Source: Candidatus Methanoperedens sp. BLZ2
GTDB taxonomy: Archaea; Halobacteriota; Methanosarcinia; Methanosarcinales; Methanoperedenaceae
Direction: 5' to 3'
Length of the DNA: 56,943 bases
Assembly (NCBI RefSeq): GCF_002487355.1
Contig: NZ_NTMG01000061.1
Coordinates: forward strand, 1 to 56,943
The position numbers were made by a program, and so were the translations under genes. Within the stretch, counting starts at the first letter, position 1, and each line of letters starts with the position of its first letter. The notes beneath the pieces are model-generated. The model made no database searches. It had not been told where the DNA came from and saw only the letters and a program-made list of their open reading frames with translations. Positions 1 through 56,943 of this stretch are shown one piece after another.

Positions 1-126
1 GGTTTCTCAGGAACAGTGAATGATGGACGATTGATGTTCCAGCTTGCACAGTTTGCCGCTGCCAGGGATATATACTACATTGATGATATACGATTGGAAA
101 AGATCAATGACAGCAATATGGTATGA
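1..126 (+). CDS. C-terminal fragment of a CBM-type surface protein (cut by window edge)
   Basis: Frame 1 is open from the first base and stops with TGA at 124-126, giving the last 41 residues of a protein that begins outside the window. The residues match the end of the carbohydrate-binding (jelly-roll, CBM_4_9-like) module found in several other proteins here: a NDGRLMFQL strand, an FAAA turn and a YYIDDIRLEK strand. The module is expected to bind a glycan outside the cell. It is closest to the 3' part of the convergent gene at 242-2464, of which it is an inverted copy. No sorting signal or dockerin follows the module, unlike that neighbour. The substrate cannot be told. Confidence 0.75.
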   Translation, partial: GFSGTVNDGRLMFQLAQFAAARDIYYIDDIRLEKINDSNMV

Positions 127-241
127 TTGGGAAATGTTTTGTAGGTACTTTCATAAATCGAAAGTATCTTTTCTTTTTAATTCTTTAATCGTATAATATT
201 TTATGCGTTGAAAAAATTATGGTCGGAAATAATAAAATTTG

Positions 242-2464
242 TCAAATGATATTACTACCTACCAAAATTAAATCCGAAATATCTACTTTCCCATCTTCAT
301 TTACATCATAAGCAGGATAAGGTATCGTGGTATTTTCACCAAAATGTTTAGACACTCTAAATAAATCGTAAATATTTACGATGCCATCATTGTTTATGTC
401 ATAGATACTATGGTAATTTTCAACTTTCTCCAGTCGTACATCATCAATGTAGTAGGTATCTCCGGCAGCAGCAAACTGTGCAAGCTGGAACATTAATCGT
501 CCATCATTCACTGTTCCTGAGAAACCGCTTGTGTTAAATACAGCCATGAATGTCTGCCAGCTCGTTCCGAGATCGGGTGTAAAGCTTAAACCATAATTTG
601 TATATGGGGAACCATGTTTGATCAAATTCACAGTCATGTCATGTCCAGTCATTGAATATGCCACAAGACTCAATCGATAAGTGGTATTTGGTTCCAGTGT
701 TATCTCCATCTGATACAATTGGATATTCGTACCGCTGCTGATCAATGAAAGATTAGCAGCTTTTGTCCCGTTGTAGCCGGGGGATGCTGCGCTGAAGGTT
801 CCGGTTCCACTCGTGTAGAACTGCCATGAAGTTGTACCTGATTCAAACCCCGGGTTCTTGACAAGAACAATGGAAGCCGTTGGCAAGACTGTTATTGTTG
901 CGGCATTGCTCATTACACTACCAAAAGAATTCTTCACATCTACGCTGAACGTTGAACCAGTATCAGATAAGGCTGTTGCCGTAATATTGTAAGATGCACT
1001 TGTGGCTCCAGGTATGTTCGCACCATTCTTCTGCCATTGATAGCTTAACGATGCTCCTGTGGCCACCACGCTTAATGTGGCTGTCTGTCCCACCACAATG
1101 GTTTGACCAACAGGATGAATTGTAATGTTTGGCAATCCTGACAGAGGGATGTTCTCTGCCTTCAATCCAATCGGGTTAAACGTACGCTTGGTTTTTGGTG
1201 GGTTGTTATGTAGCCATTGGTAAGGGGTGATTTCAGAATGATCTGGTATTATATTCCACAATGGGGGGTAATATGAATTATTAATAAATCCGGATGAATA
1301 AATAAATTCTGTTGTACCACCAAGTGCCGCTACATTCGACACTTCATTAAAGAATATTGGATTTAAATAACCAGACCCCATCGAGCCAGTTGATATATAT
1401 GATATTCCTGAATGATAAATATCGGGCGTGTTCTTTATTACTTCTTCCATGTATAATTTTTGGCTGTTCAAATTATAATTAGCAGGGGACTTGGTTGGTG
1501 ATGTTCTTTCTGTTACCCACATATCAATATACTTATTTTGGCTTAAATCACTGAGATTTATTGCATATTCAGCACATCCGGGACCGACAATACAGGTGGG
1601 ATTGAATGCGGATTGATATGTCTGTGTCATGATTAAAAAATATGGGTACTTATAATCATTTCCTAAGGATGAAAGGCTTTCTCGGAGTTCTTTGAAGAAT
1701 GATGTCATTCCCTTTTCTCTCTCGTGAAGCATATCTAGTAAAACTGGATTGGCATTAGGGGGGGAATTTACAAATGGATATGAATAGGAATTAATATCAT
1801 AACCATGTTCTGCCAGAATACCAGTTCTTCCTGACCATTCTACACCATATCCATCTATGCCTGTTCCTGCTAACCACAATCCTGGTTCTTCGATATGAAT
1901 ACCATCGAAATCAAAATTGCTTACTGCATACTTTATTAATTCGATTCTTTTTGCTCTGGCTTCGGGATAATTGAAATCCAAATAATTCGTTCCAGTACTT
2001 GGTAAAACATTTCCGTTTTTATCTTTAGGGTAATACTGTGTACCGAAATACCCTTTACAATTACTATCTCCTGTAAGCGTCATTTTGTTAGCGGGGGAAA
2101 GTAGAATGACAGATATATTTCTACTATGTGCATTTGCCAAGAAATTCACAAGAGTTTGTTTGCTTCTGCCAAGTGGGTCAACATATCCTTTCCCTGGCGC
2201 AATCTCTTTAACAAAGAAACATGCCCCCCATGGCATAACAATTGAGTCTGCATTAATATATTGTGCTTTATCAAGTATTCCGTTATAGTATGCAGCATTA
2301 TTTTGTATATTCCAAAAATGTTCCCATAACGCCCTTCCCATTATATTTTTCGTCATATCAGGGGCTGCGCTCGCAAACGGTACCTGAGTTGCCAGTATTA
2401 TAATGGCAATTAATATGACATTTTTATTTATATAATTAGTCGAGTTGAATTTTATAATTTTCAT
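242..2464 (-). CDS. Secreted TIM-barrel glycosidase-like protein with Ig, CBM and dockerin-like domains
   Basis: A 740-residue secreted protein. I place the start at the ATG at 2464 because an AAAAGGAGAT ribosome-binding site lies just upstream and residues 1-33 then form a signal peptide (MKIIKFN, hydrophobic core, VPFASA). Residues ~35-420 resemble TIM-barrel glycoside-hydrolase-like proteins; FDFDGIHIEEPG sits where such enzymes carry acidic residues at a strand end. An Ig-like domain (~450-530, YQWQKNG) and a CBM_4_9-like module (~535-680) follow. The last ~50 residues contain two EF-hand-type calcium loops (DINNDGIVNIYDL and DVNEDGKVDISDL), the pattern of a type I dockerin. No cohesin is visible in the window. 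Enzymatic activity is inferred from the fold only; it may instead be a non-catalytic adhesin. Confidence 0.85.
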   Translation of the reverse strand: MKIIKFNSTNYINKNVILIAIIILATQVPFASAAPDMTKNIMGRALWEHFWNIQNNAAYYNGILDKAQYINADSIVMPWGACFFVKEIAPGKGYVDPLGRSKQTLVNFLANAHSRNISVILLSPANKMTLTGDSNCKGYFGTQYYPKDKNGNVLPSTGTNYLDFNYPEARAKRIELIKYAVSNFDFDGIHIEEPGLWLAGTGIDGYGVEWSGRTGILAEHGYDINSYSYPFVNSPPNANPVLLDMLHEREKGMTSFFKELRESLSSLGNDYKYPYFLIMTQTYQSAFNPTCIVGPGCAEYAINLSDLSQNKYIDMWVTERTSPTKSPANYNLNSQKLYMEEVIKNTPDIYHSGISYISTGSMGSGYLNPIFFNEVSNVAALGGTTEFIYSSGFINNSYYPPLWNIIPDHSEITPYQWLHNNPPKTKRTFNPIGLKAENIPLSGLPNITIHPVGQTIVVGQTATLSVVATGASLSYQWQKNGANIPGATSASYNITATALSDTGSTFSVDVKNSFGSVMSNAATITVLPTASIVLVKNPGFESGTTSWQFYTSGTGTFSAASPGYNGTKAANLSLISSGTNIQLYQMEITLEPNTTYRLSLVAYSMTGHDMTVNLIKHGSPYTNYGLSFTPDLGTSWQTFMAVFNTSGFSGTVNDGRLMFQLAQFAAAGDTYYIDDVRLEKVENYHSIYDINNDGIVNIYDLFRVSKHFGENTTIPYPAYDVNEDGKVDISDLILVGSNII
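422..526. repeat. Inverted repeat partner of bases 1-105
   Basis: The reverse complement of 422-526 aligns without gaps to 1-105 and is clearly similar along the whole length, with an almost identical first 50 bases. Both copies encode the last strands of the CBM module, in two genes that converge on the 127-241 spacer. The repeat is therefore the coding sequence of two paralogous modules rather than a separate element. Confidence 0.8.
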
Positions 2465-2524
2465 GTTATCTCCTTTTGTTGATCTAACATTTTTCAATAC
2501 ATTGACTTCTATTAAGGAGCATGA

Positions 2525-2677
2525 ATGAACATGCATTTCAAAGATATGGCCATAAATTTTTTAAGAAAAGACCGTCCTAAGATGTTCCTTAGACAATTCC
2601 TAATCCCGGAAGAATCATGGAACAGACTTCTCAATATAAATAATCTTAACACGCTAATAGAGATAAGTACTCGATAG
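2525..2677 (+). CDS. Small ORF, 50 residues, unknown
   Basis: A 50-codon ORF starting ATG AAC ATG at 2525 and ending TAG at 2675-2677. It is supported mainly by a strong AAGGAG ribosome-binding site at about 2515-2520 with suitable spacing, and by its position 12 bases ahead of the deacetylase gene, in the same direction. The product is basic in its first half (FLRKDRPKMFLRQF) and has no signal peptide, membrane segment or cysteine. I do not recognise it. It could be a small protein of the cluster, a leader ORF, or the surviving end of a lost gene. Confidence 0.4.
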   Translation: MNMHFKDMAINFLRKDRPKMFLRQFLIPEESWNRLLNINNLNTLIEISTR

Positions 2678-2689
2678 TCTTGATTGAAT

Positions 2690-3706
2690 ATGAAAGAAGT
2701 AATAGTTATTATTTGCTGTGACACAGAACCGGATCAACCACAATACGGTGGTTTGGATTATAATGTGCATTTTGGAAAACACACATGGAAGGGTATAAAA
2801 GAAGGCATCCCTAAAGCGAAGGAAGTTGCCAATTATATTGAGGATGCAGAAGGGCATAACGCTAAAATAACATGGTTTCTCAGGTCCGATGACCAGATTA
2901 AAGAATTATATGGTGATCCTGCATGGATGGTAAGAAATTTCATGGGTATCTGGAAAGAACTTGGATCGCAAGGGGATGAAATTGGCTGGCATCCTCACCT
3001 GTGGAGGTGGAATGAATCCATAAAAAGCTGGTATCCTGAACTGGAAGATCGAATATGGATTGAAAATTGTATGGAAGAAGGATATAATCGATTTCCAGAA
3101 GAGTTTAAATTGACCAGCAGCAGGATGTGCTGGAATTTTCATAGCAATATCACAATGAACAAGGTAGATGAACTCGGGTTGAAGGTGGATATTTCGGCGA
3201 TGCCGGGGCAAAAATCTATCAAACCTGTAAATGACTCACCGGATTCTCTTTATTATGATTGGGAAATTACAAAAGAGCCACCATATTTTCCATCACAGTC
3301 AGATTATCGTAGAGAAGCGGATATAAATGAGCGATCTCTGGACATTTTGGAAATTCCACTGACAAATTTTGAGATATCATTGTCCTGGCAAATTAAAAGG
3401 ATACTAAAAAGGTTTCTCAGGCCAGGCAGGGGATACCCTTTAGGAAAAAGAAATCCGGCTAAAATAGATGATAATCCGGATTTTTTTAGGTCATGTGCTA
3501 TAAGAAAGTTCTTTGAAAGCAAGGAAAATAATTGCAGAACCTTTTTGGTTTCATATTTCCATGCAGATGAATTGCCTGGAAAAGATTCATTAGCATCGAC
3601 TTACTTTGAGAGAAATCTGAAATATATATCTGAAGCTTCTAGAAATTATGGTGTTCCCTTTAGATTTCTAACTGCAAGAGAAGCAGCCGGAGAAGTTATA
3701 AAATGA
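2690..3706 (+). CDS. Polysaccharide deacetylase-like protein
   Basis: A 338-residue cytoplasmic protein of the NodB/polysaccharide deacetylase fold, which removes acetyl groups from amino sugars in glycans. It has the first-motif acid (DTEP, residues 11-14) and a GWHPHLWRW segment with metal-binding-type histidines at 101 and 103; SYFHADEL near the C-terminus may supply the last active-site histidine. No signal peptide is seen, so it probably acts on a lipid-linked or nucleotide-linked intermediate inside the cell. I chose ATG 2690; an in-frame TTG lies at 2684. It overlaps the next gene by four bases (ATGA), so translation is probably coupled. Deacetylases beside FemAB-like proteins are typical of exosortase-associated exopolysaccharide loci. 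Confidence 0.8.
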   Translation: MKEVIVIICCDTEPDQPQYGGLDYNVHFGKHTWKGIKEGIPKAKEVANYIEDAEGHNAKITWFLRSDDQIKELYGDPAWMVRNFMGIWKELGSQGDEIGWHPHLWRWNESIKSWYPELEDRIWIENCMEEGYNRFPEEFKLTSSRMCWNFHSNITMNKVDELGLKVDISAMPGQKSIKPVNDSPDSLYYDWEITKEPPYFPSQSDYRREADINERSLDILEIPLTNFEISLSWQIKRILKRFLRPGRGYPLGKRNPAKIDDNPDFFRSCAIRKFFESKENNCRTFLVSYFHADELPGKDSLASTYFERNLKYISEASRNYGVPFRFLTAREAAGEVIK

Positions 3707-4233
3707 GAATTCTAAGGACAATAAATAGGATTTTCTTGTATATGGCGGAATACGTACCGGTTCCATTTGGATATTTCCGAATGCTGCTTTATACATTGGC
3801 AGGTCTGAAGATGGAAAAAGGAGTAACAATTGAGTATGGTATGCAAATAGGTGGTAATTTTGAAAATATTTACCTTAAAGAGAATGTAGAGATCGCACAG
3901 GGTGTATATTTGCATGCATATGATAGGATAGTAATTGGCAAAAATACTGCCATTGCACCTTTTGTAAAGATAATTACCAACCAAAATCCCAGGTTAGATG
4001 TGAATAAACTTAACGAGTTTTATACACCTTTTAATAAACCTGTTGTTATTGAAGACAATGTGTACATCGGTACGGGTGCAATTATTCTACCAGGTGTTAC
4101 GGTTCATGAGATGTCAGTTGTGGGGGCTGGTGCAGTGGTTACAAAGGATGTTCCATCTTTTACCGTAGTAGCTGGTGTTCCCGCCAGAGTTGTGAAGAAC
4201 CTTGCCAAAAAGGAGACAATATGCAATGAATGA
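3703..4233 (+). CDS. Left-handed beta-helix (hexapeptide) acyltransferase
   Basis: A 176-residue O-acyltransferase of the maltose/xenobiotic acetyltransferase type. These trimeric enzymes move an acetyl group from acetyl-CoA to a sugar hydroxyl. The body is built of hexapeptide turns (IEYGMQIGGNF, IVIGKNTAIAPF, VIEDNVYIGTGAIILPGVTV), and the C-terminal end GAGAVVTKDVPSFTVVAGVPARVVK is the family signature. The ATG overlaps the stop of the deacetylase gene, and the end overlaps the next start, so the three genes form a tight operon. The most likely job is decoration of a surface glycan; the acceptor cannot be deduced. Confidence 0.88.
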   Translation: MRILRTINRIFLYMAEYVPVPFGYFRMLLYTLAGLKMEKGVTIEYGMQIGGNFENIYLKENVEIAQGVYLHAYDRIVIGKNTAIAPFVKIITNQNPRLDVNKLNEFYTPFNKPVVIEDNVYIGTGAIILPGVTVHEMSVVGAGAVVTKDVPSFTVVAGVPARVVKNLAKKETICNE

Positions 4234-5149
4234 TCAGAATATTGCAGAATGGAAAAGCGGAGAAATTTTTCTGGAAGATGAATATGCCAGCATGTATGCG
4301 AAACATAGAAAGTACATATTAACAAAGATATTAAATAATACCTGTTTCTTAATTAAAAGACCAATAATAGGAATCGTAAAAGCTAACGTATTTTACTATA
4401 ACGGTAATGTGAATGAATTCATAGATGAATGTTATAGGCTTTCTAAAGAAAAAAACATCCCCTATATTGAGATACAAACTTCGATCACGGATAAAGCATT
4501 CTTACAATTCCCCCATAAAAATACTGGCACTTATATAATAAATCTTCATGATGATATCGAAACAATATGGAATAATTTAAACAAAAAAGCAAGGAATCAA
4601 ATAAGGCAGGCCAGGAAAAAGAATGTTGAAGTGGTAATAACAGACAGCGAAAAAGATTTTTTAGAGTGGTGGGATATATATTCAAAGACTGCAAACCATA
4701 AAGAATTTATTTTAGAGTCGTATAATTTGACTAAAGAGTTATTTGAAAAGAAAGAAATTTCGCGGCTTTTTGTTGCTAAAATAGGGAATAAAATTGTTTC
4801 TGGCAATCTAATTATATTATCCAATACAGAAGTGATATGGAAATTGGGGGGCTCAGACCGTGAATTTTCGGAATTCAGGCCAAACCATTTACTTCAATGG
4901 GAAATTATTGAATGGTCAAAGAAACAGGGGTATTCATATTATGATATGGGAGGGGCATTACCTCCCCGATATGATATTAATGGTGTACCGATAGATGAAG
5001 GAAGTGGAGAAGGCCCAAGTTCATTCAAGAGAAAATTCGGTGGAGAGTATAAAGAAATTTATAAGTATCAGATAATAACAAACAAATTAAGATATAAAAT
5101 TAATAAGGCATTAATAAATGCGCGATTTAAATTAATGAGACATTTGTAA
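4226..5149 (+). CDS. FemAB/GNAT-like acyltransferase
   Basis: A 307-residue protein with the double GNAT fold of FemAB-like transferases, which transfer an amino-acyl or acyl group to a cell-envelope precursor. NLNKKARNQIRQARKKNVEV is the typical helix of this family. The second half (VSGNLIILS, then YYDMGG and SSFKRKFGGE) matches the FemAB-like GNAT_6 domain. The start is the ATG at 4226, ten bases after an AGGAG site; an in-frame TTG lies upstream at 4202. It overlaps the preceding acyltransferase by 8 bases. In bacteria such proteins accompany exosortase/EPS clusters. In an archaeon without murein the acceptor is probably a glycan, which is inference. Confidence 0.8.
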   Translation: MNDQNIAEWKSGEIFLEDEYASMYAKHRKYILTKILNNTCFLIKRPIIGIVKANVFYYNGNVNEFIDECYRLSKEKNIPYIEIQTSITDKAFLQFPHKNTGTYIINLHDDIETIWNNLNKKARNQIRQARKKNVEVVITDSEKDFLEWWDIYSKTANHKEFILESYNLTKELFEKKEISRLFVAKIGNKIVSGNLIILSNTEVIWKLGGSDREFSEFRPNHLLQWEIIEWSKKQGYSYYDMGGALPPRYDINGVPIDEGSGEGPSSFKRKFGGEYKEIYKYQIITNKLRYKINKALINARFKLMRHL

Positions 5150-5203
5150 TGCAATGATTGGAATGCGGAATTTTGTAACAAAACAGGAGATAGATAAAGT
5201 TCA

Positions 5204-6367
5204 ATGAAATTAAATAACAAAATTATATATTTTATGATCCTATCATATATATTACTTAATCTTTTTGACATTGTATGGAAGGAGATAATATTATTAATTT
5301 TATTTATTTATATATTAATAAATTTGTGGCGTCTCAAACCTCTTGAAAATGTTGATACAATCGAAGAACCTGCGACATTCCCGCTTGTTTCTATAATTAT
5401 CCCGGCATGGAACGAAGAGAGCACCATAAAGAGAAGTATAATAAATATATTAAAATCAAGCTATACTAATTTCGAATTAATCGTCATCGCTGGCGGAGAA
5501 GACAAAACATTTGAACTTGTGGATGATCTTTCCAGGAAAGATAATAGGATAAAGGCAATCAAACAGGAACCCCTCGGAAAGAGTGCAGCTTTAAATAAAG
5601 GTTTGGAACATAAACAGGGTGAAATAGTCATATTCCTGGATGCTGACAGCCTTGTTGATGAGAACTGGCTAAATTATCTGGTTAAACCAATTATCAACAA
5701 AGAAGCAAACATAACAGTAGCTGATTTCAAACCTTATATAGAAAACTGGGTAACAACATGGTATTCTTTATACCATAGTTATTTAAGATATGTAACGGAT
5801 AAAAAAGGCTTTTTTGGAGGTTCGACTGCATTCGAAAGTGCTGTTTTTGATAATGGAATCGTGCTTGATGACAAAGTTATTGCAGATGATTATTATTTGA
5901 GTATTCGATGTGGAGATAAATATAAAATAAAATTCGTTAAAGAAAGCATAGTAAGAACAGACATTCCCAGCACTTTTGCTGATTTTTTAATCAATGGAGT
6001 AAGGTGGGTCAGGATATTGTTGCATACAACATTACTCTTCAATAACAAAAGAAAGAACGTCTTATTTACGCTCCTGAATGCAACCTACTTCACATTAGGT
6101 TTACCTGTATACCTTCTTCTTTACTATACGATAGGTAATGAAGCCTCATTTATCTTTTTGGAAGTATGGTTCATTTATTTCTCACTTTTGATCCTGTTAA
6201 ATGCAATTAAACCCCTGGCTTTATACAGGATCGATGGAAACGGCAAATGGTTAAAATATGGGTGGGTTGCTCTGGTTTTTCCAGTCTTCGTATATCTGGT
6301 ATACTTTTATGCAATGCTCACTTATAAAAAGGTAACGCCATTTTTTAAAGGATCAAGGAAGTTTTAA
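5204..6367 (+). CDS. Membrane glycosyltransferase, family 2 (processive type)
   Basis: A 387-residue GT2 enzyme that polymerises or extends a polysaccharide at the membrane. Two N-terminal hydrophobic segments (about 8-42) precede a GT-A domain with IIPAWNEES (66-73), the DAD metal-binding motif in FLDADSLV (145-151) and a DDYYLSIR acceptor/base region. GVRWVR corresponds to the (Q/R)xxRW signature of cellulose/hyaluronan synthase-like enzymes. The C-terminus (about 285-380) has several membrane helices. An AGGAG site lies 14 bases before the start. It follows the FemAB-like gene by 54 bases and is the last gene before the TnpB element, so the original operon may have been split there. Confidence 0.88.
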   Translation: MKLNNKIIYFMILSYILLNLFDIVWKEIILLILFIYILINLWRLKPLENVDTIEEPATFPLVSIIIPAWNEESTIKRSIINILKSSYTNFELIVIAGGEDKTFELVDDLSRKDNRIKAIKQEPLGKSAALNKGLEHKQGEIVIFLDADSLVDENWLNYLVKPIINKEANITVADFKPYIENWVTTWYSLYHSYLRYVTDKKGFFGGSTAFESAVFDNGIVLDDKVIADDYYLSIRCGDKYKIKFVKESIVRTDIPSTFADFLINGVRWVRILLHTTLLFNNKRKNVLFTLLNATYFTLGLPVYLLLYYTIGNEASFIFLEVWFIYFSLLILLNAIKPLALYRIDGNGKWLKYGWVALVFPVFVYLVYFYAMLTYKKVTPFFKGSRKF

Positions 6368-6383
6368 TCCGATTTATCTTCGT

Positions 6384-6441
6384 GGGTTCAAAGGGTTGAG
6401 AATACCCCTTCCGATAGGTGGGGGATGAATCAGACCCTTTG
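6384..6441 (+). other. Foldable left-end-like structure of the TnpB element
   Basis: A 7-bp stem (CAAAGGG at 6389-6395 with CCCTTTG at 6435-6441) encloses an inner CCCC/GGGG hairpin (6405-6408 with 6421-6424). Such imperfect hairpins are the usual subterminal ends of IS605-type elements, where they are recognised by TnpA. A region of similar layout occurs upstream of the second tnpB at 56201-56256. Assignment as a left end is inference. Confidence 0.45.
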
Positions 6442-6469
6442 CAATTGTAATACCTATCCCGAAAAAAGT

Positions 6470-6485
6470 ATTGTTCAGATAGCAT
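6470..6485 (+). repeat. 16-bp direct repeat, copy 1
   Basis: ATTGTTCAGATAGCAT, repeated exactly at 6533-6548. The two copies are 63 bases apart and bracket the likely tnpB promoter, which contains an AT-rich ATATATAG stretch. Confidence 0.85.
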
Positions 6486-6532
6486 TTTAAGGGATAAGCA
6501 TAACGAATATATAGTATCAAATACATATATAG

Positions 6533-6548
6533 ATTGTTCAGATAGCAT
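6533..6548 (+). repeat. 16-bp direct repeat, copy 2, running into the tnpB start codon
   Basis: An exact second copy of the repeat at 6470-6485. Its last two bases are the AT of the tnpB ATG, so a factor bound to it could affect both transcription and translation initiation. A small duplication during insertion is the simpler explanation. Confidence 0.85.
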
Positions 6549-7722
6549 GAGAAAATCATTTCAATTTCGGATATACCCAAACAAAAAGCAAGAAGTAGCT
6601 CTTGAGAGGACTCTTTCTACATGCAGACATCTTTACAATGATGCTCTTGCAGAGAGAAAACGAAATGCTGAACTTAACAGACTTCAAAAATCATTCGATC
6701 TATTCCCGTGGGGATATCCTGAATGGATTAATTACTATGACCAAGCCAATCAACTACCATTGATAAAAACAGCATTCCAAAAAGAAGTACATTCCCAAGT
6801 ACTTCAAAATACCCTGAAGCGTGTCGAACGAAGTTTTCAGAACTTCTTTAATGGTGCAGGATATCCGAGATTTCAAGGAAGGAATAGGTACAATTCATTC
6901 ACGTATCCGGGTAGCGGCCTGAAACTTGAAGATGGAAAACTTATCTTATCTAAGATAGGAGCAATCAAAATCATCTTACATCGTGAAATCGAAGGCAAAA
7001 TCAAGACCTGTAATATCAAGAGAGATGTTGACCAGTGGTATGTTTCATTCTCATGTCAAATTGATATTCCGATCATTCCTATTGAAATCAAGACTATAAC
7101 GGGAATAGATGTCGGATTAACTTCCCTGATAACATTCAGCAATGGAGAGCAGATTGAACCTCCAAAGTATCTTAGAGCATCCGAGAAAAGACTTGCACGA
7201 GAACAGATACATCTATCAAAGAAAAAGAAAGGTTCAGAGAATAGGAATAAGCAACGAATCATTGTTGCGAAAGTACATCAGAGAATCAGGTATCAAAGAA
7301 AGGATTTCAATCATAAATTAAGTACAAATCTTGTGAATAACTATGACCATGTAGTGTTTGAAAAATTGCAAATACAAAACATGCTTAAAAATCATTGTCT
7401 TGCAAAGTCAATAGTAGATGCATCATGGTCACAATTAATCAATTTAACTATATACAAAGCAGAATACGCTGGTAAAATAGTGGAATTGGTTAACCCTAAT
7501 GGAACATCGCAGACCTGTATATGTGGTCACCATGTACCAAAAGACCTGTCAGTGAGAGTACATTCATGTCCTTCCTGTGGTCTTGTGCTAAATAGAGACC
7601 ATGTATCTGCGATGATAATCCAGAATATAAGTACGGCGGGTATCGCCGGAATTCAAGCCCGACTGAGCAATCCCAATAGGGAAGCAATGAAGTGGGAAGC
7701 CCCTTGTGAGAGCAAGGGGTAG
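6547..7722 (+). CDS. tnpB: TnpB, RNA-guided endonuclease of an IS605-family element
   Basis: A 391-residue TnpB/OrfB. The N-terminus (FQFRIYPNKKQ, then TCRHLYNDAL) is the family's wedge/helical start. The RuvC residues are visible as D188 in GIDVGLTSLITF, E272 in VFEKLQIQNM and D351 in NRDHVSAMII. The zinc finger is present but unusual: the first pair is C324-x-C326 instead of CxxC, while the second pair, C341 and C344, is normal. TnpB nucleases use an RNA made from the 3' end of their own gene and flank to cut DNA beside a short target motif, which helps the element persist. The gene is full length and uninterrupted, so it may be active, though the altered finger leaves doubt. Confidence 0.93.
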   Translation: MRKSFQFRIYPNKKQEVALERTLSTCRHLYNDALAERKRNAELNRLQKSFDLFPWGYPEWINYYDQANQLPLIKTAFQKEVHSQVLQNTLKRVERSFQNFFNGAGYPRFQGRNRYNSFTYPGSGLKLEDGKLILSKIGAIKIILHREIEGKIKTCNIKRDVDQWYVSFSCQIDIPIIPIEIKTITGIDVGLTSLITFSNGEQIEPPKYLRASEKRLAREQIHLSKKKKGSENRNKQRIIVAKVHQRIRYQRKDFNHKLSTNLVNNYDHVVFEKLQIQNMLKNHCLAKSIVDASWSQLINLTIYKAEYAGKIVELVNPNGTSQTCICGHHVPKDLSVRVHSCPSCGLVLNRDHVSAMIIQNISTAGIAGIQARLSNPNREAMKWEAPCESKG

Positions 7723-7727
7723 TTCAC
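7690..7727 (+). ncRNA. Right-end hairpin / probable omega-RNA scaffold of TnpB
   Basis: A perfect 7-bp stem (CCCCTTG 7700-7706, CAAGGGG 7713-7719) with loop TGAGAG ends at the tnpB stop codon and is followed by GGGGTAGTTCAC (7716-7727). In characterised IS605 elements the RNA guide scaffold overlaps the 3' end of tnpB and stops at the element's right end, with the guide read from flanking DNA. By analogy the guide here would begin near 7728. The limits of the RNA are inferred; the scaffold probably extends further into the gene. Confidence 0.5.
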
Positions 7728-7876
7728 AGTCAAGATTCTAACTAGTGAAACCAATATATAAGAACCTATTCAAGTCTGAAATGTATATTTTGGATAGAAT
7801 AAGCATAAATATATTAGTAAAGGATAAGATAAAATAGTAAATATTTATACAATATACAAATAATTCAAAGGTATTT

Positions 7877-8659
7877 ATGATAAATCAGGTCAAAAATCTT
7901 GTTCGGAAAAATAAAATAGTTGTTCATACACGCCTATTTTTCAGGCGAATGTCTGATTCCTGGAAATATGTTCCAGTTAAAGAATATGCAAATATCAAGA
8001 AACTCTTTCTATTCTGGGAACTTTTTCCATATTCCCAACAAAATTATGCAAGTCTTTCAAATGTTTATGATCTGGCCAAAGTGATGGAAAAGAATAATAC
8101 CAGGGGAAGTTTCGTTGAATGCGGCGTCTGGAAAGGTGGGTGCGCCGCGGTTATGGCTATTATTGCCAATAAAGCCGGGAACAACAGGAAGATCTGGCTT
8201 TTTGATTCATTTGAGGGGATGCCGGAAGCTACAGGAATGGATTCAGGAAAGAGTGCCATGGAACTGGCTGAAGGTAAAATGAGTGGCAAATTAATTCCTG
8301 TGGGTACGAATATCGCTTTAATAGAGGATGTTAAGAAACTGTTTTTTGAAAAATTAAATTTAAATAAGAGTAACATAATCTTTGCAAAGGGCTGGTTCCA
8401 GGAGACAATCCCAAAATACAAAGATCAAATAGACCATATCGCTATTCTTAGAATTGATGGGGACTGGTATGAGTCAACAAAAACATGTTTAGAGAATCTC
8501 TATGATCAGGTTATTGAAGGAGGATATATAATAATTGATGATTATGGCTTTTTTCCAGGATGTAAAAAAGCGGTCGATGAATTTATCAGTATGAGAAATC
8601 TGAAAGTAGAATTAATAAAGATCGATTATTCGCGCGTATATTTTAAAAAATTGGATTAA
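7877..8659 (+). CDS. TylF/MycF-like O-methyltransferase
   Basis: A 260-residue SAM-dependent methyltransferase of the macrocin O-methyltransferase (TylF) family, which methylates sugar hydroxyls and needs a divalent metal. SFVECGVWKGG (about 75-86) is the SAM-binding loop, WLFDSFEGMPEA is the next family motif, and LRIDGDWYESTKTCLENLYD together with GGYIIIDDYGFFPGC contains the acidic metal-binding residues. It starts at ATG 7877 behind a CAAAGG site. It follows the TnpB element and points the same way as the glycan genes before it. The most likely role is methylation of a sugar in the surface glycan; methylated sugars are common in archaeal envelope polymers. Confidence 0.88.
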   Translation: MINQVKNLVRKNKIVVHTRLFFRRMSDSWKYVPVKEYANIKKLFLFWELFPYSQQNYASLSNVYDLAKVMEKNNTRGSFVECGVWKGGCAAVMAIIANKAGNNRKIWLFDSFEGMPEATGMDSGKSAMELAEGKMSGKLIPVGTNIALIEDVKKLFFEKLNLNKSNIIFAKGWFQETIPKYKDQIDHIAILRIDGDWYESTKTCLENLYDQVIEGGYIIIDDYGFFPGCKKAVDEFISMRNLKVELIKIDYSRVYFKKLD

Positions 8660-9078
8660 AAAATTATCCTGTATTTTAGAAAAAATAAATTTTCAGATTT
8701 TGTTGTCAGAAGTTTGGGGTAAAGTTGGGTAATTTATGACAACAGAGGAGGGGCGGGGTAGAACCCCGGATATATCACCTCGCAGAGTATAAAAGCATAA
8801 CTTTTGTTGAACCGAAGGAATACCCGTTATTTCAGTTAAAAAAGCCATTATCAATGAGGGAGCTTCCTTTGATGAGCATTACAATTCCAGCTACTCTCAT
8901 ACCTGGAAATATAATAGCTCCTATCATTGTTGAGGCCAGGGAATAAATTAAAAGGAGCTATTCTTATAGCTTGTGATGGGGAGGGATTAATTAATGGATG
9001 GGCTCCTAATTGTGCAAAACTTTATATTTGTTGAGTGTATTTTTATCGTACATTATTAATACTTTGAGGAAATTTTTT
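8660..9078. other. Gene-free stretch with hairpins and a possible decayed coding remnant
   Basis: No complete gene. It holds an 8-bp inverted repeat (TGTTGTCA 8701-8708 with TGACAACA 8737-8744), a CGGGGT-AGA-ACCCCG hairpin (8754-8768), and a later inverted pair AATAGCTCCT/AGGAGCTATT around 8910-8962. Short open stretches around 8825-8935 look like broken coding sequence but are interrupted by stops in all frames. The end carries the ribosome-binding site of the next gene. Confidence 0.5.
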
Positions 9079-9975
9079 ATGATACAAATTAATTTAAAAT
9101 TCAGTATAAAAAATATTAAAGATGAAATTTTGTGGGATTATTTTTACGGTGCTCTTCGTAAACCAAAAGAAAATTTTAAAGGCACTTCATCTAATATAAA
9201 AAATATTCTGCATAATCCTCTAATACAGAATGAAATCATTGAAGAACTAAAAAATAATGATTTGAATGTTATAGATCTCAAAATAGACGTGGACGATTAC
9301 AGAAAATACCTGAAAGAGGCTGAATATAATAAATTTCCTGATTATTACTCTACTGGCAATAAATCGTTTAACATCAGTGAGAAATCACTTGAGCATTATC
9401 TAGGAGCTAAGTTATTATCCTTGTCCAAAGAGGATATATATATAGACATTGCAAATGATAACTCACCTGCACCAGATATATACAAAAAATTATTTGGTTG
9501 TAAGGTATATCAACAGGATTTGGTTTATCCAGATGGCATTCATGGAAATATCATCGGGGGAGATGCGGCAAATATGCCGTTGGAGGACGGTTCTGTAACA
9601 AAGATGGGACTTCATTGCTCATTTGAACACTTTGAAACAGATTCAGACTTACGATTTATCAAAGAAGCTGGCAGGGTTCTGAAGAAGGGAGGAAAATTAT
9701 GTATACTACCATTATATCTTTTCAATAAATATATAATAACAACAGATCCCGCGATTTTGCCAAAAGGTGGTATACCTTTTGAGGAAGACGCTGTATTGTA
9801 TTGTTTTAATAGATTAAATGTTCGCCACTGTCGCTTCTACGATATACCTCATTTCATATCCAGAATAAAAAATAATCTGAATGATCTCAAATTGACGATC
9901 TTTGTTGTCAATAATGAAAAAGAGGTGGATTCATCATGTTATGTTAAGTTTATAGCAATGTTTGAAAAAAGCTGA
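9079..9975 (+). CDS. Class I SAM-dependent methyltransferase
   Basis: A 298-residue methyltransferase of the Methyltransf_11 type. The central part shows the Rossmann-fold order: YIDIANDNSPAPDIY in the motif I position (with a poor glycine loop), GDAANMPLEDGSVTKM (motif II/III), then AGRVLKKGGKLCILPLYLF (motif IV). I use the ATG at 9079, nine bases after TTGAGGA, rather than the TTG at 9010, which would add 23 poorly supported hydrophobic residues. Its last 37 bases overlap the convergent GT4 gene. Substrate unknown; its place among glycan genes suggests sugar or lipid-linked sugar methylation. Confidence 0.75.
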   Translation: MIQINLKFSIKNIKDEILWDYFYGALRKPKENFKGTSSNIKNILHNPLIQNEIIEELKNNDLNVIDLKIDVDDYRKYLKEAEYNKFPDYYSTGNKSFNISEKSLEHYLGAKLLSLSKEDIYIDIANDNSPAPDIYKKLFGCKVYQQDLVYPDGIHGNIIGGDAANMPLEDGSVTKMGLHCSFEHFETDSDLRFIKEAGRVLKKGGKLCILPLYLFNKYIITTDPAILPKGGIPFEEDAVLYCFNRLNVRHCRFYDIPHFISRIKNNLNDLKLTIFVVNNEKEVDSSCYVKFIAMFEKS

Positions 9976-11114
9976 CTCAATTTTTCTCCATATTGGTCCC
10001 AGGAGTATTTTTCTTCTGCCAGCTTTCTACCGTTTTTTGCAATGTATCCTGCATACTCAGTATCATTTAATAATTCATTGATTCTATCAGGGAATTTACT
10101 GATATCATCCTCTATTATCAGGTGCTTTCCATCTATCGCATCAATTCCCTCTGCGCCGATCGATGTTGAAATTACAGGCTTTTCCATAGCAAAATACTCA
10201 AGAATTTTAAGGCGTGTCCCGCCACCGATGCGCAGTGGGACTATACAGACATCCGAATTAGAAATAAACGGCCTTACGTCAGGCACCTCACCGGTTATGA
10301 AGATATCATTTTTTTCGAGGTTCTTCAGGGTACTAATGGGATTTCTTCCTACAGCATAGAATTTGATTTGCGGGATTTTTTCTTTCAGGACTGGATATGC
10401 ATCCCTGCAGAAAGATTTAATTGCATCTACATTTGGATACCAGTTCATAAGACCGGTGAACACTATGTTCGGGCTAAAGTCTTTCCGTTCAACAGGATAA
10501 AAATGATCTAAATCCACACAATTGGGCAGCATCATTAGATTTTGTGCCCCCATTGCTCTGAGCCTTTTACTATCGTTTTCAGAGACAGAGATGCAGGCAT
10601 CAAAACTTCTGATAGCATCCTGTTCATGTTTCTTATTTTTAAGATAATCAAGGAAAGTTAAAACTGACCTGGTACTGAATTTATTTATAAATGTTCTATA
10701 TAAGATATCAGATTCGATATTATGTGCATCATACACTTTCGGGATCGTTGAAATATTTTTCACATATGCCGACATTAAAAGCGATTCAACATGGAGAATC
10801 TGGAAATTATTATGATTAATTATATGAGAAATCTGCTCCTGAATTTTTGGTGAATAACAACTTAACATCGTCTCATAAGGATTCCAGGATAAGAGTGATT
10901 TCAATCGACCATATTTTTTCGCCTGGAATGGTAACGGATAAACGGTACAATATTTTTCCAGACCCGATACGTCTTTAACTTCGCCGGGACGAACTAAAAA
11001 TAATACAGAGATATCGTGGTATTTTGATATTGTTTTAATTAAATTAAAATTTCTGATTTTTGCTCCACTATTCGGCGGATAGGGCGGATTCGGTGCTAAG
11101 AAAAGTATATTCAT
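9939..11114 (-). CDS. Glycosyltransferase family 4, EPS sugar-transferase type
   Basis: A 391-residue GT-B enzyme that transfers a sugar from a nucleotide donor. The start MNILFLAPNPPYPPNSGAK and the following IRNFNLIKTIS resemble the sugar transferases associated with the PEP-CTERM/EpsH1 exopolysaccharide systems. The C-terminal donor half has VFTGLMNWYPNVDA, then VPLRIGGGTRLKILEYFAM and KPVISTSIGAEGI, the usual GT4 nucleotide-sugar loop. It is the last gene of a minus-strand operon (flippase, two methyltransferases, GT2, GT4), 27 bases after the GT2. Its 3' end overlaps the convergent methyltransferase gene by 37 bases, so the transcripts are partly antisense. Confidence 0.9.
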   Translation of the reverse strand: MNILFLAPNPPYPPNSGAKIRNFNLIKTISKYHDISVLFLVRPGEVKDVSGLEKYCTVYPLPFQAKKYGRLKSLLSWNPYETMLSCYSPKIQEQISHIINHNNFQILHVESLLMSAYVKNISTIPKVYDAHNIESDILYRTFINKFSTRSVLTFLDYLKNKKHEQDAIRSFDACISVSENDSKRLRAMGAQNLMMLPNCVDLDHFYPVERKDFSPNIVFTGLMNWYPNVDAIKSFCRDAYPVLKEKIPQIKFYAVGRNPISTLKNLEKNDIFITGEVPDVRPFISNSDVCIVPLRIGGGTRLKILEYFAMEKPVISTSIGAEGIDAIDGKHLIIEDDISKFPDRINELLNDTEYAGYIAKNGRKLAEEKYSWDQYGEKLSQLFSNIAINLT

Positions 11115-11141
11115 ACAACCACATTAGATTATTTTGTGCAT

Positions 11142-12149
11142 TTATTTTTTCCTGATAGGATTCAAATGGTATTTAGTAGCAAATTTCAGTTCCATGGCCA
11201 TCTGCCTGGAATGGGATCGCAGCCAGTTCATTAAATGTCCATAACAACATACTCTTTCATAAAAGGCCAGAGAAAAGCGATTTATTGAATTGAAATATTC
11301 AAAAAAAAACCTCCAGTGCGGAAATGATATCTGTCCGCCCTTTGACGAATCGAACCAGACACTGCGCATGTGCATATCCGGGTGCGCCCTGACCGAGCGC
11401 TCTGCATGATCCCTGTTAAAAAAAAGATACTCCGGAATCTCAAAGAACCGACCGAGCAGGCCAAGTTCGGCAAGTAAACCCAGGTCTGAACCCGGATAAG
11501 ATTTGATAAGTGAAGTTTTCCTGAGAACATCAGACCGAATCAATCCGAATACCTCAAAACACATTGGATGAAAGAATATGAGATCACCGAATCGATCCTG
11601 GGGCTTCGTGGAATTAACATTCAGTTTTCTTGCTAAGTAGCGTCTGCTGAATGGAAGATTGAATCGAATATTTTGATTGGTTTGATCGGTATTCAGCTTT
11701 AGGATGTAGGCTGCAATGACAGATCCATATTCATCGATGATTTCAGTTCTTGAACTGCAAAGCACAATTGAATTATCTTCCTCAAGAACTTTTATGCACT
11801 TCGATAGATAATCCGGAGCTATGAGGTCGTCATGTGCAGCCCATTTGAAATATATACCTGAAGATAAATTAAATACGTTATTAAAGTTCCAGGCAGCACC
11901 ACGATTTTTTTCAATCCTGTGATAACGAATACGGGAATCTTTCTTTGCATACGCCTGACAGATTTCCTGTGTTCTGTCCGTGGAGGCGTTGTCAGAAATT
12001 ACCAGCTCGAAATCCGTATACGTTTGGGCTAAGATCGAATCCAGCGCTGCCTCAAGATATTTTTCACCATTGTATACTGGTAAACCGAAACTTACTGGAA
12101 CTCTGGATTTTTTGTTATTATATTTTTCTCCTTCTGATCCCGGACTCAT
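11142..12149 (-). CDS. Glycosyltransferase family 2
   Basis: A 335-residue soluble GT-A enzyme. The N-terminus has FGLPVYNGEKYLEAALDSIL and ELVISDNASTDRT, the classic GT2 donor-binding part. YFKWAAHDDLIAPDYL supplies the acidic metal site (HDD in place of DxD). No membrane helices. The start is ATG 12149 with GAGGTTGAT upstream. It lies 12 bases after the stop of the methyltransferase gene, so it is co-transcribed. It probably adds one residue of the oligosaccharide repeat unit that the Wzx-like flippase of the same operon exports. Confidence 0.9.
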   Translation of the reverse strand: MSPGSEGEKYNNKKSRVPVSFGLPVYNGEKYLEAALDSILAQTYTDFELVISDNASTDRTQEICQAYAKKDSRIRYHRIEKNRGAAWNFNNVFNLSSGIYFKWAAHDDLIAPDYLSKCIKVLEEDNSIVLCSSRTEIIDEYGSVIAAYILKLNTDQTNQNIRFNLPFSRRYLARKLNVNSTKPQDRFGDLIFFHPMCFEVFGLIRSDVLRKTSLIKSYPGSDLGLLAELGLLGRFFEIPEYLFFNRDHAERSVRAHPDMHMRSVWFDSSKGGQISFPHWRFFFEYFNSINRFSLAFYERVCCYGHLMNWLRSHSRQMAMELKFATKYHLNPIRKK

Positions 12150-12161
12150 TTTTTATCAACC

Positions 12162-13406
12162 TCAAACAAATATCAATTGTGCTGATACTCCTAAACCATT
12201 CATTATCTGCTGGATTTCATTTTTATATATTGCATTCATTATTATTATTTTATCCGGCTGGTATTCTCTCAGGAACTCAGGTGAACATATTTTCTGCCCT
12301 GTTCCCGGAATATATTTACCCTGTTTACGGGGATTGATATCAATGACATATTCTATCTGCTTTTTAGCCCCGATCATATTCAAGAACGTGACACCTTTAG
12401 AGCCGGCTCCCCACAATACAATCTTCTGTCCGGACTTTTCAACAGTTTTGATTTCTTTCTTCCAGGTTCTTATTTTAGTATGGAACTTCCTTACAAACTG
12501 GTCCAATAAAAGTTTCATATTGGATTCATAATCGGTCTTTCGACAGGATTGCGAAGTACAAGCTATAGCCTCTATGAAAAGAAATTGGCCATTATACGAA
12601 TCGTTTAACGCAAAAATCGAGAATCCGCATGAAGCGAATAAATAAGCAAGTGATCGTTTGCTGAAGAATGATCTATGTTCATAAATCAAATCCCATATTC
12701 CAAGATCCTTCAAAGTATAATCTACATTCGGGACCTCAAAAAAAACAATTGTATGATTATCACCTATCATTTTGCGAATATCAGTCAAAAAATCAACAGG
12801 AGATTCGATGTGTTCCAGGACCTGTCGGCAACATATGAAATCAGCCCTGTAATTCAGGTATCTTTGCGAATAAAAATCTTTAATAAAAGTAATTTCTGGA
12901 TCAGGGCAGGGTGTCTCCCCGACATTTTCATAACTGGAATCAAATCCGACTCCCCGGTTTTTGCCGGTTTTACATAGCAATTTTAAGAAATCCCCTTTTC
13001 CGCATCCTATCTCAATTATACTTTTTCCGTGTAAATTGTAGGTTTCTATCAATCTATCTGCCAATTCTTTAGCATAACCCTGGAAAATTTGAGAAAAATG
13101 TAATGAATTTTCATATTGTTGCGTATATTCCATTAGCCTGGGATCAAAAGCACAATTAAAAATATGTTCACAATCTTCACATAACACTAAAATAATATCG
13201 GACCTTGGAGCGTTCAAAGCATCGTCGCTTGTTTCCCATAGAAGGTTGCAATGAACAGGGACATCCGGAATCTCAAGAAAGACATCAGTATTTGATGATT
13301 TGCAGACAGGACATATACTTTCTTTCCGAATATTCTTATTATTCACTATATTCTTATTATTCACTATATTCTTATTATTCACTATATTCTTATTATTCAC
13401 TAACAT
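12162..13406 (-). CDS. C-methyltransferase-like protein with zinc-binding N-terminus (paralogue 1)
   Basis: A 414-residue protein with the three-part layout of sugar C-methyltransferases (NovU/TylC3 type): an N-terminal zinc site (C32, C35, C76, C79), a SAM-binding domain with IIEIGCGKGDF (131-140), and a C-terminal Rossmann-like half with VLWGAGSKGVTFL. These enzymes methylate a ring carbon of a nucleotide-linked deoxy-keto sugar. It is paralogous along its length to the next gene upstream. The first ~26 residues are four copies of VNNKNI encoded by a perfect 18-bp tandem repeat. No strong ribosome-binding site precedes the ATG, and no other ATG lies between the repeat and the zinc site, so the true start is uncertain. 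Confidence 0.82.
   Translation of the reverse strand: MLVNNKNIVNNKNIVNNKNIVNNKNIRKESICPVCKSSNTDVFLEIPDVPVHCNLLWETSDDALNAPRSDIILVLCEDCEHIFNCAFDPRLMEYTQQYENSLHFSQIFQGYAKELADRLIETYNLHGKSIIEIGCGKGDFLKLLCKTGKNRGVGFDSSYENVGETPCPDPEITFIKDFYSQRYLNYRADFICCRQVLEHIESPVDFLTDIRKMIGDNHTIVFFEVPNVDYTLKDLGIWDLIYEHRSFFSKRSLAYLFASCGFSIFALNDSYNGQFLFIEAIACTSQSCRKTDYESNMKLLLDQFVRKFHTKIRTWKKEIKTVEKSGQKIVLWGAGSKGVTFLNMIGAKKQIEYVIDINPRKQGKYIPGTGQKICSPEFLREYQPDKIIIMNAIYKNEIQQIMNGLGVSAQLIFV
13331..13402. repeat. 18-bp tandem repeat, four perfect copies, inside a coding start
   Basis: TATTCTTATTATTCACTA is repeated four times without a mismatch. Read on the minus strand it encodes VNNKNI directly after the start codon of the methyltransferase gene. 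Since 18 is a multiple of three, copy-number change would lengthen or shorten the N-terminus without breaking the frame. The perfect identity points to recent expansion by slippage. Confidence 0.95.
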
Positions 13407-13460
13407 CGGCTCATTCGAATTATGTTCAATTTTCTTTTCTTCATGTTTTAAACAGATTTT

Positions 13461-14645
13461 TTAAACAGATTTTAGTTCTGCAGTAACACCCATTTTATCA
13501 AGAGTCTCTTGAATTTCATTACAATAAATTGGATTCATAACTATAATTGTATCAGGCTTGTACTGAATTAAAAACTCCGGGGCAATGACCTTTTGACCTG
13601 TACCTGCCATATATGTTCCATGTTTTTTTGGATTGATATCAACTACATATTCTATCTCTTTAAGAATGTTGAGAGTGGTTAGAAATGCAACTCCTTTGGA
13701 ACCTCCTCCCCAGAGGACTACTTTGCGGCCTTTTTTCCTTGAATTTTCAAAGTAGCTTTTCCACGTATTTAATTGTTTCTTACAGTTCTTAGAGAATAGA
13801 TCAACCTGGCTTTTTAGTTGCACTATATCCTCTTCTGCTGGTAACGAGTTACGTTTCTCTCCCTGGCTCAATCGTGCTCCTAACATTATATACTGATCGT
13901 CATAATCAATATACAGATCTATAATTTCAAAACCGTTATTTCTAAACAATTTAGCCAGGGACCCTGGACTGAAATACGAACAGTGTTCATAATATATGTC
14001 CCAGAATGCCTGTTCTTTCAGGATTCGCCTGACATCCGGAACCTGGAAAAATACTGTGGTATCAGGTTTGTTATGAATAGATTTTTTAACAGTTCTTATA
14101 AAATCGGCTGTTTCATATATATGTTCAAGTGTCATTCTGCAGCAAAGGAAGTCACATTGAATATCAGCATATTTTTCTGAATAAAAGTCTTTTATGATAG
14201 AAACATGGTTTTTTTCAAGATTTTCATTGCGTCCCGGTATATAAGCCGGATCAAAACCCCTGCCGCGATTATTCCCAAGTTCGCAAAGCATTGATAAAAA
14301 CTCCCCCTGACCACATCCGATTTCAATTATGTCCCTGCCATGAAGATTATAGCGATCAATTAAATTCCGGGCTAATTTCCGGGCAAATAGATTAAAAGTT
14401 GTTGAATAAATTTGTGTTGATTCATATTCATTTGAATATTCATGAACACTTGAGTCAAATGAAACATTCGAGATAAAACCACATTTTTCACAAAATCCCA
14501 ATTCAATATCTCTTTTCGGATATGTTATGGCTTTCTCCTTAGTTTTTAATAATTGTACACTATGAATGGGTATGTCTGCAATTTCATAAATTATGGATGG
14601 CATTTCCAATGAGCCACAATTTGGACAGGATTTTTTTTCTAACAT
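13461..14645 (-). CDS. C-methyltransferase-like protein with zinc-binding N-terminus (paralogue 2)
   Basis: A 394-residue paralogue of the next gene downstream with the same layout: zinc cysteines C7, C10, C52, C55, SAM motif IIEIGCGQGEF (about 106-116) and the C-terminal part VLWGGGSKGVAFL. The start (MLEKKSCPNC) has an AAAGGA site and shows what the normal N-terminus looks like without the repeat tract. Two copies may act at different sugars or positions, or form a heteromer. The gene sits 77 bases after the flippase gene and 54 bases before paralogue 1, in one operon. Assignment to C-methylation is by architecture; N- or O-methylation is possible. Confidence 0.85.
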   Translation of the reverse strand: MLEKKSCPNCGSLEMPSIIYEIADIPIHSVQLLKTKEKAITYPKRDIELGFCEKCGFISNVSFDSSVHEYSNEYESTQIYSTTFNLFARKLARNLIDRYNLHGRDIIEIGCGQGEFLSMLCELGNNRGRGFDPAYIPGRNENLEKNHVSIIKDFYSEKYADIQCDFLCCRMTLEHIYETADFIRTVKKSIHNKPDTTVFFQVPDVRRILKEQAFWDIYYEHCSYFSPGSLAKLFRNNGFEIIDLYIDYDDQYIMLGARLSQGEKRNSLPAEEDIVQLKSQVDLFSKNCKKQLNTWKSYFENSRKKGRKVVLWGGGSKGVAFLTTLNILKEIEYVVDINPKKHGTYMAGTGQKVIAPEFLIQYKPDTIIVMNPIYCNEIQETLDKMGVTAELKSV

Positions 14646-14722
14646 TGTAATTCCTTTATTAGTAAAATTTTTGCATTTATAATAAATTTAACGCATATTA
14701 AATGTTGTTAAAGTTAATATCA

Positions 14723-16183
14723 TCATGAGATCAGATTTGAATATAACATTCGAATGTCTTCTTTTAATCTACCATTTGTCAGAATAAATAGGATTAATAC
14801 ATACATAATAATTCCTGACAGGACTAAAAATATTAGATACAATAGAGGATATTTTGAAATAATATCATACATTTTTGTGTATTCTTTAATTCCTATAATA
14901 AAAATTGCCATTAGAATTGCTGATAAGAGTGGTGGTATTAATATTTTGACAAAACTCTTTCCCTCTATTCCCAGAAATTTTACTGCAAGACTAAAACTAA
15001 TAGGTGCGAAAATTAATCCGGAGAGAGAAACAAGAGATGCTACTCCAATTAAACCAAAAATTTTTGCTGCCGGAATAATAAATAAAATTATTAAAAATAA
15101 TTGCATTCCAACCAGTATTGTTGATATATTGGGCTTTCCCATAGAAAGGTATAGACTGCTCGTTGCTGAAGAAAGAGAATAAACTAAACCTGCAATACAT
15201 AATATCTGTAATGGTAAAATTGCGGGAGCCCATTTTTCTCCGAGTACTATCTTTACAAATTCCGGAGCGAGTGCAAAGATACCAAGTGTAATAGGTATGG
15301 TGATAATAGAGGTATATTTTAGAGTTTTTAAAAATGCATTTCCCAGTCTGGGAATATCATTACTAATATTTGAAAATGTTGAAAACAGAACTTTATCAAA
15401 TATTACAACTATCTGCCTGGATGAAAAGGTTGCCCAGGTATAAGCTATTATGTAATATCCCACAACCGTTGGTCCTATTAGCTTTCCTAAAACGGTATAA
15501 ATTAAATTATCAAAAGCTAAAATTATAAATCCGGTTGCCATTACGTACTTTCCATAGTTGAAAAGTTCTTTTGCTATTTTTTTATCTAATTGTAAATGGA
15601 ATTTCCATGGGTTTATAATCCAGAAAATGATAGAAGAGACTACTCCCTGTATAATTCTGCCATATACAAGACTCCAAAAAGAATAGCCGTTATATGCCAT
15701 GAAAATTGCCACTGCAGAATATGAAATATTGCCTAAAAAACCAGATATAACAATCTTCTCGAACCTGAGTTCCTTTGTCAATTTCGTATTTGGTATAAAA
15801 TTAAAATTTTCAATTATAATAACAATCGCAGAAATTTTCAAAATCGAGGAAATTACCTGGTCTTTAAAAAAATTTGCCCACAAAGGAGCGACAATATAAA
15901 CTACACAAAAAAGAAGGATACTCATTATTAATCTAATCGAAAATCCAGTCCGTAAGGATTTTTCAACGTTTTCCTTTCTTTGAATGACCGCACTGGACAT
16001 TCCAAAATCTTTTAACCCATCAACTAATGTAATCAATATACCGGCTATTGCGACAATGCCAAAATCCGATGGCGAGAGTAGTCGAGCCAGGATAATTAGA
16101 GTTACTAAATTGAGAATTTTTCCAAAAACCTGAAATAAACCAACAGCACTTATATTTTTCAACGTTTTTTTTGTTAAGGACAT
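14723..16183 (-). CDS. Wzx-type polysaccharide flippase (MOP superfamily)
   Basis: A 486-residue integral membrane protein with about 14 hydrophobic segments. The beginning ISAVGLFQVFGKILNLVTLI and LARLLSPSDFGIVAIAGIL are characteristic of the lipopolysaccharide/exopolysaccharide flippases (WzxC/RfbX-like) of the MOP superfamily. It moves lipid-linked oligosaccharides from the inner to the outer face of the membrane. The ATG at 16183 follows a GAGAGGAG ribosome-binding site. It is the first gene of the five-gene minus-strand operon and presumably exports the product of the glycosyl- and methyltransferases behind it. Confidence 0.92.
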   Translation of the reverse strand: MSLTKKTLKNISAVGLFQVFGKILNLVTLIILARLLSPSDFGIVAIAGILITLVDGLKDFGMSSAVIQRKENVEKSLRTGFSIRLIMSILLFCVVYIVAPLWANFFKDQVISSILKISAIVIIIENFNFIPNTKLTKELRFEKIVISGFLGNISYSAVAIFMAYNGYSFWSLVYGRIIQGVVSSIIFWIINPWKFHLQLDKKIAKELFNYGKYVMATGFIILAFDNLIYTVLGKLIGPTVVGYYIIAYTWATFSSRQIVVIFDKVLFSTFSNISNDIPRLGNAFLKTLKYTSIITIPITLGIFALAPEFVKIVLGEKWAPAILPLQILCIAGLVYSLSSATSSLYLSMGKPNISTILVGMQLFLIILFIIPAAKIFGLIGVASLVSLSGLIFAPISFSLAVKFLGIEGKSFVKILIPPLLSAILMAIFIIGIKEYTKMYDIISKYPLLYLIFLVLSGIIMYVLILFILTNGRLKEDIRMLYSNLIS

Positions 16184-16500
16184 AATTATACTCCTCTCTA
16201 ACTTAGAATATTGTTGGCAATTTCTCAGCGATCCGTTTATTGGATAATCCCGGTTTCATAAGATACCTTACGAGAAAGCAATTCAAAGGCAGAATTTAGT
16301 TCCCTGGAAAATAGTTCCTGTTTTGTCATTGAAAAAGTCCTCTTTTCATTCTTCCCGGTACATTCCTTATAAAGGTAAATTTATAGTCTATTATGTTGAG
16401 ACTCTATATATATTATATAGCAACAAATCTCTAAATGAGGGAGAAAACGTTAGCTATTGGGATGAAAAGAAATCCTGCCCTTTTTCGGACCCATAATATC
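16184..16500. other. Spacer with promoter region of the flippase operon and a 30-codon ORF
   Basis: No established gene. On the minus strand a 30-codon ORF (ATG at 16329-16327, TAA at 16239-16237) has an AGAGG site nine bases ahead. It reads MTKQELFSRELNSAFELLSR and onward, with no recognisable family. It could be a leader peptide for the flippase operon or a gene remnant. An AT-rich TATATATTATATAG stretch (about 16408-16421) could serve as a promoter element on either strand. Confidence 0.35.
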
Positions 16501-19500
16501 CTAAATCGCATCGTTTCTCCAGAGATGAATGAATTGGGGCGCATCCCAGGCTATGCTCACAATGTCGAGGTCGCCATCCCCGTCCAGATCTACTGTCCGG
16601 GCCCCCAGGTGGCTCTCCTTCCCGCTCGACACCAATCGCTCCTTGAAAAGTCCTGTTCCGTCATTGACCCAGATCGAGAGGTTCAACGTTCCCTTGTGCT
16701 CAGCCAGAATGACATCCCTGTCTCCATCCCGGTCCATGTCGGCAACGCCAAGGTTATTGGTCGAGCCCTGCGAAATGATGCGGGTACGGATCCAATTCGA
16801 TGTCATCGGGTTCGCAGGCTGCTTCCACCAGAACGTTTCTGCCCCGCCGGTCAGTCCGTTCTCTTCGGTCGCAACGATATCCGATTTACCGTCTCCGTCC
16901 AGGTCTGCGACTTCCAGGCGATCAGGGAAAGCTGCTTCGGAAAAGTCCCCCACTGCGAATGCCTGCCAGGTAGATGCACCGGTTCCGGGATTCTTATACC
17001 ACTCGACCCGCTTTGTCTCACCTGTGGTCGCAGCTATGTCCATGTTGCCGTCACCGTCAATGTCTGCGACTCCAAATCCCTCATCGGAAGGATTACTGTT
17101 CACTATGACCTCTGGCCAGTTCCCAGCTTCCGGATTCGAAGACGGGATTCGGAGATAGTAGATACCCCGGCAGGCTGAACTCCGCGTTGACACCAAGATT
17201 TCCGGCCGTCCTCCTTTCTCGATCTGTGCGACCCTGTACCCCTGCGACCCCTGGGGATGACTGGCGGCCGGAAGACTGGCCACCCTGCGGGCAGTGAAGC
17301 TACTACCCTTTGTATCGTTTGCCTCCAACCAGTAGATGCTCAGGTTGGTTCCTTCCGTCTTCTGCCCGATCACATCTGTGAAATTGTCCCCGTCTACGTC
17401 AACCACCAGTATTGCATGAATACCGTTAGGGAACACGGCTGACTTCGCCCATGAATTCGTCATTTTTCCGCCTGGATTACGATACCAGGAAGGCCCGGAG
17501 ACAACGTCGGTCTTGCCGTCCCTGTCGATGTCGCCAAAGTCCAGTCCGAATGTAGGTGTGTGGTTGCCCGCCAGCTGGATGTAGAACCATCGGTCCAGCG
17601 GAAGTGTAGGCCTGTTTTCTTTCATATTTCTCCACAGTTCGACAGGCGAGGTGTCTTTGTAGTTTGCTCCCACGATGTCTATATCGCCATCCCTGTCGAT
17701 ATCGCCCATACGGATATTATGGGATCCGGTGGTCGCAAGAACCTGCAATGACCATGAAGCTCCGCCCCCGGGATTCCAGTAGATGCCTACCCGCCTGCGG
17801 GCCGACTGCTGCATCTCGGAAAATGCCACGTCCGGATCCCCATCGTTATCGAAATCGGCGACCAGAATGCCGTGCACGTAGTCGACCGAAGGTTCGATCA
17901 CGTGCTCGACCCATGTGGCGCCGGCGTCTCCAGGATTTGCCGGAGCCGCATACCAGGCCAGCCGCCCGGGGCTCTCCGAGTTCGCTATTAACACATCTAA
18001 CCGGCCATCTTTGTTTATGTCCGCGACTTTGTTGCTGACGAGGGGGGGCCAGCTGCCGTTTATGGTATGCCGGATCCAATTGGGATTCGCTGGATCATCC
18101 GGACTTTCAAGCCAGTACCCGTTTCCCACAATGTCCAGATATCCGTCGCGGTCGATATCGCCAAGAGCCGTTCCTTCACCATCCGTGGAGGTTGCGATAT
18201 CCACACGCTTCCAGGACAATGGATTATCCTGCAGGAAAAGAATGTGCCTGCCGAAATGGGGGCGTACCACAACGTCGACCCTGCCATCCCTGTTGACGTC
18301 ACCCACTTCTATGTCATGAGCCTTGGAATAACCGATGATGTGCTTTGTCCATGAATCCATCGGACTGCCGCCTGTGTGCCTGGGGTTCTCATACCAGAGG
18401 ATCTGACCGTTGACAAAGTCGGGAACGATCACGTCTAAGATACCGTCTCCACGGATCGAAGCTAACTGCATGTCAGTCGTGAAGACCGAACTGGTGTCGA
18501 TCACGTGCTTTGTCCATGACGGCCATTCATACCACTGCAGCGGTGTCCCGCTGTTATCTGCGACGACCACGTCAGGATAGCCATCACCGTTCAGGTCGCC
18601 TACGGCCTTTAAATCGGCACCCAGATTGGCGCTGTCGATGATGGAGTGCTGGAATATTTTAGTATCCGGGGCAATCTGGGCTGAGACGGATATTGATAAA
18701 ACACTGCCATATGCATTTGTAATTCTAACCCGGAATTGTGCGTTGTTATCTGCTGCTGTTATTGCAGATGCTGTGTATGATGCACTTGTTGCCCCTGAAA
18801 TATTGACCCCATTCTTTTGCCATTGATAACTAAGGGGTAAGGTGCCTGTGGCTACTACGGTGAATGTTGCATTCTGGCCAGCAGTAACTGTCTGGTTTGA
18901 AGGTTGTTTTGATATGACTGGCGGGCTAAATGTGTTTACCTTCTCCAACCGAACGTTATCGATGTAATATCTATCTCCTGCTGTCATAAATGCTGCAAAC
19001 CAGAACTGTAAACGGCCATCATTAACCGCACCACTTGAAGTAAATTCAGTCGTAAAAGTCTGCCAGGTCGTACCGAGATTTACTTTAAACTCTGGCATAT
19101 AAGCGGTATATGGCGAAACTTGCTTGAACAGCCTGACAGTCATATCATGCCCTGTCTTTGAATAAGCCGCAAAACTCAGCCGATAGCGGATGTTTGCTTC
19201 CAATGTTACTCCTGTCTGGTACAACTGGACATTCGTGCCATGACTTTCAAAAGCAAGTTTGGCGGCATTATTTCCTTCATAACCGGGGGATGCCGCAGTG
19301 AAAGTACCCTTTCCGCTCGTATAGAACCGCCAGGATGTAGTTCCTGATTCAAATCCAGAATTCATAATTAGATTTATTGAGTTCGCAGGAATGACCGCTA
19401 ACGCTGCTGCATTGCTCATAATGCTGCCTGCCGAATTTGTCACCAGGATGCGGTAATTCGAACCACTATCTGATAAGACCGTTGCCGGGACCGTGTACAT

Positions 19501-20238
19501 TGGATCGACTGCACCGGATATATTTACACTATTCTTCTGCCACTGATAGCTCAATGGTGCAGTCCCGGTAGCTACGACACTGAACTCTGCGGTCTGACCT
19601 TCATTAACGGTCTGATTCACAGGATGCCTTGTAATAGCCGGTGGTACCGGAGAAGTGGAAATTACCTTTTCCAATCGAATATCATCGATGTAGTAGGTGT
19701 CTCCTGCTGCCGCAAACGGTGCCAGCCAGAACTGAAAACGGCCATCATTAACAGTACGTGTGAAACCTTTCGTCGTAAATTCGGTCGTAAAATTCTTCCA
19801 GCCTGTGCCAAGACCTGCCGTATACACCAAACCGTAGTTGTTATATGGTGAAACGTGCCGGATCAAATTCAAAGTCAGATCATGTCCTGTCGTTGAATAT
19901 GCGGCAAAGCTCAATCGATAGCGGACATTTGGTTCCAGTGTTACTCCCGTCTGATATAGCTGGATATTCGTACCCGCACTGCTCAATGAAATCTTAGAAG
20001 CATTTTTTCCTTCAATGCCAGGTGATGCTATATTGTATGTTCCCTTTCCGTTGGTGAAGAAAGTCCATGATATTGTCCCGTATTCGAATCCATGGTTGCG
20101 TATAAGATTAGTTGACGTAGAAATGGAATTTACAGTCTCGATAGCGGCTCCCGCCACTCCTGTCAGCAATATTGCCAGCATCATTATTCCAACTGCGATT
20201 CCAAGGGCAGGCCCACCATAAACTCTTTTATCTTCCAT
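16501..20238 (-). CDS. Secreted CBM/Ig/FG-GAP repeat protein, 1245 residues
   Basis: A large exported protein. Residues 1-31 form a signal peptide. Then follow CBM_4_9-like module 1 (~40-195), Ig-like (~200-285), CBM module 2 (~290-435), Ig-like (~440-525), and an FG-GAP/VCBS array (~530-1240). The array has about twelve calcium-binding loops of the DxDxDG type (DLNGDGYPDVVV, DINKDGRLDVLIA, DIDGDGNMDIAAT, DLDGDGDLDIVS and others), predicted to form one or two beta-propellers. FG-GAP propellers mediate adhesion or polysaccharide contact. AAGGTGA precedes the ATG. No transmembrane anchor or sorting signal is seen at the C-terminus. The propeller is closely related to the next gene upstream, and its DNA is richer in GC than the CBM/Ig part, suggesting the array was added separately. 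Confidence 0.88.
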   Translation of the reverse strand: MEDKRVYGGPALGIAVGIMMLAILLTGVAGAAIETVNSISTSTNLIRNHGFEYGTISWTFFTNGKGTYNIASPGIEGKNASKISLSSAGTNIQLYQTGVTLEPNVRYRLSFAAYSTTGHDLTLNLIRHVSPYNNYGLVYTAGLGTGWKNFTTEFTTKGFTRTVNDGRFQFWLAPFAAAGDTYYIDDIRLEKVISTSPVPPAITRHPVNQTVNEGQTAEFSVVATGTAPLSYQWQKNSVNISGAVDPMYTVPATVLSDSGSNYRILVTNSAGSIMSNAAALAVIPANSINLIMNSGFESGTTSWRFYTSGKGTFTAASPGYEGNNAAKLAFESHGTNVQLYQTGVTLEANIRYRLSFAAYSKTGHDMTVRLFKQVSPYTAYMPEFKVNLGTTWQTFTTEFTSSGAVNDGRLQFWFAAFMTAGDRYYIDNVRLEKVNTFSPPVISKQPSNQTVTAGQNATFTVVATGTLPLSYQWQKNGVNISGATSASYTASAITAADNNAQFRVRITNAYGSVLSISVSAQIAPDTKIFQHSIIDSANLGADLKAVGDLNGDGYPDVVVADNSGTPLQWYEWPSWTKHVIDTSSVFTTDMQLASIRGDGILDVIVPDFVNGQILWYENPRHTGGSPMDSWTKHIIGYSKAHDIEVGDVNRDGRVDVVVRPHFGRHILFLQDNPLSWKRVDIATSTDGEGTALGDIDRDGYLDIVGNGYWLESPDDPANPNWIRHTINGSWPPLVSNKVADINKDGRLDVLIANSESPGRLAWYAAPANPGDAGATWVEHVIEPSVDYVHGILVADFDNDGDPDVAFSEMQQSARRRVGIYWNPGGGASWSLQVLATTGSHNIRMGDIDRDGDIDIVGANYKDTSPVELWRNMKENRPTLPLDRWFYIQLAGNHTPTFGLDFGDIDRDGKTDVVSGPSWYRNPGGKMTNSWAKSAVFPNGIHAILVVDVDGDNFTDVIGQKTEGTNLSIYWLEANDTKGSSFTARRVASLPAASHPQGSQGYRVAQIEKGGRPEILVSTRSSACRGIYYLRIPSSNPEAGNWPEVIVNSNPSDEGFGVADIDGDGNMDIAATTGETKRVEWYKNPGTGASTWQAFAVGDFSEAAFPDRLEVADLDGDGKSDIVATEENGLTGGAETFWWKQPANPMTSNWIRTRIISQGSTNNLGVADMDRDGDRDVILAEHKGTLNLSIWVNDGTGLFKERLVSSGKESHLGARTVDLDGDGDLDIVSIAWDAPQFIHLWRNDAI
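16509..18650. repeat. FG-GAP array, direct repeat of 20492-22640
   Basis: The propeller-coding part of the 1245-residue gene is a direct copy of that in the 760-residue gene. About 240 bases at the 3' ends (16509 onward against 20492 onward) differ at only about three positions by eye. The 5' ends (about 18000-18640 against 22000-22630) differ at many positions. This gradient suggests gene conversion after an older duplication. Confidence 0.85.
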
Positions 20239-20474
20239 CTTTTCACCTTTTTTTCATCCGACTGATTACAATTAGACTGCCCCTTCACCATTCAATCGCT
20301 TTACCCTCAATACTGCAAGGACTGGTTGATTGAAAGCCGGCATGAATTCGTAAATTTGTATACCACGTTACAACACCATTTTGTATGATGTACTAATTGT
20401 TGGTTATGAATTTCCTGCATATAAATGTTTGGAAATTATTACATCCGCTAAATTATAATTTTACAGCAAATTCT

Positions 20475-22757
20475 TTATTGTTCAGCCACGATCGCATCGT
20501 TTCTCCAGAGATGAATGAATTGAGGCGCATCCCAGGCTATGCTCACAATGTCGAGGTCGCCATCCCCGTCCAGATCTACTGTCCGGGCCCCCAGGTGGCT
20601 CTCCTTCCCGCTCGACACCAATCGCTCCTTGAAAAGTCCTGTTCCGTCATTGACCCAGATCGAGAGGTTCAACGTTCCCTTGTGCTCAGCCAGAATGACA
20701 TCCCTGTCTCCATCCTGGTCCAGGTCGGCAACGCCAAGGTTATTGGTCGAGCCCTGCGAAATGATGAGCGAACGTGTCCAATTCGAGGTCATCGGGTTCG
20801 CCGGCTGCTTCCACCAGAACGTTTCTGCCCCGCCGGTCAGTCCGTTCTCTTCGGTCGCAACGATATCCGGTTTTCCATCTCCGTCCAGGTCGGCAACTTC
20901 CAGGCGATCCGGGAAAATTGCCTCAGGGAAGTAACCAGCTACGAATGCAGTCCAGTTTGAGGCTTTGTTCCCGGGGTTCTTATACCACTCAACCCGCTTT
21001 GTATCACCTGTGGTCGCAGCTATATCCAGGTTGCCGTCACCATCAATATCGTCAATCCCAAATCCTTCGTCGGAAGGATTACTGTTAACCAGGACATTTG
21101 TCCAGTTTCCAGATTCCGGGTTGGTCGATGGGATTCGCAGATAATAGATGCCACGGCCAGATGCACTCCGGGTCGATATCAGGATTTCGGGCCGTTCTCC
21201 CTTTTCGATTTGGGCAGTCTTGTACCCCTGCGACCCTTCAGGATGACTGGCTGCCGGAAGGCTTGCCACCCGGCGAGCGGTAAAGGTAGTACCAGAAGGA
21301 GTGTTTGCCTCTAACCAGAAGATGCCCGGATTGGTTCCTTCCGTCTTCTGCCCGATTACATCGGTGAAATTGTCGCCATCTACGTCAACTACCAGTATTG
21401 CATGAATACCGTTGGGGAACATGCCTGATCTTATCCACGCATCCGTCATCTTCCCGCCAGGATTACGATACCAGTATGGACCAGAGACTGCGTCGGTCTT
21501 GCCGTCCCGGTCGATATCGCCAAAGTCCAGTCCGAATGTACGCATGTTGTTGTTCGCCAGCTGAATGTATGACCAGCGATCCAGCGAAAGTATTGATCCG
21601 TTACTCAGCAGATTTCTCCACAGTTCGACAGGCGAGGTGTCTTCGTAGTTTGCTCCCACGATGTCCATATCGCCATCCCTGTCAATGTCGCCCATACGGA
21701 TATTATGGGATCCGGTGGTTGCAAGTATCTTTAGAGACCAGGAAGTGCCGTTCCCAGGATTCCAATATATGCCCGCACGCTTGCGAGCAGACTGCTGCAT
21801 CTCGGAAAATGCCACGTCCGGATCGCCATCGTTATCGAAATCGGCAACCAGAATGCCATGCACGTAGTCGACCGAAGGTTCGATCACGTGCTCGATCCAT
21901 GTGGCGCCGGCGTCTCCAGGGCTGGTCGGAGCCTCATACCAGACCAGGCGCCCTGTGCTCTCCGAGTTCGCGATTAATACATCTAACCGGCCATCTTTGT
22001 TAATGTCTGCGACTTTATTTTTTACACGGGTGGGCCAATTATTGCTTATAGTATGCATAATCCATTTAGGATTCGTTGGATCTTCCGGAGATTCAAGCCA
22101 GTATCCATTTCCTAAAATGTCTAAATCTCCATCAGCATCAATATCACCAAGAGCCGTTCCTTCACCGTTTGTAGATGTTGTGATATCTATGCGAGTCCAG
22201 GATAATGGATTATTCTGCAAGTAAAGAATATGCTTACCATCGTGAGGCCGCACTACAACGTCAATTTTACCATCACCGTTAACATCTCCTGCTTCTACAT
22301 CATGCGCTCTGGAGAAGCCGATGACGTGCATTGTCCAGGTACCATTCGGATTATCACCCGTGCGCACAGGATTTTCATACCAGAGAATTTGGCCGTTAAT
22401 ATAATCGGGAATGATTATATCCAATATACCATCTCCGATGATTGATGCAACTTGCATATCTGTTGTGAACACAGAACGGTTATCGATTATATGCTTTGTC
22501 CATGAAGGCCATTCATACCATTGCAATGGTGTGCCGCTGTTGTCTGCAACGATGATATCCGGATAGCCATCACCATTAAGATCGCCCACACCTTTTAAAT
22601 CGGCACCAACATCGGCACTGTCAATGATGACATGCTGGAATAATGTCGCGGTCGATCCGGGCTTTTGAGCAGGAGTCTTGTTCACGCACCCAGAAAATAT
22701 TACACTTAAAAGAATAAGTGATGCGATAAAATACCTGAATACCCCCTTTTTTGACAT
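20475..22757 (-). CDS. FG-GAP/VCBS repeat lipoprotein, 760 residues
   Basis: A predicted membrane-anchored lipoprotein. A basic start (MSKKGVFRYF) and hydrophobic stretch lead to a lipobox-like IFSGC with the cysteine at 24. The rest is the same FG-GAP array as in the 1245-residue protein, with about twelve DxDxDG calcium loops, and no CBM or Ig modules. The two proteins thus share a propeller but differ in attachment: one lipid-anchored, one secreted with glycan-binding modules. The gene lies 7 bases after the stop of a GT4 gene and is probably co-transcribed with it. Archaeal lipoprotein processing is known, but the lipobox call is by eye. Confidence 0.85.
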   Translation of the reverse strand: MSKKGVFRYFIASLILLSVIFSGCVNKTPAQKPGSTATLFQHVIIDSADVGADLKGVGDLNGDGYPDIIVADNSGTPLQWYEWPSWTKHIIDNRSVFTTDMQVASIIGDGILDIIIPDYINGQILWYENPVRTGDNPNGTWTMHVIGFSRAHDVEAGDVNGDGKIDVVVRPHDGKHILYLQNNPLSWTRIDITTSTNGEGTALGDIDADGDLDILGNGYWLESPEDPTNPKWIMHTISNNWPTRVKNKVADINKDGRLDVLIANSESTGRLVWYEAPTSPGDAGATWIEHVIEPSVDYVHGILVADFDNDGDPDVAFSEMQQSARKRAGIYWNPGNGTSWSLKILATTGSHNIRMGDIDRDGDMDIVGANYEDTSPVELWRNLLSNGSILSLDRWSYIQLANNNMRTFGLDFGDIDRDGKTDAVSGPYWYRNPGGKMTDAWIRSGMFPNGIHAILVVDVDGDNFTDVIGQKTEGTNPGIFWLEANTPSGTTFTARRVASLPAASHPEGSQGYKTAQIEKGERPEILISTRSASGRGIYYLRIPSTNPESGNWTNVLVNSNPSDEGFGIDDIDGDGNLDIAATTGDTKRVEWYKNPGNKASNWTAFVAGYFPEAIFPDRLEVADLDGDGKPDIVATEENGLTGGAETFWWKQPANPMTSNWTRSLIISQGSTNNLGVADLDQDGDRDVILAEHKGTLNLSIWVNDGTGLFKERLVSSGKESHLGARTVDLDGDGDLDIVSIAWDAPQFIHLWRNDAIVAEQ

Positions 22758-22764
22758 ATTATAT

Positions 22765-24039
22765 CTATATCTGATGATCCTTCAAAATTTTTTCATAATT
22801 ATGTAATAAATTCTCAACTACCCTGTCCCATGAAAAAATTTCAATCACCCTTTGTCGACCTGCCTTTCCCATCTTCTCCCTCAATTCATCATCTGAAATA
22901 AGCTTTAAGATTGCTCCGGCTAAACCATCGGCATCATCTCTTTCAACCAATAATCCAGTCTTACCCTCTTCTACAATTTCGGTTATTCCTCCTCCGCGCG
23001 TCGTAACTACTGGAATCTCACACGCCATAGCTTCAATAATGGGCATTCCAAAAGGCTCATCCCATACCGAAGGAAATATAAATATATCAGCGTTTAGATA
23101 ATAAGCTCCTAATTGTGATTGTGGAATATTGCCCGGGAAATTTACATGATTTGCCAGATCTCCGGGCAGTTTCTCCCGAAGTTTGGTGAAATAACTGCTG
23201 CCAGAACTGTTATCATAAAATAATGCCAATTTAGATACTTTTTCATCATCCTCTACACGAACGATGAATTCAAAGGGTGTTTCGGCATCCGGACCAACTA
23301 CATCAAGTTGTATTTTTGGAAATTTTTCTACAACTTTCTTAAGAGCCTCTAATAGTACATGTACACCTTTTTCTGGCGAAATCCTGCCCACAAACAACAA
23401 TTTTTTAATATCATTGTTTTTCGTCGGGTTATTACCATATTTTATTGAGAAATTGTTAATATCAGCACCATTATAGACTGTCTGGCATCGGCTGGTAAAT
23501 TGAGGAAAACGGCATCGGATATTTTCAGTAATGAAATCACTACAGCCAAGTACTAAATTGGCCTTACTAAGCCTTTTTTCAATAACGCTTTTATCAAGTT
23601 GCGCCATCCAATCACATTCCATATGCAAGACAATCTTGAGTTCAGGATTTAAAGCACGGATTATTGGAATAAACTGGGAAAAATTGTAGATGTGGACAAT
23701 ATCATATTTTTGGGTCCTCAGGTCGTTTGCTACCTGCAAAATATATCCAAGATAATACAACCTGGATACGAACACAGGTTGTTTAACCGGACGAAACTTT
23801 GAAAAAGGAGAAATAACTTTCAGCAGGAACTTCCTATCAAAATAAGTAGGTATTTGTAAATATTCAATTTTATCTTCCCATTTTTCTTTCTTCCGGATGC
23901 CTGGTCCGGGTGAATAAACAATGACATTATGGGAACCAGCCAGTCTGCGTGCAAGCTCGTATGTTATTATCTCAATCGAACCTCGTGAAGATGGTGGAAA
24001 CATCTGGCCGATAGGTTGATTGATAATTGCTATTTTCAT
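22765..24039 (-). CDS. Glycosyltransferase family 4
   Basis: A 424-residue GT-B glycosyltransferase. The start MKIAIINQPIGQMFPPSSRG with SIEIITYELARRL is the acceptor-side Rossmann half. The C-terminal half has LLFVGRISPEKGVHVLLEAL, then PSVWDEPFGMPIIEAMACEI with the ExFGxxxxEA-type acidic residues, and VVTTRGGGITEIVEEGKTG, all standard GT4 features. It heads a two-gene unit with the FG-GAP lipoprotein, so it may glycosylate or help build the polymer that this lipoprotein contacts (inference). The start has only a weak ribosome-binding site. Confidence 0.92.
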   Translation of the reverse strand: MKIAIINQPIGQMFPPSSRGSIEIITYELARRLAGSHNVIVYSPGPGIRKKEKWEDKIEYLQIPTYFDRKFLLKVISPFSKFRPVKQPVFVSRLYYLGYILQVANDLRTQKYDIVHIYNFSQFIPIIRALNPELKIVLHMECDWMAQLDKSVIEKRLSKANLVLGCSDFITENIRCRFPQFTSRCQTVYNGADINNFSIKYGNNPTKNNDIKKLLFVGRISPEKGVHVLLEALKKVVEKFPKIQLDVVGPDAETPFEFIVRVEDDEKVSKLALFYDNSSGSSYFTKLREKLPGDLANHVNFPGNIPQSQLGAYYLNADIFIFPSVWDEPFGMPIIEAMACEIPVVTTRGGGITEIVEEGKTGLLVERDDADGLAGAILKLISDDELREKMGKAGRQRVIEIFSWDRVVENLLHNYEKILKDHQI

Positions 24040-24065
24040 TCTATCAACTGTTTTTCCTGTTTTTA

Positions 24066-24077
24066 GTGAACTACCCC
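24066..24077 (-). repeat. Solitary GGGGTAGTTCAC motif, IS605 right-end-like
   Basis: On the minus strand this 12-mer is identical to the sequence ending the right-end hairpin of the TnpB element (7716-7727). No stem precedes it here, so it is either a scar of a lost element or chance. It lies 27 bases upstream of the GT4 start. Confidence 0.35.
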
Positions 24078-24134
24078 GTTCTTATATATAGACTATCTTA
24101 TATAGATATCTGTGAATGCAGTACTTTCCGATTT

Positions 24135-24155
24135 ATCCTGAAGCACCTTCAGGAT
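24135..24155 (-). terminator. Strong hairpin between two minus-strand genes
   Basis: A perfect 9-bp stem (ATCCTGAAG with CTTCAGGAT) with a CAC loop. It lies 55 bases beyond the stop of the 702-residue surface-protein gene and about 95 bases before the next start. No long T-run follows on the minus strand, so termination is only one possible role; RNA stabilisation is another. Confidence 0.35.
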
Positions 24156-24209
24156 AGCTCAGGGATATACATTCCAGTACAAGTTTAAATTCCATGATAT
24201 AATTCAAAC

Positions 24210-26318
24210 TTAAGGCCATACTGGTTGCCCGCCATTAGGTGGCACTATTATAGCAGTATACCGTACCTTCATCGGATAATATAGATTAAAGTTTTCGCCA
24301 TCAAATGGCCCAAAAGGAGGTCTATATCGATTATCTACCGGCATGCCATATTTATCCTTAACAACGAGCATCCGTTCAAGAAGCTGCCTGCTCCAGACGA
24401 TCTTGTTATACTGATACAATGATGTCATTGGCTGACTGGCATAATAGGTACCTGTGCTGTTGAACTTCTGGTAATTTGTACAGGCATGCTTTGCTGCTAC
24501 AAGTTGATCCTGGAATAAACACATCTGATAATTTACAATTTTCGTGCTTGGTTTAGTGATTACCTGAAGCCTCGAATAGATTGTTCCTCCTGCATAATTT
24601 ACAGGGGAAACAAGATTACTCGGGACATTGGAAACTCCGAAGAACGAGAATGCCCTCGTAATCGTATTGTGGGTATAGTATTCATCAATTATAACAAGCT
24701 GGTTGGTATTGGATGATGCTCTAACAGTCAGGATTGCCTGATTGCTGGTAACGCTTCCCTTTGCGTTTGTCACTATGACCCTGTATGCTGCCCCATTATA
24801 TGATAGAGTCGCGGAAGGGGTTGTGTACGATGCGCCTGTCGCACCAGGGATATTTGTTCCATTCTTCTGCCACTGATACGTCAACGGCGCTGTGCCCGTG
24901 GCTGCAACGCTGAATATAGCAGTCTGTCCCACTGTAATTGTCTTGCTGGCCGGTTGAGTAACAATTGTGGGTGGTACTTGAGTAGCCTGGGAAACTTTCG
25001 TGAGAACAACATCATCAAAGTAATACTGATCAGAAGCGGCATCGTACGGTGCCAGCATGAACATCAGGCGGCCATCCCTCACTGCTGTTGAAAAACCAGT
25101 TGTAGTAAACTGAACTGAGTATTCAGTCCATGAAGTTCCAAGGTTAACCACATAGTTCGATAATCCATAACTGGTATAGGGGGAGATGTGCTTCATAAGT
25201 GAAATTGAAAGATCATGGCCTGTGTTCGAATATGCCTTAAAGCTCAGGGTGTATTTAGTGTTGGGACTAAGCACCAGGCCTTTCTGATATAACTGGACAT
25301 TAGTTCCTTGCTGGGAAATTGTAATGTGACCTGCATGCGGGCTCCCAAAACCTGGCGCATTGTTCAACAGCGTGCCTGCACCATTAGTATAGAAGACCCA
25401 TGGAGAGGTACCCAACTCAAATCCCGGATTAGAAATAATCGAAAGCGCAGGTATATAACTGACAGTCAGTGTTGCCTCATTGCTGTTTACACTGCCCCAT
25501 GCATTAGATACCAGTACCCGAAATCGAGCTCCGTTATCAGAAAGCGTTATTGCAGGAGTTGTGTACGATGCGCCTGTCGCACCAGGGATATTTGTTCCAT
25601 TCTTCTGCCACTGATACGTCAACGGCGCTGTGCCCGTGGCTGCAACACTGAATATAGCAGTCTGTCCCACTGTAATTGTCTTGCTGGCTGGTTGAGTAAC
25701 AATTGTCGGTGATACTTGCGTATCCACGGAAACTTTCGTAAGAACAACATCATCAAGGTAATACTGATCAGATGCGGCATCGTATGGTGCCAGCCAGAAC
25801 ATCAGGCGGCCATCGCTCACTGTTGTGGAAAAACCAGTTGTAGTAAACTGAATTGAGTATTGGCTCCATGAAGTTCCAAGGTTAACTACATAATTTGACA
25901 AACCATATTTTGTATAGGGAGAGCCGTGCTTCAGAAGCGAAATAGAAAGATCATGGCCTGTGTTCGAATACGCCTTAAAGCTCAGGGTGTATTTAGTGTT
26001 GGGACTAAGCACCAGGCCTTTCTGATATAACTGGACATTTGTCCCTGGTGAGGATATCGTTACATGGCCTGCGTAAGTACCCACGATGCCAGGAGCGTTA
26101 TTCAAGAATTTTCCTGCTCCATTGGTATAGAAAATCCAGGGAGAGGTGCCTGACTCAAATCCCGGATTTACGAGAATGCTGGTCGACGCGGCAGAAGATA
26201 TACCCGGTATTGTCAGTATTAAAATACATAGAAATCCGAGATACTTTTTTATCCATTCCAGGTTTATTCGTAAAATTCCCGTTTCCAGTATATATGACCC
26301 TTCATTTTTCTTTAGCAT
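24210..26318 (-). CDS. Secreted CBM/Ig protein with an uncharacterised C-terminal module
   Basis: A 702-residue exported protein. A signal sequence (hydrophobic YLGFLCILILTIPGISSA, about 26-43) is followed by two near-identical pairs of a CBM_4_9-like module (NPGFESGTSPWIFYTNGAG...) and an Ig-like domain (ITVGQTAIFSVAATGTAP, YQWQKNGTNIPGATGAS). The C-terminal ~165 residues (from NTNQLVIIDEYYTHN to GGQPVWP) are a separate module I do not recognise. It is rich in Tyr, has three Cys-containing positions around YQMCLFQDQ and HACTNY, and recurs inside the 5572-residue protein. GAGGAT precedes the ATG. There is no C-terminal membrane anchor. Expected location is the extracellular matrix. Confidence 0.85.
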   Translation of the reverse strand: MLKKNEGSYILETGILRINLEWIKKYLGFLCILILTIPGISSAASTSILVNPGFESGTSPWIFYTNGAGKFLNNAPGIVGTYAGHVTISSPGTNVQLYQKGLVLSPNTKYTLSFKAYSNTGHDLSISLLKHGSPYTKYGLSNYVVNLGTSWSQYSIQFTTTGFSTTVSDGRLMFWLAPYDAASDQYYLDDVVLTKVSVDTQVSPTIVTQPASKTITVGQTAIFSVAATGTAPLTYQWQKNGTNIPGATGASYTTPAITLSDNGARFRVLVSNAWGSVNSNEATLTVSYIPALSIISNPGFELGTSPWVFYTNGAGTLLNNAPGFGSPHAGHITISQQGTNVQLYQKGLVLSPNTKYTLSFKAYSNTGHDLSISLMKHISPYTSYGLSNYVVNLGTSWTEYSVQFTTTGFSTAVRDGRLMFMLAPYDAASDQYYFDDVVLTKVSQATQVPPTIVTQPASKTITVGQTAIFSVAATGTAPLTYQWQKNGTNIPGATGASYTTPSATLSYNGAAYRVIVTNAKGSVTSNQAILTVRASSNTNQLVIIDEYYTHNTITRAFSFFGVSNVPSNLVSPVNYAGGTIYSRLQVITKPSTKIVNYQMCLFQDQLVAAKHACTNYQKFNSTGTYYASQPMTSLYQYNKIVWSRQLLERMLVVKDKYGMPVDNRYRPPFGPFDGENFNLYYPMKVRYTAIIVPPNGGQPVWP

Positions 26319-26752
26319 TTTCTATCCTCTTCCTATTTATCTTATCAAAGATAATCGATAGTTCAACATTATTATATATTAAATATTTCGACAATTTTTC
26401 TGGATTATGTGACGTTTTTAAAGTTTAGTGAGTCATATTTATTAATCTAATGCACTAAGATCATTTTATTTTAATATTCAGGAAATAACCTGAATTCTAT
26501 GCTTGATATTCCGGTCTTATAGGCTATATTTCCATGAGATAAGTCTTTAAAGAATGATTCTTAATATTTCAGAGCTGTCCATACATCCACATTCCGTACC
26601 CTTAACTCTTACAAATTTTAATCATTAAACACGATATGCTGAGTAAACAGTCTTTGAACTCTGTGTAAACTCAGTTCTATCCTGATTGAGAAAAACAAAG
26701 AACCATAAACACCAGGGCTTCCAGCCCCGGGTAGTTTACAGTTCACACAGTA
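26319..26752. other. Intergenic stretch with an IS605 right-end-like scar
   Basis: No gene is visible. 26712-26745 contains a GGGCT-TCC-AGCCC hairpin followed by GGGTAGTTTAC (26729-26739), close to the right end of the TnpB element (GGGGTAGTTCAC after a hairpin). It is probably a relic of a related element. On the minus strand the same hairpin lies just beyond the stop of the giant gene and is followed by a T-rich run, so it may now serve as its terminator. The left part carries the promoter of the 702-residue gene. Confidence 0.45.
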
Positions 26753-29700
26753 TCAGGTTACCTTTTCCAACCGGATGTCATCGAAGTAATAAGTCTCTCC
26801 TTTTGCTGCAAAGCTTACAAACCAGAACCGTATTCTTCCATCTTTCACCGTCCCGGAGAAACCGCTTGTGGTAAATTCAGTGGTGAAGGACTGCCAGCTG
26901 TTATTAAGATTAAACGTTTTGGATAAACCATAGTTGGTATATGGTGAAACGTCCTTAAGCAAATTAACAGTCACATCATGTCCCACAGTTGAATATCCTG
27001 CAAAACTCAGCCGATAGCGAGTATTCGGTTCCAGAGTTCTTCCGTTCTGGTATGTCTGCATATTCGTACCAATAGTGGTGAAAGCAATTTTTAATGCGTT
27101 GCCAGTTCCGTCATAACCTGGAGGTGCTGCACTGTAAGTCCATGCTCCGTTCGTGTAGAAACTCCATGATGTGGTTCCTGATTCAAATCCGCCATTGCTG
27201 ACCAGATTTGGCTGCAGGGATGCGGTTGTGAACTGCCAGGTAACCGATGCCGCCATATTATTACCAGCTATATCCTTTGCACCTGTCCCGACTGTTACAT
27301 TGTAGACCATATTGTAGGAAAGGCTCGTGGGTGGCGTATATTTCATAGTGTTGCCGCTCCAGTTGAAAGTCCCTCCTGAAGTATCAGGGAATGTGGAGAA
27401 CGCGGACTCAGCTGAGGATTTATTCATCTCTTCGCTAAAGGTTACATTTATCGAGGAAAGGACTGGAACATTTGTTCCACCGGGCGTTTTACTGATCACC
27501 CAGGGCTGGAATGTATCCGGAATCGTTGTGAACTGCCATGAATATACAGGTAGCATATTATTTGCCATGTCCTTTGCGCCGGTTCCAATTTCAACAGAAT
27601 AGGTTGTATTATATGAAAGGTTCAAAACCGGGGTATAGGTCATATTATTTCCTATCCAGCTGAAACTTCCATTTGTAGCCGGATTAGTTGAGAATGATGA
27701 TATTACCGATGACTGGTTCATCTCTTCACTGAAGTTCACTGTTATCCGCGCGGTCACAGGAACATCCGTTCCGATGGGCGAATTCCCGATGACCGCTGGG
27801 GATGTTAGATCCTCTTCTTTTGTAATGAACTGCCATTGATATTGAGATGACATATTATTGCCATACAGGTCCTTTGCACCAGTTCCGATCGTGACATTGT
27901 AAGTTGTGTTGAATCCAAGGCTCAAAGCCGGGGTATAGGTCATATTGTTCCCGCTCCAGCTGAAAGTCCCTCCTGAAATATCAGGAATAACGGAGAACGC
28001 TGACTCAGCTGAGGATTTATTCATCGCTTTGCTGAAGGTAACACTTATCTTCGTTGTATAAGGAACACCTGTTCCTGAGGGCGAATTCCCGATAACCGCC
28101 GGGGGTGTTAAATCCACTGGAATTGTAAGCACCGCTTCATTGCTTGGAACGCTGCCGAATTCATTGGTCACTATGACACGGTATCTGGAACCATTATCTG
28201 TCGATGTCGTCGGTGGAGTCGTATAGGTCTGGTTGTGCTCACCATTGATATTTACGCCATTTTTCTGCCACTGGTAGTATAACGGCGCTTGTCCTGATGC
28301 TACAACACTGAATGTGGCACTCGACCCTATAGTTACTGTCTGATTTACGGGTTGGGTCGTAATAACCGGAGGATTGTCCCACACCGGCTGTCCGCCGCCA
28401 GGCGGTACTATTATGGCAGTATATCGCACCTGCATCGGATAATAGAGATACAGGTTAGGCCAGCCGCTCCAATTTCCGTCAAATCCGTATCGGGTATCTA
28501 CCGGCCAGCCAGTTAAATCTTTAACAACAAGCATCTGGTCAAGAAGTTTCCTGTCCCATGAGATATTGTAATATTGATACAATGATGTCATTGACTGACT
28601 GGCATAATAGGTACCTGTGCGGTTGAACTTCACGAAATTTGTACAGGCATGCTTTTCTTCTACAATTTTATCCTGGAACATACACATCTGATAATTCACA
28701 ATTTTCGTGCTTGGTTTAGTGGTTACCTGAAGCCTTGAATAGATTGTTCCCCCCGCATAATTTATTGGCGAAACCAGGTTATCCGGTACATTGGGTTTAC
28801 CAAAGTATGAGAACGCCATCGTATAATTATTGTGGGTATAGTTTACATCCATTATAATCAGCTGGCTGTTATTGGACGATGCCCCGATCCTCAGGGTTGC
28901 CTGGTTGCTGGCAACGCTTCCTTTATCGTTTGTCACTATGACCGAATATAGCGCCCCATTGTCTGATTGGGCCGTGGGAGGCGTAGTATATGATGCGCCT
29001 ATCGCATCCGGGATGTCTGCTCCATTCTTCTTCCACTGGTAAGACAGAGGTAATTGACCTATGGCACCGACACTGAATGTTGCTGTTTTTCCCAGTGTAA
29101 CCAGACTATCTGCAGGCTGCGTTACAATGATTGGTGGGCTTACACTGTCAAATTGTTCTACCATGCCTGTCGTAATACTCAGATCCTTATATGCTGAGTA
29201 AACGGTCTTCGAGCCTGGTGTAAACTCTGTTCCGTCCATAAGACCCATTGTGAAATGCTGTGGACCGGATTGTGGCGAAATAGTTGCAGTCTGGGAATAA
29301 GTCCTGCCGAAACCAAAGACTACCATTGAACCTCCGGTATCCGTCATCGGATGGTATTCATCAATTAATGAATCATCCTCATGGTGCGAAACGAACAGGG
29401 AGCGATTCACATTCGGATCACTGAAATAAACCCATTCGTCTGTGGGAATATCATCATTTGTTCTCACAGAGAGCATGGTCTTCCTATTATCAGATCTGAC
29501 CATGAAATCTGTATTTTGATCTAACGACCCGCCGGGAGTACCTTCGTAGAGCCACCAGTAGGTGCCGCCTGCTTTTACTATGGTATTTGTAGCATATCCG
29601 GGATAGAAGTCCCAGAGACTTTCCCATAGTCCATTATTTGTGACTGACCTTACTCTGATCTTTAGCGGTCCCTGTGAGACTATACTGCTTGTACCGGTTG

Positions 29701-32700
29701 TCCAGCCCGGATGGAAAATCCCATTAGCATAAACATTGGGAATGCCGCGGTATCCCCCTCCTGCACTGGTCCAGGGAGTCGGATGGAAATTGATCCAGTC
29801 ATTATTTGATGCATCCACAAGACTCGATAAACCGCCTGCCTGTTTCTGGAAGTAGTAAGTGCTGCCGGCTGCTCCTATCCGATAGCTTAACTGCCCTTCA
29901 TCAGAGACATTATCGGTAAGTGTAACCTGTGGAGTCACAGACAGAGTGGAATAAGGTGTGCCTGTCAGACCAAAGTAAACCTGGTAATACCTGTTAGCGT
30001 TTGCCTGTGTCTTGCCAGTCATGATGAAGACGATAGTTCCGGTCGCTTTTGTAGCTGAATCGAAGTCAGGGTCTTTATCGAACTGGAATGGGACCGTAGA
30101 GCTCAACACCACGCCCAAGCTATCTGTTTCAACAACTCTTAACGAATTCTCATCAAAGGTGCCAGCCTGTCCAAGTATGTTAAGCATGTTGGTAAAGTCC
30201 ACGCTCACTTCAACTGGTTTTTCAGATCGTTCGTACTGTGTAGCATTAACTGTCACAGGTATGCGGAAATTGCGCTGTGCATCCCACCACTGTGAACCAG
30301 CTTCAATTACTGACAGTGTTACCTCATCGCTTGTCACGCTTCCATAACCGTTTGACACTACAACACTGAACTTTGTGCCGTTATCTGGCAGGTAGACAGC
30401 AGGAGTTGTGTACGAAGAACCGGTTGCATTTATTATGTCCACACCATTCTTCTTCCATTGATAACTCAATGGCGGGGTTCCACCTGCTGCGACACTGAAT
30501 GTCGCCGCCGATCCATTTAATACAGTACTATTTACAGGCTGCATTGTTATGATTGCTGGCAGCGGTGTATCTTCAGGAACAACAGGAGAAGAGGTATCAA
30601 AGAAATAATCGACAAGACCCGTAACGGCGTTCCCCGTATTCGCAAAATAAGGCCCTACTGAGGTCACAGTCAATGCCTGGCTGAAGCCGGGTGCAAAGAT
30701 CCAGTTCACACCATCATATGAATATGATTGCAGCCACTGGTCACCTGTCCTTTTTACCCGTAAGAATATCGGATTATTTGAATTAATCTGGATATCAGTT
30801 TTAATCTTTGCAGACCCGCCGATAATGCTTGCTGCAAATAGTCTCGTTCTTGTTGCTTCCCTGACAAAATCAAACCGCAGATAGTTGTTGCTATCCTGCT
30901 CTACAATCAATCCCTGGGTCTGTAAATCTGATGTCGGGGACTGGAACTTCACCTCTATCTCAAAATCCTTATTTGAGGTTGGTTGCATGATTCTCGGTGC
31001 CGTATTTTGTAACCATGCACTATGTGATAGGCCAGCCGGCAGGGTAATAGATAACAATGAATCAGAAGTCCCATTCCCTATGATGGCAAATGTCGCATCA
31101 CCCTGTGGATTAACTACGGTCCATAGCGATGTGTTCAGGGAGGGAGCATTGAAATCATCCGATTTAATGCCTGGCTGGGTCACCAGAGTCGTAAAACTCA
31201 GGTCTGCCGTATTGGCGGAATTACCTGCTGTATCTGTGGAATTGATCTGATAGTGATACTGCGTCCCAGCTGTCAGACCCGTCAGGGTAATCGCATGAGA
31301 CGTCGTTAATGTTCCATCAACAATACTGCCATTCTCATAAGCTATGCTTTGCCCATAGGAAACGTTGCTTGTTGCTGACTCATCCGTATTCCACCTGATA
31401 ATTGCCGAGGACACATCCGGCATAGAAACAACATTACTTATGGCTGGTGGTGTGGTATCAATATCAAACGGCCCGGGTTTGATACTAACATTTCCTATGC
31501 TTACGTCTGCATTATGAACCATAAGCACAACAGAACCATTTTTCAATTCACCCGGAATTCCGGAACCGCTGATAGTCCACTCAGAAGGCTCAAATGTGCC
31601 TTGTTCCCATACCTTAAGGGAATAAATTGAATTTAAACCAACTGTCTGCGCTCTCATCTTGAAGATATAGGGAACACCGACTGTAAGTTTCTTTCCACTT
31701 GTATCATCTGCAATTATACTACCACCATTCCCCTGGATTTGCAGCCTATAATTATTTGATCCGACATATGAATAGCCTGCTAAGGCTCCCAGTGGCCACC
31801 AGCCGTTTCTGGGCTGCTTACTGTTCCAATCATAATGACCCTTCCATCTCACAGTGAAACCGATAAAATTTCCCATAGGATTGGTAATCAAGGGAGAGTT
31901 AAGAGTGATCGGAGTTGTGATCTCATAGTCGTCCCATGTCATATTACCAATTGCGACCAAACGGTCATAGCCAATGGGGGAACGGATACTGTTAGTTTCT
32001 AGAGTCCATTTTCCATCAACAATCTGGGCTACATCCTGGATATTGGTAACATCACTCCAGTTGATTGAGTACGTTCTCGGCCAGGAGTTGTTACAGGAAT
32101 ACTGGACCGTCATCGATTCGTTCTTCACGTTTCCTGCGCCATCAGCCGCTTTGATTTCTATCTGATTGTTTCCACACAAGAGGTCTATGCTGTTGATCTC
32201 AATATTGAAATCACCCCTGGACTGGAGACGCATGCCATCAGGCCCTACTGTAAGAGGCCGGGCACTTCCCCCGTTCAGGGAATAATTCATTGAGACAACC
32301 CCGGATTCGTCATTAGCGTTGCCAAGAATGTTCACCCACTGCTGGGGGACGCCAATTTGTCCAAAGCTCTGCGGATTTCCATACCAGAGGGAAATGTTGG
32401 GAGGATTATGATCCGTATTGTCTTCAGGTACCACAGGAGATGATGAATTGAAGAAATAATCGATCTTAGCGTTAAATGCAGGCGCCGGATTTCCCGCATT
32501 ACCTGCGTATGGCCCTACAGTGTTCACCGTCAATACATGATTGAAATTCGCGGCAAGAGTCCAGTTGTTCCCATCGTATGAGTAATACTGTTTCCACTGG
32601 TTCGCTGTCCTGTTAATCCGGAGGTACAGGGTATTGCTTGAGGTTATCAGGTTGTTTATTCGCTGGGTAGCGGATCCGGATGCAAAACTTGCAGCATAGA

Positions 32701-35700
32701 TTTTTGTTGCAGTTGCAGAAGATCTAATGAAATCAAACCTGATATAGTTGCTGCTGTCTTGTTCTACGATTATTCCCTGTATCTGTGTCGCCGATGTCAT
32801 TACAGACTCGAATTTCGCCTCGATCTGGAAATCCGTGTTGTCTGCGGTCTGCATTACACGCGGGGCAGTGTTCGTTGTCCATGCATCATGTAAAGTACCG
32901 GCAGGTAAGTTGATGTTCAACGATGCATTTCCTGAACCCGCGCCTGTTATGGTAATTGTCGCATCACCCAGTGGATTGACGGAAGTCCAGTTCGAGGAAT
33001 CCAGGGGGAAGACATTGAAATCATCAGAAATGATGTTCCTGACAGTAAGCTTTGATGAATTACTGGTGGCCGTTCCCAGGGAATTTGTTACTGTAACGCT
33101 GTAAGTAGCTCCATTATCTGCCATTGTTGTTGGTGGGGTTGTGTAGGATGGACTGTTCGTACCAATGTTCACACCGTTCTTCTTCCACTGATATGAGAGG
33201 GGCTTTGTTCCGGTAGCTACTACATTGAAGGTTGCTGTTTTCTTCAATTTTACATTCATATCGACCGGTTGTGTAGTGATGCCGGGTGCATTTTGCGGCA
33301 GGAAATTTGTAAAGTTCAGGTTGTTTATGTCATTTCTGGATATGTTGATCACGATAGAAGTGCTGTTAGTTGCATTGTAATCAGGATTTGTTTCTCCTGT
33401 TATTATATATGTGCCTCTTAAAAGGTTATAGAATATATATCGGCCTGAAGAATCTGTCTTCGTGTTGTTTATCATTAAACCTGTAGTATTATTTAAAAGG
33501 TAGATATTCCAGTTTGATATGCCCGGTTCACCGGCATCCCATATACCATTTTCGTTCTTATCTTCTATCATGAACCCGGAAACATTATATTTTGGTGTTA
33601 AGTAATTTGTAAAGTTGAGGTTGTTTATGTCTTTATTTGAAACAGAAACAACAAGAGATGTGCTGTTACTGGCAATGTACCCGGGCTTTGTTTCTTCTGT
33701 CACTCTATATGTATCCCTTGAAAGGTTATAGAACACATATTGACCTGAGAAGTTTGTCGTTGTTTCAGCTATCTTTACACCTGTAGAGTTATTGAACAGG
33801 GAGATCTTCCAGTTCGGTAATCCGACTTCACCTGCATCCCAGATACCATTTTCGTTCTTATCTTCGATCTTGAATCCGGAAATATTTAATTGCTTCGGAG
33901 CAGAATTTGTGAAGTTGATATTGTCTATATCTTTGCCTGCTACGGTGAACACAAATGATGTGCTGTTCGTTGCAAAGTACCCGGCCTTCGTTTCTTCCTT
34001 CACTTTATATGTCCCATTTATGAGGTTATAGAATGCATATTTACCTGAAGGGTCGGTCTTCATACTGGCGATCTCTACACCGGTATTATTGTTGAATAGA
34101 GATATATTCCAGTCAGGTATCCCTACTTCACCTGCATCCCATATGCCATTGTCGTTATTATCCTCGATATTGAATCCTGATACATTGGATCTTAATGCAT
34201 CTTCAGGGATAACAGGTGAATCGGCATTGAAGAAATAATCAATTAGACCGGTGAAAGCTGGCGGAGTAGGTCCTGAATTCGCTATAAATGGACCTATGGA
34301 AGTCACTGTTAATGAAAGGTTAAAGCTTACGGATTTTGTCCAGTTTATACGATCGTAGGAATATTTCTGTGTCCATTCATTTCCTACTCGTTTTATATTC
34401 ATGTATAGAGGGATAGCGCTACTCTGAACCGCACCAATTGGGGTGTTCACTCTCATCGATGCTGATCCGTTAGTGAAATTAGCTGCAAATGCATTTATAG
34501 TTGTACCATCGCTAAAGAAATCAAATCGAATGTAGTTGTCTTTATCCTGCTCGATGATGATCCCCTGGGTCTGGTATTTCTTGTTTAGAACGGATTTGAA
34601 CATAACCTCGACTTCGAAATCATTGACATTGACATACTGCATAATCCTTGAAGCATTGTTCAAAATCCAAACATCATGCGCTTTACCCGCAGGTATGGTG
34701 ATGTTAAATAATACATCTGATGTACCAATGCCATCAATCCTGAATGATGAATCATTTTGCGGATCGATCTTTGTCCATAGCGAGGGATCCTGGCCTGGAT
34801 TACTGAAATCATCCGATACAATACCCAGTGGTTTATTTATGAAGTTCTGGTTTAAGATATCTCCGCCTGAAATCGTTATCTTCCGGGTTAAATCTGTGAG
34901 ATTCTTCCAGCCTTTACGATTTTCTTCAGTTACGTTATAAGTGCCATTTATAAGATCTGTAAACCTGTAGAAGCCCTCATTATTAGTTGACGTGTTTATT
35001 GTCATCGATCCATTGGATATTGAGATATTCCAGCCAGAAATTGCAGTTCCAGCGTCTCCATTGATCTTGTAACCTGAGACATTATATGTATAAATTATTG
35101 GCTGGTTCCTGAAGTTCACACTCAGATTATCCTTGCCATCGATAGTGATTTCCTGGATCAGGGAGGTGATATTCCTCCATCCGGGTCTCTCTTCTTCGGT
35201 TACATTGTATGTACCATTTACAAGGTCTTTGAATTCATAATAACCTGTACTATTAGTTGACGTTCTTATTGGTGTTGAGCCATTGGTTATCGTGATGTTC
35301 CAGCCAGCAATACCAGTATTGTCACTGGCATTGATCTTGTAACCTGAGAGGTTATAGGTATGAATTATTGGCCTGTTTGTGAAATTAACATTGTAAATGT
35401 CATCATAATTAACTATGATCTCCCGGGAGAGTGGAGTGACATTCATCCATTCGGGTTTTATTTCTTCACTAACCGTATATGTGCCTTTTGTGATGTTCGT
35501 GAACTTGTAGGAACCGTCAATATCAGTTAACGTGCTGCCAATCAGCATCGTGGAATTCGATATAGTGATATTCCAGCCAGACAGACCGGCGTTATCGCTG
35601 GCATTGATCTTGAAACCTGATACATTGAATTTTGTACCCGGCAATGGAGCGTCTTCAGGAATGAGGGGAGAGTTTGTATTAAAGAAATAATCTATAAGAC

Positions 35701-38700
35701 CTATATGGGCAGGTGCCGGGGTTCCAGCATTGCCTATAAAGGCTCCTACTGAAGTCACCTTCAATATATATGCGAAATTGTAGCCCGCTGTCCAGTTGGA
35801 TCCATCTTTTGAATAGTTCATCATCCACTGGTTGCCTATCCTTTTTACACGCATGGTCAGGTTAATCGGGTTTGGAGAAGTTTTGTTAATAGTAAACATT
35901 GTCTTTGGCGTACCTTTCCCATTAGCAAAAGTGGCTGCGAATATTTTTAAATTAGTCACATCACTTTCAAAATCAAACCTTATGAAATTTTTGCTGTCCT
36001 GCTGTATGATAACGCCCTCACTCTGGTAAGTCTTATTCAAGACTGACTGGAACTTGATTTCGATCTCAAAATCCTTGTCAGGAGCGTTCTGCATGATCCT
36101 TGGAGCATTATTTCCATACCAGATGTCATGATCTAAACCCGAAGGAATCGAGATTTTTAACAATGCATCTTTGGTACCTGGACCTACCTTAGCAAGGGTT
36201 GCATCATTTCTTGGATTGATAAATGTCCAGAGCGATGTGTTAAACGTTCCATCACTGAAATCATCTGAAATAATTTCGAGAGGTTTATTCATGAAGTTAA
36301 CGTTCTGTACATTGCTGCCCAGGATCATGCGATTCAGGGATAATGGAGTGACGTTGAGCCATTCCGGCTTAAGTTCTTCGGATATAGTGTATGTACCATT
36401 CAAAAGGTCTGTGAATTCATAATAACCAGTGGCGTCAGTTGTTGTTTTAATCGGCGTTGAGCCATTAGTTATTGTGATGTTCCAGCCCTGGAGTCCGGTA
36501 TTGTCATTGGCATTGGTGATGTAACCTGAGAGCCTGTAGGTATAAACTCTTGGCTGGTTCCTGAAGTTCACGCTCAGATTATCCCTGCCATCAATAGTGA
36601 TTTTCTGGGTCAGGGGCGTGACATTTATCCAATCCGGTAGTTCTTCTTCAGTTACATTGTATGTACCATTTACAAGGTCTGTGAATTCGAAATAACCAGT
36701 GGCGTCAGTTGATGTTTTTATTGGTGTTGAGCCATTAGTTACCGTGATATTCCAGCCCTGGATCCCAGTATTGTCACTGGCATTGATCTTGTAACCTGAG
36801 ATTTTGTAAGTATTAACGCTTGGCCTGTTCGTGAAATTCTGAAGTATGTCCTGGTCTATACCTTTGATTTCCCATAATCTGGGTGAAACATTGTTCCATC
36901 CTGATCGCTGTTCTTCAAATACTGTGTATGTACCTTCAACAAGGTCATTAAATTCATAGAAACCATTCGATCCGGTGGACTTATTTGTCTGGAGTGAGCC
37001 ATTAGTTATTGTGATGTTCCAGCCAGGTATCCCTGTGCCATCGCTGGCATTGATCTTATAACCTGTAAGGTTGAATTTCGTTGGATCTTCAGGGATTATA
37101 ATTGATTCCGTATTGAAGAAATAATCGATTTGACCGGTATATGCAGGCGGGAAGTATGGTAAGCCAGATTGTCCCACAAAAGGTCCAACCGATGTTACTT
37201 TTAATACATACGAGAACGTAGCGCCTGTAGTCCAGTTCATACCGTCTGTGGAATAGTTCATTGTCCACTGATCGCCTGCTCTTTTGATCCGCATATAAAG
37301 GGGAACAGGAGAGCCACTGATTGAAGTCGTCGACTTCACTTCAAATGATTCGTTGTCATTAGTGAGCGCTATTATATTTGTATTCAATAAATCCTGTTCA
37401 AAATTAAACCTGATTGATTTATTATTATCCTGCTGGATAATTACCCCTTCCATCTGGTTCATTGTTGTCATTTGAGACTGGAATTTGACCTCAATCTCAA
37501 AATCCTCGTTACTTGCATTCTGCATAACCCTTGGTGCATTGAGGTTGCCATCCTTAAATTCATGCTGTGACGTATCGGGAACCGAAATAGATAATGACGC
37601 ATTTTTAGTACCGGTACCTATAATGGAAATTGTTGAATCATTTAGCGGATTGATAACTGTCCATAGCGGAGATTTAAGAGATGGAGAACTAAAATCATCA
37701 GAAACAATAACCAGAGGTTTATTTATGAAGTTAAAGTTCGTTACACCCTGGCCATCAATTGTGACTTCCCGGGATAATGGAGTAAGATTAACCCATTCTG
37801 GTTGCAGTTCTTCAAATATAGTGTATGTGCCATTTAAAAGGTACGGGAAATTATAGAATCCTGTATCGTTAGTTGAGACTGTTGTTTGTATCGCGTCACT
37901 CTTCGCTGTAACATTCCATCCAGGGATTCCCCTGCCATCGCTTGCATTAATAATATAACCTGAAATGCTGAATTTCGATGGATCTTCAGGTGCTTTCGGA
38001 GAGTTCGTATTGAAGAAATAATCTATAAGACCGGTATGTGCAGGTGCCGGGAGTCCGGCATTACCTACAAAGAGTCCTACTGATGTCACTTTCAATGTAT
38101 AAACAAAATTAATACCTGGGTTCCAGTTTATCCCATCTCTTGAATAGTTCATTGACCATTGATTGCCTACCCTTTTCACACGCATAGCCAGATTAACCGG
38201 ACTTGATGAACTACTGTTAATAATAATCATTGACCTGGGTGTCCCTGCACCATTAGCAAAAGTGGCTGCGAATATTTTTGTATAAGTCCCATCACTTTCA
38301 AAATCAAACCTGATATAATTAAGGCTGTCCTGCTCTACTATAATGCCCTCACTCTGGTATTTCTTGTTCAAGATTGACTGGAACTTGATTTCGATCTCAA
38401 AATCCTTGTTAGGAGCGTTCTGCATGATCCTTGGAGCCCTGTTTCCGGACCAGACATCATGGTCTAAACCCGAAGGAATCGAGATGTTCAACAATGCATC
38501 TTTGGTACCTGAACCCGCCATATTAAGGGTTGCATCATTTCTTGGATTGATAAATGTCCAGAGCGATGTGTTAAGCGTTTCATCACTGAAATCATCTGAG
38601 ATAATTTCGAGAGGTTTATTCATGAAGTTAACGTTCTGTACATTGCTGCCCAGGATCGTGCGATCCAGGGATAATGGAGTGACATTTAACCATTCCGGCT

Positions 38701-41700
38701 TAAGTTCTTCGGATATAGTGTATGTACCATTCAAAAGATCGGTGAATTCATAATAACCTGTATTATTAGTTGTTGTTTTTATTGTTGCTGAGCCGTTAGT
38801 TATCGTGATGTTCCAGCCCTGGAGTCCAGTATTGTCATTGGCATTGATCTTGTAACCTGAGAGATTGTAGGTATAAACTCTTGGCTGGTTCCTGAAGTTC
38901 ACGCTCTGATTATCCTTGCCATCGATAGTGATTTCCTGGGTCAGGGGCGTGACATTTATCCATCCTGGTCTTTCTTCTTCAGTTACATTGTATGTACCAT
39001 TTACAAGGTCGGTGAATTCATAATAACCTGTATTATCAGTTGATGTTTTTATTGTTGCTGAGCCATTAGTTACCGTGATGTTCCAGCCCTGGAGTCCAGT
39101 ATTGTCACTGGCATTGATCTTGTAACCTGAGAGATTGTAGGTATAAACTCTTGGCCTGTTCGTGAAATTCGAAAGTATGTCCTGGTCTATACCTTTGATC
39201 TCCAGAGATACAGGTGAAACATTCGTCCATCCTGATCGCTGTTCTTCAAATACTGTGTATGTACCTTCAACAAGTTCCTTGAATTCATAGAAACCATCCG
39301 ATCCCGTGGACTTATTTGTCTGGATTGAGCCATTAGTTATTGTGATGTTCCAGCCAGGGATCCCGCTGCCATCGCTGGCATTGATCTTATAGCCTGTCAG
39401 GTTGAATTTCGTTGGATCTTCAGGGACTATTATTGATTCCGTATTGAAGAAATAATCGATTTTACCTGTATATTCAGGTGGGAAGTAGCCTGAACCGCTT
39501 TGCCCAACAAAGGGTCCAATAGATGTCACTTTTAATACATACGAGAATATAGCGCCTGTAGTCCAGTTCATACCGTCTGTGGAATAGTTCATTGTCCACT
39601 GGTCGCCTGCCCTCTTAATACGCATATAAAGGGGTGCTGGAGAGCCACTGATTGAATTCATCGACATTACATTATACGATTCATTGTCAAAAGTGATCGC
39701 CATTATATTTGTACTGAAATAATCCCGTTCAAAATTAAACCTGATTGATTTATTGTTATCCTGCTGGATAATTACTCCTTCCATCTGGTTCACTGATGTC
39801 ATTTCGGACTGGAATTTGACCTCTATTTCAAAATCCTTGTTACTTGCTTTCTGCATAATCCGTGGAGCATCATAGTTTCCGATCTTAAATTCATGCTGTG
39901 ATGTATCGGGAACCGAAATGGATAATGATGCATTTTTGGTACCGGTACCTATTATGGAAATATCTGAATCATTTCGTGGATCAACAATGGTCCAGAGCCC
40001 GGTATTCAGTTCTTGAGCACTGAAATCATCCGAGACAATAACCAGTGGTTTATTCGTAAAGTTCTCGCTTATGTCCCTGTCTAACGTTATTTCCTTTGAT
40101 GCCGGGGTAACATTGGTCCATTCAGATTCCAGTTCTTCAAATATTGTGTAGGTACCCCTTGCAACATTCGCGAATTCGTAATAGCCATTCTCATCAGTGA
40201 AATTGCTTATTTGACCATGATCATTCTTTATCGTGATATTCCAGCCTAAGATTCCTCTTCCGTCGCTGGCATTGAGCTTGTAACCTGAGACCTTGAATGT
40301 TGATATTGGCTTGTTCGTGAAGTTCACGCCTGTATAGTCCTGGCCAAAAACCGTGATATTCCGGGATAACTGAGAAACATTAGTCCATCCTATCTTCAAT
40401 TCTTCAGAAATTGTGTATGTACCGTCAATAATATCAGTGAATTCATAATAACCGTTCGCGTTTGTGGACCTGGTTGTCAGGTTTGACCCCTTTGTCAGTG
40501 TTATATTCCAGCCAGAGATTCCAGTGCCATCACTTTGATTGATCTTGTAACCTGAAATTATATATGTTTTAACTATCGGTCTGTTCGTGAAGTTGACATT
40601 CGTTATATCCTGGTCTGTAACATTGATCTCCTGGGATCTAACCGAAATATTCTTCCATCCTGATCGCTCTTCTTCAAAGACGGTGTATGTCCCGTTTACA
40701 AGGTTCGTAAACTGATAGAAGCCCTCGTTATTAGTTGATGTGATTATTGTCGTTGAATCGTTGGTTAATGTAATATTCCAGCCAGAAATACCTCTGTCAT
40801 CGCTGGCATTGAGCTTATAACCTGAAATATTTAATTTCGTTTCATCTTCAGGTATTATAGGGTTGTTCGTATTAAAGAAATAATCAATTAAACCGTTATG
40901 GGCAGGCGGTATTACATACCTGCTGCCAGCATTCCCCACAAATGGCCCTATTGATGTTACATTCAATGAATACGAGAATGCAGTGCCTGTAGTCCAGTTC
41001 TTTCCATCTGAAGAATAGTTCATCGTCCATTGGTCCCCTTCCCTTTTAACACGCATATAAAGGAATACGGGAGGATCATTAATTATGTTGTTTGTTATGA
41101 CTATTGGATTTCCATTAGAAAAAGTTGCAGCGAACTTCCTTGTATCATATCCATCATAGAAAATATCAAGTCTTATGTATTTATTGATATTCTCCTGGAT
41201 AATCACTCCCTGGCTTTGATACATTTTGTTCACCTGGGATTGGAACTTAACCTCGACCTCAAAATCTATATTACTAACATTTTGCATGATTCTGGGTGCA
41301 TTGTTGGTACTCCAAACATCATGTTCTAAACCTGAAGGAATCGAGATGTTTAACAATGCATTCTTGGTTCCAGTACCTACCATTGTAAAGTTTGCATCAT
41401 ATCGTGGATTAATAAATGTCCAGAGTGATGTGTTAAGTGAAGGAGCACTGAAATCATCCGAGATAATAAGCTGCGTATAGATCACGATGGCCTTATTCGC
41501 ACCCAGTGATCCTGCTGTGCCGGGGGGGGCAAGAGTCAGGACGGCAGCGTTGTTAGCACTGTCATTGATCGTTCCTCCGTTCAGGGTGAATGCAGTGGTT
41601 GAAACATAATCCAGATCGCTTGAAATATCTTCTGACTGGACAACATAATTGAAGGTTAGAGTGTTGGTTCCTGAACCGCTGGAATAGGTGGCCTGTCTAT

Positions 41701-43471
41701 CTGTTGAGCCTGTTTCAAGCTGGATCTGTGGTGTACCGGTTACTGTTACCGATTTTGTGAATTTTACTGTGACAGCGATCGTCTTGCCTGAGCTGTATGT
41801 TCCATTGGCTGTGGTTGACGAGACTTCCGTTACTGAGGGTGCAACAGTATCTGAAGTATATGTCAGGGTATTGGATGCGGTATTGCTGTTCCCTGCTGTA
41901 TCCTGGGCTGAGCCGGCTGGAACGTTGATCATTACTGTGATACCTGCACCGTCAGTTGGATTTACATCAAAGGTGTAACTCGTTCCTGATCCACCAAAGT
42001 TCTCTACAGTACCGTTTGTAACTGTGACGTTTCCTGATGTGAATCCTGTAACTGATTCACTGAACGTTGCGGTTACTGAGATAAGGCCATTGGTTGGATT
42101 TGGGGTTGAGGAAGAGAGAACTGCTGTTGGAGATACTGTATCTGAGTTATATGATAGCGCATTGGATACGGTATTGCTGTTCCCTGCTGTATCCTGGGCT
42201 GCACCGGCTGGAACATCGATCGTTACTGCAATGTTTGCTCCATTTGTTGGAGTCACGTTAAAAGTATAAATTGCTCCTGATCCTGCAAAGTTATTTACTG
42301 TACCGTTGGTTACCAAAATTTCAGATGAATCAAAGCCTGTAACTGATTCACTGAACGTTGCGGTTACTGAGACCAGGCTGTTGGTTGGATTCGGGGTTGA
42401 GGAGGAGAGAATTACTGACGGTGTAACTGTATTCGATGTATATGATAGCGTATTTGATGCTGTATTGCTGTTGGTTGCTGCATCCTGGGCAACACCGGCT
42501 GGAACATCGATCGTTACTGCGATGTTTGCTCCACCTGTTGGAGTCACGTTAAAAGTGTAAACTGTTCCTGAGCCTGCAAAATTATTTACAGTACCGTTTG
42601 TAACTGTGACGTCTGTTGCTATGAATCCTGTAACCGATTCATTGAAAGTTGCAGTTACTGAGATCAGGCCGTTGGTCGGATTCGAGGTTGAGGAGGAGAG
42701 AATTACTGTCGGAGAAACTGTATCTGAAGTATATGATAGCGTATTTGAGGCTGTATTGTTGTTGGTTGCTGCATCCTGGGCTGAGCCGGCTGGAACACCG
42801 ATCGTTACTGTGATACCTGTACCGTCGGTTGGATTTACATCAAAAGTATAAGTTGTTCCTGATCCACCAAAGTTCTCTACACTACCGTTTGTTACTAAAA
42901 TATCTGCTGAATCAAAGCCTGTAACTGACTCATTGAAAGTTGCAGTTACTGAGATCAGGCCGTTGGTTGGGTTGGTGGTTCCAGATATAAGTTCAACTGT
43001 TGGTGCTACTGCATCTATCACAAAATCAGTGTTTGCACCCAGCGAACCTGATGTACCTGGAGCGGGCAAAATGAGAATCGCATCGATGCCCGAACTATTT
43101 TTGATCGTTCCGCCATTCGTTGTGAGTGAGCCTGTTGCGACATAATCAAGTTCGTTTGAGGCATCTCCTGCCTGGACGGTATAGTTGAAGATAAGTGTAT
43201 CAGTGCCATTACCGCTGGAATATATGGCCTGTTGATCGGTTGTGCCTGTCTCAAGCTGGATTTCTGGATAACCGGTTAAGTTTACTGGTTCACTGAAGGT
43301 TATGGTTATCGCTATTGTCTGGCCTGTTGTATAGGTTCCATTGGCTGTGGCCGATGATACTCCGGTCACTGTGGCCGAATCTCCGCTTGCTGATACAGAG
43401 ATAAATATAACGGCAGCTATAATTAAAAATCCTAACAATAATATTGATTTCCTTCCTAACTTTTTGAACAT
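26753..43471 (-). CDS. Giant secreted modular protein, 5572 residues
   Basis: One uninterrupted 16.7-kb frame. A signal peptide (MFKKLGRKSILLLGFLIIAA, to ~29) is followed, by approximate residue, by: an Ig-like/cadherin-type domain (35-155), four bacterial Ig-like repeats starting APTV/SPTV (157-545), and a second copy of the first domain (545-665). Then come eight concanavalin-like DUF1349-type domains, each starting SDDF (about 667, 1147, 1624, 1924, 2400, 2885, 3480, 4102). Between them lie sixteen SdrD B-like repeats (SGYKINASD, GWNIT, GTYTVFEE). The rest holds Ig domains (3393, 4304, 4776, 5031), a second lectin-like region (3794-4000), Fn3 (4001), a ~380-residue unknown region (4391), the module shared with the 702-residue protein (4865-5030), three Big_5 domains (5121-5420) and a C-terminal CBM. 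GGTGA precedes the ATG. No C-terminal anchor or PEF-CTERM signal. Likely a matrix adhesin. Confidence 0.93.
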   Translation of the reverse strand: MFKKLGRKSILLLGFLIIAAVIFISVSASGDSATVTGVSSATANGTYTTGQTIAITITFSEPVNLTGYPEIQLETGTTDQQAIYSSGNGTDTLIFNYTVQAGDASNELDYVATGSLTTNGGTIKNSSGIDAILILPAPGTSGSLGANTDFVIDAVAPTVELISGTTNPTNGLISVTATFNESVTGFDSADILVTNGSVENFGGSGTTYTFDVNPTDGTGITVTIGVPAGSAQDAATNNNTASNTLSYTSDTVSPTVILSSSTSNPTNGLISVTATFNESVTGFIATDVTVTNGTVNNFAGSGTVYTFNVTPTGGANIAVTIDVPAGVAQDAATNSNTASNTLSYTSNTVTPSVILSSSTPNPTNSLVSVTATFSESVTGFDSSEILVTNGTVNNFAGSGAIYTFNVTPTNGANIAVTIDVPAGAAQDTAGNSNTVSNALSYNSDTVSPTAVLSSSTPNPTNGLISVTATFSESVTGFTSGNVTVTNGTVENFGGSGTSYTFDVNPTDGAGITVMINVPAGSAQDTAGNSNTASNTLTYTSDTVAPSVTEVSSTTANGTYSSGKTIAVTVKFTKSVTVTGTPQIQLETGSTDRQATYSSGSGTNTLTFNYVVQSEDISSDLDYVSTTAFTLNGGTINDSANNAAVLTLAPPGTAGSLGANKAIVIYTQLIISDDFSAPSLNTSLWTFINPRYDANFTMVGTGTKNALLNISIPSGLEHDVWSTNNAPRIMQNVSNIDFEVEVKFQSQVNKMYQSQGVIIQENINKYIRLDIFYDGYDTRKFAATFSNGNPIVITNNIINDPPVFLYMRVKREGDQWTMNYSSDGKNWTTGTAFSYSLNVTSIGPFVGNAGSRYVIPPAHNGLIDYFFNTNNPIIPEDETKLNISGYKLNASDDRGISGWNITLTNDSTTIITSTNNEGFYQFTNLVNGTYTVFEEERSGWKNISVRSQEINVTDQDITNVNFTNRPIVKTYIISGYKINQSDGTGISGWNITLTKGSNLTTRSTNANGYYEFTDIIDGTYTISEELKIGWTNVSQLSRNITVFGQDYTGVNFTNKPISTFKVSGYKLNASDGRGILGWNITIKNDHGQISNFTDENGYYEFANVARGTYTIFEELESEWTNVTPASKEITLDRDISENFTNKPLVIVSDDFSAQELNTGLWTIVDPRNDSDISIIGTGTKNASLSISVPDTSQHEFKIGNYDAPRIMQKASNKDFEIEVKFQSEMTSVNQMEGVIIQQDNNKSIRFNFERDYFSTNIMAITFDNESYNVMSMNSISGSPAPLYMRIKRAGDQWTMNYSTDGMNWTTGAIFSYVLKVTSIGPFVGQSGSGYFPPEYTGKIDYFFNTESIIVPEDPTKFNLTGYKINASDGSGIPGWNITITNGSIQTNKSTGSDGFYEFKELVEGTYTVFEEQRSGWTNVSPVSLEIKGIDQDILSNFTNRPRVYTYNLSGYKINASDNTGLQGWNITVTNGSATIKTSTDNTGYYEFTDLVNGTYNVTEEERPGWINVTPLTQEITIDGKDNQSVNFRNQPRVYTYNLSGYKINANDNTGLQGWNITITNGSATIKTTTNNTGYYEFTDLLNGTYTISEELKPEWLNVTPLSLDRTILGSNVQNVNFMNKPLEIISDDFSDETLNTSLWTFINPRNDATLNMAGSGTKDALLNISIPSGLDHDVWSGNRAPRIMQNAPNKDFEIEIKFQSILNKKYQSEGIIVEQDSLNYIRFDFESDGTYTKIFAATFANGAGTPRSMIIINSSSSSPVNLAMRVKRVGNQWSMNYSRDGINWNPGINFVYTLKVTSVGLFVGNAGLPAPAHTGLIDYFFNTNSPKAPEDPSKFSISGYIINASDGRGIPGWNVTAKSDAIQTTVSTNDTGFYNFPYLLNGTYTIFEELQPEWVNLTPLSREVTIDGQGVTNFNFINKPLVIVSDDFSSPSLKSPLWTVINPLNDSTISIIGTGTKNASLSISVPDTSQHEFKDGNLNAPRVMQNASNEDFEIEVKFQSQMTTMNQMEGVIIQQDNNKSIRFNFEQDLLNTNIIALTNDNESFEVKSTTSISGSPVPLYMRIKRAGDQWTMNYSTDGMNWTTGATFSYVLKVTSVGPFVGQSGLPYFPPAYTGQIDYFFNTESIIIPEDPTKFNLTGYKINASDGTGIPGWNITITNGSLQTNKSTGSNGFYEFNDLVEGTYTVFEEQRSGWNNVSPRLWEIKGIDQDILQNFTNRPSVNTYKISGYKINASDNTGIQGWNITVTNGSTPIKTSTDATGYFEFTDLVNGTYNVTEEELPDWINVTPLTQKITIDGRDNLSVNFRNQPRVYTYRLSGYITNANDNTGLQGWNITITNGSTPIKTTTDATGYYEFTDLLNGTYTISEELKPEWLNVTPLSLNRMILGSNVQNVNFMNKPLEIISDDFSDGTFNTSLWTFINPRNDATLAKVGPGTKDALLKISIPSGLDHDIWYGNNAPRIMQNAPDKDFEIEIKFQSVLNKTYQSEGVIIQQDSKNFIRFDFESDVTNLKIFAATFANGKGTPKTMFTINKTSPNPINLTMRVKRIGNQWMMNYSKDGSNWTAGYNFAYILKVTSVGAFIGNAGTPAPAHIGLIDYFFNTNSPLIPEDAPLPGTKFNVSGFKINASDNAGLSGWNITISNSTMLIGSTLTDIDGSYKFTNITKGTYTVSEEIKPEWMNVTPLSREIIVNYDDIYNVNFTNRPIIHTYNLSGYKINASDNTGIAGWNITITNGSTPIRTSTNSTGYYEFKDLVNGTYNVTEEERPGWRNITSLIQEITIDGKDNLSVNFRNQPIIYTYNVSGYKINGDAGTAISGWNISISNGSMTINTSTNNEGFYRFTDLINGTYNVTEENRKGWKNLTDLTRKITISGGDILNQNFINKPLGIVSDDFSNPGQDPSLWTKIDPQNDSSFRIDGIGTSDVLFNITIPAGKAHDVWILNNASRIMQYVNVNDFEVEVMFKSVLNKKYQTQGIIIEQDKDNYIRFDFFSDGTTINAFAANFTNGSASMRVNTPIGAVQSSAIPLYMNIKRVGNEWTQKYSYDRINWTKSVSFNLSLTVTSIGPFIANSGPTPPAFTGLIDYFFNADSPVIPEDALRSNVSGFNIEDNNDNGIWDAGEVGIPDWNISLFNNNTGVEIASMKTDPSGKYAFYNLINGTYKVKEETKAGYFATNSTSFVFTVAGKDIDNINFTNSAPKQLNISGFKIEDKNENGIWDAGEVGLPNWKISLFNNSTGVKIAETTTNFSGQYVFYNLSRDTYRVTEETKPGYIASNSTSLVVSVSNKDINNLNFTNYLTPKYNVSGFMIEDKNENGIWDAGEPGISNWNIYLLNNTTGLMINNTKTDSSGRYIFYNLLRGTYIITGETNPDYNATNSTSIVINISRNDINNLNFTNFLPQNAPGITTQPVDMNVKLKKTATFNVVATGTKPLSYQWKKNGVNIGTNSPSYTTPPTTMADNGATYSVTVTNSLGTATSNSSKLTVRNIISDDFNVFPLDSSNWTSVNPLGDATITITGAGSGNASLNINLPAGTLHDAWTTNTAPRVMQTADNTDFQIEAKFESVMTSATQIQGIIVEQDSSNYIRFDFIRSSATATKIYAASFASGSATQRINNLITSSNTLYLRINRTANQWKQYYSYDGNNWTLAANFNHVLTVNTVGPYAGNAGNPAPAFNAKIDYFFNSSSPVVPEDNTDHNPPNISLWYGNPQSFGQIGVPQQWVNILGNANDESGVVSMNYSLNGGSARPLTVGPDGMRLQSRGDFNIEINSIDLLCGNNQIEIKAADGAGNVKNESMTVQYSCNNSWPRTYSINWSDVTNIQDVAQIVDGKWTLETNSIRSPIGYDRLVAIGNMTWDDYEITTPITLNSPLITNPMGNFIGFTVRWKGHYDWNSKQPRNGWWPLGALAGYSYVGSNNYRLQIQGNGGSIIADDTSGKKLTVGVPYIFKMRAQTVGLNSIYSLKVWEQGTFEPSEWTISGSGIPGELKNGSVVLMVHNADVSIGNVSIKPGPFDIDTTPPAISNVVSMPDVSSAIIRWNTDESATSNVSYGQSIAYENGSIVDGTLTTSHAITLTGLTAGTQYHYQINSTDTAGNSANTADLSFTTLVTQPGIKSDDFNAPSLNTSLWTVVNPQGDATFAIIGNGTSDSLLSITLPAGLSHSAWLQNTAPRIMQPTSNKDFEIEVKFQSPTSDLQTQGLIVEQDSNNYLRFDFVREATRTRLFAASIIGGSAKIKTDIQINSNNPIFLRVKRTGDQWLQSYSYDGVNWIFAPGFSQALTVTSVGPYFANTGNAVTGLVDYFFDTSSPVVPEDTPLPAIITMQPVNSTVLNGSAATFSVAAGGTPPLSYQWKKNGVDIINATGSSYTTPAVYLPDNGTKFSVVVSNGYGSVTSDEVTLSVIEAGSQWWDAQRNFRIPVTVNATQYERSEKPVEVSVDFTNMLNILGQAGTFDENSLRVVETDSLGVVLSSTVPFQFDKDPDFDSATKATGTIVFIMTGKTQANANRYYQVYFGLTGTPYSTLSVTPQVTLTDNVSDEGQLSYRIGAAGSTYYFQKQAGGLSSLVDASNNDWINFHPTPWTSAGGGYRGIPNVYANGIFHPGWTTGTSSIVSQGPLKIRVRSVTNNGLWESLWDFYPGYATNTIVKAGGTYWWLYEGTPGGSLDQNTDFMVRSDNRKTMLSVRTNDDIPTDEWVYFSDPNVNRSLFVSHHEDDSLIDEYHPMTDTGGSMVVFGFGRTYSQTATISPQSGPQHFTMGLMDGTEFTPGSKTVYSAYKDLSITTGMVEQFDSVSPPIIVTQPADSLVTLGKTATFSVGAIGQLPLSYQWKKNGADIPDAIGASYTTPPTAQSDNGALYSVIVTNDKGSVASNQATLRIGASSNNSQLIIMDVNYTHNNYTMAFSYFGKPNVPDNLVSPINYAGGTIYSRLQVTTKPSTKIVNYQMCMFQDKIVEEKHACTNFVKFNRTGTYYASQSMTSLYQYYNISWDRKLLDQMLVVKDLTGWPVDTRYGFDGNWSGWPNLYLYYPMQVRYTAIIVPPGGGQPVWDNPPVITTQPVNQTVTIGSSATFSVVASGQAPLYYQWQKNGVNINGEHNQTYTTPPTTSTDNGSRYRVIVTNEFGSVPSNEAVLTIPVDLTPPAVIGNSPSGTGVPYTTKISVTFSKAMNKSSAESAFSVIPDISGGTFSWSGNNMTYTPALSLGFNTTYNVTIGTGAKDLYGNNMSSQYQWQFITKEEDLTSPAVIGNSPIGTDVPVTARITVNFSEEMNQSSVISSFSTNPATNGSFSWIGNNMTYTPVLNLSYNTTYSVEIGTGAKDMANNMLPVYSWQFTTIPDTFQPWVISKTPGGTNVPVLSSINVTFSEEMNKSSAESAFSTFPDTSGGTFNWSGNTMKYTPPTSLSYNMVYNVTVGTGAKDIAGNNMAASVTWQFTTASLQPNLVSNGGFESGTTSWSFYTNGAWTYSAAPPGYDGTGNALKIAFTTIGTNMQTYQNGRTLEPNTRYRLSFAGYSTVGHDVTVNLLKDVSPYTNYGLSKTFNLNNSWQSFTTEFTTSGFSGTVKDGRIRFWFVSFAAKGETYYFDDIRLEKVT
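31000..41470. repeat. Long repeat region of DUF1349-like and SdrD B-like modules
   Basis: About 10 kb of alternating repeats inside the giant gene: eight ~220-residue lectin-like domains and sixteen ~88-100-residue prealbumin-like repeats in groups of 3, 3, 1, 3, 3 and 3. Several copies match closely in DNA, for example the 38.3-38.7 and 36.0-36.4 kb segments. The last three prealbumin-like repeats carry an extra insertion of the NGIWDAGE type, an added calcium-loop-like segment typical of SdrD B domains. Confidence 0.85.
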
Positions 43472-43539
43472 AACTTCACCAGTTTTTTTATAATTTGGTT
43501 CTTATCTAAACCAACCGAATCATACAAACCCCTCAAATG

Positions 43540-43551
43540 ATATAAATATAT
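43540..43551 (-). promoter_or_regulatory. TATA box of the giant gene
   Basis: TATATTTATA on the minus strand, about 70 bases before the ATG. With the usual 25-base spacing this gives a leader of about 45 nt, which fits the presence of a GGTGA ribosome-binding site at 43476-43480. Confidence 0.5.
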
Positions 43552-43580
43552 CGCTGTTAAAAAATAAAATATTAATTATT

Positions 43581-43616
43581 ATAATCATCATTGTGATGTG
43601 GTATTGTGATGATTAT
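43581..43616. terminator. Hairpin terminator beyond the 76-residue membrane-protein gene
   Basis: A perfect 10-bp stem (ATAATCATCA 43581-43590 with TGATGATTAT 43607-43616) and a 16-base loop, lying 13 bases after the minus-strand stop at 43630. T-rich DNA follows on both sides, so it could terminate in either direction. It separates the M48-like operon from the promoter of the giant gene. Confidence 0.5.
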
Positions 43617-43629
43617 TTTTCGAATCTTT

Positions 43630-43860
43630 TTAAACGAATCTGGCTTTGAATATTCTAAACATCTGAAGAAAGCCCAATATCAACAAAGTCATGTAGGATG
43701 CAAAGAACATAAATATTACTTTATAGTTAAAATCTGTTAATGTAAAAGTTAATATAATACTAAATATGAACAATATAATCAAATAAAAAAGAAAACTGAA
43801 TGCCAGTGCTTTCTTCCAGGTCTTCATTCTAAATTTAAGACCAAAATGTAATTCAATCAT
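43630..43860 (-). CDS. Small two-helix membrane protein
   Basis: A 76-residue protein with two hydrophobic helices (about 19-40 and 47-70) and basic residues at both ends (KFRMKTWKK and FKARFV), so both termini probably face the cytoplasm. It begins one base after the stop of the M48-like gene, with a GAGGAG site inside that gene's end, indicating translational coupling. No family recognised. The tight pairing suggests a partner or subunit of the degenerate protease, which itself lies opposite the archaeosortase. An in-frame ATG at residue 12 is an alternative start. Confidence 0.75.
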   Translation of the reverse strand: MIELHFGLKFRMKTWKKALAFSFLFYLIILFIFSIILTFTLTDFNYKVIFMFFASYMTLLILGFLQMFRIFKARFV

Positions 43861-43861
43861 A

Positions 43862-44671
43862 TTATTTTCTCCTCAATTTCTGTGCCCGTATTTTCTGGGA
43901 AGAATGAACATTAAATAGATATTCGAAAAATGTTTCCTTTTGCGGATCAATAAGACAAAGGAAGCCCAGAGACGAATAACCTGTGACATTATTAGACTCA
44001 AGACGCTTGATCGCACAAATAAGTGCATCAGAATTCTTCGACAGGGTTATGGCCTTTGTGTCATAATCTTCTTTTGATAAAGATTGAATAAGGGCTGCGG
44101 CAGGAGGCGCAGTTAGTCCCATTATAAATAATCCAAATAGCTTCGGTGCAGGGTCATTATAATCCCCAAATCCTGTAAATGCCGCCCCCCAGCGAATTGC
44201 CAGGGAAGGCATGGTCATGATGGCAGTTATCAGGGCAACAATGGTCCTCTTTCGAATATTATTATCTATCTGCACAATATTATGTGCAAGCACTGCTTCA
44301 ACTTCGTCACTTTTTAACAGGGTCGATAACCTTTTTGGAACGACAATAATGGTCCTGTGCATATCCCTGCCAATAATAAAACTGCCCGGAAGCTCTACCT
44401 CAGTTATATAAATGGATGGCACAGTCACACCATATCTTGCTGAAAGTGTCCTGATCTTTTCCTGGATTTCAGGCAAGTCTCCTGAAAGAGCTGGTCGCGC
44501 CTTATAAAGAAGCAAAACGAATTTATTTGCATTGATTATTATAAACCAGACTATAATAACCGATAAAATAAAAAGTCCGATCAGTACCCTGGCCTTATCA
44601 TAAATTATTCCCAATATCAATGGAAAAATTATGAGAAATATAAACAATGAAATTCTCTTGTAAGTGTTCAT
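43862..44671 (-). CDS. HtpX/M48-like membrane protein with lost catalytic motif
   Basis: A 269-residue protein with the layout of HtpX-type M48 peptidases: two N-terminal membrane helices (about 7-25 and 29-50), then IYITEVELPGSFIIGR and RTIIVVPKRLSTLLKSDEVEAVLAH, which match the region before the zinc motif, and VHSSQKIRAQKL in place of the family's HPPxxxRI end. The zinc motif HExxH is HNIVQ here (130-134): the catalytic glutamate is Asn and the second histidine is Gln. A third-ligand-like glutamate remains (E201). It therefore cannot work as a normal zinc protease and is probably a pseudo-enzyme with a binding, chaperone or regulatory role. It is intact, with no frameshift, and coupled to the 76-residue membrane protein. 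It is divergent from the archaeosortase gene. Confidence 0.8.
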   Translation of the reverse strand: MNTYKRISLFIFLIIFPLILGIIYDKARVLIGLFILSVIIVWFIIINANKFVLLLYKARPALSGDLPEIQEKIRTLSARYGVTVPSIYITEVELPGSFIIGRDMHRTIIVVPKRLSTLLKSDEVEAVLAHNIVQIDNNIRKRTIVALITAIMTMPSLAIRWGAAFTGFGDYNDPAPKLFGLFIMGLTAPPAAALIQSLSKEDYDTKAITLSKNSDALICAIKRLESNNVTGYSSLGFLCLIDPQKETFFEYLFNVHSSQKIRAQKLRRK

Positions 44672-44766
44672 GAGAATGTATACTATTAGTCCACACCTGT
44701 AAAATCTTTTGGTATTAGCATAGTTTTACAGATATTAACTTTTTTACAGTCAAATTAATCCCTAGA

Positions 44767-44776
44767 TTATATATAG
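44767..44776 (+). promoter_or_regulatory. TATA box of the archaeosortase gene
   Basis: TTATATATAG about 32 bases before the GTG start. Standard archaeal spacing puts transcription start within a few bases of the GTG, so the mRNA is probably nearly leaderless. This agrees with the lack of a ribosome-binding site. Confidence 0.5.
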
Positions 44777-44802
44777 CTTATCCTTATATAATATGATCAC
44801 TG

Positions 44803-45639
44803 GTGAAGATTATTAGTACGCAAAAACATAATATCCTGATAGTCCTGCTTGTAATGGCTTTTTTCACCGGCGCAACAATTCAATTTGGTGAAGGCTCTAT
44901 CCCCATAGGAATTCTAATGTTCCTTATTACTTTAGGACTTACAACACGGTTTAAGCTTCAAGGTGCATACATAACAAAAAGCTCAAAATTTTACATTGTG
45001 CTTGGAATATTCATATTATTTGCCGATATTCTATATAATTTAAAGGCCATGAACCAGCTCGGTACTCTTGACACCATGGCTCTTTTTATGGGCATATCTT
45101 TTATCGCTTATGGTACAGGCAAGTACAGGCGCATAGGCGAATTCGGGATATACATGTCTGGAACATTTATTCTATTATTTCTTTTATTTTATATAATATT
45201 ACCATCTCTAAAAAATAATTTCATTCATGATTTTGACCATTATTTTGTGCTGCTCCCCTCTCTTTTTATTGCAACCTCTTTAACGAATATGGACCTGCAT
45301 ATTGTCGGGATTGAGACCGTTCATTTCAATGGTTTTGAAGATGCTACCGTTGTAATAGGCGGACCCTGCTCCGGCCTCTATTCAATGATGCTGCTTTTAG
45401 GCATTATTGTGGGATATGTTAAGATGGAAAATATCACCGAAAATAAAAATATCTATTTATTGATGTTTGCAGCAATTGTTATTGCCTATTTTTCCAATTT
45501 GATAAGGGTTTCCATATTATATATTGTTGGCTATTATTATGGCATTGAAAAAATGATGTTTGTCCATGTATACATTGGGTGGTTTATTTTTATAATAATT
45601 AGTTTTGGTATGATGATGGCTTTGAACCGGATTAAATGA
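44803..45639 (+). CDS. Archaeosortase (exosortase family), probable PEF-CTERM type
   Basis: A 278-residue membrane protein with about eight helices. It carries the exosortase/archaeosortase catalytic residues: C189 in GGPCSGLYS, R235 in NLIRVSILY and H255 in FVHVYIGW. These enzymes cleave C-terminal tripartite sorting signals in secreted proteins and attach them to a membrane lipid. A PEF-CTERM protein at 49334 is a likely substrate, which would make this the ArtC-type enzyme (inference from the substrate; the subfamily cannot be decided by eye). The start is GTG at 44803; an ATG ten bases upstream is out of frame and closes after seven residues. Its last 8 bases overlap the convergent DUF1616-like gene. 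Confidence 0.88.
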   Translation: MKIISTQKHNILIVLLVMAFFTGATIQFGEGSIPIGILMFLITLGLTTRFKLQGAYITKSSKFYIVLGIFILFADILYNLKAMNQLGTLDTMALFMGISFIAYGTGKYRRIGEFGIYMSGTFILLFLLFYIILPSLKNNFIHDFDHYFVLLPSLFIATSLTNMDLHIVGIETVHFNGFEDATVVIGGPCSGLYSMMLLLGIIVGYVKMENITENKNIYLLMFAAIVIAYFSNLIRVSILYIVGYYYGIEKMMFVHVYIGWFIFIIISFGMMMALNRIK

Positions 45640-48556
45640 GAATATTCTTTGGTTCAAAACCAAATATATATTTGTCAGAAGAAATGGGCAAAATAAATAG
45701 GATATATTTTGCTTCTTCCTTTACTGGCTCAAAAAATATGGCACCTTCTATTCGGGCAGATGGAGCTATAGTAGTTTGTTCTATCTGATTGCTCCTTTTG
45801 ATATTAGTCATTTCATATTGATTTCCAAGATCATCAATGAGGACAGGAGATGAATTATATTTGAATTGTTTATCTTCAGTTTCAAAATTCTTTACTGCAA
45901 TAACAACCTGGGAATTCCAACCAGGAGTATTTTGAAAGCTTTTTAGTTTTATCTCTAATCCACCCTGAGTAAGTGCTTCGCCCATAGTAGCATTAATTGG
46001 AAGATAGGCTGATATGTTGCCATTAAGGTCCTTATCATCTAATATTTTTGATTCGGCCTTTAAGCCAAATTTGTATATCTTCCCGTTCAAATACAGGATA
46101 ACCTTGAGATATTTTGCATCAGGATTTATTTCCTCGAAAAAAATCGAACCTCTCCTTACAACTCCGGGATATATAGGAGATAATTTTATCTGGGTGCTCC
46201 TCTGGATACCAATGCCCTCGTATTGGTTGCCCAGATCATCAATGATTATTGGAGTTGGATAAAATTGCTTTCTTTCATTTTCCATATTTTTGACAGCAAT
46301 ATCAATCCGGGAATACCAACCAGGAGTATTTTGAAATCCCTTTAACATTAAAGCAAATCCATCTTGAGTGATCGTATCTCCCAAACCAGCATTTATTTCT
46401 TCTGAAATACTGTTGGAAAAACCCTTTTCTTCTAATATTTTCGCTTGTGCTTTGAATTTGAATTCATATTTATTCCCGTTTAAATATAGAATCAACTTGA
46501 GATCTTTTGCATCAGGATTTATTGGCTTGAAAAATATAATACCTCTCCTTATAGCCCCGGGATAAACAGTGGTCTGTTTTATCTGGCCGCTTCTCTGGAT
46601 TATAACCATCCCATATTGGTTGCCAAGATCATCGATTAGTATTGCAGATGGATTTAATTTAAATGGTTTCTCTTCACTTTCTATGTTCTTGACAGAAATA
46701 CTGACCTGGGAGGTCACCTCCGGTGTGTTTTGAAAGCCATTTAACATGACCTCAAATCCATTTTTAGTAATTATATCTCCCATTGTTGCATTTATATTAT
46801 CAGGTGTATTCCCATCTTCGCCTAATATTTTCGGTTCGACATGATAGTTGAATTCGTACTTCTCCCCATTTAGATATAGAATTATCCTGAGATCTTTTGC
46901 ACTATTATTGATCGGCCTGAAACTTATCGTACCTTTCTTTAAGACTCCGGGGTAAACTGGTGATAGTTTTACCCTATCAATCAGTCCGATTCCTAACATC
47001 TCATATTGATTGTCAAGATCATCGATTATAACAGGAGCTGGTTTTAAACTCACATTTTTCTCTATTTTTCCAGTGTTTTCAATTATAAAATTTAATGAAG
47101 ATAAGTTTTCAGTTCTCGAAAAATTATATAATTTAACTGCCAGACCCTTTTTTTCCAGAGTATCTCCTAATTGAGGCAATCCGCTTTTAAAAAGTTTTAA
47201 TTTTATATTATCCCACAAGACAGTTCTTGTGAGATCATCAGTTGAATTGCTATAAACCCGAAATGCAAGAGTATTCTTCCCCGACAACAGCACCGGGACT
47301 CCGATATGCGCCCAGGTGTTATTATTATCCCCGACCCTTGTTTCCCATATGACCTGTCCGTCAAGTAACGCCTGCTTTAAAGCAAAGGATGATGTATTTG
47401 AATACTCCGAATCTATAACATCAAAGGAAAGCGTTGCCAGGACATCCCCCCGGGTCGTTAAATTCTGATAAATAATTCCAGAGGAATCCGGATTTCTTGA
47501 ACTATAGTTCATTTCATAAACCCTGGATGAGATAGTTTCATATATATAGCTACCTTTAATATCAGGACTGCTTCCAAAAAACAACCAGCCTTCATCTGAT
47601 TCCATATCACCGTTTATGATGTTGGGCAGTTCTGAAAATTTAACTGAATCCAGATTGGTGTTAACCATAAGATGGACTGATCTGTAAGATTTATTATCTT
47701 TAAAAAGATCAATTTCTAATTTTGTTTTATTTCCACTCGCGATAGAAGACGCCAATTCAGGTATAACTGTTACATTGTTTAACCATCTATTGTTATGATC
47801 GAGAATAATAGGATATTCTTTCAGGATTTTTCCTCCGAAATTCACCCTGAGCATATAATATACAGGCGCATACTCATAATTTTCTACTCCGACCAATATT
47901 GTATAAGGTTCACCAATGCTGACTTCAGTCAGATAGTTCTCGGCTTTTCCATCTGCGCCAAGGATATAAAGAGATGTAAATTTTTCAGGTTCTGTATTTA
48001 CTTTTGTATAGATCACCATTGCACTTACAATAAGTATGGATATAATCATTGTTTTGATTAGCATTTTTTCAAGGGCATGATCCGGCCCGGTTTCAGGCTC
48101 TTTATTTTTAAGGATATAATAAAAAGATCTTATGTCTGAAAGAGTAAAACCATAACTTTCTTTCCCATATCTCCATCTCTGGATAAGTGTTAATAAGAAG
48201 AACATCCCAATAATTAATGATAAACTTATTGTTATCGAATCGGACTTAAAACCCCATCGGGTATAATTAAGGCCAAATCCGTCAAAAACAGTTATTGCTA
48301 TGCTAAAGCCGATGCTAAATGTAAATCTTTCAATGGAACTCAATTCCCCGCGCTTCGGGAATATTATTGCAATAAGCATGTATCCGGGCAGGAAGAGTAG
48401 CAAGGGCAATGCAAAGATAATTCTCAGGAATCCCTGGTTAAAAGGGGGTATCAGGATGAAGATTATCGCTAAAATAACAAGTATCGGGATAAAAATTAAA
48501 TCCAGATTATTGATTAATCGATTTTTAAGGTATTCAATTATCCTGATCTTTTTCAT
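45632..48556 (-). CDS. DUF1616-like membrane protein with four extracellular repeat domains
   Basis: A 974-residue protein. The first ~190 residues have membrane helices (18-60, ~80-140, ~168-190) and resemble archaeal DUF1616 proteins (LLLFLPGYMLIAIIFPKRGELSSIERFTFS). An outer domain follows (~195-300, YTILVGVENYEYAPVYYMLRV), then a CBM-like segment (~300-450, NGDMESDEGWLFFGSSP). Four tandem DUF4352-like beta-sandwich repeats come last (start ~462, 590, 722, 857), each with LIDDLGNQY and PGVxxxGxIxF. DUF1616 proteins occur beside archaeal S-layer, glycan and exosortase genes; their function is unknown. It lies 11 bases after the VanZ-like gene and forms an operon with it. Confidence 0.85.
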   Translation of the reverse strand: MKKIRIIEYLKNRLINNLDLIFIPILVILAIIFILIPPFNQGFLRIIFALPLLLFLPGYMLIAIIFPKRGELSSIERFTFSIGFSIAITVFDGFGLNYTRWGFKSDSITISLSLIIGMFFLLTLIQRWRYGKESYGFTLSDIRSFYYILKNKEPETGPDHALEKMLIKTMIISILIVSAMVIYTKVNTEPEKFTSLYILGADGKAENYLTEVSIGEPYTILVGVENYEYAPVYYMLRVNFGGKILKEYPIILDHNNRWLNNVTVIPELASSIASGNKTKLEIDLFKDNKSYRSVHLMVNTNLDSVKFSELPNIINGDMESDEGWLFFGSSPDIKGSYIYETISSRVYEMNYSSRNPDSSGIIYQNLTTRGDVLATLSFDVIDSEYSNTSSFALKQALLDGQVIWETRVGDNNNTWAHIGVPVLLSGKNTLAFRVYSNSTDDLTRTVLWDNIKLKLFKSGLPQLGDTLEKKGLAVKLYNFSRTENLSSLNFIIENTGKIEKNVSLKPAPVIIDDLDNQYEMLGIGLIDRVKLSPVYPGVLKKGTISFRPINNSAKDLRIILYLNGEKYEFNYHVEPKILGEDGNTPDNINATMGDIITKNGFEVMLNGFQNTPEVTSQVSISVKNIESEEKPFKLNPSAILIDDLGNQYGMVIIQRSGQIKQTTVYPGAIRRGIIFFKPINPDAKDLKLILYLNGNKYEFKFKAQAKILEEKGFSNSISEEINAGLGDTITQDGFALMLKGFQNTPGWYSRIDIAVKNMENERKQFYPTPIIIDDLGNQYEGIGIQRSTQIKLSPIYPGVVRRGSIFFEEINPDAKYLKVILYLNGKIYKFGLKAESKILDDKDLNGNISAYLPINATMGEALTQGGLEIKLKSFQNTPGWNSQVVIAVKNFETEDKQFKYNSSPVLIDDLGNQYEMTNIKRSNQIEQTTIAPSARIEGAIFFEPVKEEAKYILFILPISSDKYIFGFEPKNILI

Positions 48557-48567
48557 TTAAATGTACC

Positions 48568-49095
48568 TTATTTAGTTGATATAGAAAAAATCCTGTTTCT
48601 TATACAGAATTTATCTTTTATAAAGATTACTGCTTGCGCCATGATCACTCCTGTGCTATCTGCAGCTAAATCCCATAAACTTGCTGTTCTGCCAGGGACG
48701 AATGATTGGTGGAATTCGTCACTTGCACCATATACCGTTCCAATAATTATCGCAAACAACAGGGCATGTTTATGTAATGTTGAGTTTGGAGAGTTCTTTA
48801 AAGTATAACATAACAAAATTCCAAATCCTGCATAAAGAATTAAATGCACCAGCTTATCCGGCTGCTTATAGAATATATAAAATGGAGAGAGCAGAAAATT
48901 AAAATCAGAGCTTGAAAGATAACGAAATATGTTTCTTATAAACTCAATATCTAAAAAACCCGAAATCGATTCTGCATCGGAACTTGATATGGAAGAAAAG
49001 TAAAAAATTAACACTGCATACAGAACAGACAGTATCAGAAAAACTTTAAATTGAATACTCGCATTTTTAAGAGAGTTTTTTTTCATTATCGCCAT
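48568..49095 (-). CDS. VanZ-like family membrane protein
   Basis: A 175-residue protein with four or five membrane helices and the two VanZ-family signatures: DKLVHLILYAGFGILLCY and GASDEFHQSFVPGRTASLWD followed by LAADSTGVI. The molecular function is not settled; family members affect glycopeptide sensitivity in bacteria and are frequent in exosortase-linked polysaccharide loci. It is the first gene of the VanZ/DUF1616 pair. The start may be the ATG at 49095 or the one nine bases further in. Its presence next to an archaeosortase parallels the bacterial arrangement. Confidence 0.88.
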   Translation of the reverse strand: MAIMKKNSLKNASIQFKVFLILSVLYAVLIFYFSSISSSDAESISGFLDIEFIRNIFRYLSSSDFNFLLSPFYIFYKQPDKLVHLILYAGFGILLCYTLKNSPNSTLHKHALLFAIIIGTVYGASDEFHQSFVPGRTASLWDLAADSTGVIMAQAVIFIKDKFCIRNRIFSISTK

Positions 49096-49333
49096 TCCAT
49101 TTAATTTTATTATTAATTAATCTTGGTATTGGATAGAAGCATGATATGTTATTGAACGAGTAAAATATTCAGAGTAAATGATTATTATTAGCATAACGAT
49201 GATTTATTTAATCTATTAAAAGAGATACATATATATTGAATAGAATAGTATTAATAACTAATTTACTCAACGGCTATGGTGGCTTATGAGTTGGAATGTA
49301 GATAAATGTGTATATAAGAGTGATTAAAATAAC

Positions 49334-49852
49334 ATGGTGAATAAATTTATAACGATTACAGTGTTAATCGGGGCGATGATAACGATGACAGGGATTGCAC
49401 TGGCTGCTGGCATAGATGCAAATCCCAATCCGATTTCATTAAATGTAAATGAAGGTAAAAGCCAGACAGTAAACGTAACTTCTGATGGACCTGCTATTTT
49501 AAAATTTACAATCGATGGGGTTGGATTTAATCCGACAGATAAATTTACAATCTCAATCCAGGATCCTGATGGTATTACACATAGCGGATCAGAGATACAA
49601 AATTCAAATCCGTCGGGCTGGGCGAGTCCGGCAACTTTTATTGTAACTTATAATAATAAATTAGAATCAAATGATGATTATCTATTGAAATATAAGGTTT
49701 TTTGGGTTGATAATCCAGATCCTTATGATGCAGATTCAGTAATAAGAGTCCAGATAACACCTACCCCCGAGTTCCCTGCTGTAGCCCTGCCTGTAGCAGC
49801 AATTATCGGCCTTGTATTTTTATTCCAGCACAGGAAGGATAAAGAAGAATAA
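49334..49852 (+). CDS. Secreted PEF-CTERM protein, likely archaeosortase substrate
   Basis: A 172-residue precursor. Residues 1-25 form a signal peptide (ITITVLIGAMITMTG..ALAA). The middle is a single Ig-like/beta-sandwich domain (NPISLNVNEGKSQTVNV to DADSVIRVQIT). The C-terminus is a textbook PEF-CTERM tripartite signal: PEFP at 145-148, a hydrophobic helix (VALPVAAIIGLVFLF) and a basic tail (QHRKDK). An archaeosortase would cut near the PEF motif and attach the protein to lipid. The archaeosortase gene lies 3.7 kb upstream. Function of the mature domain unknown; a surface or matrix role is likely. Confidence 0.9.
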   Translation: MVNKFITITVLIGAMITMTGIALAAGIDANPNPISLNVNEGKSQTVNVTSDGPAILKFTIDGVGFNPTDKFTISIQDPDGITHSGSEIQNSNPSGWASPATFIVTYNNKLESNDDYLLKYKVFWVDNPDPYDADSVIRVQITPTPEFPAVALPVAAIIGLVFLFQHRKDKEE

Positions 49853-49935
49853 TTTACTTCCAATTTATACATCATATAAATATTTCATTTCACACAAAGA
49901 CTAAATAATTCTTACTCTATTAAACTCTGGATCGT

Positions 49936-50901
49936 ATGAATTTCTATCAAATTCTTGAAATAAGTCTGGTATTCCTGTTTCCTTTCTTCATCATATTAGC
50001 TACCACACCTTATCTCATACGGAAACTAACTAAAAGAGGACTGGTTGTAAAGGATTACTACAAGAAAGGCAACCGGATGGTTCCGACAGGCGGTGGAATT
50101 GCCATAATGCTGGCTGTCCTTTTCTCGATGTCCATCAACTCAATTTTCTATAATTTTGATGCTGTAAATTATGTATTATTAAATGTAATACTTCTATTTG
50201 GCCTGTTTGGTATCCTCGATGATATGATCGATATTGGAAGACCCGCCAAACTTGTTCTTATGTATTATTGTTCATATCCTTTGATGCATTATGTGACTCA
50301 TTCCCTTATTGTAGTCCCATTTATTGGAAATGTGGAACTCGGGATTTTCTATAGCCAGCTGATAGTCCCAACTTTTGTCCTTGTGACAGCAAACCTTGTG
50401 AATATGCACTCAGGGTTCAATGGTATGTCATCCGGCCTTTCAGTCATCATTCTTGTTTCCCTGATAATAAAATCCATTATAAATGGACAATTTGATAATA
50501 TCGTTTCAATTTTTTCAATAATCGCCCTGACAGGTGCAACATTCGGGTTCTTTCTGTTTGAACGGTACCCATCGCGGATATTCTGGGGAAATGTGGGCTC
50601 ACTCACAGTCGGATCTGCAATTGGTGTTCTGATAGTCATGCAAGGTTTTATTATCAGCGGTTTTATCATGCTCTTGCCTCATACAATTAATTTTCTGATG
50701 TATGTTTACTGGCGTGCCAGGAAGTATCCTCAGGTCAAATTCGGGAAGGTCAGAGAAGATGGCACACTTGAAGTGCCGAATAACCTGACACTAAAATGGG
50801 TACTACCATACTATAAAAAGGTGAACGAAAAGCAGGCTACTTACGCAATGTATGCAGTCACAGCGATTTTTAGCATTATTGGGATTATAATCCCCGGATA
50901 G
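49936..50901 (+). CDS. Polyprenyl-phosphate GlcNAc-1-phosphate transferase-like (MraY/WecA/AglH superfamily)
   Basis: A 321-residue protein with about ten membrane helices. It transfers a sugar 1-phosphate from a UDP-sugar to dolichyl phosphate, the first step of lipid-linked glycan assembly. Superfamily motifs: GGGIAIMLA near 52-60, LDDMID (94-99, the magnesium aspartates), NLVNMHSGFNG (153-163) and GNVGSLTVGS (218-227). The last has GN where bacterial MraY/WecA have GD, as in archaeal/eukaryotic-type enzymes. It starts a three-gene run with an acetyltransferase (6-base gap) and an aminotransferase that would make its sugar donor. Which UDP-sugar it uses is not known. Confidence 0.87.
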   Translation: MNFYQILEISLVFLFPFFIILATTPYLIRKLTKRGLVVKDYYKKGNRMVPTGGGIAIMLAVLFSMSINSIFYNFDAVNYVLLNVILLFGLFGILDDMIDIGRPAKLVLMYYCSYPLMHYVTHSLIVVPFIGNVELGIFYSQLIVPTFVLVTANLVNMHSGFNGMSSGLSVIILVSLIIKSIINGQFDNIVSIFSIIALTGATFGFFLFERYPSRIFWGNVGSLTVGSAIGVLIVMQGFIISGFIMLLPHTINFLMYVYWRARKYPQVKFGKVREDGTLEVPNNLTLKWVLPYYKKVNEKQATYAMYAVTAIFSIIGIIIPG

Positions 50902-50907
50902 TAATCT

Positions 50908-51561
50908 ATGATAAGATCTGAAAATGTTAAAATATACGGAAAAAGTTCCATAGGAAAGAACGCGATAATTGGCGATGGTGTTATAATTGGACATCCTACA
51001 GCGAATATCCTGAAAATTGCCGCATCTTCAGGGTCAGATATAAAGGACATGGACTTCAAAGGCTCTCATATCGGAGATCATGCTGTGATAAGGTCAAATT
51101 CGACAATTTATTCTGATGTTGATATCGGTAATAACTTCCGGACAGGGCACAATGTCATGGTACGCGAAGAGACACGGATCGGTAACGATGTGCTCATTGG
51201 TACAAATACTATTCTTGATGGATGCACAATTATTGGAAATAATGTCAGTATCCAGGGAAACGTGTATATTCCCCTGAATGTTATTATTGAGGATCATGTT
51301 TTCATTGGGCCCTGCGCTGTGCTTTCAAATGATAAATATCCGATAAGGACTAAATCCGGCCTGAAAGGGCCGATACTTCGAAAAGGCGCTTCCCTTGGCG
51401 CAAATTCCACAATTTTACCAGGCATTGAAGTAGGCACAGGCGCAATGGTTGCAGCAGGCGCGCTTGTCACAAAGGATGTGCCCCCATGGAAATTGGCGAT
51501 AGGTTTTCCAGCCAGATTTAAAGAACTACCAGAAGAATTAAAAGTCTTAAATAATATTTAG
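50908..51561 (+). CDS. Hexapeptide N-acetyltransferase, WbpD-like
   Basis: A 217-residue left-handed beta-helix acetyltransferase. Many hexapeptide turns are visible ([62 protein letters not shown]), ending in [20 protein letters not shown]. Proteins of this type that sit beside a DegT aminotransferase acetylate the 3-amino group of UDP-sugar intermediates, giving 2,3-diacetamido sugars. The next gene starts right after this stop codon. Six bases separate it from the phospho-glycosyltransferase. The dehydrogenase and oxidase steps of that pathway are not in the window. Confidence 0.87.
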
Positions 51562-51567
51562 GTGTAT

Positions 51568-52653
51568 ATGATCCCCATAGCAAAGCCCATAATCGGTGAA
51601 GACGAAATAAATGCCGTTGTTGAGGTAATGAGATCAGGAGTAATTGCAGAAGGCCAGAAGGTCAAGGATTTTGAATCAAATTTTGCTGATTATGTCGGGA
51701 CTTCCTATGCTGTCGCAGTGAATTCCGGGACTGCTGCACTGCATGCTGCACTGCTGGCCCATGGAATCGGGAATGGAGACGAAGTCATAACCCCACCTTT
51801 TACTTTCGCAGCTACATCAAATTCAGTTTTATTTACAGGCGCAAAACCTGTTTTTGCAGATATAAAAGAAGACACTTTTAATATTGACCCTGAGAGGATC
51901 ATAGAGAAAATAACTCCCGGAACAAAAGCCATTATTCCGGTTCATCTGTACGGGCAATCAGCAGATATGAAAAGCATAATGGAAATTGCACAGGATAATG
52001 ATCTCATAATCATAGAGGATGCCTGCCAGGCACACGGCGCAACCTTTGAAGGGAAAAAATCAGGTTCATTTGGAACAGGCACTTTTAGCTTTTACCCCAC
52101 AAAGAATATGACCACGGGTGAAGGCGGGATAATTACAACGAATGATAAAACCGTAGCAGAAAAAGCGAAAATGATACGGTCGCACGGTTCAAGACAGCGA
52201 TATTACCATGAAATGTTAGGATATAATCTTCGCATGACAGATATTGCAGCAGCTATTGGTTTAGTCCAATTAAAGAAAGTTGATGAATTCAATGATTCGA
52301 GGATAAGGAATGCACAATATTTATCAAAATCATTGAATAATATAAAAGGAATAAGCCTGCCCTATGTTGATAGGCGCTGCAAACATGTATTTCACCAATA
52401 TACCGTAAGAATAAGAAATGGCATTACAAGGGATGAAATTATATCGTTATTGAACAAAAGAGGGATTGGAACAGGAATATATTACCCGTTGCCCATTCAT
52501 AAACAACCGTTTTATAAAGACCTGGGATACAGCGATTCTCTTCCGGTCTCGGAAAAAGCATCCGAAGAGGTCATTTCTTTGCCTGTTCATCCATCCATAA
52601 CCAGGACTGACCTGGATACTATTTCACAAACGTTACGAGAATTATTAAGTTAA
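51568..52653 (+). CDS. DegT/DnrJ/EryC1/StrS aminotransferase, WbpE-like
   Basis: A 361-residue PLP-dependent sugar aminotransferase that converts a nucleotide keto-sugar to an amino sugar, usually with glutamate as donor. [11 protein letters not shown] and [12 protein letters not shown] are cofactor-binding segments, [11 protein letters not shown] holds the PLP-binding Asp151, and [14 protein letters not shown] holds the internal-aldimine Lys179. I use ATG 51568 because family members start MIPIAKP; a GTG at 51562, directly after the previous stop, is an alternative. With the acetyltransferase it would make an acetamido sugar for the lipid-linked glycan. Confidence 0.92.
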
Positions 52654-52691
52654 GATTATTAATTTTTTACAATTGAAAAAATATTGTTATG

Positions 52692-52886
52692 CTAAACTGA
52701 ACCTATCGCCCCTTCCTCAAATTGATGTGAGGTGTGAATATATGTTTTGATGTTATTAAAATGCATGTTTGAAAAACGACACCCATAATCATCTTCATAT
52801 TGGTCGGCCCAGCCTTTATCAAGTGCGTCCCAGTCGATATTTGGATGTACGTTATGTTTCTCCTTTTGCATAATGAGTATCACCAT
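52692..52886 (-). CDS. Small hypothetical protein, 64 residues
   Basis: A 64-residue acidic, aromatic-rich protein (NIDWDALDKGWADQYEDDYG) with one cysteine, no signal peptide and no membrane helix. The ATG at 52886 has a GAGGT site 11 bases ahead; an inner ATG at 52871 is also possible. It is convergent with the aminotransferase gene and divergent from the next gene. I do not recognise the family. The hydrophilic composition and ribosome-binding site favour a real gene. Confidence 0.55.
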   Translation of the reverse strand: MVILIMQKEKHNVHPNIDWDALDKGWADQYEDDYGCRFSNMHFNNIKTYIHTSHQFEEGAIGSV

Positions 52887-52997
52887 CACAGAATATTACC
52901 TCAAAGTTATTTAAACTTTACTCATTAAAATTATTATCATCATAGACGTTTTGAAGATCCATACTGATATGAACTCTATAGATCACAGATACAATCA

Positions 52998-53007
52998 TAT
53001 ATTTAAA
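52998..53007 (+). promoter_or_regulatory. TATA box of the gene at 53024
   Basis: TATATTTAAA centred about 22 bases before the ATG, the geometry of an archaeal leaderless transcript. No ribosome-binding site is visible, which agrees. Confidence 0.5.
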
Positions 53008-53023
53008 AACCTATCAATGGGTT

Positions 53024-53545
53024 ATGACGGTCCAGATCGATGACCAGGGATGGGGAACACCCATAGGAGGTGTAGGGATCATTGTTGTCAGGAAAGAGAC
53101 GTCTGAGATCTATTACGATATTATCCCGATAGAATGTTTCAACCTGGAAATGTTCAAGAAGAAAGCATATCTTACAGAAGCAAAAAATATTGTTGAAGAA
53201 GGCATCAAAAAATTGAATGTCAGCAAGGATGAGGAAATTGAGATATGCTCAGGCTGTATTCATGATAAAACAGCACAATGGTTAAAAAATGAGGACTATA
53301 AATTCACTGTCCGGAAAATTGACGGTATTGCCCAGCAAAAAGGGGAAGAGATGTTTATTGAATATCTTCGGGGGCTTGGTGTTCCAGATCCGCCCCCCAT
53401 TGTTGAGGAAACAGTGGACGAATATAAAGCGCAGTTCTTCTACCTTATGGATTGGGTAAAAGATGACCCGATCGGAAGAGTTCATCTTTGTAAGACCGGG
53501 TGGCCATATTTCAAGAAAAAAGGAAAGTTATGCCTGGAAAAGTAA
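53024..53545 (+). CDS. Conserved-looking hypothetical protein, 173 residues
   Basis: A soluble 173-residue protein without signal peptide. The N-terminal half has a strand-rich pattern (MTVQIDDQGWGTPIGGVGII, then YYDIIPIECF), with IDD near the start; the middle has ICSGCIHDKTAQWLK, and the C-terminal part is YLMDWVKDDPIGRVHLCKTG. The alternating strands and early Asp would fit an RNase H-like fold, but that is a guess. It overlaps the DUF84 gene by 16 bases, so the two are probably co-expressed and may share a role in nucleotide handling. Confidence 0.8.
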   Translation: MTVQIDDQGWGTPIGGVGIIVVRKETSEIYYDIIPIECFNLEMFKKKAYLTEAKNIVEEGIKKLNVSKDEEIEICSGCIHDKTAQWLKNEDYKFTVRKIDGIAQQKGEEMFIEYLRGLGVPDPPPIVEETVDEYKAQFFYLMDWVKDDPIGRVHLCKTGWPYFKKKGKLCLEK

Positions 53546-54063
53546 TTATTGTTGCGTCTTTGAACAAGAATAAAATAAAAGCAGTTAATGAGGTCTTCAA
53601 TTCTTACCAGGTAACAGGCGTGGCATGCAAGTCCGGGGTCAGCGAGCAGCCCGCGAGCCTTGATGAGATTATCAAAGGCGCAATTACGAGGGCAAGATCG
53701 GTTTTCAGGGATTGTGAATATTCGGTAGGGATCGAGGACGGTATATCTCATGTGCCTGAAACCAGTAGCGGTTATATGAATTTTTGCTGCTGTGCCATCT
53801 TTGACGGCACGCGGATATATCTTGGTCTTGGACCTGCTTTTGAATATCCTGCAGAATGCACAAAGCGCGTCGTGGATGAAGGAATAACCATCTCAGAGGC
53901 ATTTATTCCTTTAACCGACAAACCGGATATCGGGTACGAAGAAGGTATTATCGGATGGCTGACACATGGGAAAATAAGCAGGACAGAGTATACAAGACAT
54001 GCTGTAGAAATGGCAAAGGTACAGATCGATAATAAAAGTCTCTATTCACCCTGTTCCTATTGA
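53530..54063 (+). CDS. Inosine/xanthosine triphosphatase (DUF84, YjjX-like)
   Basis: A 177-residue house-cleaning NTPase that hydrolyses ITP and XTP, keeping deaminated purines out of RNA and DNA. The start VIIVASLNKNKIKAVNEVF is the nucleotide-binding element of the Maf/HAM1-like fold. ARSVFRDCEYSVGIEDGI carries the acidic metal site, and the length fits the family. I start at ATG 53530, behind an AAAGGA site, inside the end of the previous gene. An in-frame upstream start at 53500 would add ten residues unlike the family N-terminus. Confidence 0.88.
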   Translation: MPGKVIIVASLNKNKIKAVNEVFNSYQVTGVACKSGVSEQPASLDEIIKGAITRARSVFRDCEYSVGIEDGISHVPETSSGYMNFCCCAIFDGTRIYLGLGPAFEYPAECTKRVVDEGITISEAFIPLTDKPDIGYEEGIIGWLTHGKISRTEYTRHAVEMAKVQIDNKSLYSPCSY

Positions 54064-54068
54064 TTGAA

Positions 54069-56120
54069 TCACACCGGACAGACCTGTGCTGCGCAACCTC
54101 CTGAATATTCAGAATCCACAGACACATATTTATCCATAGAATCTCCCAGGTACAAAACCTGCCTGGATTTACTTCCATACCTGTATACGGTGATCCCCTT
54201 GCATTTTAATTCATAAGCGAGCATGAACGCCGTCTCAACTTCCTTGATATCCACATCATTCGGGAAATTTATGGTTTTTGAGACCGCATTATCACTATAT
54301 TTCTGGAATGCAGCCTGCATTTTCACATGCCACCGGGGGGCTATATCAAAAGCGGTCACAAAAACCCGTTTTACATCATCAGGTATCTCTTTTATTCCTG
54401 CAAGTGTGCCAGTCTTTGCGATTTTCATCATCAATTCTTCGCTATAAAATCCCCTTTCTTTCGCTACGGATTCAAAATAAGGATTCACTTCAATGAGTTT
54501 TGTGCCCTCAAGTACATTCCTGACAAAAGAAACAGCAAATAGAGGCTCGATACCGCTTGAACATCCACCTATAATGCTTATTGTACCTGTGGGCGCGACT
54601 GTTGTTACTGTAGAGTTGCGTATTGGTTTTTTATATATACTGCCAGGGAAATTTGGAAACGCGCCTCGAACTTGCGCTAACCTTTCAGATGATATATGTG
54701 ATTTTTCCTGGATGAAACCCATCACTTCTTCTGCGGTTTTCAATGCTTCTTCTGAATCATAAGAAATCCCCAGTTGAACCAGCATATCGGCAAAACCCAT
54801 TACCCCAAGGCCGATTTTCCTGTTCGCCTTTGTAATTTCCTCGATCTGGGGAAGGGGATATTTATTGATGTCAATTATGTTATCAAGGAACCTGACCCCG
54901 ATATTTACGGTTTTTTCCAGCTTTTCCCAATCTATAGAACCATTCTTCACAATTTTAGCAAGGTTTATCGAACCCAGGTTGCAGGATTCATAAGGCAGCA
55001 AAGGAAGTTCACCGCATGGGTTCGTACTTTCAATCTCCCCTATGTGGGGCGTGGGATTGTGCCTGTTGATCTCATCTATGAATATAATTCCCGGATCCCC
55101 TGTTCTCCATGCCATCGTTATTATGAGGTTCCAGATTTCACGCGCTTTAACTTTCTTCACGACTTTCCGGTTTCGGGGATTGATCAACTCATAATCGCTA
55201 TCCTCCCTGACCGCATTCATGAATTTGTCATCAACAGCTACTGATATATTGAAATTTGTAAGGAATCCCTCCTTTGTTTTTGCAGTGATAAATTCAATAA
55301 TATCCGGATGATCCGCCCTCAGTATTCCCATATTTGCGCCGCGTCTTTTCCCTCCCTGTTTGATTATGTCAGTTGTGGTATCAAATACCCGCATGAATGA
55401 AACAGGACCTGAGGCCACTCCTTGTGTGGATTTTACAATATCTCCTTTTGGTCTTATGCGCGAGAATGAAAATCCTGTACCCCCGCCTGATTGCTGGATC
55501 AGCGCCATGCTTTTTACCGCATCAAAAATGCTTGTCAGTGAATCTTCTACCGGAATCACAAAACACGCAGAAAGTTGTCCGATATCAGTGCCTGCGTTCA
55601 TAAGAGTGGGTGTGTTCGGAAGAAATTCAAGGTTCACAAGTATGTTAAGAAATTCTTCCTCAGATTCAGGGTCAAGAGCCACAGCCTTTGCAATTCGCTC
55701 AAAGAGCTGCAAAGGAGTCTCCAAAACTTCCCCTTTATCATCTTTTAACAGGTAGCGCCGCTCGAGGACATGCACAGCATTTACACTCATTTTCAGTTCA
55801 TCCCTCACACCAAAGAATTCTTTGGCTTTCCTGATCTGGGCCCGCTTTTCCCTGTATAATATGTATGCTTTTGCGATGCCAGTATACCCATTTTTAATTA
55901 AGACTTCCTCGACAGCGTCCTGCACATCTTCTACACCAGGTATTCCGGTTATTCTTTTATCAAGAAGTTCCACAACCTGGCCTGCAAGATCTTCTGTTCT
56001 TTCACCATCCTGGCTTTTTGTTGCTATAAATGCCTTAAAAATAGCTTTAGCTATCTTTGCTCTGTCAAAATCTACTATTCTCCCATCTCTTTTCCGGATC
56101 TTCTGCGGCAGAAAAATCAC
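54069..56120 (-). CDS. nrdJ: Adenosylcobalamin-dependent (class II) ribonucleotide reductase
   Basis: A 683-residue NrdJ that reduces ribonucleotides to deoxyribonucleotides using vitamin B12. Residues 4-95 form an ATP-cone regulatory domain. The catalytic barrel has C186 (SACFV) and C380 (ESCNLGSINL) as the redox pair and NPCGE (367-371) with the thiyl-radical Cys369 and Glu371. Further family motifs are GGGTGFSFSRIRP and VAPTGTISIIGGCSSGIEP. The C-terminus GGCAAQVCPV has two cysteines four residues apart (676, 681) and lacks the longer zinc-finger tail of many NrdJ proteins. The start is GTG at 56120; there is no nearby alternative. Confidence 0.95.
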   Translation of the reverse strand: MIFLPQKIRKRDGRIVDFDRAKIAKAIFKAFIATKSQDGERTEDLAGQVVELLDKRITGIPGVEDVQDAVEEVLIKNGYTGIAKAYILYREKRAQIRKAKEFFGVRDELKMSVNAVHVLERRYLLKDDKGEVLETPLQLFERIAKAVALDPESEEEFLNILVNLEFLPNTPTLMNAGTDIGQLSACFVIPVEDSLTSIFDAVKSMALIQQSGGGTGFSFSRIRPKGDIVKSTQGVASGPVSFMRVFDTTTDIIKQGGKRRGANMGILRADHPDIIEFITAKTKEGFLTNFNISVAVDDKFMNAVREDSDYELINPRNRKVVKKVKAREIWNLIITMAWRTGDPGIIFIDEINRHNPTPHIGEIESTNPCGELPLLPYESCNLGSINLAKIVKNGSIDWEKLEKTVNIGVRFLDNIIDINKYPLPQIEEITKANRKIGLGVMGFADMLVQLGISYDSEEALKTAEEVMGFIQEKSHISSERLAQVRGAFPNFPGSIYKKPIRNSTVTTVAPTGTISIIGGCSSGIEPLFAVSFVRNVLEGTKLIEVNPYFESVAKERGFYSEELMMKIAKTGTLAGIKEIPDDVKRVFVTAFDIAPRWHVKMQAAFQKYSDNAVSKTINFPNDVDIKEVETAFMLAYELKCKGITVYRYGSKSRQVLYLGDSMDKYVSVDSEYSGGCAAQVCPV

Positions 56121-56200
56121 CCCATTTAATAAGAATTAATTACCATCATATTAACACTGGAGTATATGAGTTTATTATGAATTAAGCTTTTCACATCGTT

Positions 56201-56256
56201 GGGGTGCAGGGGTAGAGGAAGCCCCTGATTTATAATCAGGAGAGAAATCTTACCCC
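56201..56256 (+). other. Foldable region upstream of the second tnpB
   Basis: GGGGT (56201-56205) can pair with ACCCC (56252-56256), enclosing AGGGGT/GCCCCT (56208-56213 with 56221-56226) and a CCTGATT-TAT-AATCAGG hairpin (56224-56240). The first 25 bases resemble 6384-6408 in front of the other tnpB, and the GAAGCCCC string also occurs at the right end of that element. It is probably an end of an IS605-type element, either the left end of this one or the right end of a lost one. Confidence 0.4.
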
Positions 56257-56268
56257 GCCTTCAAATAA

Positions 56269-56278
56269 CTATATATAC
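56269..56278 (+). promoter_or_regulatory. TATA box of the 59-residue gene / tnpB pair
   Basis: CTATATATAC about 27 bases before the ATG at 56300, the expected distance for a leaderless archaeal transcript. Confidence 0.5.
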
Positions 56279-56299
56279 AGATTGAACATTTATATCAAT

Positions 56300-56479
56300 A
56301 TGAACAGCATTGATAAAACCCATTGGTATAACGAGAATACCCAATCTCCAATATGTAAATCGGCGGGAAATAGTTTTCAATTTGCTGACATTCCAGTAGA
56401 TGTAACCTGTAAAAAATGTTTAGAACTATTAAAAGAAAATCGTGGGTTTGTATTAAAACATACTGGATATTTGATATGA
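56300..56479 (+). CDS. Small CxxC protein, 59 residues, coupled to tnpB
   Basis: A 59-residue protein with HWYNENTQSPICKS and VTCKKCLELLKENR; the cysteine pair CKKC plus an earlier Cys and His could bind one zinc. The Leu-rich stretch after the CxxC looks helical. Similar very short zinc-binding proteins with this end occur in phages and archaea, but I cannot name a family. Its stop overlaps the ATG of the downstream tnpB by four bases (ATGA), so the two are translationally coupled. It may belong to the mobile element or be a host gene into which tnpB inserted. Confidence 0.65.
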   Translation: MNSIDKTHWYNENTQSPICKSAGNSFQFADIPVDVTCKKCLELLKENRGFVLKHTGYLI

Positions 56480-56943
56480 AACAAACGCTTGTGGTTAAAC
56501 TGGATACAAACAAGGAACAGCATAGTGCTATTCTTGAAACCATGCACAGGTTTAACGAAGCGTGTAATTATATTGCCGATATTGCTTTTGAACTGAAAAC
56601 CGCAAACAAGAGGGAACTTCAAAAGGTTGTCTATTATGATGTCAGGGATAAATTTAAACTTTCTGCACAGCTTACCATAAGGGCTATTGCTAAGGTTTGT
56701 GAATCCTATAAACGGGATAAAACTATCAAACCAACATTCAAGCCTACCGGAGCTATCGTTTATGATCAAAGAATCCTGTCCTTCCGAAAGCTGGAAGCCA
56801 TATCTATCCTTACCAACAGTGGAAGGCTGACTGTTCCTATCCGTATGGGAGAATATCAAAAGGTTAGACTGGACAGAATCAGGGGTCAAGCTGACCTTAT
56901 TCTCAGAAATGGAATATTCTATCTTATGGTTGTGGTTGAAGCC
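56476..56943 (+). CDS. tnpB: TnpB (IS1341-type), N-terminal part, cut by window edge
   Basis: The first 156 residues of a second TnpB/OrfB running off the window. The start MKQTLVVKLDTNKEQHSAIL and MHRFNEACNYIADIAFE, then RELQKVVYYDVRDKFKLSAQ and IRAIAKVCESYK are typical of the IS1341-type OrfB N-terminal region, and the final residues (ILRNGIFYLMVVVEA) reach the strand before the RuvC domain. The sequence is quite different from the TnpB at 6547, so it is a separate lineage. The catalytic residues lie beyond the window. Confidence 0.85.
   Translation, partial: MKQTLVVKLDTNKEQHSAILETMHRFNEACNYIADIAFELKTANKRELQKVVYYDVRDKFKLSAQLTIRAIAKVCESYKRDKTIKPTFKPTGAIVYDQRILSFRKLEAISILTNSGRLTVPIRMGEYQKVRLDRIRGQADLILRNGIFYLMVVVEA

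Follow-up and report, generated by a model that had tools for sequence, protein, structure and literature searches.

The window, i.e., the whole stretch of 56,943 nt that was analyzed, contains on its minus strand a reading frame that starts with ATG, runs for 5572 codons without an internal stop and encodes a giant protein with a secretion signal at its N-terminus (Table 1). The plus-strand reading of the same interval is ruled out, as it contains stops throughout. The 5572-residue, 16.7 kb open frame described in the initial annotation is confirmed, as are the modules listed there and their order; the strand had not been given, and six Big_12, four Ig and three Big_5 modules, together with three domains without a Pfam match, had been missed. 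The source genome (3.7 Mb) encodes McrA, and DUF1349 occurs in it in the giant gene only. Neither Rfam nor tRNA scanning found anything in the window. The combination of modules in the giant protein is new, the families themselves being already known, and literature searches found no description of the protein. A previous count for one ANME-2d genome lists 17 CenC-like CBMs and 8 Cna-B domains (PMC5244752).

Counting with profiles that were built from the giant protein itself and iterated yields eight DUF1349-type heads and sixteen SdrD_B/SpaA-type stalk modules in the order 3-3-1-3-3-3, the same result as that first reported. A Pfam search of the translation agrees, with matches to DUF1349 (PF07081), SdrD_B (PF17210), SpaA, Big_12, Ig_3, Big_5 and a C-terminal CBM_4_9 (PF02018; 36 and 55 bits, gathering cut-off 25.9); GH43_C2 and Glucodextran_B matches are also obtained. 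The PF07081 gathering cut-off is passed by seven of the eight heads, scored singly or with their neighbours, and the profile built here recognizes all eight. The repeated stalk-family domains comprise 16 SdrD_B/SpaA, 6 Big_12, 4 Ig and 3 Big_5 modules.

Table 1. Positions of the giant gene, its modules and neighbouring genes in the window (residue numbers in brackets).
Feature	Position	Strand	Basis
Giant secreted protein gene, 5572 aa	26753..43471	-	frame, orthologue
Signal sequence (1-31), sole long hydrophobic segment	43379..43471	-	sequence, hydropathy
Big_12 array: outer variants (35-152 and 547-664), four inner modules between	41480..43369	-	Pfam, profiles
DUF1349 head 1 (669-876)	40844..41467	-	profiles
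SdrD_B stalk modules 1-3 (881-1142)	40046..40831	-	Pfam, profiles
DUF1349 head 2 (1145-1352)	39416..40039	-	profiles
SdrD_B stalk modules 4-6 (1357-1620)	38612..39403	-	Pfam, profiles
DUF1349 head 3 (1623-1830)	37982..38605	-	profiles
SdrD_B stalk module 7 (1836-1919), without triad lysine	37715..37966	-	profiles
DUF1349 head 4 (1922-2129)	37085..37708	-	profiles
SdrD_B stalk modules 8-10 (2134-2397)	36281..37072	-	Pfam, profiles
DUF1349 head 5 (2400-2607)	35651..36274	-	profiles
SdrD_B stalk modules 11-13 (2616-2881)	34829..35626	-	Pfam, profiles
DUF1349 head 6 (2884-3091)	34199..34822	-	profiles
SdrD_B stalk modules 14-16 (3096-3389), calcium-type loop D-x-[ND]-x-NG-x-W-D in these three only	33305..34186	-	
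Ig module 1 (3396-3477)	33041..33286	-	Pfam, profiles
DUF1349 head 7 (3480-3684)	32420..33034	-	profiles
Orphan domain C (3691-3999), 312 profile positions	31475..32401	-	no whole-domain Pfam or PDB match
fn3 / purple-acid-phosphatase-N-like module (about 4019-4095)	31187..31417	-	
DUF1349 head 8 (4102-4301)	30569..31168	-	profiles
Orphan domain A (4394-4772)	29156..30292	-	model, conservation
Orphan domain B (4866-5031)	28379..28876	-	model
Other three Ig modules	30308-30553, 28886-29134, 28121-28369	-	Pfam, profiles
Three Big_5 modules (5093-5399)	27275..28195	-	Pfam, profiles
C-terminal CBM_4_9 (5428-5571), clade-specific subfamily, proposed retention tag	26759..27190	-	Pfam
Internal segmental duplication, copy A, about 2.55-2.58 kb	37754..40304	-	82% DNA identity to copy B
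Internal segmental duplication, copy B	35408..37979	-	partner of copy A
Secreted protein: Ig, same CBM, C-terminal dockerin	242..2536	-	
Glycan assembly genes: two glycosyltransferases, two methyltransferases, Wzx-type flippase	9939..16183	-	
CBM-Ig-CBM-Ig and FG-GAP propeller protein	16501..20238	-	
CBM-Ig-CBM-Ig-orphan domain B secreted protein	24210..26318	-	
Archaeosortase C (TIGR03762)	44803..45639	+	
Small PEF-CTERM protein, likely ArtC substrate	49334..49852	+	

Among the neighbouring genes, the FG-GAP propeller protein, which starts with CBM-Ig-CBM-Ig, is 82% identical over 718 aa to a second propeller protein (20475-22757) that starts with a lipobox (SGC). The dockerin-bearing protein has no catalytic domain in Pfam. 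Archaeosortase C lies in a cluster (44803-49852) with a DUF1616 protein, VanZ and the small PEF-CTERM protein, and the same archaeosortase neighbourhood exists without the giant gene in LFW-24, a Ca. Methanoperedens genome (PMC8561730) of the same genus as the source genome, which is accordingly very probably Ca. Methanoperedens (ANME-2d) as well. The gene adjoining archaeosortase C encodes an HtpX-like membrane protein (43862-44671) in which LAHNIVQ replaces the HExxH zinc motif, and this loss is also kept in two related genomes.

Another genome (G005) of the genus, the genus being probably Ca. Methanoperedens, encodes a syntenic orthologue of 4996 aa that is 90% identical, has a complete frame and is accompanied by archaeosortase C, a DUF1616 protein, a PEF-CTERM protein and ribonucleotide reductase. 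The search for orthologues with the same module order, as initially proposed, returns a co-linear protein that lacks exactly residues 671-1146 (one head plus three stalk modules) and 3198-3297 (one stalk module). With a dN of 0.051, a dS of 0.257 and a dN/dS of 0.20 between the two, the giant gene is under purifying selection in both genomes, and gain and loss proceed by whole modules. The best head pair inside the giant protein shows 81% amino acid identity, and the dS of the internal duplication (0.53, from a 106-codon sample) exceeds the orthologue dS, which indicates that the duplication is older than the split of the two genomes. A relative in LFW-24 is 54% identical to the giant protein, with its frame broken in that assembly into two overlapping frames near L105:1757-1796, by sequencing error, pseudogene formation or a frameshift.

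Frameshifts and collapsed or expanded repeats had been named at the outset as the observations that would overturn the gene. The contig is metagenome-derived and the LFW-24 copy is split, as expected of an assembly artefact or a decaying gene, but this explanation is extremely improbable: the repeat copies are well diverged and hence are not collapsed or expanded reads, and the co-linear orthologue, with its whole frame and low dN/dS in an independently assembled genome, excludes chance and artefact. The giant gene is a genuine, functional gene for an exceptionally long archaeal surface protein, the surface location being predicted. Two other giant frames of relatives, of 5323 and 5442 aa and with weak CBM_4_9 matches (G005:C24:43451-43855 and G006:C86:55284-55694), are possible further giant surface proteins of the genus.

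Head-module matches are strong in three and weak in one of the 34 genomes of the family; class-wide, 5 of 238 genomes contain strong matches, all of them from either this genus or a different family of the same order. One of the latter, ANME-2 cluster archaeon B4-08, possesses both head and CBM modules. The head module also occurs in many bacterial phyla together with orphan domain C, and the SdrD_B stalk between heads was not found in any bacterial locus read. In a quick tree, the 29 archaeal heads have a single origin beside those of the anammox bacteria Ca. Jettenia and Ca. Loosdrechtia, with moderate support (SH-aLRT 93); this tree was set aside as proof of a horizontal-transfer origin. 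The genome of the orthologue carries, directly downstream of its giant gene, an extra paralogue of 1222 residues (L103:15258-18923; CBM-Ig-head-Ig-A-Ig-B) that has no counterpart in the window.

The stalk profile matches the solved sequences of SdrD, RrgA and GBS52, and the full Lys-Glu-Asn triad is present in 12 of the 16 stalk modules of the giant protein. Across 42 archaeal stalk modules, Asn is retained in all 42, Glu in 41 and Lys in 30, and the triad Lys column is by far the most lysine-rich column of the alignment. SdrD_B was listed as a predicted isopeptide family in a 2025 survey (Lys159/Glu218/Asn248; PMC12617251), in which the triad spacings are 59 and 89, compared with 58 and 88 in the long modules of the giant protein. 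The SdrD-type calcium loop D-x-[ND]-x-[ND]-G-x-x-D is found in only 3 of the 16 modules (14-16), which indicates that calcium is not the general principle of the stalk; calcium was rejected as a general stalk lock, and the earlier suggestion of calcium-dependent contacts has little in its favour where the stalk as a whole is concerned. Most stalk modules are predicted, from their triads, to be locked covalently by isopeptide bonds and not by calcium.

The N-terminus consists of a basic n-region followed by a hydrophobic core of about 18 residues, SILLLGFLIIAAVIFISV, with a mean Kyte-Doolittle hydropathy over 19 residues of 2.9, and the maximum after residue 40 is 1.24. Residues 1-31 are thus the only membrane-length hydrophobic stretch, in line with the clear signal peptide noted initially. 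At the other end, no PEF/PGF-CTERM signal, LPXTG motif or transmembrane helix is present, and the protein ends in the CBM (...YYFDDIRLEKVT), which bears out the statement that PEF-CTERM and transmembrane anchors are absent. The signal might alternatively remain uncleaved and tether the adhesin to the membrane, with the C-terminal CBM facing outward to bind polysaccharide from a partner or from the environment. The core is long for a signal peptide and strongly hydrophobic, and paralogues sharing the head and orphan-C core have a C-terminal transmembrane helix; however, VSA|SG after the core is a plausible signal peptidase site, and a CBM at the C-terminus of many unrelated proteins fits general retention better than a specific partner ligand, which makes a membrane tether unlikely.

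The CBM that ends the giant protein is also carried by about twelve further secreted proteins of this organism. Its subfamily has 24 matches in the source genome, 16 in that of the orthologue and 14 in LFW-24 (some partial), and none in the 31 other genomes of the family. It is only this subfamily that is specific to the clade: PF02018 is found in 19 of the 34 family genomes, and the idea that CBM_4_9 as such is unique to the clade was rejected. The CBM lies within three residues of the stop codon in 21 of 37 complete 3' ends, a count that includes one bacterial locus and one 85-aa fragment, and is non-terminal in the other 16. The tagged cargo includes multicopper oxidase-like, GDSL lipase-like, NosD-like, subtilase and cytochrome-like proteins. 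As the subfamily occurs in three genomes that are most closely related to one another, its co-occurrence with the giant protein largely reflects shared ancestry, and the joint presence of head and CBM was downgraded as independent evidence. One tagged protein contains both the CBM and a PGF-CTERM, which, together with the non-terminal copies, indicates that the CBM is not a strict sorting signal.

In a homologue from another genome (G044), the heads and three Big_5 modules are followed by a PGF-CTERM, at the position where the giant protein has the CBM after its three Big_5 modules, and in bacterial relatives the end is a dockerin-like or a Bacteroidota-type sorting tail. These endings, together with the C-terminal transmembrane helix of the paralogues and the lipobox and CBM-Ig-CBM-Ig variants of the two propeller proteins in the window, suggest that the ends are interchangeable. 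The proposal in the initial annotation that the protein is held by its CBM is strengthened by this pattern, in which the CBM recurs, often right at the C-terminus, in places that other anchors occupy in homologues, and the binding to glycan is putative. The best-supported explanation for how the giant protein may stay at the cell is a retention tag that binds glycan. More tentatively, the CBM_4_9 subfamily may be a general, non-covalent, glycan-directed retention tag in one Methanoperedens clade, with the giant protein as an isopeptide-locked, multi-lectin cross-linker of the coat whose modules were exchanged with bacteria, nearest among them the anammox planctomycetes. If so, the CBM tag would be a route to the surface besides archaeosortase, lipobox and transmembrane anchors, and it makes a specific proposal for the retention of multicopper oxidases and the adhesin in the matrix.

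The giant protein contains 212 N-x-S/T sequons, compared with 112 +/- 9 in shuffled sequences and 125 occurrences of the reversed motif, the z-scores being inflated by the repeated modules. No comparable excess is found in bacterial homologues or in most window neighbours. Sequon Asn residues are conserved at 94%, compared with 86% for other Asn residues, and the genome contains two STT3 oligosaccharyltransferase genes; the protein is probably N-glycosylated. The sequon excess, the STT3 genes and the many lectin-type modules in one chain would also suit a structural sheath or S-layer-associated component of the organism's own aggregates, in which the heads bind its own N-glycans and cross-link copies of the protein without adhesion to a partner. 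No S-layer domain is detected in the giant protein with Pfam or NCBIfam, and its sparse, uneven distribution (4 of 34 family genomes, one weak) argues against a core envelope component; this role is considered rather unlikely.

For orphan domain A, which contains many invariant polar and aromatic residues, the model (pLDDT 71) shows similarity to the beta-supersandwich found in GH38 mannosidases and in galactose mutarotases, and weak similarity to a PL26 lyase. Orphan domain B, which is also the C-terminal domain of the secreted protein at 24210-26318, is modelled as a beta-sandwich (pLDDT 80) with weak resemblance to CBM30/22/16, and its fold search returned nothing below an E-value of 1e-3, only generic beta-sandwiches. 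The models of A and B point to carbohydrate binding. Domains A and C have no PDB sequence match. Orphan domain C lies beside DUF1349 in more than 50 loci of many bacterial phyla and in the majority of the bacterial relatives; profile-profile comparison gave no homology between the two.

An extracellular, cellulosome-like scaffold that processes or captures polysaccharide, with domain A or B catalytic and the heads and CBM docking the substrate, would account for the resemblances and invariant residues of domain A, for the GH43_C2, Glucodextran_B and CBM matches, and for the dockerin protein within the window. No catalytic family is recognized in Pfam or NCBIfam, however, the GH38 match concerns a non-catalytic beta region with a TM-score of at most 0.5 in a model of modest pLDDT, and the genus is methanotrophic, with McrA in the genome, so such a scaffold is quite improbable.

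The description of the protein as a very long adhesin with many binding heads agrees with its anatomy, i.e., adhesive-type heads, stalk repeats and a signal peptide, and with its relatives, with the binding itself a prediction from fold: DUF1349 (a GH43_C2-like ConA fold) and CBM_4_9 are binding-type folds and constitute putative binding modules. An adhesin is the likely role of the giant protein. The full reading, a fibrillar adhesin or matrix scaffold of a Ca. Methanoperedens lineage that is held by its CBM and has an isopeptide-locked stalk, is somewhat favoured. The protein would be exported by the general secretory route through its signal sequence and would form a long string that begins with an N-terminal Ig-like spacer, continues with six ConA-like heads between which prealbumin-type stalk modules are placed, and closes with a C-terminal half containing many carbohydrate-type domains. 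In most stalk modules, an intramolecular Lys-Asn isopeptide bond, catalyzed by the Glu of the triad, would act as the lock, the chain would be N-glycosylated by virtue of its sequons and the STT3 enzymes, and the heads may recognize glycans or glycoproteins, either on neighbouring cells or in the shared matrix. The terminal CBM_4_9 may hold the protein non-covalently in a coat of polysaccharide that the adjacent glycosyltransferase and flippase genes plausibly assemble.

The cohesion of granules and bacterial partners in nitrate- and metal-reducing anaerobic methanotrophs is poorly known, and the giant protein is a concrete candidate for it. It also seems to be an archaeal example of an SdrD_B isopeptide stalk, and its length takes it beyond what structure databases cover. 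Studies of archaeal adhesins are described as scarce in a recent review (PMC11224092).

A comparison with known systems reveals that the giant protein resembles SdrC/SdrD of Staphylococcus, RrgA and GBS52 in modules that score as SdrD_B/SpaA and in a triad with the SdrD_B spacing. The SdrD model for MSCRAMMs (NF012181) matches the two halves of the giant protein with 72 and 98 bits, over the B-repeat region only and below its cut-off of 2500. Unlike the SdrC/SdrD-type adhesins, the giant protein is archaeal, contains DUF1349 ConA-like heads in place of an SdrD A region, lacks LPXTG and a serine-aspartate region, and has a CBM_4_9 at its end; it is also more than four times longer than the 1280 aa AFDB limit applied in the isopeptide survey (PMC12617251). 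Bacterial proteins with DUF1349 and orphan domain C (many phyla, e.g., Ca. Jettenia ecosi, Ignavibacteriae and Gammaproteobacteria; loci L017, L012 and L025) share repeated heads that are 46-51% identical and the same orphan domains, but they contain Ig or other spacers instead of an SdrD_B stalk between heads and have other C-terminal ends, and none reaches 5,000 aa among the loci read. The likeness to archaeosortase substrates (PEF-CTERM/PGF-CTERM) lies in the shared organism, the ArtC gene 1.3 kb away and the Big_5 homologue with a PGF-CTERM, whereas the giant protein lacks the tripartite C-terminal signal of PEF motif, transmembrane helix and basic tail. Finally, the CBM profile matches the CBM4 of laminarinase 16A (1gui, E 2.5e-8), a profile match that agrees with the Pfam assignment to CBM_4_9, but the subfamily found in the giant protein recurs terminally on unrelated secreted proteins rather than on one glycanase.
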